Shown: positions 1 through 64,000 of the stretch, piece by piece
Position numbering within the stretch: position 1 is the first letter of the stretch
Layout: every line of letters begins with the position of its first letter
From: Mesostigma viride
Lineage: Eukaryota > Streptophyta > Mesostigmatophyceae > Mesostigmatales > Mesostigmataceae
Direction: 5' to 3'
NCBI GenBank assembly: GCA_009746045.1
Contig: RPFO01000082.1
Span: 2,697,266-2,761,265, forward strand
Length of the DNA: 64,000 bases
Notes under the pieces: generated by a model
What the model was told of the DNA's origin: nothing
What the model saw: only the letters and a program-made list of their open reading frames with translations
Databases searched by the model: none
Made by a program: the position numbers and the translations under genes

Positions 1-65
1 GCACACCTGCCTTCTTTTGCATATCTTTGTCGTGGCACCGCCACGTGGCGCTATCCCACGGGCAG

Positions 66-1076
66 GCGTTCAAGGCCAAGTACAACCTGCCGTACACGCT
101 GCTGTGCGACGAGGGCAACAAGACGCGCCAGGCGTGGGGCATCCCTGCGGACCTGTTCGGCGCCCTACAGGGACGCCAGACGTACGTGGTGGACAAGGGC
201 GTTGTCAAGCTGGTCTTCAACAACCAGTTCCAGGTATGCGAGGGGGGTGATTGGTCTATTTCTTGCAAAACGGATAAAGAGCATGGGTGGGTACTGTTTT
301 GCTTGCCGAGGGTGAAAATGCCCACGTGCTCGTGTGTCTAGTGCGAATAACTCAAGGGTGGCAGCGTAACCTGCCTGCTACGATGGCATGGACAGCTGTG
401 CTGCTTGCTTAGCTGGAATGATGTGTTTTCTTATGTAGGAGTCAGGGTGGCAACATGTGCAGTCGGCTAGCTATGTTGGGACGCATCTTGGTGGTATCTC
501 CTATGCTGCTATGTGGAAACGTACCCTTCGGTTCATGTTGCCCAACATGCGCTGGAGACGAACTAGATTCGTCAGGTCCTGGCCTCGGGGTGTATCAAAT
601 TACCAAGTGAAGTTCAGCATGCCTGCATTTGCTCCCTAACTTCCTGGCAGAAAGGATCATTTCGGAGTGCATGCCCATTGAGTAACCTTTTCATAGTTTT
701 CCAATTTTGACGTGATTTTCTGCATCCACATTTCCTAATCCTTGACAAAGGAGAACATAGCTCCTTGTTGTCTCCTTGATAGCTACCCATTGGGACACTC
801 GCTGAATAGGCTGTGACCTCCTTATCAATTTTTTCTCAATACCTTGCCCTCCAGCACAGGGCTTGCATGGCAGCAGCACATGTGGAAAACACAGGCATGT
901 TAGCTGGACGTGATACTTTCAGTACGGGTCCTTGGAATCTCAAGCCTGTGCTGGTAGTGTCTGGATGCTGTATTGTGCTTTCTCATTGATGATGTGGAAT
1001 GTTTTTCCATGATTTGTGCGCTAACATGCAGCCTGAGAAGCACATTGAGGAGGCGCTTAAGGTCATCAAGGCATAA
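66..1076 (+). CDS. PrxQ/BCP-type peroxiredoxin, 3' part
   Basis: C-terminal part of a peroxiredoxin of the PrxQ/BCP family, thiol peroxidases that reduce H2O2 and organic peroxides using thioredoxin. The visible coding exon runs to 233 and reads FKAKYNLPYTLLCDEGNK, then AWGIP and TYVVDKGVV, which is the family's post-catalytic core (KY.LPf.LLsD ... yvid..G.v). A GT donor follows at 234. The acceptor before 1032 restores frame exactly (phase 0) and adds PEKHIEEALKVIKA before TAA at 1074-1076, the usual helical end of the family. The 5' limit of the left exon is uncertain: an AG at 64-65 could be its acceptor, or it may begin further left. The peroxidatic and resolving cysteines lie upstream of the window. 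Intron 234-1031 shows no other gene. Confidence 0.85.
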
Positions 1077-1454
1077 CTGAGCGGATCAAGCAGGCGTCTT
1101 CCAGGTTGCCCATGTTGTAGCTCGAACCAATAATAAGATATACATGGGAGGAATCCTCGAACTGATTGTGGGCGCCGCGTGGCCAGCTGTCAGAGCTGTT
1201 CAAAGCGAGTCAGGCCGGCAGCCTTACCGGCTATCTCTTTGATTGCCTGATTAATGGTAGACACTGCCCTTTTAGGCATTTGTACATGCACCTTAGATAT
1301 ACAACATTCTTTATGGCGAACAAACTTAGTTATCTCCTAGGTAGTGTAGCATCCCAGCGGACTGTAAGTGGGAAAATGGCCGTTGACCATTGAAAGCCCA
1401 ATTTATTTAAAATAAGAAATCAGTCTCCTTGGACAAAAATTGTCGCTCGTGTTA
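1077..1454. other. intergenic, downstream of the peroxiredoxin
   Basis: About 380 bases that hold the 3' flank of the peroxiredoxin gene. I see no ORF with recognisable features and no repeat here. The first retroelement end begins near 1455 with an AATT-rich stretch. Confidence 0.5.
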
Positions 1455-1860
1455 ATTAGACTCGTGCATGCTCCCGGTGGGGAGTCACGGAGCATTAACC
1501 CCGATGGATGGATGGATGGGGGCAAGCAGTCCTAAACCTGTCTAATTTATCTACAACAGCTACCAACCACATCGATCTCAAGCTACCAACATCAACTCTA
1601 CCCTAGGTCGCTCCATGCATGTCAATGACGATCGATCGAGAAAAATGGTCAGCGCAGGCCGCCCAGAAATCTGGAGAATCCAGACACTCCATTATTTAAT
1701 TCCTCCCCACGGGCCCCGCGGCCCGTTGCTAGCCAGGACCGTAGAAGTCCGCAGGTCGAGGTTATTGGTCCTGAGGATAGCCGCTACACTACCGCCTCGT
1801 CTGCCATTACAGTAGAGGACAGCTCGAATGAGGATTACATCCCCATCTAGTGCTTAACGG
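1455..1860 (-). mobile_element. retroelement 3'-end fragment with terminal hairpin
   Basis: Antisense 3' end of a non-LTR element. Read on the minus strand it has a short CATC microsatellite (2-3 units, 1504-1518), then a GC-rich terminal hairpin (stem CTCCC/GGGAG, loop CACC on the sense strand, 1471-1484), then an AATTA-rich tail. The plus-strand words GGATGGGGGCAAGCAGTCCTA and TATCTACAACAGCTACC recur beside two sibling fragments at about 2040 and 3947. The 5' limit is not sharp. The stretch 1640-1690 also matches, in inverse orientation, the dispersed repeat at 4250-4500. Confidence 0.6.
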
Positions 1861-1984
1861 TTGGGGGATGATGCAGACGATATTTGTTTCAACTTTTGTG
1901 TAATTATTTTTCTAATGAGATTAGCCGCATAGTACTCCGTGGCATGCCTTTGCACATGACACACAAGTACTTAATTAAGTAATT

Positions 1985-2310
1985 AATTAATTAGACGCGT
2001 GCTCCCGTTGGGGAGTCACGGAGCATTAACCCCGATGGATGGATGGGTGGGTGCAAACAGTCCTACCGGTCTAAGCTATCTACATCAGCTACCTACATCT
2101 ATCTAACAGCATTACTAAGTACAACATCTATCTATACAGCACTGGCGTGCCTCCCACGGGCTTGCACACGCGGGCGCTTCCCCACAGGGGGGGGCTCGTC
2201 CTCTACGACCTGGGCCCACTTGGCCTTGTCCATCATCTTCTTCCGAATCACGGAGAGGCCTTATAGGCCCCCCATGTACTTACTTACTTTATTAATTAAT
2301 TAGAAACATA
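1985..2310 (-). mobile_element. retroelement 3'-end fragment with terminal hairpin
   Basis: Second antisense 3' end of the same subfamily. The hairpin is at 2002-2015 (CTCCC-GTTG-GGGAG on the plus strand). A two-to-three-unit GATG microsatellite follows at 2035-2047, then GGGTGCAAACAGTCCTA. The tail outside the hairpin is a TTAATTAATT run (1969-1993). About 300 bases are kept, so this is a severe 5' truncation. Another TTAATTAATT run at 2289-2302 marks the far side. Confidence 0.6.
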
Positions 2311-2329
2311 ACTCCATGATTGAAACATA

Positions 2330-2485
2330 ACTCATGATTTATCTAGTACCAAATCCGAAAGGCTTGCATCACTCCCCGGAAAGGAGAACTTCAGTTGCGG
2401 ATGACTGTAGGTGTAAGTTGGCGATGCCCTAGGATCCGGAGGTCTACGTCCGTCCTACAGTCAGCGAAAGTTGGGAATCCCCCCG
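2330..2485 (+). repeat. truncated tRNA-related SINE-like repeat
   Basis: Copy in sense orientation of the repeat found inverted at 12112-12505 and 13302-13714. It shares the block from GATTTATCTAGTACCAAATC through the stretch near CACTCCCCGGAAAGGAGAAC to the A-box-like region CAGTCAGCGAAAGTTGG near 2460. It stops where the other copies continue into the T-arm-like half. The start within 2330-2340 is approximate. Confidence 0.6.
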
Positions 2486-2489
2486 GGGG

Positions 2490-4080
2490 GGGGGGGCCGT
2501 TGGGAAGCCACGGAGCATTAACCCCGATGGATGGATGGATGGATGGATGGATGGATGGATGGATGGATGGATGGATGGATGGATGGATGGATGGATGGAT
2601 GGATGGATGGATGGATGGATGGATGGATGGATGGATGGATGGATGGATGGATGGATGGATGGATGGATGGATGGATGGATGGATGGATGGATGGATGGAT
2701 GGATGGATGGATGGATGGATGGATGGATGGATGGATGGATGGATGGATGGATGGATGGATGGATGGATGGATGGATGGATGGATGGATGGATGGATGGAT
2801 GGATGGATGGATGGATGGATGGATGGATGGATGGATGGATGGATGGATGGATGGATGGATGGATGGATGGATGGATGGATGGATGGATGGATGGATGGAT
2901 GGATGGATGGATGGATGGATGGATGGATGGATGGATGGATGGATGGATGGATGGATGGATGGATGGATGGATGGATGGATGGATGGATGGATGGATGGAT
3001 GGATGGATGGATGGATGGATGGATGGATGGATGGATGGATGGATGGATGGATGGATGGATGGATGGATGGATGGATGGATGGATGGATGGATGGATGGAT
3101 GGATGGATGGATGGATGGATGGATGGATGGATGGATGGATGGATGGATGGATGGATGGATGGATGGATGGATGGATGGATGGATGGATGGATGGATGGAT
3201 GGATGGATGGATGGATGGATGGATGGATGGATGGATGGATGGATGGATGGATGGATGGATGGATGGATGGATGGATGGATGGATGGATGGATGGATGGAT
3301 GGATGGATGGATGGATGGATGGATGGATGGATGGATGGATGGATGGATGGATGGATGGATGGATGGATGGATGGATGGATGGATGGATGGATGGATGGAT
3401 GGATGGATGGATGGATGGATGGATGGATGGATGGATGGATGGATGGATGGATGGATGGATGGATGGATGGATGGATGGATGGATGGATGGATGGATGGAT
3501 GGATGGATGGATGGATGGATGGATGGATGGATGGATGGATGGATGGATGGATGGATGGATGGATGGATGGATGGATGGATGGATGGATGGATGGATGGAT
3601 GGATGGATGGATGGATGGATGGATGGATGGATGGATGGATGGATGGATGGATGGATGGATGGATGGATGGATGGATGGATGGATGGATGGATGGATGGAT
3701 GGATGGATGGATGGATGGATGGATGGATGGATGGATGGATGGATGGATGGATGGATGGATGGATGGATGGATGGATGGATGGATGGATGGATGGATGGAT
3801 GGATGGATGGATGGATGGATGGATGGATGGATGGATGGATGGATGGATGGATGGATGGATGGATGGATGGATGGATGGATGGATGGATTGGATGGATGGA
3901 TGGATGGATGGATGGATGGATGGATGGATGGATGAATGGATGGATGGATGGGTGCATATGGTACACTCAATCCTATACTGGTCTTACTCTATCTACAAAA
4001 ACATCCTACTCACGAATATCGTGCTCCCGTTGATGAGTCGTTCACGAACGGACCATATCAGTAGCTCGATCGATGTCTTC
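2490..4080 (-). mobile_element. retroelement 3'-end fragment split by a giant GATG array
   Basis: Third antisense 3' end of the same subfamily. A decayed hairpin lies at 2496-2509, followed by CACGGAGCATTAACCCC exactly as in the copies at 1.48 and 2.01 kb. The GATG microsatellite comes next, here expanded to about 1.4 kb. Beyond the array the sibling sequence resumes: GGGTGCATATGGTACACTCAATCCTA, then CTATCTACA. The 5' limit near 4080 is approximate. The array therefore sits inside a transposon 3' region and not beside it. Confidence 0.6.
2526..3950. repeat. (GATG)n microsatellite, about 355 units
   Basis: An almost perfect tetranucleotide array. The only breaks are near its right end: GATTGG at about 3886 and GATGAATGG at about 3933. 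Because four does not divide by three, every frame of both strands is open, giving artificial MDGW and IHPS proteins of 460-560 residues. None is a gene. Its length in the assembly may not equal its true length. Confidence 0.95.
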
Positions 4081-4504
4081 TTTCATTAGGAACATATGGT
4101 GGGAGAGCGATCGCAGCAATGGTCACTCACCACTAGACACTCCTGGGGCCAGTTAGGCTCGAAACACACGCCTTGATCAAGCATGCTGTTTCGATCCGGC
4201 CCCACCGTCTAGGTTCATCTAGTCGCTCTACATGTAAGCCAGCCATAATTTCAATGCACAAGGATCGTACACATTTCCATCACCATTCATCTTCATCATC
4301 CTGAACGACTCGAACACGCGGACAAGATATAACGGCAGGCTCGAGCTACCATGGTCCGGATTAATTCTCCCGATTTCTGGCCTGCGCTGGTTGTCTCCTC
4401 AGTTGCTAATTTCAATGCACAAGGCTGCACATTTCCATCACCATTTATCTTCATCATCCTGAACGACTCGAACACGCGGACAAGATAACGGCAGGCTCGA
4501 GCTA
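4080..4504. repeat. duplicated dispersed repeat of unknown class
   Basis: Two near-identical stretches, 4250-4400 and 4408-4506, share TTTCAATGCACAAGG, TTCATCATCCTGAACGACTCG and ACGGCAGGCTCGAGCTACC. The first also carries GATTTCTGGCCTGCGCTGG. The same words recur at about 60500-60630 (plus) and inverted near 1640-1690. No protein is recognisable. It may be the interior of another retroelement. I see no gene in 4080-4250. Confidence 0.5.
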
Positions 4505-4700
4505 CCTTGATAACTCCGTTGGGAGTGTATGTAGCACATATCCCAGAGAATTAAAGGGCATATGGCATTCTAAGCTACTTCCTGCAAGGGTGGGAATGTA
4601 AACAACACTTGCTCTAGGTGCCCCGAGGGCACCTGCACCCCCCAGAGCTCTAGAGTCTCAAGCAACACCCAGCTAAGGGGAGCCTGTCATGCATGATCGA
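4505..4700 (-). mobile_element. 3'-end fragment of an ORF1-only half element
   Basis: Antisense 3' terminus with hairpin ACTCC-GTTG-GGAGT at 4513-4526. It continues into TATGTAGCACATATCCC and the 3' untranslated words GGGTGGGAATGTAAACAAC shared with the copies ending at 4975, 6800 and (sense) 51307. Only about 200 bases remain. From about 4700 to 4975 I see only AT-rich, non-coding sequence. Confidence 0.65.
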
Positions 4701-4974
4701 TCGATGTCTAGCTGCGCTGACTCGAATCAACATGATTATAATTGTTGAGTCGTAATTCAACACCTGGATACGTATCAAGGAGGCAATTAACCATCCGCTC
4801 AATTACATGATATATCATGCATGGAAATGAAAGGATGTGGAAATGCATGTGCATGTAGCCTTCCATGCTATGGCTGGCCAGTCATTCAGCTGCAACACCT
4901 ATATGTTCATTGCATGAGAATGATGCCCATGTGTGCCCATGATGCGCCACACACCAGATGATTAATTAATTAAT

Positions 4975-6466
4975 TAATTAATTAGGAACATAACTCCGTT
5001 GGGAGTATATGTAGCACATAGCCCTGAGAAGGGGCATATGAGCCTACAATACATTCTAAGCTACTTCCTGCAAGGGTGGGAATGTAAACAACACTTGCTC
5101 TAGGTGCACCAGGGCACCCGCACCCTCATGGTCTATCACGCTATGCCCGGGTAAGGGGGGAGCATGCCTGTGAGGGGGAAGATCATCATGGCTATACAAG
5201 AGCTATGGCATGGCTTCTCAGCAGGGAGTGACTCCCTGCATGGGCACAATATTACTAAATAAGGCTAGGCATCGTCTGGAGTGTGGCTCATGCATCATAG
5301 GCACACATGTACATGATGAAATTAAGCGCGTGGCTTAGCTGGGATAGGGCCTCTAGGAGGCGTACATGTACATGGCCACGGTCTATCTATTCTACACTAC
5401 TACTGCTGTATTCCCCTAAGCTGGGGCGCCTGGAGTCGCTGGGGCCGCAGGGGTCGCCTGCCAGGGCTTGTGGCCGACGTAGATGGCCGCCCCCTTCCAC
5501 GGTACACCGGCTGCCCCGCCTTGGTCTGCCGGAGCTGGAGGTAGGTCGGCCATAGCTCCCGTCGCCGTTGTTGCTGCGCCAGGGTCAGGTCGTCATCAAG
5601 GGTGAAGAGAGTCTTCTCGAGCCGCTTGCGGCGTCTGAGAAAAGAAATCTTGTCCGCCGGGAAAGGTGAGAAGGAGCGGGGGCGGCCCTGCCTTACCCCG
5701 CGCGCGGGGAAGGCGGTGGGCGGCCAGCTCGATCTCACCAGTAAGGCCCATGCGATCAAGGATTTCTCTCTCAAAAGCACGCGCAAGCTTCTCGGAATTC
5801 TCACCTTCCTCCATCTTGAGATTCTTGACAATGACGTTAAGGCTGCGCTTGGCGAGCTCGGCCTCCTCGCGGAGGTCAAGCGTCTGCCGCTGGAGCTGTG
5901 CTGCGACGGCGGAGGTGGTGGAGGTGGTGTGCTGCTTAAGCATGTCCGCCCAGGTCGTGATGGGAGGAGCATCGCCGGCCAGGCCAGCCGAGGCTGGCTT
6001 GGCGGCAATGTCCTTCACTGCCTGGGCGGTGAGGCCTGCTGTGTTCTGCAAGACCTCGATAGCGATTGCATTATCCTTGAGGCGCTGGTCGATGTCGCGG
6101 AGCGGCTGGGCGGTGATGGAGTCAGAGGAGGGGATGGCGGCGGTGGAGGAGGCGAGGAGGGTGGAGGTGGCGGTGGAAATGGTGGAGAGGAGGGGGAGCT
6201 CGGCAGCCAACGTGCTGCCCATGGCCGCCACATCTGCAGCGATGGGGGCCACGTGCTGCTCGAGGGCCTCCTTGAGGAGTGAGCGGATGGAGGATTCGGT
6301 TAAGGTGGTGGTGAGGGGCTTTGGGGGCCAAAGCTCCTCGATGGAGCGTCCAAGGAGGGAAAAGAGGGCGAATTGCTGAAGGTGGGGGCGGCGGGCGTTG
6401 AGGACGGCCTTGTCGAAATAGCGCCTCTGGGAGAAGGCATTGACAAGGGTGACCAGATGATGCCTA
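4975..6466 (-). mobile_element. ORF1-only half element, copy A (5'-truncated)
   Basis: Minus-strand retroelement. Its 3' end has a (TTAA)n tail and hairpin ACTCC-GTTG-GGAGT at 4993-5006. The 3' untranslated region runs about 5010-5400 and the ORF1 pseudogene reaches 6466. No reverse transcriptase is present. Its N-terminal part differs clearly from copies B and D, so it represents another subfamily. The break at 6466 joins a plus-strand 3' fragment head to head. Confidence 0.75.
5400..6465 (-). pseudogene. L1-ORF1p-like RNA-binding protein, copy A
   Basis: Degenerate retroelement ORF1. Reading from 6465 downwards there is a helical, Ala/Thr-rich N-terminal part, then a linker with DIDQRLKDNAIAIEVLQNT. 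A short coiled segment (LREEAELAKRSLNVIVKNL) leads into an RRM-like block (LNVIVKNL ... ILDRMGLTGEIELAAHRLP ... PPLLLTF). The C-terminal domain is RRKRLEKTLFTLDDDLTLAQ, then LWPTYLQLRQTKAGQPVY. This order matches L1 ORF1p-like nucleic-acid chaperones. A 5-base deletion relative to copy B, near 5660, shifts frame right after LLLTF, so the product would be cut. No in-frame ATG is kept because the 5' end is truncated. Confidence 0.7.
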
Positions 6467-6745
6467 TAGCTTTATTTATTTTGTTATGAGCACTGTGCCC
6501 ACGCAGAGAGCTACTCTCTGCTGAGAGGCGCCTTGCCCTAGCTTCTGTATATAGCCATGCTGATCTTCCCCCCTCCAGATGTCGGTGCCCCTACTAGGCT
6601 AGGTGCCTGAACACAGATGTGGGCAGGTGCATGTACTTAGTGCACCCAGAGTAGGTGGCAGTTTACATTCCCCCACCTGCAGGAAGTGGCTAAGAGTGTA
6701 GTAAAAGCCATATGCCCCTTCTCAGGGCCATGTGCTACATATATT
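6467..6745 (+). mobile_element. sense 3'-UTR fragment of a half element
   Basis: This stretch is colinear with the 3' untranslated region of copy D at 51040-51290: the CTCTGCTGAGA motif, TTTACATTCCCCCACC and AAAAGCCATATGCCCCTTCTCAGGG. It runs on the plus strand, opposite to copies A and B on either side. It ends in GTGCTACATATA; the following 6745-6795 is the inverse complement of the RT element's 3' UTR near 12035-12085. It is probably a remnant of one arm of a head-to-head insertion. Confidence 0.6.
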
Positions 6746-6799
6746 ATAAAAATATAATTACTTTAATACAGCAGAGTGAAATCAGTATATATGAATTGA

Positions 6800-8845
6800 A
6801 TTGAATTGAATTGTAACATAACTCCGTTGGGAGTATATGTAGCACATAGCCCTTGAGAGGGGGCATATGGCCTATCATACATCCTAAGCTACTTCCTGCA
6901 AGGGTGGGGATGTAAACAACACTTGCTCTAGGTGCACCAAGGCACCTGCACCCTGATGATGTATCGCGCTATGCCCAGGGGGAGCGTGGCATGTGGGGGA
7001 AGATCATCATCAAGGAGACAACCAGCGCCTAGGCCAGCTAGGCTATACAAGAGCTATGGCATGGCGTCTCAGCAGAGAGTTACTCCCTGCATGGGCACTG
7101 CATAATTAAATAAAGCCAGGCATCATCTGGAGGGTGGCTCATCATAGGCACACATCATTGTACATGATGAAATTAAGCGCGTGGCTTAGCTGGGATAGGG
7201 CCTAGAGAGCTCTAGGGGGCGTACATGTACATGGCCACGGTCTATCTATTCTACACTTAACTACTGCTGTATTCCCCTAAGCTGGGGCGTCTGGAGTCGC
7301 TGGGGCCGCGGGGGTCGCCTGCCAGGGCTTGTGGCCGACGTAGATGGCCGCCCCCTTCCAGTACACCGGCTGCCCCGCCTTGGTCTGCCGGAGCTGGAGG
7401 TAGGTCGGCCATAGCTCCCGTCGCCGTTGTTGCTGCGCCAGGGTCAATTCGTCATCAAGGGTGAAGAGAGTCTTCTCGAGCCGCTTGCGGCGTCTGAGAA
7501 AAGAAATCTTGTCCGCCGGGGTCTTAAAGGTGAGAAGGAGCGGGGGCGGCCCTGCCTTACCCCGCGCGCGGGGAAGGCGGTGGGCGACCAGCTTGATCTC
7601 ACCAGTAAGGCCCATGCGATCAAGGATTTCTCTCTCACTAGCACGCGCAAGCTTCTCGGAATTCTCACCTTCCTCCATCTTGAGATTCTTGACAATGACG
7701 TTGAGGCTGCGCTTGGCGAGCTCGGCCTCCTCGCGGAGGTGGTGGAGGCCTCCAAGCGTCTGCCGTTGAAGCTGGGCTGGCAGCGACGGCGGAGGTGGTG
7801 GAGGTGGTGTGTTGCTTAAGCATGTCAGCCCAGGTGGTGATGGGAGGAGCATCGCCGGCCAGGCCAGCCGGGGCTGGCTTGGCGGCAATGTCCTTCACCG
7901 CCTGGGCGGTGAGGCCTGCGGTGTTCTGCAGAACCTCGATAGCAATGGCGTTGTCGCTGGTCGATGTCGCGGAGCTGGGCGGTGATGGAGTCGGTGGAGG
8001 CGGAGGCCGGGGGGGGGGGGTGGAGGCGAGGAGGGCGGCGGTGGCGGTGGGGATGGTGGGGAGCTCAGCAGCCAGCGTGCCGCCAATTGCCGCCACATCT
8101 GCAGCAATGGGCGTCACGTGCTGTGAGAGGGCGGCGTGGAGGTGGTGGACGAAGGTGGATTCGGTAATGGGGGCGGGGTGCAGAAGGTCCTCGGCCGAGC
8201 GCTTAGTGAGGGTAAAGAGAGCTGCGAGCTGAAGGCGGGGGCGAGACCAGCCGGCCAGGTTGGTCGACGAGTCTGAGACGCGGTGGGAATGCCGGCCGTC
8301 AACTCCGTTGCGGAAAAAATGGGTGTGGAAAGTGAGTTGCTGGCACAGGGCCAGCAGTGAGGCGTGTGACCCGTAAAACACGAGCTCCAATATCTTGATG
8401 GGTGGCATGTCGAAAAAGGCAGGCCTGTTGACGTCAAAGCTGGTGGTAAAGAGCCTGTCGACGTCAAAATCACGCTCAGACCAGCCAGGTTCGCCTGGGC
8501 GACTGCGCTTTGGGTCAGGCGATGCAGAGGGCGAGGAGAGCCCGGGAGGGTTCTGGGCGACCACTGGTGGGTCAGTGCGCGACTAGTGTCACCACCGCCT
8601 TCCGGCCCTGATGGCGAAGCTGCAGCCGTAGCTGCAGACGTATTTTCAGTGCCGAGCGCAGCCGTCAGGCTGCGTTGCGTCGATGGGCGTTTGCTCATCG
8701 TATATTGCGTAATAGCGTCGGAAAATTATATCAGCATGCGCGTCTTAGAAAGACGAAGCGATTGTGATATTCACGACTAAATTCGGTGCTCAAACGTGAA
8801 AGTCATGAGCGCCGCCGTCAGCCATGCATGGCTACCTCGTGGCAG
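6800..8845 (-). mobile_element. ORF1-only half element, copy B (near full length)
   Basis: About 2.0-kb element on the minus strand. The 5' end near 8843 (minus-strand GCCACGAGGTAGCC) matches the 5' end of copy D at 49316 to within a few bases. The 3' end has hairpin ACTCC-GTTG-GGAGT at 6821-6834 and a (CAATT)n tail at 6792-6813. It carries ORF1 and no reverse transcriptase. Two distant copies sharing both ends argues for a genuine self-contained unit, in the manner of mammalian HAL1 half-L1 elements. It abuts the plus-strand RT element head to head. Confidence 0.75.
7277..8698 (-). pseudogene. L1-ORF1p-like RNA-binding protein, copy B
   Basis: Retroelement ORF1 broken into three frames. It starts at ATG 8698 (MSKRPSTQRSLTAALG) and shifts frame near 8565 into GLSSPSASPDPKRSRPGEPG, with FFDMPPIKILELVFYGSHAS following. 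A second shift near 7790, at a small insertion absent from copy D, leads into the coiled and RRM-like part (LREEAELAKRSLNVIVKNL ... ILDRMGLTGEIKL). The C-terminal domain ends LWPTYLQLRQTKAGQPVYW, then GAAIYVGHKPW and TAA. A basic PKRSRP patch could bind RNA or act as a nuclear signal. The first frame shift is shared with copy D; the second is private. Confidence 0.7.
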
Positions 8846-11800
8846 TATATATGTGCTCGGTGCCCGGAAGCTCACTGCCAGCGGGTGTACTCCATTCACG
8901 GGCGCGCTCAGCTGACGCGCGCGCCTGTGTTGCTCAACGGCCCCTCAACCGGCCAGCAGTCCCGGCCCCCTCCCCCCCTCCCGCCTCGGCTCCCACCGGC
9001 TCCCAGCCCCCGCCGCCCGACTACTCGGCCAGTTGGCGTTGGCTTGACACGGTTCCCTGGGATGCATGCGCCATCAATTACCCGACGTCTACCCTGACCG
9101 ACCTCCCCCACCGCGCGCGTAGCCTTTTCGCGCAATGTGCAATCGTTTCTCTCCGGCGCATGCACGCCGCTCCGGACGACCCGCTGGGCTTTAAACTGCA
9201 CATGGTGACCCCCCGCCTGCTCCTCACCCCTCTCGGGCGTGGTGTGCGCGGCCTCCAGGGTGCGGTTATTGCCCGTTGCCGACGCTTTCTGCAGGGGGAC
9301 TGGGAGGGGCTGTTTGGCGTGCCGCCCCCGCGCACGGCCCGGCTGTCGGGGGAGGTCAACTTCGAGCGGGTGGCCGCCGACGTCATCCGCCTCGTCCGCG
9401 AGGGGCAGCTCAGCCGGGCCATGACCCGCTTGGAAATGGCCAAGCTGGCCCCCGCCAATGCGGCTACCCTGGCGGCCTTGGAGGCTCTTCACCCTGCGGA
9501 GCCCGGATTCCAGCTGCCCGTGCCGGACCCCCTGCCGGCCCCCCTCCGGCTGGACCGCGACTGCTTCCTGGAGGTGATGCGTGCGGTCCCGCGGGCTTCC
9601 TCTACCGGGCCGTCGGGCTGGCGCTACGAGCACTTGGAGGTCCTGGTGGGGCATGGGGGCGAGGACATTCTCTTTGACACCCTCATTGACCTGGCGGCTG
9701 GTCGCGTTCCTCCCGCTGCGCGCGAGTGGTTAGCGGGCGCTCGCCTCCTCGCTCTGCTCAAGGGTGTCTTGCCCCCCCCGAGGGCAAGGTGCGCCCGATC
9801 GCCTGCGGTGAGGTGCTCCGCAAGCTCGTGGGCAAAGTGATCTGCCGCCAAAAGGCGCCCGAGCTCCGTGCCTTTTTCTGCCCGCCCCTCGCAGCGGGTG
9901 AGACCTCGGTGGCGGCCCAGCTGGGGGTGACGACTCCAGGCGGGGCGGATATCCTCATCCATTCGGTGCAGGCCTACCTCGAGGCCCACCCCACCCACGC
10001 TGTCGTCAAGGTCGACTGCCACAACGCGTTCAACAGTCTGTCCCGCGCCAGCATGTTTGCGGCCGTCATGGAGTCCTTCGAGGACTTGTACGCTTGGACA
10101 GCCGTGTGCTACGGCCAGCCCGGCCAACTGGTTCACATCATGGAGGACGGCACTCGCGGCGGCCTGCTGTCGCGGTCGGGCACCCAGCAAGGGGACCCCC
10201 TGGGACCCCTGTACTTTGCCGCCCCCCTCCAGGGTTGCCTCCAAGCGGTCCATGCTGCCCACCCGGCGGTCGCTATTCAGGCCTACTTGGATGATATCTA
10301 CCTTCTGGGCCCTGTGCCGGACACCACCGCGGCTCTGCTGGCACTGCAGACCGCGGTGGCCGACATCAACCTCCAGTTGACCCTGGCCAAGTGCGCGGTG
10401 TACTCGCCCCAAGGTGATTGCTCCGGCTTTCCGCCCCAGCTCTTGGGCCGGGACGAGCGCCTCCATGGGTTGGATGTCCTCGGCGTTCCGGTTGGCGACC
10501 CCGCGTTTGTCATCGATGCTCTGCGGGCCGCCCTCGAGGCACGCACTGAGGTACTGCCCTTGATTGCGCGCCTTCATGATTCGCAGACCAAGGGTCTGCT
10601 TCTGTGGTTTTGCGCTCACCCTCGCGTCGTTCACTGGCTCCGGGGCGCTCTTCCGGCTCAGGTCCGGCTGGCCGCCGAGGGCCACGACGAACGCATCCAG
10701 TCGGCCTTGGCGCAGCTGGTCCCGGGCCCCGACCTCCCGCCACATGCTATTCGCATTGCCTCCCTGCCTGCACGGATGGGTGGCTGCGGTCTGACTCGTG
10801 CCGCCCGGCTGGCCCCAGCAGCATTTTTGGGCTCCGTCGCTCAGTCGTGGGCGGAAAGCTGCCGGCTCCTGCCCCTTTTGGCAACGGCAGCGCCTGACCT
10901 CCTGGACCCCAGCAGCCCTTTGCCCTTCGTCACCGCCATCCAGGAGGCCTATGCTGAGATCCAGCAGGCCTGTTCTCCCGTCCGTGCCGCTCAGGCGGTA
11001 CAGCGCCACCTCCCTCGCGGCACTCCCTCGGTCGCCTCCGTTCAATCTCCCGCCGCATTCCCTGCTCGCGTCATCGATAAACACCAGAAAACCTACGCGG
11101 GTATTCTGCACACGGCTGATTGGATTGCTCTTTTCGCGGACCTCAACGCCCAGGGACGTGCGTGGCTGTTCTCGCTTTCCTTGCGGAGTGTGGGCTCGGC
11201 GTACCTTCGTGCTCTTCCCATGGCCCCCCCATTCGCCTTGGCTCCCAGCCACTACTCGGTGGCGCTCCGGCACCAGCTATTTGCCCCGCAGCCTCTTGTT
11301 CCGGCCGGGCGGCCTTGTGGTAGCTGTGGGCAGCCGCTGGATCCCACGGGGACTCACTACCTTGCCTGCATGGGGGGCCAACAGAATCAGAATTGGTATT
11401 TGTATTTGCACACTGTCCTCCTGACGGTGGTGCTCGCCATGATTCGGTCGGTTTTCCCCCACGCGAACATCCGGTCCGAGGATGCGGATGGCGCTGCCTT
11501 CTATTCCCCCAACCACCGGCCTGACATCGTGGTGCTGGACTTTGAGGGGGGTGGCCGGCATCTGCTTATTGACGTTTCGGTGGCGCGGCCCTTGGCTCTT
11601 AGCCACGTGGCTGGGGCCTCCCTCACGGCAGGTTACACGGCGGACCGGGCGGAGCGGGCCAAGCTCCTGGCCTACGGCGACGTCGGGCACCATCGTGTGG
11701 TGCCCTTTGTCCTGGAGGAGTTTGGGGCCATGGGGCCCCTGACCTCCGCCTTCTTCAAGGAGTGTTGCCGGCTCCGGGAGGACCGGCTGGACCTGGAGGG

Positions 11801-11951
11801 CCAGCGGGCCCCATGGTCGGCGCGGACCTGGACGTCATATTGGCGTCAGCGCTTGTCGGTGGCGCTGACTCGGGCCATGGCTGACATCATGCTCCGCCGT
11901 ACGCGGGCTGATTTTGCGGTGCAGCAGGGCTATTCAGGTTCCTCCCGTTAG
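8846..11951 (+). pseudogene. reverse transcriptase with C-terminal restriction-like endonuclease
   Basis: Polyprotein of an R2/CRE-like single-ORF type LINE, now in three frames. The N-terminal remnant ICARCPEAHCQ...SIHG resembles the C2H2-type finger of this class. The pre-RT region (GQLSRAMTRLEMAKL ... TGPSGWRYEHLEVL) is in the second frame. A shift in a C run near 9772-9779 leads to the third frame, which carries the RT motifs: KVRPIACGEVLRK, KVDCHNAFNSLSR (motif A), GTQQGDPLGPLYFA (B), AYLDDIYLLG (C, with YLDD in place of the usual YADD) and LGVPVGD (E). The C-terminus has a CCHC knuckle (CGSCGQ...THYLAC) and then RPDIVVLDFEGGGRHLLIDV, the PD...D signature of the RLE. Stop TAG is at 11949-11951. 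Frame breaks in homopolymers may be sequencing errors. Confidence 0.85.
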
Positions 11952-12110
11952 GCGTTTCCATTGGTCTTATCGTAGTATAGAGCTTTGACATGGCTCTGTA
12001 TATAGGTTTATAGCTGGGCGTTTGCTTTGGTTTGAGTGATTTCACTCTGCTGTAAGTAATTATATTTTTAAAATATATGTGCTACATATAATATACTCCC
12101 AACGGAGTTA
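8846..12110 (+). mobile_element. RLE-type non-LTR retrotransposon (5'-truncated)
   Basis: Plus-strand LINE with a zinc-finger remnant, reverse transcriptase and C-terminal restriction-like endonuclease. The 3' UTR is about 160 bases (11952-12110) and ends in the hairpin ACTCC-CAAC-GGAGT at 12095-12108. Its 3' terminal sequence (TTTCACTCTGCTGTAAGTAA, GTGCTACATATA and the hairpin) is shared with the ORF1-only elements. The left edge coincides with the 5' end of the inverted copy B. No ORF1 precedes the RT in this copy, and no clear target-site duplication could be identified by eye. Confidence 0.8.
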
Positions 12111-12111
12111 T

Positions 12112-12505
12112 TCTGATTTGGCACGCCGCAAAGGTGAAAACCATTTGCGTACAGTGCCGGTCCGCGGAAAACGCGGAAAACGCGATCTGCAAATGAATCC
12201 GACCAGACTGTAGTCGAACTGGGGACCTCTCTCACCAACTTTTGCTGACTATAGGACGGACGTCTCTGGATCCTAGGGCATCGCCAACTTACACCTACAG
12301 TCATCCGCACCTACAGTTCTCCTTTCCGGGGAGTGATGCAAGCCTTTCGGATTTGGTACTAGATAAATCATTCGAGATCTGTGTGTAGGAGTACTACACA
12401 CGTGTCTGCACGCGAGACTTGTTCAGTCTCGCAACGTGAGACGGGCTGAACACGGCTGGAACCTTCTTTATTAGAAGGGGGCGTAGCCGGTACTATCGAG
12501 ATCAG
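12112..12505 (-). repeat. tRNA-related SINE-like repeat, copy 1
   Basis: This lies directly after the RT element hairpin. It is the inverse complement of the SINE-like unit seen better at 13302-13714. The T-arm-like region here is damaged (GACTGTAGTCGAACTGG in place of GACCGGAATCGAACTGG). It shares ATTCTGATTTGGCACGCCGC at one end and ACTATCGAGATCAGCCA at the other. Confidence 0.65.
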
Positions 12506-12509
12506 CCAG

Positions 12510-13300
12510 TACTATCGAGCTTAAGGACCAGCTCCTTACCCTCATGGGCCTGGTAGGTGAGGTAGAACTGCGTGGGTGCCACCGCCTTCCCCACTCACGG
12601 AACAAGGCGGCTCCCCCACAAGTCCTTCTCACCTTCCCCTCCCGTGAGGACGTACAAGCAGCGGTTCCTCTCTCGTCGCAAGCGGTTGCACGACCTCAAC
12701 TGGACGCTGGACGACGACCTGACCCCCGCTCAGCAGCAACAGCGACGACGGTGACCTGTGGCCTGAATACCTCCGCCACAAGCAGGACCCCCAGCAGCCC
12801 AAGGTGTACGTACTGGAGGGGCGGGGACCTGATGATCAACTCACAAGATGTGGACGCCCCCAGCGGGCTAGACTAGAATAGCCCTAGCTTGACTTCATTG
12901 GTAGTCACTGTTGCCATGGCAGCCATGCTTAGAATGTTTGCATGCCTAGCTGTGCCACCATACCTAGTCACGTGCACCGCTCACGCACGGTACACAACCA
13001 GCCATAGCCTTAATTAGCTTAGTCTTTGTACAGCCATGCTACGTCATGGCTTCGATCAGATTACTACTTGCCCACGCTCCTTGCTATGATGTGCTCACAT
13101 GGGTCTTATTGCACCCACAGTACGTTTGCCGGATCGGTAGCATGTCTTTTTTAGCTAGCGCGCCCGAATGCAGCTGTGGCATGCCTTTGGCATGAAGGAG
13201 ACTGGGGGTCTCTGCCCGTTCTCCTGTTGTGCACACACAGGGATTAAAAGCACTTCGGTGCTCCGAGACTCCCCAACGGGAGCACGAGTTTAATTAATTA
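12510..13300 (+). mobile_element. diverged half element, copy C (5'-truncated)
   Basis: Plus-strand element of a second subfamily. An ORF1 C-terminal remnant (12541-12870) is followed by a 3' UTR of about 400 bases. The 3' end is CGGTGCTCCGAGACTCCCC, then AACGGGAGCACGAG and a (TTAA)n tail. The terminal hairpin at 13269-13282 has stem CTCCC/GGGAG with loop CAAC. This is the sense version of the hairpins at 1471 and 2002. Confidence 0.65.
12544..12875 (+). pseudogene. ORF1 C-terminal remnant, copy C
   Basis: Fragment of the ORF1 RNA-binding protein, about 110 codons, with frame shifts. MGLVGEVELRGCHRLPHSRN corresponds to MGLTGEIELAAHRLPRARGK of the other copies. A second frame carries SRRKRLHDLNWTLDDDLTPA, and a third resembles LWPEYLRHKQDPQQPKVYV. 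The similarity is clear but much lower than among copies A, B and D, so it is an older or separate lineage. No function is expected. Confidence 0.6.
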
Positions 13301-13301
13301 A

Positions 13302-13714
13302 TCGAGATCAGCCAAGCGTATATTCTGATTTGGCACGCCGCAAAGGTGAAAACCATTTGCGTTCAGTGCCGGTCCGCGGAAAATGCGGAAAACGCGATCT
13401 GCAAACGAATCCGACCGGAATCGAACTGGGGACCTCTCGCACCAACTTTCGCTGACTATAGGACGGACGTCTCGATCCGGATCCTAGGGCATCGCCAACT
13501 TACAACTACAGTCATCCGCAAATTAAAGTTCTCCTTTCCGGGGAGTGATGCAAGCCTTTCGGATCTGGTACTAGATAAATCATTCGAGATCTGTGTGTGT
13601 AGGAGTACTACACACGTGTCTGCACGCGAGACTTGTTTGAACAGTCTCGCAACGTGAGACGGGCTGAACACGGCTGGAACCTTCTTTATTAGAAGGGGGC
13701 GTAGCCGGTACTAT
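13302..13714 (-). repeat. tRNA-related SINE-like repeat, copy 2
   Basis: Unit of about 413 bases. On the minus strand, 13467 to 13410 reads as a shortened tRNA of 58 nt. Its acceptor-like 5' strand TCCGTCC and 3' strand GGTCGGA pair with one mismatch. A box A-like TAGTCAGCGAAAG lies at 13459-13447 and a box B AGTTCGATTCC at 13427-13417. The anticodon arm is missing, so it is not a working tRNA. It looks like a Pol III-type SINE head followed by an unrelated body. A second partial unit begins at 13715. Confidence 0.65.
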
Positions 13715-13795
13715 CGAGATCAGCCAAGCGTATATTCTGATTTGGCACGCCGCAAAGGTGAAAACCATTTGCGTTCAGTGCCGGTCCGCGGAAAA
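13715..13795 (-). repeat. partial tandem SINE-like unit
   Basis: The first 80 bases of the same unit repeat here head to tail (ATCGAGATCAGCCAAGCG, then ATTCTGATTTGGCACGCCGC). They stop at GGTCCGCGGAAAACGGAGTT, where a retroelement hairpin remnant (GGAGTTATGTTTCTAATTCATG) takes over. This gives a tandem arrangement with period about 413 bases. Confidence 0.65.
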
Positions 13796-14264
13796 CGGAG
13801 TTATGTTTCTAATTCATGAATTTACTAATGATAATGATATTAATAATATCCCGAAATGCTAGACCGGCATGCGACAAAAGGAAACTGCGCCCATGTCAAA
13901 GAGGAAGGACCGTAAAGAAAAGACCTATACATGATTTAGTTATTAAAATTACACATAATGGATCGATAAGCTTACAGTGCGGTTTCCATTGAGGGTGTTT
14001 CCTCTTCAAATGCATGCGGGCGGGAGCTCCTTATCACTCTGACTTTTTGGCAATGCAACATAATGCAACCTATCATGGCTCTGCACTCAGCGCATCACAC
14101 ATGATCCGCCATGCTTCCGGCCACTTAGAAGGTAATAAGCAGGTGGCGTGGTCTGCGGCTCTGCACAGTCGGAGCTCAACGACACACTCAACCCTGTGGC
14201 ATTGCCTGCACAGTGCAGCCAACACTTGAAACCCTAACGGGCGACACTTTTGACGCCTTGCCGA
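13796..14264. other. 3' flank of the MINDY-4-like gene
   Basis: About 470 bases with AT-rich sequence at 13800-13960 and no coding features that I can defend. It should contain the 3' UTR and polyadenylation region of the minus-strand gene ending at 14265. Confidence 0.4.
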
Positions 14265-17200
14265 TCACAAGATCGGGTCGGTGCCGTTCCAGTCGATGGT
14301 GACCTGAGGCCACTTGGTGCGGATCACATTCTCCAACGGTGGCGTCATGTCGGAATCCCCCGTGACGTCGCCCTTATCTGTTCCAACGAAATAAGCAGCG
14401 CATGGGAATGGGCGTCAGCAAGGAATGCAAGCACGATATGATCTCCTCGCCCTGGTCCATGCACCCCAACATCCATTGGCGAAAGCTGGTCGCTTCACAT
14501 ACGTGAGCACCGTTGCATGTGATCTGCTAGTGCGAAGGATGTCCATTTCGTGATTACTACAGGCAAGGAAGCCTTCTAGCGTTTCATACCCAGGGGAAGG
14601 GGAAATTGAAGCAGCAGGGGGCAGGAACCATATTCCTTGCCACGGGGGGTGGACTGTCGTGCTGCAGCGCCAGTGCATGGGCTCAGTAAATCCCAGATGC
14701 TCACGCAGTGCGATTGTGACCGTTGTAGGTGACCGCTGAGTGAATAGCCACCTCGCTTGTGATACGGCAGGTGCCTGTCCATACAACACTGTTGCTCCAT
14801 GGCAAAATGACAACCATTGCCGCGACAAGAACGAGCGCCCGCTGGGACCCCCCTGTCGCAGTTCTGCCATGGCACCTGAGCCCTGAGAGGACCAGTGGGC
14901 TTCTAGCTAGGGGACCATTGGACTCTTAGCACCATCAGCTATGTAGGCTTGCCCATCCGCGACTCTTTATGGTAATCCTGCATGGTCCACACCGCATGCG
15001 TAACAGCATGCGTACCGATGGTGAGCCGGATCAAGTCCTCCTGCCTCGACAGACCGTCATAGTAGAACAGGTCAAAGGGGCACCTCCCCTTGATAGCGTT
15101 GGCATCGGTGGTGAAGAGCACGCTGAAGTGGCTCTCGGAGCACACCACCCAGATCGGGTGCATCGGCTCCTTGAGGTAGTGGCCCACCTGCGGGCGCGCG
15201 GTGCCAGGAGAGCAAAGGTGAGAAGGGGAGCGGGTTGTCCATTCAGGACAGGGCATGCGCCGCATGAACAAATAGGACAAGATGGGGGCGTAAGGCACAC
15301 ATGTTTCCAAGACTCAACGCCAACCTTGGACGCACGTATGGACCTCTCAGCGATTAAGATTCAAGTATGAAGTAACTTAACCCTAAACATACTCCAAGCA
15401 ACTTTGCCCTCAACGTACTCAAAGTAACTTTGCCCCACATAATTTTTTTCCCGCTACGTAGACAATAAAGCTCCCTGGCCATCAATGTGCCTCAACATAC
15501 TTGAAGTGTCGTTTCCCTGCACGCACAAGAAATACATCAATGGCCATTACGTACCTCGACGTACTTGAAGTGCTCGAAGAGGGTCAGCAGCCCCACCTCG
15601 GCACGCTCGTACACGCCGCGCATGACCAGGTCGTCCACCTTGAGCTCGCGGTCAAACACGTTGCTGTGCGCATGGCCCAGGTTCACCAAGTTCACCAGAT
15701 CCTGCGCGCACGGCACCAGCATGGGTATAGGCGTTTGGCTCGTTGGTGTCAGGGTGGGTTGGGATGGGTCAGGATGGGTCAAGATGGGTCAGGATGGGTC
15801 AAGATGGGTCAGGATGGGTCAGGATGGGTCAAGGTGGGTCAGGATGGGTCAGGATGGGTCAAGGTGGGTCAAGATGGGTCAAGATGGGTCGGGATGGGTC
15901 AGGATGGGTCAAGATGGGTCAAGAGGGTCGGGATGGGTCAGGATGGATCAACATGGGTCAAGATGGGTCAAGATGGGTCGGGATGGGTCAGGATGGGTCA
16001 GGATGAGTCAGGATGAGTCAGGATGGGTCAGGATGGGTCAGGATGAGTCAGGATGGGTCGATATGGGTCAGGAGAGGTCACTGGTGGTCAGGCTGGGGTG
16101 GTAAACAGCCCCTCAGGAGAGAGACGCAACGCAACGCTTTGTGCGATGTCAGATGTGATTGATGAAGACGTCCTGTTGGGTGAGCATAGAGCAACCTCTT
16201 AAGGTGAGGGTCCGGGCGCGAATTTTTTGGCGCCGAAAAAATTCGCGGTACCCGTCCGTACCGTGAAAAAGTGGTGCACGGTGCGCGCACCCCTAGCGGA
16301 GCTGGCCATGGCGACGGCTTTCAGGCAAAACTAGACAAATATAAAAAGCGGAATGCAGAGAAATTGCGAGAATCTTGAAGGCGATGAGTTTATGATGTTA
16401 CTTCATCGCTAAGTTTGTGCGCTTTGCAATGTCGATAGTTTTATTGATGACCATCGCCACGGGGGTCCAATCTGATGTTTTCGTCGAGAGGAATAAATTA
16501 GAATGCACGCTGGCGGCGGTGATTGTCAGGTTTTATGGGCGTTACTTAGCGTCAAGGATGCGTTTGCATTGTCAATAGAGAATCCTAAAGAAATTCGCCG
16601 GGGTTTTGCAAGATTTCCGTCATTTTCGGTAAGACACTGTCCAGGCTCGCCGGATGCGCGTCTCATCCTTCCATGGAAGGTTGGTCTTTCTTGCGCCACT
16701 GGGCATATGACACTGCCGGTAATGGTACGATCCCGTGCTTAGCGTCCCCCTATGAATGTTTCGCTTCTTTAAATGGTTGTCAACGCAAGTTTTCGCCTTC
16801 TATCCGCGCAGTTAGCGCCAGGTAGCATGCCATTCCGTGATGCGCATCGCCAGATTCCTGGCAGCTTTCAGTGATTTTATCTAGGTTGCATCGCTGGGAC
16901 GTGTCAAATCATGAGCCGTGGCATGTTGGCAAGTTGTAAGGGATTTGTCGAGTGGTTTCCTGGAAGGAGTTTGGTAAAAACACTCAGTTTTGTATGAATA
17001 TTGACGCAGCCTTTCTTAGCAGTGGTTTCAGTGTGCTTAGAGGCTCACAAGGTTGAGGTTGTTTCTTAGCAAACAATCGCGCTGAAAAGAAAAGCTATAG
17101 TGGGCGTTCTGAGGGGCATATTGCATGGGTGGAACTGCATGTAGGTAGGGGATACCGTTGTTTTCTTGGCCTCTCTCCCACTGAATTATGAGACAGCCCT

Positions 17201-18954
17201 GTCATATGCTAGCAAGGCAAAGTAACCATGGTAAGAAGCCCTGGCACGCAGCATTTATGATTAGTATGCTTTCTCTGTGGACTGTCTGTTGTTCCCCTTG
17301 GTTGGGCAATCAGTGGATATGGCTTTCTAGGGTCTATTTGCATTGGACACCTTGGTTTTGGTATGATGATCACAGCATACGCCTAGAATTTGCTTCAGAA
17401 GTGCTGGCTAGACATGTAGAGCTACCTGCCTTGTTGCTGTGCACACACCCATGAGGTTGCCCGTGCCAAGGTAAGGCAAGGGCACATGAGGTGCCCAGCC
17501 ACCTCCTTGTACGTTGTGCTCGAATTGGGCATGGTCTGGGGCCATTTGGATGGCATAGAAAGTGTTAGTGTGCCTTAATACTCACTATTGCCTTCCTTAG
17601 CGGCTGCACAGGTGGCCAACTGCCAAACGCTATAACTTCCACGTTTGTAGTCAGAATAAGCTCAAACTTTGTGGGATTGTGTATGCCCATGTCTAGTATT
17701 TGTGTATATCTCCCCAGGGTCAAATTGTGTGTCTATGATTTGTTTTATTTTTTTCAGCCCCCAAAAGTACCTCTTTTGGGGGAAAATTAATAACTGATGA
17801 AATACTCACCATTTTGGGGTGCCAATTAGGTGGAAAATTTGCAAACTGGGGCAACTAAATGGGAATATATTGAAACATGCAAAAAGATACCCCCATTGTC
17901 CTAGGCAGAATGTGCTATAAATAGCGTCTTTTGCTATTTTTAGCACAATACGAGCGTGTAACTGTGCATACCACCCTCAACAAGTGGTGGGACGGACCCC
18001 CAGACATCCTATTTACATGCCAAAATCATCTCTTGGGTCCCCCCCAGGTCAACAGTACATGTTATTCCATGGTATGGTTTCAGGGGGGCTGGCACCATAC
18101 CCTCACCTTAAGGGGCGTTCCTTGAACTGACTATACCAACTGACAAGGGCCCTCAGACCTGCAGGATGGGGAAGGATGATACGGGCTGGCAACCAATGAG
18201 TGCCAAAGCTGTGCCTAAACGACGACGCCGTACCTGTGTCCAACAGCCATGCACAACCACGTGCCTGCGTGCTATCATCATACCTGTTTGCAGTAGCCAT
18301 GCACACCCACGTGCCGGTGTGCTACCGCCCTACCTGCGTGCAGTATCCGTGAGCGCCCATGAGCGCGTTGTTGGGGTCATCCATGTCCTCTACCACCGTG
18401 CTGATGCCACGCGTGAGGATGAGGGACGTGAGCAGCAGGAGGATGCCGTGCCCCTGCGGGTCCATGAACTGGTGACAGGTGGTGTGGGGGCGCGTGACAT
18501 GCGCACGTCAGGACATGCATAAGCCAGGCAAGGCACGAGCAGACGATATATCAAGAGGCACGCAAGGGACGTTCCAACCACGGCAGAGATTGTAGAGGTT
18601 GAAATTTCACTGGAGATACGAAAAAAAGAAAATATTTATCCCGTGGAAGGGAACAGCGTGCAGGGGCGGGCATGGTTTGCCAGAAGGCATTCTTGGAAAC
18701 CATGTACGTCCTACTGCTGTTGGGTACACCGGAGATATGATTGCGTGCTTTTACCGTCTGCAACTGATTTGGGGACCCTCTGCGATGCATACTACACACG
18801 CGGTAGTGCCTTGGGAAGATAATTATCTATTTACCTCCACTTGGTCGGGCATCGCTTGGCTGCGGGGACCAGAAGTGCACGAGGATGCCTCCAACTTTGA
18901 ATGCATGGCGAAGGTGTTTTCCTTCTCTTCCCCTAAAGTCGTCTCACCCCTAAC

Positions 18955-18988
<34 letters not shown>

Positions 18989-21900
18989 AACGCCGAACGC
19001 CGAACGCCGAACACCAACCCCTACCCACCACCACCACACTCGTCGTACACTTGTCGCACACCTGGTGGACGTGTGCCGCGATGAGTGCCTCCAACGCGAC
19101 GCGTGAGGTGCAGGGGAACACCTTGACGATGCGCATCAGGTGGTCATAGCTCACGTTCTTGTCCTCCAGCTTGTCCGAGACGCTGGCAGCAAAAGGGGGG
19201 CAAGGCCGAGGAAGGGGGGCGGCAACAGAGAGAGGGGCAGAGAATGAACGACAGGCGAGGGGGTCACAATGAGGGAGGGGCAGGCGAGGGAGGGACGGGA
19301 CGCGGGTGTGTGCGTGCGGGAAGGATGGGGAAGCAGGATGATGGCAACCCACCGGGGAAGGGTGTGTGTGAATGGGTGGGGTGGGAGCACAACAAGTTGG
19401 GGTGCGCCAGGTGTTGAGGCAAGATGTCGACCTGACGGCGGTCGGTGGATGGGCTGATCAGGGAGCAGGTGGAAGGATTAGAAGGGCAGCTGCAAACCAA
19501 GGAATGAAGGGGCCGCCTCAAGCCCGCGTTGCATGCACCCTCGGTAAGGATCCTTGAGGGCAGTACCCAATAAAGGCGTGCATGGGACCAGTCATTTGGC
19601 GGAATCGCCGGGGACATTCGGATGTAGTTGAAGAAGCCATGGGAATGAGTTCAGTTTTCCGTGCAAATAGCTGTAGCCCCATAACCTTACCTGTGTGCAC
19701 TGGGGCACAATCCGCTACGCCCATGCGACCATTATGTGGCAGAGCATTGGCCGACCCCGCAACGCTGCCTAGCAACCTTCCCAAAGCCCTTGTCCTTAGA
19801 GCTCACCCACGTGATCATCGCCCTCACGCTACTCGGGAATGTTGCAAGGGGCATGCAGGCGGCGTGACACACGGCGCCGGGTTCTATGGGCGACAAGGGT
19901 GTATATGCATGGAATGTGCTACCACATGCTCCAAGACGCCACAGCAACACCCTAACAAAGGTAGAGCAGCGCGGAGGGAAACTCACAGCACGAGGCGGGC
20001 CACGTTCTGGTCGCCGCAACGCCAGATGCAGCGCGCGAGCGCCACCGTGAGCGCCTTTTGCCGCGCAGCCTCCGGGAAGCTAGCAGGGGCCGGATGAAAG
20101 TGGGTAGCACGGGAGAGGAAGAGAAAAGCACACCCGTGAAGGGGAGTACAGGGCCAGATGAGCCAAAAGTCACCCTTTTTCCTTCCTGGCGTAGAGGGTT
20201 GGACAAGATAGGAGCTATACCTCCTGCGGCAAGTGAAAGCTGTCCACCCAGTCCCATCGATGCGTACGTTTTACGGTTACGGGGAAGGGATTTAGTTAGT
20301 CAACTGGTTGGGTAGGACACACAGATTTGGGGGATGATCTTGAGGCGTGACTCTGGTATGCACACGTGCCGGATGCAGGCGGTTAGCAATCACATGAGAC
20401 GCTGGCACTGCCATCCGCCCCATTTCTTCAGCCCACCCTAGCACACTGCACTCCCACCAACGTGTCCCCATGCCCAAAGACAAGGTAAACACAAACACAG
20501 CAGCAGTCGAACCATCAACTACAGAGTATACTAATAATATATAGTAGTATACTAATAAATAATGTATATACTAATAGATAATGTATACTACTAGTAGTAA
20601 GTATATGTACGGGCTAAGTTCAAAACATACACGGGCTTCTTGAAGTTGATATCCTTGTAGATGTGCCGCAGGATATGGGCCTGGACGGACGCCAGCACGC
20701 CACAGGGGCCACCCTGGGCAAGCCACGCCAAAACGCAGAGCAAAGGAAGAATGATCGAGCACTGGGCTGCATCAGGTGCAGGCAACAGGTTCGCCATGCT
20801 CGTTGTCATGTCATTCCATGTAGCCACACGCACCCATGTGATTGATGGCATGAACCAGGCGAGAGTCTGGCAGGCACCTGATGCGAATGCAATCTGAAGG
20901 CCCACTATGGAAAAAAAGAAGAAAGAAAGACACACGTCGGGCAACACCCATCCAAGCAATCCGGCAGCGGTGATACCTTGCTCAAAAGGGATACCATGCA
21001 ATGTGCAGTTACTGCTCTAGGTACCTGACAACTGCTGCTATAGGTACCGGGCACCTATTCCCCAACTTATACAAAAGAGTAGACTCTGCCATACGCATGC
21101 GCCACATCAGCGCACCTGCCCTAAACCTGTTAACCACCACAACCATGCCACCCATGCGACATTCTTCCGTTACAACACTTCCACCACCACTACCCTGCCA
21201 TACCTCTACTGCCACCCGTGAACCCAGAGGCTGTCCTGGGAGGGACCCATAGCTTCGCAAGCCAACCTTTAACCATAGGATAAACAATCACACCCATAGG
21301 ATACCGAACCACATCCACGAGACAGCCAGGATAAACAATCGCACCCATAGGATACCGGACCACATCCACGAGGCAGCCAGGATAAACAATCGCACCCATA
21401 GGATACCGGACCACATCCACGAGACAGCCAGGATAAACAATCGCACCCATAGGATACCGGACCACATCCACGAGGCAGCCAGGATAAACAATCGCACCCA
21501 TAGGATACCGGACCACATCCACGAGGCAGCCAGGATAAACAATCGCACCCATAGGATACCGGACCACATCCACGAGGCAGCCAGGATAAACAATCGCACC
21601 CATAGGATACCGGACCACATCCACGAGGCAGCCAGGATAAACAATCGCACCCATAGGATACCGGACCACATCCACGAGGCAGCCAGGATAAACAATCGCA
21701 CCCATAGGATACCGAACCACATCCACGAGGCAGCCAGCGCAGGCTTGACATCCCTCCCTATGGATGCCCCACCATGTATCACATCAGTAGGCCAACCAGC
21801 ACTGATGGCCTTAGTACCACATTGAGTTTAAAGATACATTTAGACCATCCACGCACGCACCTTGAGCTGCACAAGGCCGTACGGCAGCGACAGCACGTCC

Positions 21901-24900
21901 GAGAAGAAGAACCCCTGCCGCCATGACCCTGGCATCCCGTGGTTGCCGAACAGCAGCGCCTTCATCTTGCGCGCCGCTTCCCCCGTGACCGTTTCACCCG
22001 GGCTTTGCGAGTAGAGCGAGTTGCCTGCGCGACAGGTGGGCGTGGCAGACCCGACAATGCCAGCGGATGAGAGCACGCGGGGGCGTTAAAAAAAAAAAAA
22101 AAAACGTTTTCGTAAGATGCGCATGGAAGTGGGAGCGACGTGTCTGGGCAGTGATGCTGGATGCGTCCAAGGGATGAGGCTGGCAAGGCTATCAATCACG
22201 AGATATCAAAAGATACAGTGGATGGCATCGGTGGGCGCGCCGGGCGCGGGCGGGCGGGCAGGTGCATGGGCGGGCGGGCAGGTGGGCGAGCACGCTGGAT
22301 ACGAAATGGTGCGGATTTGCTTGGCCCAGACCTGACCTCCAACAGCAGGTTACATGCCATCAGAGGTTGAACGCCTCATCATCGCTTCCGTGTCCCAAAC
22401 GCACCGCTTGTTCTGCAAGTTAAGGAGTGCATGGCTGGCCACCGGGTGATCTACCCGGAAACAAACGAGGCCGGAACGAAGGCCGGAGCGCTGACATTGG
22501 CATGCTGCATTCATCCACGGTCGCACGAATCCACTTGTCGCGCCTACCCACTGTCACCTGCCCCTCACGTCACCCTGGCCATGGAACTGGAATGATACTG
22601 GAAATGAAACCAGCGCCGCACGCACCAGGTCCCTTGCTACTCTTGCGGTTGGGCGCCGCGTCAAACTCCTCCGCTCCGAGGTCCTCGTCCCCCACGTCCT
22701 CCATCTGGCGCCAGGTGTATATCCGTGCAGAGTGCGCAGGGGTGCGGGGGAGGAGGCACAAGGAAGGAATTAACACCATTGCCGTTTCCAAAAAAAAACT
22801 CACAAGGCCCCCCAACGAACTGCCCCCCAGTTGGTGCAAAGTGACAATCTGGTCCACAGGGAAAAAGCGCCGCACAAGCTGGCCGTAGAACTCGTGGAGG
22901 CATTCAGCCACCGACTGTTCCGGCTCCGTTGGATCCATTCGCCTGCACTCCTTTGATAGCTCCTTTGATAGCTGCTTTGATAGCTCCTTTCATAGCTCCT
23001 TTGATAGCTGCTTCGATAGCTCCTTTGATAGCTGCTTTGATAGCTCCTTTGATAGCTGCTTTGATAGCTCCTTTGATTGCTCCTTTGATAGCTGCTTTGA
23101 TAGCTCCTTTAATAGCTGCTTTGATAGCTCTTTTAATGGCTCCTTTGATAGCCATCCTTTGATACCTCAGAGAGAAATTCAGCCACACCACAGCAGTGCA
23201 AGCAGGGGAGGACGGCAAAGAGCCCGCCTTACATACTTCTCAAGCCACACAGGTGCTTTGCTACCATGCGTCATTGCAGCCATATGCCGTGCAGGGATAG
23301 CCCAGGACCGTGCGCGCCCTCCTTCCAGGCAGCCAGCTTTGCCGCTGCTCGTGGTGACCTTGATAGACTGAAGCAAGGGTGCGTACAGCCTGTCACCATG
23401 GAATCCAGCACGCCTTTTCGGAAAACTCTAGTTCTTCGTCGTTGTGAGCCTGGGTTCCTGCCTGAGCATTCCGTACGCGGACTAGCCAGGCTCCGCACCT
23501 GCATTCCACAATGCATGCACGCGCACGCGCCCACAACCGCACAAAGAAACACGCGCACACAACGCACACCCACTCATACACATTACACACACACGAACAC
23601 AAACACGCACACACAAGGCACACACCTGCAAGTCACTGGCCGCAGCCACCGGCCGCCCGACTGGCACTTTGAGGTCTCTTGCCGGTGACATGAACCCCAT
23701 CGCCTTCTTCATGGGGACACGGTTGGCATCATCGTCATCCTCCACAGCGAGCCGGTTCATGGGACGACTTAGACCACCGCTGCCACCACGAGAGTTGCCC
23801 CATGCGCCCCCGCCCCTCTCGTCGCCGCTGCTGTCTCCGTCACCACCATTCGTCTGCGAACCAGCACCCCCTCTCGAGGGCACCGCGGGCTTCCCCCTGC
23901 TTCCCCCCCGGCTGTCCTCCTCATCCGCCTCATCGTCGAATTCCAAGTCCTCTGGTTCCTGGCGACTCGGCACAGGGCCACGCCCGCCCGGGCGGGCACT
24001 TCCTGCGCGCCCCGCGGGCTCCCGGCTCCCATCGGTGGCACTGGCGTTGTCCGATAGGCCCCACGAGCTGCTGATCGGGCGCCCTGGCTTGGCCTTGCTG
24101 GGGGCATCGCGGTCCCTGTCCATGTCCCTGCTTCGCTCCGCGCTGGCCGACACTGGTTTCAGGCCGCCGCCGCCGCCGATGCTGCTGCTGCTGCTGCTGC
24201 TGATCTTGGTGGTGGGAACAGTGGTCGCGCTGCGCCGCGGCTCTCGATCATCCGAGGCCTTGCTGGACGGCGCCCCCTTGGTGGAAGCGGCTGTGTGTTT
24301 GCGCGTGTATGTGTGTATGTGTGCGTGTATGTGTGTGTGTATGTGTGTGTGTGTGAGTGAGTGTTTGTGTGCGGTTGTGTGGGTGGCTTGAGGGGTGGGA
24401 TGGGGGGAGGCTGCCAGCGCAACGTGGGGTTCTTATGAACGAATGGCCGTGAGCATACATCAAAAGCACAGGGAGATGTCAAGTGGAGCAGCCACGAACA
24501 CGCTGCCCGAAAGCCCCGAAAGCCCCGAAAGCCCCGAAAGCCCCGAAAGCCCCGAAAGCCCCGAAAGCCCCGAAAGCCCCGAAAGCCCCACTACCGTAAT
24601 GTGCGGGTGGAAGGGACGGTGGCCTTTTGATGGGGAGCACGCTTCTGCGGCGAGGTGTGGGGCGGGATGTGTGCGGGATTGAGTGGAGCTTCAGGTTGCG
24701 CACATGGGCACATATAGCTTCTTGTTAGGAGTGGCACGGCGCAGAAGTGTGAATAAAATTTTTATAAAAATACTAGCACCCATATATAATCCAATCACAC
24801 AAAGGGCAACTTAAAGGCATGGTAGATCTGTGGCATGACCGGCAGATAGGCAAAGAGTAGGTCAAACAAAGGAGGGGCCCGTGCCCAACCTTATTCTGGT

Positions 24901-27463
24901 GTGCCACAAGTACCTGGTGCGTCGGCTGCGTCGGCGTGCGCGGCTGCTTGCACGGCCAGGTGGTCCACAATAATCTCCAGCAGGGAGCACAGGGGGTGCT
25001 CTGCGGAAGAATAACAGACACACACACGAACACAGATTACAGACGCGCACACACACAAGGAGACAACCACACATTCGGTCATGGAGAAGAACATGGAGCA
25101 TTGGGCAGCAAAAGAAGACGTGGGGAAGTGGTGGGCGGTCCAATTTATGAAGTGAGTAATCAGCTGTTAGATAAACACACACACGTGTGCACACAAGCAC
25201 ACACGCACGTACACGAGTGCGAGTCTGGCCCGTGCACTGCACAGAGTCATTGTATTCCTGTTTTCACCAAGCTCACGGGTACGGTCATCGCTGCTGGCTG
25301 CAAGCCAGGAACCGGCGAACTTTAAGTTGGTACCACCCGCAAACTACTCGACACCCATGATAATTCCAGACTCTGGACAAGGGGTGCCTGGGATCCGGCC
25401 TTGGTTTGCCACAAAGCACCAGATATCCTAAGTGAAGCTATCCTACGTGAATGCATCCTGCATGAAGATATTCTGCGCGAAAGCATCCTGCAATAATAGC
25501 CCATGCCATGCGGCCGTGCCGGCAAAGTTGGGTCGCTGTGCTGCACTGCTGATGTTACAGACACCATACATGATACAGGCACTGGACTATGGCACTGGAC
25601 GGCATGGAGAAGCACCAAGTACTGACTAACCTGCGTGCCGAGTAACAAAGAGACGTGGGCACTGTCCTTGCAAGGCAGATGCATCGGAGAGACAGGAACA
25701 GCATCTACACGACTTTCCCTTCTCATTTTGCCAATGTGCTGGGCATGAGTTAAGGTATGCTGCCTACAGAACCAGAATACATTTCCCTTCCATATAGGAA
25801 GCCAGCGTCCTCATTCTACATTTATTCTGAAAAAGACCATCCAATATGATTAATGAATTGATTAACACGTAACAGCGTTACGTGAGCAGAAGTCCTCAGT
25901 ACAGTCGAGTGGGATGGGATGGGATGGGATGGGATGGGATGGGATGGGATGGGATGGGATGGGATGGGATGGGATGGGATGGGATGGGATGGGATGGGAT
26001 GGGATGGGATGGGATGGGATGGGATGGGATGGGATGGGATGGGATGGGATGGGATGGGATGGGATGGGATGGGATGGGATGGGATGGGATGGGATGGGAT
26101 GGGATGGGATGGGATGGGATGGGATGGGATGGGATGGGATGGGATGGGATGGATGGAGCTAGCTATCTAAGACCTAGTTACGGGGGTGTGGGCACCGCGG
26201 CCCGAATCACCGTGAATGCCATGCGCGGTCACACGCGGAGCCCCCACAGACTTGGGGGTGGTCTCCTTCATCACTACTTGCCATCTATCCTTGCGCACCA
26301 TCTGCCTCCATATTACAGACATGCCAGCGGGCTGCCCTGGCGTGAGCCCATTGCGGCGTGGGTACCACATATCCATGCCTAGACTATCCTGCACGGTCCA
26401 CGGGTGGCGCCCCGGCCGCGCTCGGCCCGGGGCATGCCATGGGAGAACAAAACGCCCAGGTTGGGCGGGCTTGGTGCCTGCTGAGATATCCATCGTGTCT
26501 ACCTGATCTGTGCGTGCGAGGTGCCCGGCGAGGCCCAGGCGCCTGTGCCTACTAATATGGGAAGCATATGGTAAATCAGCATACAAATCCTCATGGCTAA
26601 TGTGCAGGCTAAAATCCAATATGGTAAGCCGCATTTTCTGTTCCTATCCTCGCACCGGAAAGGGAAGTGTCTCGTCTCGTCAGTAAGGTTCCTGGAAGAA
26701 CAAAAAGGCGATGGTTGTAGTATTCAGGCACGATGAGCAGGCTCCAATAGAAATGCCCCCAATAGAAAACTGGTGTATTTTATGACAAGGGACCCTATTC
26801 AAATGTTTCTGTTGTTACAGTTGGTCTCCATTATTTCTGGATAAGTAGGCTCCTCCACCCAAGCCCATGACTGTTCCTGCTTGATGTCCCATGTCCACAT
26901 TTTGCCATGCCAGTCGCAAAGCATTTCAAACGCCGTGGTTCATACCTCGAGCCTTGTTGCGTTTCGCTAATTTCTCAACCCCAAGGACCTTGGCCAATAC
27001 TGTGCGGCTCCCAATCGCATTGGGTCCTCTCGGCTGCAACCAATACGGGGAAAAACACGAAAGTCATGTGAGATGAATGATTGCATGCAGACGACGTGCA
27101 CGAGCAATAAAATCGACATCGACTGAAGCAGTGAAGGACAGGTGCTCACCCTTTCTTTCTCGAACGCCTCGAACGCCTTCTGGTATCCGTTCTTTGCCAG
27201 GAATTCTCTCACCAAGGATTCTGCCACCTCTACCGAGTCGACGGCCGGATCACTGCACAGGCGGTGCGGCAGTTTTCATCGTAAATTTGCACATATGTAG
27301 CATAGTGAGGAAACGGCTGAGGAAGGAAGAACGTATGAAAGCAACACCAATACGGGGAAAGACAAAAGCACGTAGGACGGAAATTGATGGGTATTTGGTG
27401 GTTATGGGAATGCATTTACTTTTGCTCCTTGGTTGACCTCGAAGTTTGGCGCCTCTCGTCCAT
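14265..27463 (-). CDS. MINDY-4-type deubiquitinase, 14 exons
   Basis: Lysine-48-specific deubiquitinase of the MINDY-3/4 (FAM188) family. Exons in coding order: 27463-27420, 27252-27150, 25661-25631 (tentative), 25000-24914, 24290-23626, 22704-22626, 22024-21861, 20713-20631, 20079-19987, 19182-19062, 18468-18334, 15701-15555, 15187-15016, 14377-14265. All junctions are GT-AG and phases agree throughout, giving 678 residues; human MINDY4 is 757. The N-terminus [17 protein letters not shown] is LisH-like as in MINDY4. Exon 5 is acidic and disordered. The catalytic core begins with SWRQGFFFS and PYGLVQ. Predicted catalytic Cys395 lies in [13 protein letters not shown] and His604 in [23 protein letters not shown] follows, and the end is [17 protein letters not shown]. 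Start ATG 27463 gives [14 protein letters not shown]. It is divergent from the giant NDK-like gene. Confidence 0.88.
15754..16088. repeat. 10-bp minisatellite in intron 11
   Basis: About 33 units of a decamer close to GGATGGGTCA, alternating with AGATGGGTCA. Occasional AAGGTGGGTC and GATGAGTCA variants cluster to the right. It lies next to exon 12 of the MINDY-4-like gene. All long ORFs across it are repeat artefacts. Confidence 0.9.
16089..18333. other. body of MINDY-4-like intron 11
   Basis: About 2.2 kb with lower GC content than the surrounding exons and no recognisable coding sequence. Two strong inverted repeats stand out: 16217-16247 (12-bp arms CGCGAATTTTTT, 7-base spacer) and 17758-17782 (10-bp arms CCCCCAAAAG, loop TACCT). 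I recognise neither as a known element. Confidence 0.5.
18956..18986. repeat. poly-C tract
   Basis: A run of about 31 C followed by four copies of GGAACGCC/GAACGCC-like units, inside an intron of the MINDY-4-like gene. The length is likely uncertain. Confidence 0.8.
21278..21736. repeat. 51-bp minisatellite, 9 units, intron 7
   Basis: Nine units of 51 bases, differing at few positions (TCGCACC/TCACACC, CGGACC/CGAACC, GAGGCA/GAGACA). Variant order is not random: the first and last units share the CGAACC form. Because 51 is 17 codons, all frames stay open and give periodic 17-residue artificial proteins. It lies wholly between exons 7 and 8 of the MINDY-4-like gene. Confidence 0.92.
22948..23162. 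repeat. 12-bp minisatellite, intron 5
   Basis: About 18 units alternating CTTTGATAGCTC and CTTTGATAGCTG, with a few T-to-A or C variants (CTTTCATAG, CTTTAATAG). It lies between exons 5 and 6 of the MINDY-4-like gene. The apparent [12 protein letters not shown] proteins are artefacts. Confidence 0.9.
24300..24375. repeat. TG-rich microsatellite beside an acceptor
   Basis: (TG)n with TATG interruptions, next to the acceptor of exon 5 of the MINDY-4-like gene at 24291. On the coding strand it is a CA-rich stretch ending in CACACAG, so it overlaps the polypyrimidine/acceptor region. Confidence 0.8.
24505..24591. repeat. 9-bp minisatellite, intron 4
   Basis: About nine to ten units of CCCGAAAGC between exons 4 and 5 of the MINDY-4-like gene. 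A period of nine keeps frames open, producing PESPES or FGAFGA artefacts. Confidence 0.9.
25908..26155. repeat. (GGGAT)n microsatellite
   Basis: About 49 uninterrupted units. On the minus strand it is (ATCCC)n and directly follows the 3' side of a LINE fragment (26160-26640), through TCCATCCATCCC. It is best read as that element's 3' tail, later expanded, within intron 2-3 of the MINDY-4-like gene. Confidence 0.9.
26160..26640 (-). mobile_element. LINE reverse-transcriptase C-terminal fragment
   Basis: The minus-strand ORF from 26634 ends at 26167 and has the layout of the region after the RT domain in many LINEs. [12 protein letters not shown] matches the RWxGHvxR motif. [20 protein letters not shown] matches the GRP..tW.d...Dl segment. 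[17 protein letters not shown] matches the W...A.DR..W motif. It is unrelated in sequence to the RLE element at 8.8-12.1 kb. It is truncated and not functional, and it sits antisense-neutral (same strand) in a host intron. Confidence 0.6.
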
Positions 27464-28353
27464 CGCCTAAGACAACGCATCCACGGCGAGCCCTCCAACA
27501 CTCAACAGACAGGAAGACAGGAGAAAAACCGGAGGGCCGTCGACTTGATTTATTCTAGCCGTTTACCTATGTGCCAGAAATGTTGTAGACCTGAGTCTTG
27601 GTTTGCAATTGGATAGGCCGGCAATTTCCAACTTACGCCATGCGAAATCGTAATGCCAAAACCAAATTCCTCCCGCGCGCCGTTCGACGTTCATCGCAAA
27701 TGGCACTAGTCAGGCAGTCACTTGTCAGACAACAGGTCTGTCAGCCACCCTACGGTATCAGGCTCAGTTCATTTCCGACTGTCGCTGACTCGCTGTCTGC
27801 TACGTAGATATTTGCGTACTACGAGTATCTTCATAAATCTACATTGAATATTAAGTGACACTTTTGTTTTGCGTCAAGCACCTTGGATTGTTTCGATCCG
27901 CAGTGAGGAAAGCTCTACTTGCTGCAGAATGCTGACTGCTGAATGCTGCACCTCGTAATTTTTAATTTTGTTTCTTATACAACTGCTGAAGCACTTGCAA
28001 TTTCACAATCAACTTGCACTGTGCTGTGCCAGCGGGGTGAGCACAAGATATAAATGGCCGAATTTCCTGGCAATTGCTATGAGGATTGCCATTTAACACC
28101 AATAAGTCGCTGACGAGGTGCGATGTTTTGAAAATGAGTATTATAAACTCCAGTCTTGACGCCAGTTGCGAAATGACGCAGGAATGACCGAGCAGGAAAT
28201 CGCTCTGAAATAATTTCCCTTTCATGACACCTCTTGTCAACTGACCTATACGAGCCAATTCCCCCAGCAACCGAACGTACGTGGTAGAGGCAGATTTTAA
28301 TACTTTTAAGGCGTGTTACCACCCTCCAGCAGCTGGGAGTTGGGACCGAAACC
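27464..28353. promoter_or_regulatory. shared divergent promoter region
   Basis: The 890 bases between the start codons of the minus-strand MINDY-4-like gene (27463) and the plus-strand NDK-like gene (28354). It should hold both promoters and 5' UTRs. I see no coding sequence and no clear TATA box that I would defend. The bidirectional arrangement is inferred from the gene models. Confidence 0.5.
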
Positions 28354-30928
28354 ATGACGAGACCCCAGGAGAACACGCAACCGTTCACGATCTTAACGCA
28401 CTCGCTGAGAGACGTTATTCGCAGTTTGCACGACGACGTCAGAGGGGTATGTTTGGTGCAATTACATTGGCTGAATTATTTGTTGGATAGTAGCTAACAA
28501 TGCTACGCTGCACATGACCCCCCGTGATTACGTCGACGAAGGTATTCTGGAATTGTTTAATCACGACTGCAAGGAGTAATCTTCCCAGTTGGTCTGTCGG
28601 CATTGTGTGTTCGCTTCTGCATGATCAGCCTTGCTGCCTGTTTAGTTTGCCCTAGGCCCTGGGCCATGCGTTGCCTGACGGATGCCAAACGAAAGTTTTC
28701 GCCGCGCTGGCATGGACGTTGTACCGGTTTCAGAGACTTCCTACCGTTCCGGACTCCACCGGGAGCAGCGACGACAGCGATGATGGCGAGATCGAGATCG
28801 TTTTCAGCAACAACCCCCCGCTGCCATCCATGGAAGAGCTGGCCGCGCTCAATGACGCCTCGCTGTCGCGCTCGGTCTGTCAGCATGCCTGTTTTATTCA
28901 CCAGTGTATATGCATTTCACTTCTTGTTACGAATTGGAATACCTCAATTCAAGTGTGACCTGTAAGCGACAAGTCCACCTCATGACGTGTCTGCACGTGA
29001 ATGTAGCAGTTGTATTTAAACTAAAGTGGCCATTAGCGGCCTTGACTTTGTCCTCCCACCGTTGTACCAAGCTCCATGCCACCCAACGTCTCCACAATAC
29101 CCACCAAATCGATGAATGGCAGCAATGGAGCCCCCGTTGAGTTGTTTAGCACGCATGCAACCGCGCATTGGGTTACTAAAATGGCTCTTTCAATGAACTG
29201 TGCTCGTTCAGAAACTCCCTGGCATGGTGTCCTGGTGTCGCACCAGCAATAATATGCCATCTGTGTCATTTTTGGATGTGCGGAAAACATGGTGGCCATG
29301 CCAGTTGGGGTTGCACGGTGCCTCTGCGGGTGTACGTGTGCCACGGTTATTTCCCGCTGTGGTAGAATGTGGATGTTTCCGGCGGAGATTTGCTTTTCGG
29401 CGCCCAATGCAACAGAGTTGTTTGTTCAAGGAAAATGACTCGCCAGAGCCCATGGCGTGATGCGGTATGGGAACGTGTTTTCCACTATGATGACTGTTTG
29501 ATGCCGTGCCTAGGGCCCCTACTCATGGCTCTCATGTGCGGCTATCAACAATGATGTATAGTACACAAGTCATGTGAAAATATGCCGTTGACTTATGGCT
29601 CGCCAGACGGCGGAGCCCATAAGTTTTTTGTTTGAGCTCCGTTTTTTGTCACGAGTTGTGATCTATTCAGCCATGGCTATCATGCAAATTAGATCCACCA
29701 TGGCTTATTGTGGCCGTTTGCTTGCGCCTCAGCCTACATCCTAACTGCACCTCGCCTTTATAGCATCGGCTTTGTGTCAGCCTCATGGTTGTTTTGCATC
29801 CGCAGTTGCGCCCGCGCCATGATGCGGAGAGAGCGCTCTGTGGCCTGCCCACTTGTGGCAGTGAGAGAGGCTAGGGCGCCCTCCCACCTTCTCATTGTGT
29901 ATAGGGGTTGAAGGTCCCTTTATTGGTTACCCACGTGACGCAGTCTACGTGCTAATCAAGTAATTAATCTGTCATGTATGTTATGATACAACGTTGATCA
30001 CTTCTGTAATCTCGCTTATGGATTTGTTTCATGGGTTAGATTTTTCTGCTGTTGGTTGCGTGCGCCCGCAGCAAGCGGCACCGGCATCCCCACCCCCCCA
30101 TACGGCCGCTCGCCACCCTGGAGGACCCCCGTCCCCAGAGCGGGGGACGCCAGCATTACGGAGGGAAGCCACCGGTAACCGACAAGCACGCCTGCCATTG
30201 GGTGCCGCCGGCAGCAGTACCAGCGGTGGCAGCGCTGGGACCCTGTACACGCACACCAGGACAGCATGGGCCATCTCCTCTCAAGTCGCCGCCACTTCAA
30301 CTCCCGCCGTCCAAGCCACTCGGCTGTTGCACAGTGAGGGGGCTTTGTTGGCAGCCCGCGGTGTATCAGTGGATGCTAGCGACCGCCACCCTGCCACCTC
30401 TACCGCCACCACCCCTCCTTCTGCCCCCCAACCTCCATCGACAGTCCGCTCAAATGCCGCCGCACATTCCAACGGCACTCATGGCAGCCTCCAGGGAAAC
30501 GGTTCCTACCAGCATGGGATGGGGATGGCCAACGGGGCCCCGGCCTGGCTAGGCGCTTCTCGCAGCAGTCACGCCCGTGACGCGATGACGTTGCCAGAAG
30601 ACAGCTCCTCCTCGTGCTCTAGCCCAGCATCGGGCGCGTCCACCGACCCCGACAGTGCGCCAGCGCCCGTAGGACTTCTCAGCGGGGACTCGGGCCCCGC
30701 GTCCCTGGAGACTCCCTGTGTCGATGGAGGTCCAGGGCCCGTAGAGATACCCTGGAGTGGGGGGCTGCCTCGGCCAAGCCTGAGCATGGGCGCGGGTCCT
30801 GCGTCAATGGGGGGCATACCAGGTGGCACCCAGGGTGTGGGCCAGCGGGGGAGCATGGCGGCGTCTGCTGGTGCTCGTCGAGAGGCTGCTGCTGCTGCTA
30901 CCGCTGCTACCGCTGCTACCGCTGCTAC

Positions 30929-30987
<59 letters not shown>

Positions 30988-33900
30988 AAGAAGAAGGGGC
31001 CGAGGCGCTCCTGAGCGCTGCATCGTCCTCGTCCTCGTGGCTGTGGACTGGCACCTCAGGCGGAGACCCGCAACTCGTGGCGGCGCGCCAAGCATGGCTC
31101 ACGGGAACAAGGGTGACGGCGGCTGGGAGCATGAGCGCGATGATTGGCCACATCCTGTCGGGCCAGGGGGCAGCGTCGGGGGATGCCGCCACAAGGCACG
31201 TGGCGGCGCCAGCAGTAAGAGGAGTCGTGGGGGAAGGGGCCGTGAGGGACGCTCCTGTGGAGTGGCCCAGCGATGGAGCCAGTCGCCCCCCAGCAGATGA
31301 CACAGCCAGTCGGCCTACAACCGATCAAGCAGGTCGTCGGCCTCCAAGGGGGCCCAACGGTTCTCCTGGGATTGGTGAGGCGACGCCCGCATCCAGGGCC
31401 AATGGCCATGCGCAGGAAGGGGTGGTAAATTCCGGCAGGGGGGGTGTACGGGACTACGGCGCCAGTGCTGGCAGCAGATGGGAAGATGCCGCCACCGGTG
31501 CAGCCACTGGTGCGGGGCAGGGGGGGTCAACCACGGCGTGGGACGCCGAGCTGACGGACCTGGACTCGGTGGAGGCGTCATTCCATGAGACGATACGCGG
31601 GGCAGAGGAGGTAGGCAGGGGTGGCTGGATGGAGTGCTGTCGGGGTGGCTGTCGCCGTCCATCATATGACAGAAGCATCTTTGTTTTACTACTAGTATAA
31701 ATAGTCCATCATATGACAGAAGCATCTTTGTTTTACTACTAGTATAAATACCGAGCGTGCAGTAGAATGATGGCAACATTCTTTGTCGTTATGTTGCGGT
31801 GCTTCTTTTGGCATGGGAACAGGAATCTTAACAGGCATCCTCAATGAAAAAAAGGTAGGGCGTCTGGGATGCATCTGGCCCCTCACCACCTAGGCTTTGG
31901 TTTTGGGCGAGGGTCTTCTGCTTGCGATGACGGGCGTGATCCTGCGGCAGCTTACGTAGATCTATGCAGTAACTAAAAATAAACTATCTACTGGTTTTCA
32001 GCACCCACCATTCAGAGTCTCACTTTTTATGACTGACACCCTCCTTGCACGCGTGGTAGTAGAACCAGACGCCCTCTTTGTCTAATGATCTCCAGCACAT
32101 AAGTTACACAAGCCGCTAGCTTATAATTTTTATGCGCTAATCGCTTATCGGCGCACATCCTTGCGCAAGGCATTGTCGCATAAAAAGTATCAGCTAGCGG
32201 CTTGTACAGCCTTATACACTGCAAGCCTTCCCGGCACGAACAGCATGTTTGTACCAGTCACACCCATCAACCAGAGCAAAGGACTGACTCTCCGGCACCC
32301 ACGCCCACCACCCGCCACCACCCGCCACCACCCTGTTCCGGCCACTACCCTCTTGTCCCTGGCAGGTGCGACCCACCAGCGACCCGTCCATGTCCCTGCG
32401 CGTGGACCAAATGCTGGGAGGTACGCCAGCAGCAATACTCTTGTTTGATTGGTTGGTACCACGTCTATGTCAACGCAACCATCTGCACATGCATAATGTG
32501 TGTTGTTTAGCATAGTCGACACTCTGCACGGGTTTGGCATGTGTTGTGAAGCCTATTTGACATTCTGCACCGGCTTGGCCATGTGTTGCTAAGCCTCTTT
32601 GATCCCTACGCCCACTTGATAGGAATGCATGTGTGATACTGTATCCATTTGGCGGGATGGCAGAGCCGCCAAGGCATAAGCCCAACGCAAGCCACCCCAC
32701 GCAAACCCTCGGGCGCACAAAATACAGCGGATGCACATCCGCGCCCCTCGAAACTCTTGCATCCGTAACGGTGGATTCGTTGGAGGGCACACACATCAAG
32801 GTGGAAGTGGAATGGTCTGCCCTATGCTATCACGCTTACGTTGCACACATCTGTGCGCTGACCCCTGACGCCGATCATTGGTCAATGGGAGCGGCAATCC
32901 AACGGTCAGCAAGCGGGTGGAGGGCAATCTTTTGCGGACAAGGCCGTTTGCCTGGCAGTTATGATCTCAGTCTTGTGTGAAGAAACTGCCGATCGCTCGT
33001 TCGTGTGATTCGTATTCCCATGCTTTTTGTTGGTTCGTTTTTTTGTTTGTCTTTTTGTCTGTTTGTTCGTTCGGTCGGTCGGTCGGTCGGTCGGTCGGTC
33101 GGTCGGTCGGTCGGTCGGTCGGTCGGTCGGTCGGTCGGTCGGTCGGTCGGTCGGTCGGTCGGTCGGTCGGTCGGTCGGTCGGTCGGTCGTCGGTCGGTCG
33201 GTCGGTCGGTCGGTCGGTCGGTCGGTCGGTCGGTCGGTCGGTCGGTCGGTCGGTCGGTCGGTCGGTCGGTCGGTCGGTCGGTCGGTCGGTCGGTCGGTCG
33301 GTCGGTGGGCTGGTTGGTTGGTTGGTTGGTTGGTTGGTTGGTTGGTTGGTTGGTTGGTTGGTTGGTTGGTTGGTTGGTTGGTTGGTTGGTTGGTTGGTTG
33401 GTTGGTTGGTTGGTTGGTTGGTTGGTTGGTTGGTTGGTTGGTTGGTTGGTTGGTTGGTTGGTTGGTTGGTTGGTTGGTTGGTTGGTTGGTTGGTTGGTTG
33501 GTTGGTTGGTTGGTTGGTTGGTTGGTTGGTTGGTTGGTTGGTTGGTTGGTTGGTTGGTTGGTTGGTTGGTTGGTTGGTTGGTTGGTTGGTTGGTTGGTTG
33601 GTTGGTTGGTTGGTTGGTTGGTTGGTTGGTTGGTTGGTTGGTTGGTTGGTTGGTTGGTTGGTTGGTTGGTTGGTTGGTTGGTTGGTTGGTTGGTTGGTTG
33701 GTTGGTTGGTTGGTTGGTTGGTTGGTTGGTTGGTTGGTTGGTTGGTTGGTTGGTTGGTTGGTTGGTTGGTTGGTTGGTTGGTTGGTTGGTTGGTTGGTTG
33801 GTTGGTTGGTTGGTTGGTTGGTTGGTTGGTTGGTTGGTTGGTTGGTTGGTTGGTTGGTTGGTTGGTTGGTTGGTTGGTTGGTTGGTTGGTTGGTTGGTTG

Positions 33901-36900
33901 GTTGGTTGGTTGGTTGGTTGGTTGGTTGGTTGGTTGGTTGGTTGGTTGGTTGGTTGGTTGGTTGGTTGGTTGGTTGGTTGGTTGGTTGGTTGGTTGGTTG
34001 GTTGGTTGGTTGGTTGGTTGGTTGGTTGGTTGGTTGGTTGGTTGGTTGGTTGGTTGGTTGGTTGGTTGGTTGGTTGGTTGGTTGGTTGGTTGGTTGGTTG
34101 GTTGGTTGGTTGGTTGGTTGGTTGGTTGGTTGGTTGGTTGGTTGGTTGGTTGGTTGGTTGGTTGGTTGGTTGGTTGGTTGGTTGGTTGGTTGGTTGGTTG
34201 GTTGGTTGGTTGGTTGGTTGGTTGGTTGGTTGGTTGGTTGGTTGGTTGGTTGGTTGGTTGGTTGGTTGGTTGGTTGGTTGGTTGGTTGGTTGGTTGGTTG
34301 GTTGGTTGGTTGGTTGGTTGGTTGGTTGGTTGGTTGGTTGGTTGGTTGGTTGGTTGGTTGGTTGGTTGGTTGGTTGGTTGGTTGGTTGGTTGGTTGGTTG
34401 GTTTCCTGATTCCCTTTGGACCCATGCCCTGTCACCCTGTCCGGCCTGCTGCTGGGTGCCTGGTATCCCACCAACACCACCATCACCGGGACACCTGCGT
34501 ACATGGGCACCTCGATACATGGCGACACCGGGACACCTGGACGCGTGGGCGCGGGTCAGACATGGACCTGGACGGGCTGATTGCGCGCATCACCGCAGGG
34601 TCTCTCCAGAGGAGGTGCGTGGCCCATGCCCTCTCATGGCCTGGCCTATGTGGCCGTGACCAGTGCGTTGGGCCCTTACCCCTCGCTCCAGCCATCACAA
34701 CCGGCGGTAGCATAGGTACATTTGACCCGGCAGTGTCTGCACACCGATGTAGCCCTTGGAAGCTCGTGCGAATGCGATGGGATCTTATTGTCGGCTTCCC
34801 TACCTTTCATTTCCTTTCAGAGCCCGCTGATAGCTCTTACCTGGCATTAGGAGTCACCACTGGTTATTGGCATTAGTCACAATTTATCTTCGCCTCGCAC
34901 CACCCAGGCGCACACACCCCAACTCGTGTACCCGTTTGTACACGCTGGCCTCGCTGCGCCCTCGGTGGGGACGGTGCTCGGGGGATCCGGGGGATCCCGT
35001 TCCCATAAGCCCGCGGCCATGGGCTTTCTTCGAGATATTCGCTTGGAGACAGTGGTGGGCTCCAGCCCGACATGGTCATGGGCACTAATGTTGGCCTGTT
35101 TGTGTTAACTTTACCAGCCCCAGTGACAGACCGCCTTGTCATGCAAAGTGCCAGGAAAGGGTCTGCTCGGCAGCCAACGGTCCCTTGTGTTGCCCCAGTG
35201 TGGAAAGGCATTGAAACACTGTCCACCAGGCACGAGAGTCGTAAAAGTGTGCGCGCGAATTCGGCCATGTGACGCACACCCCCCATGCCACGCAGGCCCT
35301 TCTGCTTTTTGCCACCTGCACCCCCATCGGCGCAATGCATTGCAGGTGACGTAGTGCAGCTCTTTTTCCATGCACGTCCTAGTGCCTGCCAGTTTTCCCT
35401 CATGTACCAGCCCTGGCGGCCCATACATGCTCCAGGGATACCTTGACGGGCAGTGAACAGACCCACCCTGCCAAGTGTCCATGCTACTACCAGTACTGTC
35501 ATCCCTGCTGGATTCGGCACTACTGGAGTATTCTAATTATACTAATGCCAACCAATGCTGCTTGGCCCACTGGATAAACCTCCCAATGAATGCCACCATC
35601 TATTTCCATGCCTCATCCCCCCCAACACCTCACCCAGCCCCCGGCAATCCGCGCAGCACCCATCGACCAGCGAGCCATCCAGTGACGAAGAGGACAGGCA
35701 TCCCCAGCAACGGGGGGCGGCTCCGCGGGGAGGAGTGCCGTCTGCCAGCGGCGGCGGCACCGCCCCCATCTCCACCAGTGCGTTCCTTCGCTCCCTGGGG
35801 CCTGGAGTCCCATCGGCCGCGACTGTGCATCAGCAGGTGCACCTGCTGTGGGGGCCGCGCCGGCAGGCTGCGGACGCCAGCGATGTCAGCGACGAATCGG
35901 ACGCGGGATCGTCGGACGTGGAGTCATCCGATCCGTGTGACGGCGGGGGCAGTAGCATGGCTACAACAGGAGTCGTTCCCTCGGCTGTTGCGGATGCAGC
36001 ACAGCGGGGGAGGGGCAAGGGCAGGGATGAAGGCGGCGGCGCGTCGGCACCTGCTTCAGCTTCCGCGTCGCCGGCAGAGGCCGCAAAGGGGCACCCGGCG
36101 GTCGCGGGGATACCAGCACAGCAGGGGCCAGTCACGGCTCGAGCTCCTGGGAGGTGCGTGCAGCGAATCTGGGAAAGAATATGCTAGTATATAATAGTAA
36201 TAACCAATGAATATGCTAGTATATAATATTAAGGATGTTAAAACATAAATACTACTAGATTACAGTAATGCTTCTTTTAATGCTAGGTCCCCAGCGGGTC
36301 AATAACTCAATATGCGGATATGCAGCGGATAGAAATAATCTGCCATCAGCCATGTGGCATCAAATAACAAGGTTTAAGAAAATAACAAGGTTTGAGTAGT
36401 TTTCTTCTCTCAATGGTATAAATGTGACTGACATCTATTCCTTGCAAAGTTTTGTAAATATTTCCAATCCAACATCTCTCCGCTGCAACGCGCTGATCCC
36501 GATCCATTTCACATAATTTTTCTTTTCTGTCACTCCACGCCATTTCTTCACGTCTTCAAGCCTCACAAGTCTCAGCTCGTGCCACCCTTTGTCGCTAACA
36601 TGAGCCATGTAAAACGTTGGACGGTACGGTGGATGCCCGTCACTCCATGGGCAGACCGGGCGTGCCCCCACCTCCCCATGACAGTGGCGACGGATACCCA
36701 GCCGCCGCATCCGCCGGAGGGCCTGTCATCTTGGACCTCCGGCAGCAGGTTGACGGGGCGGTGAGTTCTTGTCCCTTTGGTTCTTGCCCCACCCCTTTCC
36801 CCACCCTCACCCTCCCACCACACACTGCTTGATGCGCAAATCATCCTGCCATGCAAGTCACGGTGGCAGCCGCATAGCTACATTAGCGTACACGGTCGTG

Positions 36901-39900
36901 CGACCACGGTCACAGGAGGCCGCCAGCACACCCCGCCTGCTGTGATACACACACACCGCCTGTAATAATATCGGAAGTGAATTGACGCTGGCTGCCCAGC
37001 GAAACTAAAACAGCAAGCTGCTTCCAGGCTGCTTTTGTATTCGGCAAGGGGGAAGACTGATCCTCGTTTGGAATGTGCGCGAGGCTCGGGCATGTCATTC
37101 GAGGCAGCACACCGTGGCAGTGGCAGCATGCTGAATCGCAGCAGACTGCATTGCATCGTGCTCAACTCCATGGAGCACACTGGGGTGCGGTTGGTTGCCA
37201 TATGAGTTTAGTGGGGTGGGGACGCCAGCCATACCCGTCGCTAGCCATCGCGGGGGATGGCACTTGCCACATGCCACGTGAGCTCGCACCGCCTGTCTAG
37301 CGAGCGGGTACGCAATCGTGCCCCCACCATCGGCTCGATCGGCTATCCCCGCGGTGGGGAACTTTCTGGCCTACTTAGGGGCCAGGATGCCCCCAGGGGG
37401 GTTGGGCGAGGATGCGATGCCTTGAACGTTCTTAGACCACAAAATGTGGTTGCCTGGCAGGCTGCCCTTAGTGGACGTTCTGGCGAACCTCTTGAGGTTT
37501 CCATGGTGCACCCTGGTATCGGACGCTCTTCCACCTGGGAGGAGGGGATGGGGCTTGTGGACGGTGTGGTCTTGGCATGACACAAAAAAGTTTAATTTTC
37601 ATTCGGTATGGCGCATGTGACATGAAAGTAGGGGTTGTGCAGATGGCTAGTAACTTGGTGCTCGTATCCGTCCATAGTGGATACTAGTATACCGTTAGCT
37701 GCCCTCAATCTGAAGGCATGCTCCTATTCACGTGCGGTGCTTGACTCTGTCACGTTTGCCACACACATGCGTAGCTCACGTGCTACTTCTTCTCCCAACC
37801 CCCCTGTGTTCGCTCCTCCCGCGCACACACGGGGCAGGCATCCGCGGCGCCGCCCTCTCACGACCAACCATCGCGAGCGCCGGCTCCCCGTGCCGTCCCC
37901 CTGGGCATGCTCTCCAAGGGCATCCGCATAGCCGACAGCGACAGCAGCGACGAGGACAGCATGGCGGCCGAGATGGCCACGTGGCGCTCGCAGCGCGACA
38001 ACCTTAAGCGAGGGGGTGGCGGCCGCAGGGGGGGAATTGGGGGCAGTGGCACCAGCAGGAATGCCACAGAAACAACCACAGGCACAGCTAGCCGAGAGAG
38101 CCAGGCGGCCAAATCCCAGGCCCAGGGTCCGGCCAAGTGGGATGGCCCGTCGGTGGCTGGCAGGGAGACGCTGGTAGCGGCACTCGACAAATCGTCGGAT
38201 GCTGTCTCGAGAGACACATCGGCGGCGAGCAGTCATGGACGCGGGGGCAGCATGGATGAGGGTCCAGCTGGCCGTTCCCGAGAGGCTGCCCAGCCCCGCA
38301 CGCAGGATGCCGACACCTCCCAGGGAGACTTTGCAACCAATGTGCTGCACGACGCAACGTGTGGTGGGGCAGCAGGTGGCACCACCGTGCCTGCTACTAA
38401 CACGGGTGGTCCAACTGCGGCCGCAAGTGGCACCAAACGGATGGCTTCTGGCCCACCGGCTGTGATGGCGACCGGGCCCTCGTCTTCTCCGCCCCGCCGC
38501 CCGCCCCACCTCACGCAAGATGAGCCCACAACCTCCCATGACCCGCAAGTCGAGCCCTCACACGACCACCACCACGAACAAGAGAGCGCGCTGGACGAGC
38601 AGATGGCGGCATGGCGGCAGCGCGTGGAACAGAGGCAGGCCGAGGCGGGCGCCGAGGCGGAGCGCCGAAGGGTGCAGGCGGCGCGCTCTGAGGAGGCGCG
38701 GCTGGCAGCAGAAGAGGAGGCACGTTTGGTGGCGCGGGAGCGCACGGCGGCGCTGATCGCGGAGCAGAGGGCTGAGTGGGAGGCGTTCAAGCAGCGCCGG
38801 GCGGGCGATGGGGGGCGGGGGACGCTGCCCACCGATGCCGCTTATGCTGCAGGCACGGCAGCGGCTAATAATGCTACAAACGCTGCTGCTGGCACCACAG
38901 GTAGCACAGCCGCCCCCGCTAGCCCACCTGCAGGTGCAGGTATCCCTGCTCCCCCTGCCCTTGACGGCGCGGTCGCAGCGTCCCCCGATGCTTCTCAAGG
39001 CTGGAGCCCCGGGGCCAGACCGCGTTCCTGTGACAGTGGAGGCGAGGCGACAGACCTATCTCAGGGGGGAGGGAGGGATGTTGAATCGCAGGGAGGGATC
39101 CGGCAGGGTGACCGCGGCAACGACAGCTCGTCAAGGGGCTCTGGGGCTGCCCCTGGGGGCCATGAAGGGCCAGCGGCAGGGGACGTTGGCGAGGAAGGGG
39201 AGGATGAGGCGGCGGCTCTGCCCGTGACGCTGGCGCCGATACCTGTGATCCCAGAGGCCGATGATGACCGTGAATGGCCGGTGGCGGTCGGCGGCGGCAA
39301 GTCAGGGGACAAGCCTGGTCCACGTTTGCGCCCTGTGACGGATACCTGTGCCTCCGTTCAGCAACCGGCCGATGCCACGGCCTCTCCCAGTCCATCCTTA
39401 CAACCCTCCCCCCTCGCCAAGGCATCGTCTCCCTCACAACCAGCGCATCCATCCACCGGCAGTGCCATGGATACACCGGATGGTCCGCCGGTGCCACCCT
39501 CCGCACAAACCCCACCGGTGCCACCCTCCGCACAAACCCCAGCGTCAGCGATGGCGATGTCGTCGTCATACGTGTCGATGACAAGTGTCACACAGGGGTT
39601 GGAGGCTGCCCGTGCGCGCCAGCAGCTGCTCTTCCAGCAACGGGTGACGCGCTGGGCCGAGGGCCACAGCCAGCAGCTGCAGCACCCTGGTGGTAGTGGC
39701 TCCCGGATGGGTGTTCATGGGGCGGCTGCCAGTAGCCAAGGGGGGGGTCAAGCGGGCCATGGGGGCAAGCGGAGTGACCCTCATTCCCATCACGGTCCCT
39801 TTGACTACTCCTGTCTGTTCCACCCAGCAGCGTCCTTCCAGCCGCCACTGCGCATGATGCCGTTCCCTGTCACGCCCACTGCCACCGTGGTTTCACGCGA

Positions 39901-42900
39901 GGGCGCGCCAGGTGGCAGGGTATCGCCAACAGGGGCGAGGAAATGGGGGAACCCCGCGCGGGCAGTGCTGGTCGCCGGAGTTACCTCTGCCACCGCGGTG
40001 GGTGAGGTCCTGGGCTGGTTGGTGGACTCGAGGGTGGGATCGCGAAGTAGCGCTGTGTCGTCGTCACTGTCTACAGCTAAGGCTGCCACTGCTCCCTGCC
40101 ACCCTGCTGAACATGACAAGGGACAGGTGGCGGGTGGAGGGGTGCTGCCCGCCCTGAAGATCGTCTCCTTATTGCTGGCGTCCCTGGAAGACGTAATCGA
40201 CACCATCGCCACGTCGTCAGCAACCAGCGCAGTCCCTGGGGTAGCGGAGAAGCTCCCATGCAGGGCCGCGGTCATTGGCGCGGGTCCATCAGGGCAGGAG
40301 GATGGGCGATGGGTGCGTGCGTTAGTAGTCATGGTCGAGGCGGATAGCACTAGCACTGTTCAACCCACCGAGGAGGGGGAGTTGTTTTCTGGCCGCGATG
40401 CTCAGAATGCTCGTGATCGCTCGAGCCTGCAGGGTGAACCCAGGGACTGCGACCGCAAGGACAGCAGCCACCTCGTGGCGGAGCTGCGTGCGGCTGTGAG
40501 GGACGCCACAGTGTCGCTGCTGTCATCCGGGGTGTGTGACCCGTTTGGTGACATCATCAACAAGGGGCCAGCAGAGCTCGCCGCATCGTCTTCATCCAAA
40601 GGGGCAAGACCCCAACCGTGTGATTGCATTCAGGTGCTATCACAGGATCACCAGCTAGCGAGCATTTTCCGCCGGCCGTTGTCGCTCAAGGCGCCTCCCC
40701 TCTCCCCCACATCTGGGGCGCGCTCCACTGCCAGTAAGGGCAAGCCTGGCCATGGCCACGAGCACACGACCGACCCCTCGCACACCGGTGCAGGGGCGGG
40801 GGTCGTATCTTCCACCCAGGGCCTTCCCTCTGCCTCCACGACCACCACCACATCCTCCGCCATGGCAACGGCCACCACCACATCCGCCATCGCCCCATCC
40901 ACCGCCCTTTCCCTCCAGAGGACCGTGTGTGTGCTGGGCCCCGACGCCACCTCCAACGGGAATGCCCTCCGCGCCATCCTCCGACGCGTCGATGCCGAGG
41001 GGCTCACCCTGGAGGGTGCCCGCATTGTCTACCTGTCGCACGCGCAAGCGGCCGACGTCGCCGCGTCCTCCCCCCATGACGCGGCGGCGCCGCTCGCCCC
41101 CTTGCTGGCGATGGCTTTGCGCGGGCGTGCGGCCGTCCAGGCATGGCTGGCGGCGGTGGGGCCGAGTGACCCCCAGTTGGCCCGCGTGACGGACCCAGCC
41201 TCTTTGCGAGCTATCTTCGGGACCTCCCGCGACAAATGCCTGTTGAGCTGCACGAGGCTGCCGGAACGGGCGTCCCGCGAGGTGGCCTTCTGGTTCGGGG
41301 GTCGGCTGGACAGTCATGCGGGCGCCAGCACGTGGACAACACCACCCAGCAACGCAAGCACTGCTGCTGGTTATGCGCGCGGCGGCGGATCTTCAGGCCA
41401 CGGCGGGGAAGGGCGTGTCGTTGTCGATGGTGATGACGAAGAGAGTGATGTGGTTGCCGATGATGCAGATGTGGGCGACACACCCTCGTCGTCGCAGGCG
41501 GTGCCCAGGGGGGAGAACCTTCCCATGCAGCTGCCCCCTGGGTGGGACCCAGACACCCTCCTGGCCCGCCCCGCCGAGCATGCCGATGGGGGTGGCCCCG
41601 GGCAAGCTTCCTCTGGCCGGCAGGAAGCATGTTCACCCACAAGCCGGGGAGAAAGTCCTGGGCCGGGATGGGACGAGGGGGAGGTGACGGATGGCAGCAC
41701 ATCCCGTTCTACGACAACTCAGCAAGGAAAGGGGAACCCCTCGGGCGGCGCGCACGACGCATCCCAGGGGAAGCAGAGCGCACCAGCCTCCCTGGGCGCC
41801 CCCCTGCGGTTGCTGCACTGCGCCATGTGGGAGACCACGTTTCTGGCGCTGGTCCCTGGGGTGCCCTCGCCCCTCCTGGGGCAGGTGGCGGCCGCGTGCG
41901 ACGCGATGGGGTACAGCGTAACGGGGGCCGCGCGCGTGCCAGCAGAGCAGTGGCAGCAGCTTGGGGCCGCTGTGCTGCGGCTCCGTCGCGAGGGAGGGGA
42001 CGGGGATGCGGAAGCTTTTTTTCCCTCCTTCCAGCAAGGGGAAGGGGGGGCGGAGGCGCCGGAGGGCAGAGCCGGCACACATGGGGAGGATGGGAGGATG
42101 CCAGGGGGATGCGGGGATGCAGGGATGCCGAAAAACACAGCAGTTCCTAGCGAGGGCAGCGAGTGGGTTCCGCCCGGGCGCTGTCAGGGAGGCCTTGCGG
42201 GGAATGGTGGCGGTGGGGACCGTATTGGTGGCGGCGCGCCGGTATTACCACGGTTGGCGCCGCGGCCCCTCTTGCTGCGTTTGGAGAAGGAAGAAGCGGT
42301 GGCTCACGCGGTGGCGCTGGTGGAGCGGCTGTGCTGGCTGCTGCCAGACGTGATCCATGCAAGCGCCTCTACGAATGTAGTCCGTGCCAGTGCGAGCAGT
42401 ACCGCTGTGGGAAAGCATGCCACTGTCGATGCCGACGCCAATGTCCATACTCGCCAAGCAGGCGAGTCCCCCGTCGAGCCACCGCCAGCTGTCGGCGTCA
42501 CGGAGAGAACGGCGAATGATCCACTGGATTTGGACGATGTCCAACTGGACACTCTCGGTCCGGACGCTAACAAAAGCCGCGCGCTTGCAACTGGCACAAC
42601 GGGCATGGCAGGCGTGGGCGCGAGGGATGCGGCAAGCCCCAGGGTGGTGGCCTGGGTGGCCCCGACACAGGCGTGTGCGGCCGCGTGGCAGGCGTGCGCG
42701 GCATCGTTGTTCCGGCTGCCAGTATACACTCCTGTTGGTGCGTCTGCTCCGCACGGAGGGCGCGTGGGGAACGATGGCTGGGAGGGAGACGGTGACGGCG
42801 ACGGCGTTATGGTGGACGAGGAGGGCGCGGAGCAGGTAACGTGACCCGCCCTCGTGCCTCCTTGGATGGCGAGGTGGCAGGGAGGGTTACAGCAGGGGAG

Positions 42901-45900
42901 TGGGGCCTGCTGCGTTCTCATGTTGTGGATGGCATGGGTTGTGGTGGAGCGGAGAGGCATGATTTGTGAACACGATTGTGATGTCAGAGGCCAGCCTGGG
43001 TCAACATATAGCCTGTCTGATGGGCAGATGCATGAGGGAAAACTGTTTCTGGTTGAGTACACCCCCCCTTTCAGGTTTTTGAATGGGGTCCGACCGACCC
43101 AGGTCTGCGATCTTAAATCTGAAATCGAATCCAGGTTTGACAATGTTAAACATGAGGTCAGCACAAACCCACTCCTCGCGTACCACTGACCGCTACTTAC
43201 CAGCCTTTGGTGCCTGCTGTAAGATCTTTTTGCCAAAACCAGCCCTGCAATAAAACAGAAATTCCAAAATCCAGGGTCTCAGGATCTTAAACCTGAGAAT
43301 CTTAAACCTCAAAGGAGTTTTGTACGGAGGGATGAAGGGGCGGCCCGTGCGTGGGAGTGGCAGCATGATGGGTGGGTGGGTGGGTGGAAGGTGGATGTAC
43401 CGTGTCAAGAAGCCGCCTCAAATTCTGTCGCGTATCGCGGGGGGGGGGGGCGGGGGGGGGGGGGAGTTGTTGCTGACCGACGGCTGGATTGTGAAAGCAT
43501 GTGACAACAAGCACATGTGAAGGCATCTGAAAACGAACACGTGCTCCTTCCCATTGCCGCCTGTCACTGGTCCTGCTCCTGCGCGGCCCTCCTGCTGCTT
43601 GTTCCCGCGGTGCATGTCTCATTTGTTGGTGTGTGTCCTGTATGGCTGGTTCACTTGGCTGGTGCGGCTTCCTGTTGTTTTCTATTGTTTCATTGTTGCT
43701 GCTGCGCCATCCTTTATCATCGCGTGCAGGTCACGTGTGTGGCCATCGCCAGCACATCCACCGCGGCCATCGCGCACGGCCTGCGGATGCTCCTGGGACA
43801 ACCACCCACGCCATCGCAAGAAGACGCGCACGCGCCTGGCCCGGTAGACACCAGGGGGCCCTGGGGGCAGGAGCCTCGGGGCGGATGGGATGAGCGGCGG
43901 AGCCCATCGGGGGCGCCCCCTTCTTGGGATACTCCCCGCAACAGCGCAAACAGTGTGTGGTCCGCCCATCCCATCAACGGGACGCGCGCACTGGCGTTGG
44001 AATGCCTTGGCTTCCGGCTGCTCCACCGACTACCCCACGCGCTCGTGCCCCTGTTCGCATCAGGGCAAGGGAAGGGGGGGTCGTCCCCCGCAGGGACGCC
44101 CCCAGGGTCCCCCCGCCGGCGTGGGTGGCGCGTGGGGCCGACCGTGCGGGTGGCGGGCTTGGGGGATTCCCGTGGGGGGGGCGGGGGGGCATGCGGGCGA
44201 GGGACGGGCAGGATTCATCGCATCACTACGACCACAAGGGTCGCTATGAGGGTCCCAGCCCCTTGTCCCCTGTGAGCCCGTTGAGTGGCCGGAGACGAGG
44301 CAGTGATAATGCTGGTGCGGGCGGCCCCGGTGGCGCGTCTCGGCACCAGCAGGGCGGCGCAGCTAGAGATCGGGGCGTGGGCCAGCATCAGCACGCCCAT
44401 GGGGACAAGGGGGATCACGAGGGGGGCAGCGACATGCCGGGCCAAGGTAGAAGTGGGGCCTCGGATGCAGCACCGGTGCTGCGCTCGTGCCCGGTGGCGC
44501 TGCTGGCGCTGCGGGGGAGGGATGTCGTGCGGCTGTGCCGGGCGGTGGCACGGGAGTTTCCACGCGTGTGCGCCGCCTCGCTGATTCTGTCATCGGGCAC
44601 CGCAAACGAGCGGGTGGCCATGGTGGCAGCGGCCAGTGGAGCGGCGGCGCTGAAGCAGGTGGGTAGGGATCCCTGGATCAGTGACATCCAACCGTAGGCC
44701 ATATACATAGTTGGGAACTACTATATGGATGGTTAAGATATGTAGTTAGGATTGGTAGTTAGCATAGTTAGTCCATCTCACAAGCTGCAGATTGGACGGT
44801 TAGCTTCGTATTCAGCCTGTTGTGATTAGAGGGTCCCCCTTGCAAAGTCTCGTGGCATAAGCCGCGGAAGCCAGGTGTGTCGTACGGGCACGGGTGGGAG
44901 CCGCCGGCGTATGCATGGCAGGCATGATGGAGCCGCCGGCGTATGCATGGGAGGCATGATGGAGCCTCCGGCGTATGCATGGCAGGCATGATGGAGCCGC
45001 CGGCGTATGCATGGCAGGCATGATGGAGCCGCCGGCGTATGCATGGCAGGCATGATGGAGCCGCCGGCGTATGCATGGCAGGCATGATGGAGCAATCCTG
45101 CGTGTTGTTTGCTGGTCGTTGGCTGTTTCTACTCTGATGTGAACAGCCAGGAAGCGGTTTTGCCCTTGCTCGTCGCTCGCACGGGCAGCCACAGTGCCTG
45201 ATGTTGCCCACATCGCGTGCGTAGAGATGCTACACTGGTGCTATGCCATCTCTTGCAAGCTGCCCTTCAACCACGTGGCGTTGGCGTGCCACAGTATAGC
45301 TGGTCTCAATCGATGTAGTCTACTGGAAGAGTCATAAGGAGCGGGCATCCTACCTTCTCTCCATCCCTCAGCTTCCTTTCTGTTCTCCATCGGCCACCTT
45401 TCTCTGTAATAGAGGCATGTATTCTGTGTCACGTTTCTGCTGGTGACCTTGTGTGGCCGTGACCTGCCCTCTCCTAGGGGCTGCCTTGAGAAACCGTATA
45501 CACTGCTCTTTCCCCTTCCCCCAACGCCAACCCCACCGCTAGCCTTATGCCCACCCCGAGCCTCACCCCCGGCCCCAACCCCGCTGTGGCTATACTACTA
45601 TGAGCCCTACACGGTTCGGTTGAAGGAGAAAACTTGTTGCATCCGTGCGACCCCCGACCCCCAACTTCCCCAACTCCTCAGATGGCGGCCGTGTTCTCCG
45701 AGCAAGACCTGATGGAAGAGCCAGGGACCCGCGCGCTGGCGGCCTACTACCCGCCGCTGCCAGCTGGCGCGCCCCTGCTGACCCACCTCCCCCGCAGCCA
45801 CGCACCGCAGCACGCCGTGGTGTCGCTGACTCTGGCGTCCGCGGCGCGTGGCCGGCTGGAGCAGTTGTTACGGCTGTCAGATCACGCGGGGTTCGCGCTG

Positions 45901-48674
45901 GCGGGCATGACGATGGGGCGGGCGACGGGGCGACGCCAGGTGGACGCGAGTGGCACGAGCATCGGTAGTGCCGGCATGGGGAACTCGCGTAGCGGAGATG
46001 ACGAGCGTGAGCAAGAGGACCTCATGACTAGCGCTCTTGTCCCATTGTCCGCCGAGACCTCCGCATTGCCTTCACTGATGGTGCCCCCTGCCTTTGGTTA
46101 TGCGTCCACAGGCCAGCTGGGCCTTGGTGGGCCCTCGGCAGGCCATCCGGGTCGAGACACTCTCGAGGGAGGTGCCTCGTCACCGCCGCGATCGCCAGCG
46201 GACAGTAACGCCCCGCTCATTTTTGTCTGCCTGCGGCGGCGCCAAGGCCTCCTTCGGCTGCGCAATATGCTCAAGGGGGAAGGACCCGACGCGGGGGGGG
46301 GAATGGACTGCGACGGCATTCGTGCCACACTCACTTATGCTGCCGCACGCAGCGTGGTGGAACGCGTGTTCCCCGAGCTGGCGGATCAGGGGGGGGCACC
46401 AGGCTACAATGAGGCTACTGCGGGGCTAGACACGGCGACCAGCGCCATCCCTCTCACTGCACATGGAGCGTGTTCAACAAGGAATGTCTATCCAGGGGAC
46501 TCCATCGTCGCGAGTTGGAAGACTTCTTCGGGTGGCGTGGGCACGGCGGGCAGTGGTCGCAGCACAGGAGGGGGACCGGCTGCATGTTTTCCGGGCCAGG
46601 TGCGCATGTGTGTCGCCAGGGAGCAGGAGGGCAAGGGGGCAGATGGCAGCACCGGCATGAGGCCGGGCAACGCGGTGGCTCCCCCCCGGTTGCCATCTGG
46701 CGGCCTGCTGCAGGTGTCATGGGTGATGTTGCGCTTCCCCCGGTCGCTGGAATTAGCCACCGTGGCCGACACACTCGAGGTGCTGCGCTGCGGGGGGTTC
46801 CAGCTGGCGGCCATGCGGCTGCTGCAGCTGTCCGAAGAGCAGGTGAGCGCGTGGCGGCAGGTGGTTTCATTTTGAGGGACCCTTGGGGGGTCACCTCGTT
46901 TCACCCTCCTTAAGCGTTTGACTACCATCGAGCCACTTCTACCCACTTCTAGCCACTTCTAGCCATTTCTAGCCATTTCTAGCCATTTCTAGCCATTGCT
47001 AGCCATTGCTAGCCATTGCTAGCCATTGCTAGCCATTGCTAGCAATTGCTAGCAATTGCTAGCAATTCTACCCCTTGCTAGCCATTTCTAGCCATTTCTA
47101 GCCATTTCTAGCCATTTCTAGCCATTTCTAGCCATTTCTAGCCATTTCCAGGCATTTCTACCCCTTGCTACCCCTTGCTAGCCCTTTCTAGCCATTTCTA
47201 GCCATTTCTAGCCATTTCTAGCACTTTCTAGCACTTTCTAGCACTTTCTAGCACTTTCTAGCACTTTCTAGCACTTTCTAGCACTTTCTAGCACTTTCTA
47301 GCACTTTCTAGCACTTTCTAGCACTTTCTAGCACTTGCCCTTGTTGGACCTAATACTGGATCGAAGGACGTGGTGGGGAGGCTGTAGCTGCTGGCTTGGC
47401 TGTTGGATCATGGTGACTTCCAGGGGGGGGAGGGGGGGAATTCTCTTTCTCAATGGCTACGCGCTTGATGTCACGAAGCATAAGCATCTGCTCTAATAGC
47501 AGGCGGCAACCTCAATGTACCAGGCTGTCTGACTGATACCAGGGGCGTCCTTGCAGGGGAGCAGGATGCGGGGTCAAGTTGGCGGAGCAGTTAGCTGGGT
47601 GCTAGTAGATCAGATCCCATGGGGGATGACAGAAGATGCTCGCAGGGATCATGGTTTATAACAGTAGACGGGGATGAAGAGAAGATGCTTGCCAGAATAA
47701 TGGTTTACTAGGATAGCGATGGCTGGTTACAATAACACTAGATAGTCCGGAGAGCCGGTGGGCCTGGCGGGGACTGGTCGCTTTCCACCGGGTATGTTGT
47801 GTGATATGTTGTGTGATATGTTGAGTACAGATGAAAGGTGAAAGGAGTACAGATGAAAGATCAGATTACTCGAACCGTTTTCATGAGCAAACAACTTTTT
47901 CGAGCAGTATCCATGCGCTGTGGAAAGCTTGGGCATGCGATGCCTTGCGGTAGCAGCCCCACGTTAGAGGGAGGGATGGACGATGGTCGCACCGGCCCCT
48001 CGGACTGCCACCCATATCCGCGCACTGATTGAGATTCTTGTCTGTCCATGTATCAACTGTGCACGTCTTGACATCAATGAGGTATTTTTGAAAGGTCCTC
48101 AATGCCAAGCTCATTTGCCTGCTCGCGCCTGGCTGAGCTGCCAGCATATGCAGCGGTCTCAACGCGTTACAGGTCACCCCAAGCGTGATGACCCAGGCTG
48201 TCCCTCCCATCAATCTGACTGCCACCATGGATGCATGTGCAGGCGAAAGACTTCCTGCGCTTGGTGGGTGCTGGCATCACCACCAGTGGTGGCAGCAAGG
48301 GAAACAACAATGCCACAAAGACGCCAGGCAACACCACCTCGTTAGGCAGCGCGTCCTTGGGAGAAGGCAGCAGTGCCAACGCGAGCTCAGCCCGTAGCAC
48401 CCCGCCCATGTCAACGGCAGGCCTTGTCTCAGGGCCGCTGCTGGTCATCGCGGTGTCAAAGGACAACGCGGTGTTCAAGTTGCAGATGCTACAGTCGCAG
48501 AGCTGGAGCGAGCCCAGTTCTGCAACGCGTCACCAGCCACCGTCCCTGGCGGCCCCTGTATATAGTGGCCATCTGTTCACCCCGAACAGCGTCGCAGATG
48601 CGTGCAAGTGTTTGGCGTACTTCTTTGATGAGCTGCACTCCGGCCCGTATGTCATAAGCCGTCAAGGATTTTAG
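28354..48674 (+). CDS. giant protein with serial NDK-like modules, 11 exons
   Basis: Predicted exons: 28354-28446, 28734-28874, 30072-31610, 32366-32420, 34560-34614, 35638-36153, 36655-36760, 37838-42835, 43730-44658, 45682-46842, 48243-48674. All are GT-AG with agreeing phases, giving about 3,341 residues. The N-terminal half is low-complexity and acidic ([27 protein letters not shown]), with a poly-Ala run and an Arg/Glu/Ala helix near 38600-38800. The C-terminal part repeats a nucleoside-diphosphate-kinase fold. The best module, at 40915-41335, has [20 protein letters not shown], then [18 protein letters not shown] and SLRAIFG. Others begin near 41810, 44480, 45810 and 46710 (the last ending [12 protein letters not shown]). 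The NxxHGSD catalytic histidine is not seen, so a structural role is more likely than kinase activity. Exon 9 needs one extra base in a G run near 44175-44190. The final exon could splice on at 48647. Confidence 0.72.
30888..30987 (+). repeat. GCT/ACC trinucleotide repeat coding poly-Ala
   Basis: In-frame GCT repeat with four GCTACC-type interruptions inside exon 3 of the NDK-like gene. It encodes Ala with Thr spacers, then about 22 Ala before EEEGAEALL. Being coding and a multiple of three, it can vary in length without breaking frame. Confidence 0.85.
31659..31752. repeat. 46-bp tandem duplication
   Basis: Two copies of a unit starting CCATCATATGACAGAAGCATC and ending ACTACTAGTATAAATA, just 50 bases after the donor of NDK-like exon 3. 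Similar CTAGTATA words recur at 36182-36260 in another intron of the same gene. Confidence 0.85.
33071..34402. repeat. compound (GGTC)n-(GGTT)n array
   Basis: About 235 bases of GGTC with one 1-base slip near 33189, a short junction GGTGGGCT at 33305-33312, then about 1.09 kb of uninterrupted GGTT. It occupies the intron between NDK-like exons 4 (ends 32420) and 5 (starts 34560). All frames on both strands are open, giving PTNQ, DRPT or VGWL proteins near 500 residues; these are artefacts. Confidence 0.95.
44171..44190 (+). other. frame break in a G run, NDK-like exon 9
   Basis: The exon reads in frame from 43730 to about 44170. It then continues coherently only one frame over, from [15 protein letters not shown] onward. 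The break lies in GTGGGGGGGGCGGGGGGGC. Exon length 929 becomes a multiple of three with one more base, which fits both flanking splice phases. A collapsed homopolymer is the simplest reading. Confidence 0.7.
44897..45094. repeat. 33-bp minisatellite, six units
   Basis: Six units of about 33 bases built on GCCGGCGTATGCATGGCAGG followed by CATGATGGAGCC, with two point variants. It lies in the intron between exons 9 and 10 of the NDK-like gene. It contains the palindrome ATGCAT in each unit. Confidence 0.9.
46937..47337. repeat. 10-bp minisatellite with ordered variant blocks
   Basis: About 40 units of a decamer. GCCATTTCTA, GCCATTGCTA, GCAATTGCTA and GCACTTTCTA occur in homogeneous blocks, the last 12 units being all GCACTTTCTA. 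It lies in the last intron of the NDK-like gene. The block order points to repeated local unit conversion or unequal crossover. Confidence 0.9.
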
Positions 48675-48722
48675 AAAGCTAGTAGTTAGCGTCAAGGATT
48701 TTAGAAAGCTAGTAGCTAGCTT
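48657..48722. repeat. 33-bp direct repeat at the NDK-like gene end
   Basis: GTCAAGGATTTTAGAAAGCT plus AGTAG is repeated twice head to tail. The first copy carries the presumed stop codon TAG at 48672-48674. Confidence 0.8.
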
Positions 48723-49314
48723 TTAAACAGTGCTGGTAGTGACCATAGCTCATCAGCTACTGTGCCGGTAAAATTGCGCTGCACTACTGGCTGTTATGAG
48801 CTTGTGCCACTGCCTTTCTATTTAGTGTAAACATGTCTATCATGCAAGGTCCACATGCAATGTCTATCATGCAAGGGCAGCATGATCTTGCTGGATGTGA
48901 ATGATCGACATTTTGTTCCAGCCAACGCTTTTATCGACTTGTCTACTTCATTGCATACATGCGCAGCCAGGCTTGCACAGCCAGGCTTGCACAGCCAGGC
49001 TTGCACAGCCAGGCTTGCACAGCTAGGCTTGCACAGCCAGGCTTGGGCTTAGACATATCTTCAAAATTACAACACTGGCCATCTTCATATGGAGGCGCGA
49101 GCACGTGTTATGGTTTTTCATCTAGAGAGAGCTATATATATTATTTGCGGCGTGCCAAATCAGAATGTATATTATTTGCATTTGCACGGTCGTACGTGTG
49201 AAGTCGATGTCTCTTTGGTGTGTTTGAAAGCAGCATGGCTAATTTTGCAAGTAAGTACTTGCGTGTCATGCGCATAGGCATGCATGCCACCCCCAAGTAA
49301 GTAAGTCAGCCACG
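48675..49314. other. convergent intergenic region
   Basis: Downstream flank of the NDK-like gene. It holds the 14-bp array at 48964-49047 and a short SINE-like remnant at 49143-49175 (TTTGCGGCGTGCCAAATCAG), the end of the repeat family at 12112-13795. Retroelement copy D starts at about 49315. No gene is seen. Confidence 0.5.
48964..49047. repeat. 14-bp minisatellite, six units
   Basis: Six units of AGCCAGGCTTGCAC with one AGCTAGG variant. Confidence 0.9.
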
Positions 49315-51307
49315 AGCCACGAGGTAGCCATGGCTGACGGCGGCGCTCATAACTTTCACGTTTGAGCACCGAATTTAGTCGTGAATATCACAATCGCTTC
49401 GTCTTTCTAAGACGCACATGCTGATATAATTTTCCGACGCTATTACGCAATATACGATGAGCAAACGCCCATCGACGCAACGCAGCCTGACGGCTGCGCT
49501 CGGCACTGAAAATACGTCTGCAGCTACGGCTGCAGCTTCGCCAGCAGGGCCGGAAGGCGGTGGTGACACTATAGTCGTGCACTGGTGGTCGCCCAGAACC
49601 CTCCCGGGCTCTCCTCGCCCTCTGCATCGCCTGACCCAAAGCGCAGTCGCCCAGGCGAACCTGGCTGGTCTGAGCGTGATTTTGACGTCGACAGGCTCTT
49701 TGCCACCTTCGACGTCAACAGGCCTGCCTTTTTCGACATGCCACCCATCAAGATACTGGAGCTCGTGTTTTACGGGTCACACGCCTCACTGCTGGCCCTG
49801 TGCCAGCAACTCCATTCCAACACCCACTTTTTTCGCAACGGAGTTGACGCGGCCGGTTTTCCCACTGCGTCTCAGACCGCGTCGACACCAACCTGGCCGG
49901 CTGGTCTCGCCCCCGCCTTCAGCTCGCAGCTCTCTTTACCCTCACTAAGCGCTCGGCCGAGGACCTTCTGCACCCCGCCCCCATTACCGAATCAACCTTC
50001 GTCCACCACCTCCACGCCGCCCTCTCACAGCACGTGACGCCCATTGCTGCAGATGTGGCGGCACTTGGCGGCACGCTGGCTGCTGAGCTCCCCACCATCC
50101 CCACCGCCACCGCCGCCCTCCTCGCCTCCACCCCCCCCCCTCCCTCCGCCTCCACCGATCGACTCCATCACCGCCCAGCTCCGCGACATCGACCAGCGTC
50201 TTAAGGACAACGCCATAGCTATCGAGGTTCTGCAGAACACCGCAGGCCTCACCGCCCAGGCGGTGAAGGACATTGCCGCCAAGCCAGCCCGGGCGGCTGG
50301 CCTGGCCGGCGATGCTCCTCCCATCACCACCTGGGCGGACATGCTTAAGCAACACACCACCTCCACCACCTCCGCCGTCGCAGCCCAGCTTCAACGGCAG
50401 ACGCTTGACCTCCGCGAGGAGGCCGAGCTCGCCAAGCGCAGCCTCAACGTCATTGTCAAGAATCTCAAGATGGAGGAAGGTGAGAATTCCGAAAAGCTTG
50501 CGCGTGCTTTTGAGAGAGAAATCCTTGATCGCATGGGCCTTACTGGTGAGATCGAGCTGGCCGCCCACCGCCTTCCCCGCGCGCGGGGTAAGGCAGGGCC
50601 GCCCCCGCTCCTTCTCACCTTAAAGACCCCGGCGGACAAAATTTCTTTTCTCAGACGCCGCAAGCGGCTCGAGAAGACTCTCTTCACCCTTGATGACGAA
50701 ATGACCCTGGCGCAGCAACAACGGCGACGGGAGCTATGGCCGACCTACCTCCAGCTCCGGCAGACCAAGGCGGGGCAGCCGGCCGGTGTACTGGAAGGGG
50801 GCGGCCATAGATCTACGTCGGCCACAAGCCCTGGCAGGCGACCCCCGCGGCCCCAGCGACTCCAGACGCCCCAGCTTAGGGGAATACAGCAGTAGTAGCA
50901 TGTAGAATAGATAGACCGTGGCCATGTACATGTACGCCTCCTAGAGGCCCTATTCCAGCTAAGCCACGCGCTTTACTTAATCATGTACATGTGTGCCTAT
51001 GATGAGCCACACTCCAGACGATGCCTAGTTTTATTTAGTAATGCTGTGCCCATGCAGAGAGCTTCTCTCTGCTGAGATGCCACGCTCTAGTTTTTGTATA
51101 GCCATGATGATCTTCCCCCTCACAGGCATGCTCCCCCCTTACCCGGGCATAGCGTGATAGACCATATGAGGGTGCGGGTGCCCTGGTGCATGCACCTAGA
51201 GCAGGGGTAGCTTACATTCCCACCCTTGCATGAAGTAGCCTAGAATGTATTAAAAGCCATATGCCCCTTCTCAGGGCTATGTGCTACATCTACTCCCAAC
51301 GGAGTGA
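49315..51307 (+). mobile_element. ORF1-only half element, copy D (near full length)
   Basis: Plus-strand element of about 2.0 kb between the convergent NDK-like and apolipoprotein-L-like genes. The 5' end GCCACGAGGTAGCC agrees with copy B. The 3' end has hairpin ACTCC-CAAC-GGAGT at 51292-51305, then GATGTTGATAATTAATTAATT. Across their shared length, copies B and D are very similar apart from small indels, so both are fairly young. There is no reverse transcriptase. Confidence 0.78.
49457..50895 (+). pseudogene. L1-ORF1p-like RNA-binding protein, copy D
   Basis: ORF1 starting MSKRPSTQRSLTAALG at 49457. The frame changes near 49585 (as in copy B) into SSPSASPDPKRSRPGEPG and PIKILELVFYGSHASLLA, again near 49860, and again in a C run near 50130-50145. 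The last frame holds DIDQRLKDNAIAIEVLQNT, the coiled LREEAELAKRSLNVIVKNL, ILDRMGLTGEIELAAHRL, and LWPTYLQLRQTKAGQP. A four-base duplication then moves the C-terminus out of the frame used in copy B (VYW...IYVG), ending at 50895. It is not translatable as one protein. Confidence 0.7.
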
Positions 51308-51410
51308 TGTTGATAATTAATTAATTATGGGCACCCAGCTGATCTTCTTGCACAATCAACGCAGTATAAACCATCAACATCCAATCCTCACGATATATGC
51401 ACGGCTTGAC

Positions 51411-51545
51411 GACGTATTAAAATTAAATTAAATTAAATTATAACATGCCTCCGTGGGGAGGTCATGTAGCACATATTTCATGATGGATGGGGTGGAGGAA
51501 GCCGCGTGATCGAACTATCCTAACTCTATCTAGAAAATCCTAACT
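51411..51545 (-). mobile_element. third-subfamily retroelement 3' end
   Basis: Antisense 3' end with an (AATTA)n tail at 51417-51441. The hairpin at 51447-51462 has stem GCCTCC/GGAGGT, 6 bp including one G-T, and loop CCAC in sense. The short GATG microsatellite and CTAACTCTATCTAGAAAATCCTA recall the fragments at 1.5, 2.0 and 3.95 kb. It abuts the stop codon of the minus-strand gene at 51549. Confidence 0.6.
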
Positions 51546-51548
51546 GCA

Positions 51549-62799
<11,251 letters not shown>

Positions 62800-63382
62800 G
62801 CTTACCTAATTCTCAAGTAACTGCTTGAAATTGCAAGGTGTCGAATCAACAGAACTGTTGCAAAGTGATGCTCGCAAAAGCTCGATCCATCACCAAAACG
62901 TAAAACGTAAAAAGCAGCGACGAAGATAATTACGTGAAAACAGGCTGAAAACTTATGGAAGAATTATCTGCGATTCATAGGTAAAAGTTCTGGAATGCAC
63001 CCAACCATGAACCAACACTCATCGGTCAGTTACCTATCAGTATCGTCGGACCATCAGGGCAATATCCTCCTTGCGCAGGTCCCCTCGCACTTTGTGGCAT
63101 GCCTCGTGTTTTCAGGTCGTCCATGGTCTACTGTAACCTCTACCTAGTTGCGCCAAAGCGCGCAAATCCAAGCAGGACACGTGGGAAGCCCCTTCTGGTT
63201 GACCACAATGCTAGCAAAGAAAGTATGCTAGCAAACATACTACGGAGTCAAGACTAGGACTACAGACCGTGTACAGACTGAGCAAATCTGATTACATAGC
63301 AGCGCTGCGGCGGTTGTGCCGTGTGGCCCAAATTTGTGGGGAGGCACGCGTGAGACTTCGGACGGCCCCTCCCCCAGTTGAA
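62800..63382. promoter_or_regulatory. shared divergent promoter region
   Basis: The 583 bases between the start codons of the minus-strand gene (62799) and the plus-strand gene (63383). No repeat or coding sequence is seen. Promoter function is inferred only from the two outward-facing starts. Confidence 0.45.
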
Positions 63383-63568
63383 ATGCCGGGGGCTTCTAGA
63401 ATGGGTGAAATGTTTGATCACGAACGCCCATGTGATACAAAGGCGGCGGACACCCTCCATGCCGCCGTCTTCTCGTGCGTGTCCGCCATCGTTTGGAGTG
63501 AGGCTGCAAGGAAGATCGAGGTTCTTTGTCCGGGATTCGACGTGGAGGCTGCTGCTTACATCTTCGCG
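63383..63568 (+). CDS. first exon of an unrecognised gene (runs off the window)
   Basis: The 62-codon ORF opens MPGASRMGEMFDHERPC and ends AAAYIFA at a clean GTACGT donor (63569), phase 0. Composition is protein-like, with helical stretches (TLHAAVFSCVSAIVWSEAARK). A later stretch near 63932-63999 reads GSFRPDERNLLSYILSAYPP in an open frame and could be a second exon, but its phase does not match directly, so another small exon or a different border would be needed. I do not recognise the family. Confidence 0.5.
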
Positions 63569-64000
63569 GTACGTCTCAGGTTTTGGTTATGCTGCTGCCC
63601 GTGTGTTTGTTGTTGTAGGTGTTGTAGCCGATGATGAGATTTCCACTCGGGCCAGTTTCTCATAACATTCGCAGTGCCCAAACTCTAGAGCTTTCGCCGT
63701 TGCGGGCTTGAGAGCTCCGTGAGGGGAAAAAACCTTCTTTGGATGTCTGAGGCTACATATGTGTACTGTGATGATTGTTGGCGTGGGTGATGACACCGCT
63801 TTTCGGATTCCCTCTGATGCTCTGCGGTGAGGTAATTAATGCCCTGACACGTCGTATGTTATCGGCTTGTTGAGTTTAATGTCACACATGTGCCGTGATG
63901 ACTGAAAGCTTACATTCTGACACCTCTTGTAGGAGGGTCGTTCAGACCCGATGAACGGAACTTGCTTTCCTATATCCTGAGCGCATACCCGCCCCGTTGG

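Follow-up and report, generated by a model that had tools for sequence, protein, structure and literature searches.

Organization of the locus

The window analysed here is a 64,000-nt stretch of the Mesostigma viride genome (assembly GCA_009746045.1, contig RPFO01000082.1, positions 2,697,266–2,761,265, forward strand). It holds copies of an ORF1-only family, here called half elements, together with a putative RLE-type RT element, a member of a second ORF1-only family (T3) and fragments of the LINEs T2 and T4. The features are collected in Table 1.

Table 1. Positions of retroelements in the window, with target-site duplications (TSD) and alignment support
Feature	Position	Strand	TSD, tail or support
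Half element A, ORF1-only	about 6794..8842	minus	tail (CAATT)n; TSD CAGTATATATG at 6783-6793 and 8843-8853
Half element B, full length	49309..51327	plus	no clear TSD
Half element C, 5′-truncated	4963..6451	minus	TSD ACCAGATGAT at 4953-4962 and 6452-6461
Half element D, 3′ UTR, first part visible, split by C	4846..4962	plus	local score 32; maximum in 200 shuffles, 18
Half element D, second piece (3′ UTR)	6453..6743	plus	score 133; maximum in 200 shuffles, 21
Half element D, 3′ tail	12076..12111	plus	score 21; maximum in 200 shuffles, 15
RT element, RLE-type (putative), 5′-truncated	8858..12079	plus	TSD ATATATGTGCT at 8847-8857 and 12073-12083
48-nt piece matching RT element 3′ end	6737..6784	minus	89.6% to 12037-12080
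T3, second ORF1-only family, 5′-truncated	12509..13301	plus	tail motif 13265; TSD TCGAGATCAGCCA by eye, 12496-12508 and 13302-13314
T4-type LINE 3′ tail fragment (T3 partner tail)	1975..2100, approximate	minus	tail motif 2019 minus
Second T4-type tail fragment	1450..1560, approximate	minus	tail motif 1486 minus
T2 3′ fragment	51416..51693	minus	99.6% over 278 nt to L046

The half family has fixed ends and no RT

The half family is young and high-copy. Its members are about 2 kb long, have constant 5′ and 3′ ends and carry a single ORF. Half elements A (6799–8843 in this comparison) and B (49316–51326) are 90.2% identical over an end-to-end alignment, have both ends in common and encode one ORF without an RT, as the sequence-only reading of this DNA had described. 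Across the genome, the 3′ end of the family drew 3064 first-look candidates and the 5′ end 1651; these are not confirmed copies, and the best 40 for each end were scored. Five places, with a spacing of 1928–1986 nt, appear in both top-40 lists, and two of them are the source of the queries. Full-length copies of 1.96–1.98 kb lie in three of the four fetched loci, the remaining one being 5′-truncated. The copy L042 has a stop-to-stop open frame over 470 codons, and L056 is a half element with the 5′ end and 3′ UTR of the family. Many copies with both ends and no RT had been expected, and this is borne out by the fixed ends in the fetched loci and by at least five places with both ends among the top-40 lists. 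Random truncation as the origin of half elements is rejected by the uniform ends in the fetched loci.

Target-site duplications of 10–11 nt were found at three of seven half junctions (A, C and L044), beyond any cross pair (maximum 7). The junction of L041 has 7 nt in common, equal to the cross-pair maximum, and those of B, L042 and L058/L059 have 5 nt. The tail of the family is composed of a hairpin and an ATT-type microsatellite.

The half tail matches an APE-type LINE

T2 is a young LINE with ORF1 and ORF2. Its 1064-codon frame matches RVT_1 (2.5e-23) and Exo_endo_phos (9.8e-5, 22.7 bits, just under the cut-off of 24.5), and its ORF1 of about 397 codons is open in L055, L056 and L057 and broken in L054. 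With ORF1 upstream of a single ORF that encodes both an APE endonuclease and an RT, T2 was counted as an APE-type LINE, which we take to be RTE-like in look. Four T2 loci gave no 5′ end, and only L052 among them overlaps the T2 probe.

The match between half elements and T2 (L048) is confined to the last ~60 nt (81.7%, E = 2.5e-7), and neither of the T2 copies L048 and L049 matches the half-specific ~400-nt 3′ UTR upstream of this tail. The tail common to both families is short. It contains two hairpins, ATGTGCTACAT and ACTCC-CAAC-GGAGT. Over 17 tails, 91.6% of the pair cells are paired, and one pair is changed on both sides (A-U/C-G/U-G/G-C). Covariation is modest: two of five measures did not rise above shuffles, namely the number of pairs with both partners changed (472 of 500 shuffles) and that of additional pair types (125 of 500).

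Further likeness is seen upstream. The 5′ UTRs of half elements and T2 align with a score of 27, reached by none of 1000 shuffles; under 2/−3 scoring the match is weaker (24, reached by 6 of 1000 shuffles, with a best score of 23 for the unrelated 8-kb locus L045). Comparison of the two ORF1s by hhalign gave E = 2.9e-6 and a probability of 88% over 103 columns, at ~25% identity. This low identity indicates that the ORF1 ancestry is distant and that the half element did not arise recently from present T2 by deletion. Each of the two families includes young copies that are almost identical. Judged by these sequence matches, T2 is probably a better partner of the half family than the RLE-type RT element. 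A 1472-aa APE LINE (L045) was also considered and set aside: no half-type tail occurs in the 8 kb fetched, which reach 1.5 kb past the ORF, and the 3′ end of L045 was not located.

A second pair and the ORF1 tree

T3 (ORF1-only) and T4 (ORF1 and ORF2) also have a tail in common, and it is unlike the half/T2 tail. The tail comparison used 6 of 10 half tails and 4 of 7 T2 tails, with L001 (the window place itself), the unassigned L026, L043 and window position 4039 left out. In an ORF1 tree of nine sequences, from which broken or short ones were omitted (L040, L024, the T3 of the window and L054), the two ORF1-only families form one group, separate from the ORF1s of T2 and T4. The topology that pairs each ORF1-only family with its tail-matched LINE was rejected (AU p = 0.0012).

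We tentatively suggest, with slightly more doubt than conviction, that the ORF1-only elements form a single old lineage, which has outlived any one partner, keeping its own ORF1 under selection and taking ORF2 in trans from a tail-matched LINE. Half elements wear the T2 tail and T3 wears the T4 tail, yet their ORF1s are closest relatives; tails would therefore have been exchanged or have co-evolved with partners, and a hairpin module of ~40 nt would thus set partner choice.

The half ORF1 is constrained

The half ORF1, called L1-ORF1p-like in the sequence-only reading, has no Transposase_22 and no other significant Pfam match that would show this directly, and no sequence relative in the PDB, where the best hit (E = 0.027) is a designed protein. 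The predicted model, of low confidence (pLDDT 61), has a long helix followed by a helix, two strands and a long helix. A Foldseek search placed human L1 ORF1p at ranks 23 and 27, which are weak matches (E = 1.1 and 1.2), and the VIA list for the model consists mostly of helical and coiled-coil chains.

Selection was estimated on in-frame C-parts of ORF1 (189–205 codons), with half A left out because it is short and its start is out of frame. The dN/dS values were 0.36 for L042–L056 (bootstrap 0.24–0.52), 0.15 for L042–L044 (0.05–0.34) and 0.27 for L041–L044 (0.15–0.48). Wherever dS exceeds 0.1, copies and subfamilies give 0.14–0.46, with every upper bound at or below 0.71; the near-identical pair L041–L043 is uninformative at 0.56 (0 to 2.0). 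The N-part, which is far more diverged than its flanks, gave 0.47 for L042–L056. Values for the T2 ORF1 (0.72, 0.45–1.16, and 0.68, 0.41–1.06) are not distinguishable from 1. ORF1 divergence among half subfamilies is constrained. The constraint may go back to an autonomous ancestor or to captured segments, given how far the N-part has diverged.

Half elements might instead descend from a different autonomous LINE of the same clade that is extinct or was not found, in which case ORF1 would be a passenger. The half ORF1 is indeed too diverged from those of T2 and T4, and the L041–L043 ratio says nothing against a passenger. However, the low ratios between more distant copies oppose this origin, as do the common 5′ end and 3′ UTR of L056-type and L042-type halves, which suggest that these diverged as half elements; we hold it to be unlikely, though still to be reckoned with. 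Half elements as recent T2 deletion derivatives, in the manner of young HAL1s from L1, would account for the 5′ UTR, ORF1 homology and tail that the families share, but the ORF1 identity is far too low for families that both have near-identical young copies, the ~400-nt 3′ UTR is unmatched in L048 and L049, and the partner topology is rejected. This derivation is very unlikely.

The neighbouring RT element is a bystander

The RT element matches RVT_1 (6.9e-11) as its sole significant Pfam family, and its reading frame shifts at a C run near 9770–9780. A PD..D motif after a CCHC-like knuckle, read by eye, is RLE-like, with no PDB match for the endonuclease, and the N-terminal frame carries a RING finger. 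Four long copies elsewhere extend upstream by 96 to 1067 nt, so the window copy is 5′-truncated. None of these four has a half element joined at its 5′ end, which dismisses the idea that half A and the RT element form a head-to-head composite whose terminal repeat is the 48-nt inverted piece.

The element had been placed at 8846–12110, ending in the half 3′ sequence; its actual 3′ end lies at about 12079, and positions 12080–12111 belong to the tail of half D. In the genome, the RT 3′ end and tail matched at least 24 places, all counts being lower bounds: 17 RT 3′ ends outside the window, five half tails alone, one 55-nt piece and the window itself. Among the matches listed, all 17 outside RT 3′ ends stop at the equivalent of window positions 12078–12087, without a half tail. 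Junction analysis (21 of 23 junctions, leaving out L037b, with no left flank, and L039c5, with no 3′ end) gave ATATATG as the target, and the insertion into half D carries an 11-nt target duplication. The RT element entered the half D tail because it targets ATATATG. We read the 48-nt piece as a likely 5′-truncated RT insertion in half D, and we infer the order of the nested insertions. Mobilization of half elements by this RLE-type neighbour, as first proposed, is scarcely credible: a half-type tail does directly follow it in the window, but the common 3′ end is confined to this one locus for the half/RT pair, being missing from the 17 RT 3′ ends elsewhere among the matches listed, an outcome that the first proposal had itself named as refuting. 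In addition, a separate target duplication (ATATATGTGCT) marks the RT insertion, and the tail joins up with the remainder of half D.

Site-preferring RLE-type LINEs include R2, R4/Dong and others. Like these, the RT element prefers a short target and has RLE-like motifs; unlike them, it has a RING finger in its N-terminal frame and sits as a bystander at half D. It is unrelated to the half copies beside it, having inserted into the tail of the older half D. Nested insertions can thus mimic a common 3′ end.

Discussion

We consider it likely that half elements are HAL1-type non-autonomous LINEs, whose RNA is copied in trans by the T2 ORF2 through the common tail with a continuing need for ORF1 in cis, and that the RLE-type RT element is unrelated. 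A half element consists of a 5′ UTR, a single ORF1 and a 3′ UTR followed by a hairpin tail, and lacks ORF2. The T2 ORF2 protein, with its APE endonuclease and RT, would recognise the tail hairpins and probably copies the half RNA, while the half ORF1 protein is probably still required in cis. Trans-mobilisation is what we infer from the sequence comparisons.

The established example of a retrotransposon with ORF1 alone is HAL1, known from mammalian L1; Bao and Jurka reportedly described it in mammals in 2010. HAL1 (half-L1) has ORF1 only, target duplications and many copies and uses ORF2 in trans; it is L1-derived with a poly(A) tail, and in guinea pig its ORF1 coding capacity is kept (PMC5322556, PMC3627910, PMC8535693). 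The half family is similar in having ORF1 without RT, uniform ends in many copies and target-site duplications at some junctions, and in having ends and a distant ORF1 ancestry in common with an autonomous ORF1+ORF2 LINE of the same genome. Fixed ends and copy number thus back the earlier proposal of a HAL1-like ORF1-only family. The contrast then drawn with mammals, an RLE-type instead of an apurinic-type partner, disappears because the half tail is common to the APE-type T2. Unlike HAL1, the half and T3 ORF1s group apart from those of both LINEs, and the two families match two different LINEs. The half family works like HAL1 but is not filed as HAL1 sensu stricto, because its tail is a hairpin and microsatellite, not poly(A).

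Stringent-type SINE/LINE pairs, in which the SINE has the 3′ end of the LINE, include the Chlamydomonas SINEX families with RandI and L1-1_CR, according to Ohshima 2013 (PMC3747384). Half elements are similar as non-autonomous elements that have a 3′ end and a hairpin in common with a LINE, and differ in being ~2 kb long and protein-coding. The literature matches listed, as excerpted, contain no ORF1-only LINE outside mammals.

The sequences point to HAL1-like biology beyond the mammals, found two times within a single genome and with partner-matched tails. As a photosynthetic eukaryote, Mesostigma viride would provide an independent ORF1-only case, in which the elements are young and abundant and the partner has a hairpin tail instead of poly(A). 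With its two tail types in one genome, it offers a ready-made 2 × 2 test: does the 3′ hairpin by itself determine which LINE copies which RNA, and is ORF1p needed in cis?

ORF1-only elements form a genome-wide family

The sequence-only reading had proposed a family of elements of about 2 kb that encode ORF1 only (halves, or half1), and the genome bears this out: the half family is real. Searches covered the 439.9-Mb assembly of 2243 contigs, in which the window occupies C557:2697266–2761265; its 33 hits for the chlorophyll a/b-binding family mark the source as a photosynthetic eukaryote. The half 3' end gave 3064 first-look candidates and the 5' end 1651, numbers that are not confirmed copies; the best 40 of each scored at 98–100%, and the 3'-end search added two further short pieces at 92 and 97%. 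Five places were common to both top-40 lists, with a spacing of 1928–1986 nt, two of them being the sources of the queries. Three of the four loci fetched via the 3' end were full-length (1.96–1.98 kb) with an identical 5' end position, while the fourth held a 5'-truncated half adjoining an inverted copy. The half at locus L042 has an uninterrupted frame of 470 codons, stop to stop. Within the window, copies A and B match at 90.2% over their entire length, and C aligns to B at 87.7%.

Window features discussed in the text
Feature	Position	Strand	Remark
Half A	6799–8843	minus	
Half B	49316–51326	plus	
Half C	4971–6390	minus	
Half D	4846–4962, 6453–6743, 12076–12111	plus	three pieces
RT element (putative RLE-type LINE)	8858–12079	plus	
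RT ORF	8809–9840, 9690–11951		two frames
Short RT piece	6737–6784	minus	inserted in D
T3 (second ORF1-only family)	12509–13301	plus	also in L027, L036, L040
Unit of ~400 nt	12109–12508, 13321–13718, 13733–13797		direct repeat; T3 fragment between copies
Pieces related to this unit	2334–2474, 49144–49166	minus	
Tandem arrays	2520–3960, 33010–34410		very long, with several open frames on each strand; TGGA units; one array has a copy spacing of 8

The putative RLE-type element is a bystander

The RT element (RVT_1, 6.9e-11 in Pfam) had been read as ending in the half 3' sequence. It ends earlier than that and is a bystander to the halves. A genome search with window 11950–12115 gave at least 24 matches, the window itself included; among those listed, 17 are 3' ends of the RT element, all of them terminating at window 12078–12087, five cover the half-type tail (the 3'-terminal hairpin-bearing segment) alone, and one is a 55-nt piece. 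The tail of half D was the target of the RT element, and the apparent shared 3' end is therefore the tail of D. For each D piece, none of 200 base shuffles reached its score; once joined, the pieces give a 342-column alignment with a half element at 74%. Duplications mark the insertion into D of C (ATCATCTGGT), A (CATATATACTG) and the RT element (ATATATGTGCT); we infer the order in which they entered.

Sixteen RT loci were fetched for comparison. Four copies match the window element at 99.5–99.8% and extend upstream by 96, 329, 823 and 1067 nt, which shows the window copy to be 5'-truncated; no half is joined to the 5' end of any of the four long copies. Flanks of the 21 RT junctions share 11.4 nt on average, with at least 9 nt in common at 17 (one of these, the second copy at L026, has element sequence in common with its neighbour in tandem) and ATATG present in 16. 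Control cross pairs, which carry the target motif too, average 8.1 nt and share at least 9 nt in 150/420. The junctions at L029, L033, L025 and L032 share 7, 7, 5 and 4 nt. The RT element thus has a preference for ATATATG.

The upstream part of this element (L031:2602–4758) has a RING finger (zf-RING_2, 5e-11) in the LINE's N-terminal frame, as well as a C2H2-like motif read by eye; the retrotransposon may thus encode an E3 ligase domain. The frame change lies at a C run (window 9770–9780 and five other copies) that is equal in length in five of the six and different in the sixth; slippage, a shared defect or a homopolymer miscall could account for it.

T2 is the proposed partner of the halves

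A tail scan of the fetched loci revealed T2, an APE-type LINE with ORF1 and ORF2, a related 3' end and no half upstream. It gave 1272 candidates, and the 40 scored places, that of the window included, all showed the same sequence across 161 nt. Its ORF2, uninterrupted for 1064 codons at L048, matches RVT_1 and, below threshold, Exo_endo_phos. The solved chain nearest to its RT is human L1 ORF2p (3.6e-13, against 9.1e-11 for R2), which does not settle the clade; T2 may be RTE-like. An ORF1 of about 397 codons is open in three of four longer copies and broken in the fourth.

Halves and T2 resemble each other at three sites. These are the 5' UTR, ORF1 in its C-terminal part (28% identity, hhalign E 2.9e-6) and the final ~60 nt (81.7%, E 2.5e-7). 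With match 1/mismatch −1, the 5' UTR score was reached by none of 1000 shuffles; with 2/−3 scoring, the score of 24 was reached by 6/1000, and an unrelated 8-kb locus scored 23. The tail has 13 invariant columns across 17 sequences, and 91.6% of cells in its two hairpins are paired, versus 28–54% for slid versions. One pair is altered on both sides. Because neither both-side changes (472/500) nor the number of pair types (125/500) exceeds shuffles, structural support for the hairpins is modest.

A further LINE type, at L045:2075–6490, has an intact 1472-codon APE-RT frame with a weak zf-RVT match, its frame length identical in 10 of the 48 matches listed.

A second pair, T3 and T4

The T3 ORF1 is half-type (34–50% identity over longer pieces) and ends 455–486 nt before a tail that differs from that of half1. 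This layout, ORF1 before the tail without ORF2, occurs in four of seven distinct T3 tails; two others have <460 nt upstream and that at L031 shows none. No T2-like ORF2 was found within 2.5 kb upstream of the T3 tail. T4, the proposed ORF1+ORF2 partner, has an ORF2 46–47% identical to that of T2, seen in two of five T4 tails (ending 192 and 512 nt before the tail) and in none of the other three. At L061, the T4 tail appears again about 140 nt after a 1100-codon open frame. T4 also encodes an ORF1 (501 codons in L060), and its 5' start at L063 resembles that of T2; for T3, no 5' end came to light. T3 and T4 have a common stretch of 44 nt at 93.2% (E 7.8e-15). Mean tail scores were 21.9 for half1–T2, 9.7 for half1–T4, 25.4 for T3–T4 and 11.6 for T3–T2.

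ORF1 history and constraint

An IQ-TREE analysis of ORF1 (136 columns, nine sequences) split (half1,T3) from (T2,T4) with 99.6/100 support, the separation of half1 from T3 receiving only 78/71. Identities were 47–48% for half1–T3, 35% for T2–T4 and 25–29% for cross pairs. The topology joining each family to its tail partner was rejected (AU p 0.0012), as was the third. Taken at face value, with the caveat of long-branch attraction since the T2 and T4 branches are long, the tree suggests that the ORF1-only elements belong to a single lineage whose tails match those of different LINEs.

We compared in-frame ORF1 C-parts (189–205 codons) of six half copies in 15 pairs. Where dS exceeded 0.1, in 13 of them, dN/dS was 0.14 to 0.46, all upper bootstrap bounds being at most 0.71; the two closest pairs (L041–L043 and L042–B) are uninformative. 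Values were, for instance, 0.36 (0.24–0.52) for L042–L056, 0.39 (0.23–0.67) for L042–L041 and 0.15 (0.05–0.34) for L042–L044. L056 is a half that has the family 5' end and 3' UTR; a T2 insertion, flanked by the duplication ATGCCTTTAT, interrupts it. The ORF1 N-part of halves is far more diverged than either flank, so these elements look like mosaics, and some half ORF1 history may be captured. Among L041, L042, L044 and L047, the N-terminal part is only 50–53% identical to L042; the 5' UTR and C-part of three of these loci are about 88–95% identical to copy B in DNA. Module swapping between half subfamilies is a possible source of the divergent N-part.

A model for mobilization

Anatomy, shared modules, nesting, copy uniformity and ORF1 constraint were observed. 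The papers listed in literature searches, with thin coverage of subscription papers and Repbase reports, showed no ORF1-only LINE outside mammals, which weakly suggests that none had been described. The ORF2 proteins of T2 and T4 would bind the matched tail of half and T3 RNA and copy it through target-primed reverse transcription, with ORF1p presumably supplied in cis. Such a mechanism would combine the logic of HAL1, the ORF1-only mammalian half-L1, as stated for guinea pig (PMC3627910), with the stringent tail recognition known in SINE/LINE pairs (PMC3747384).
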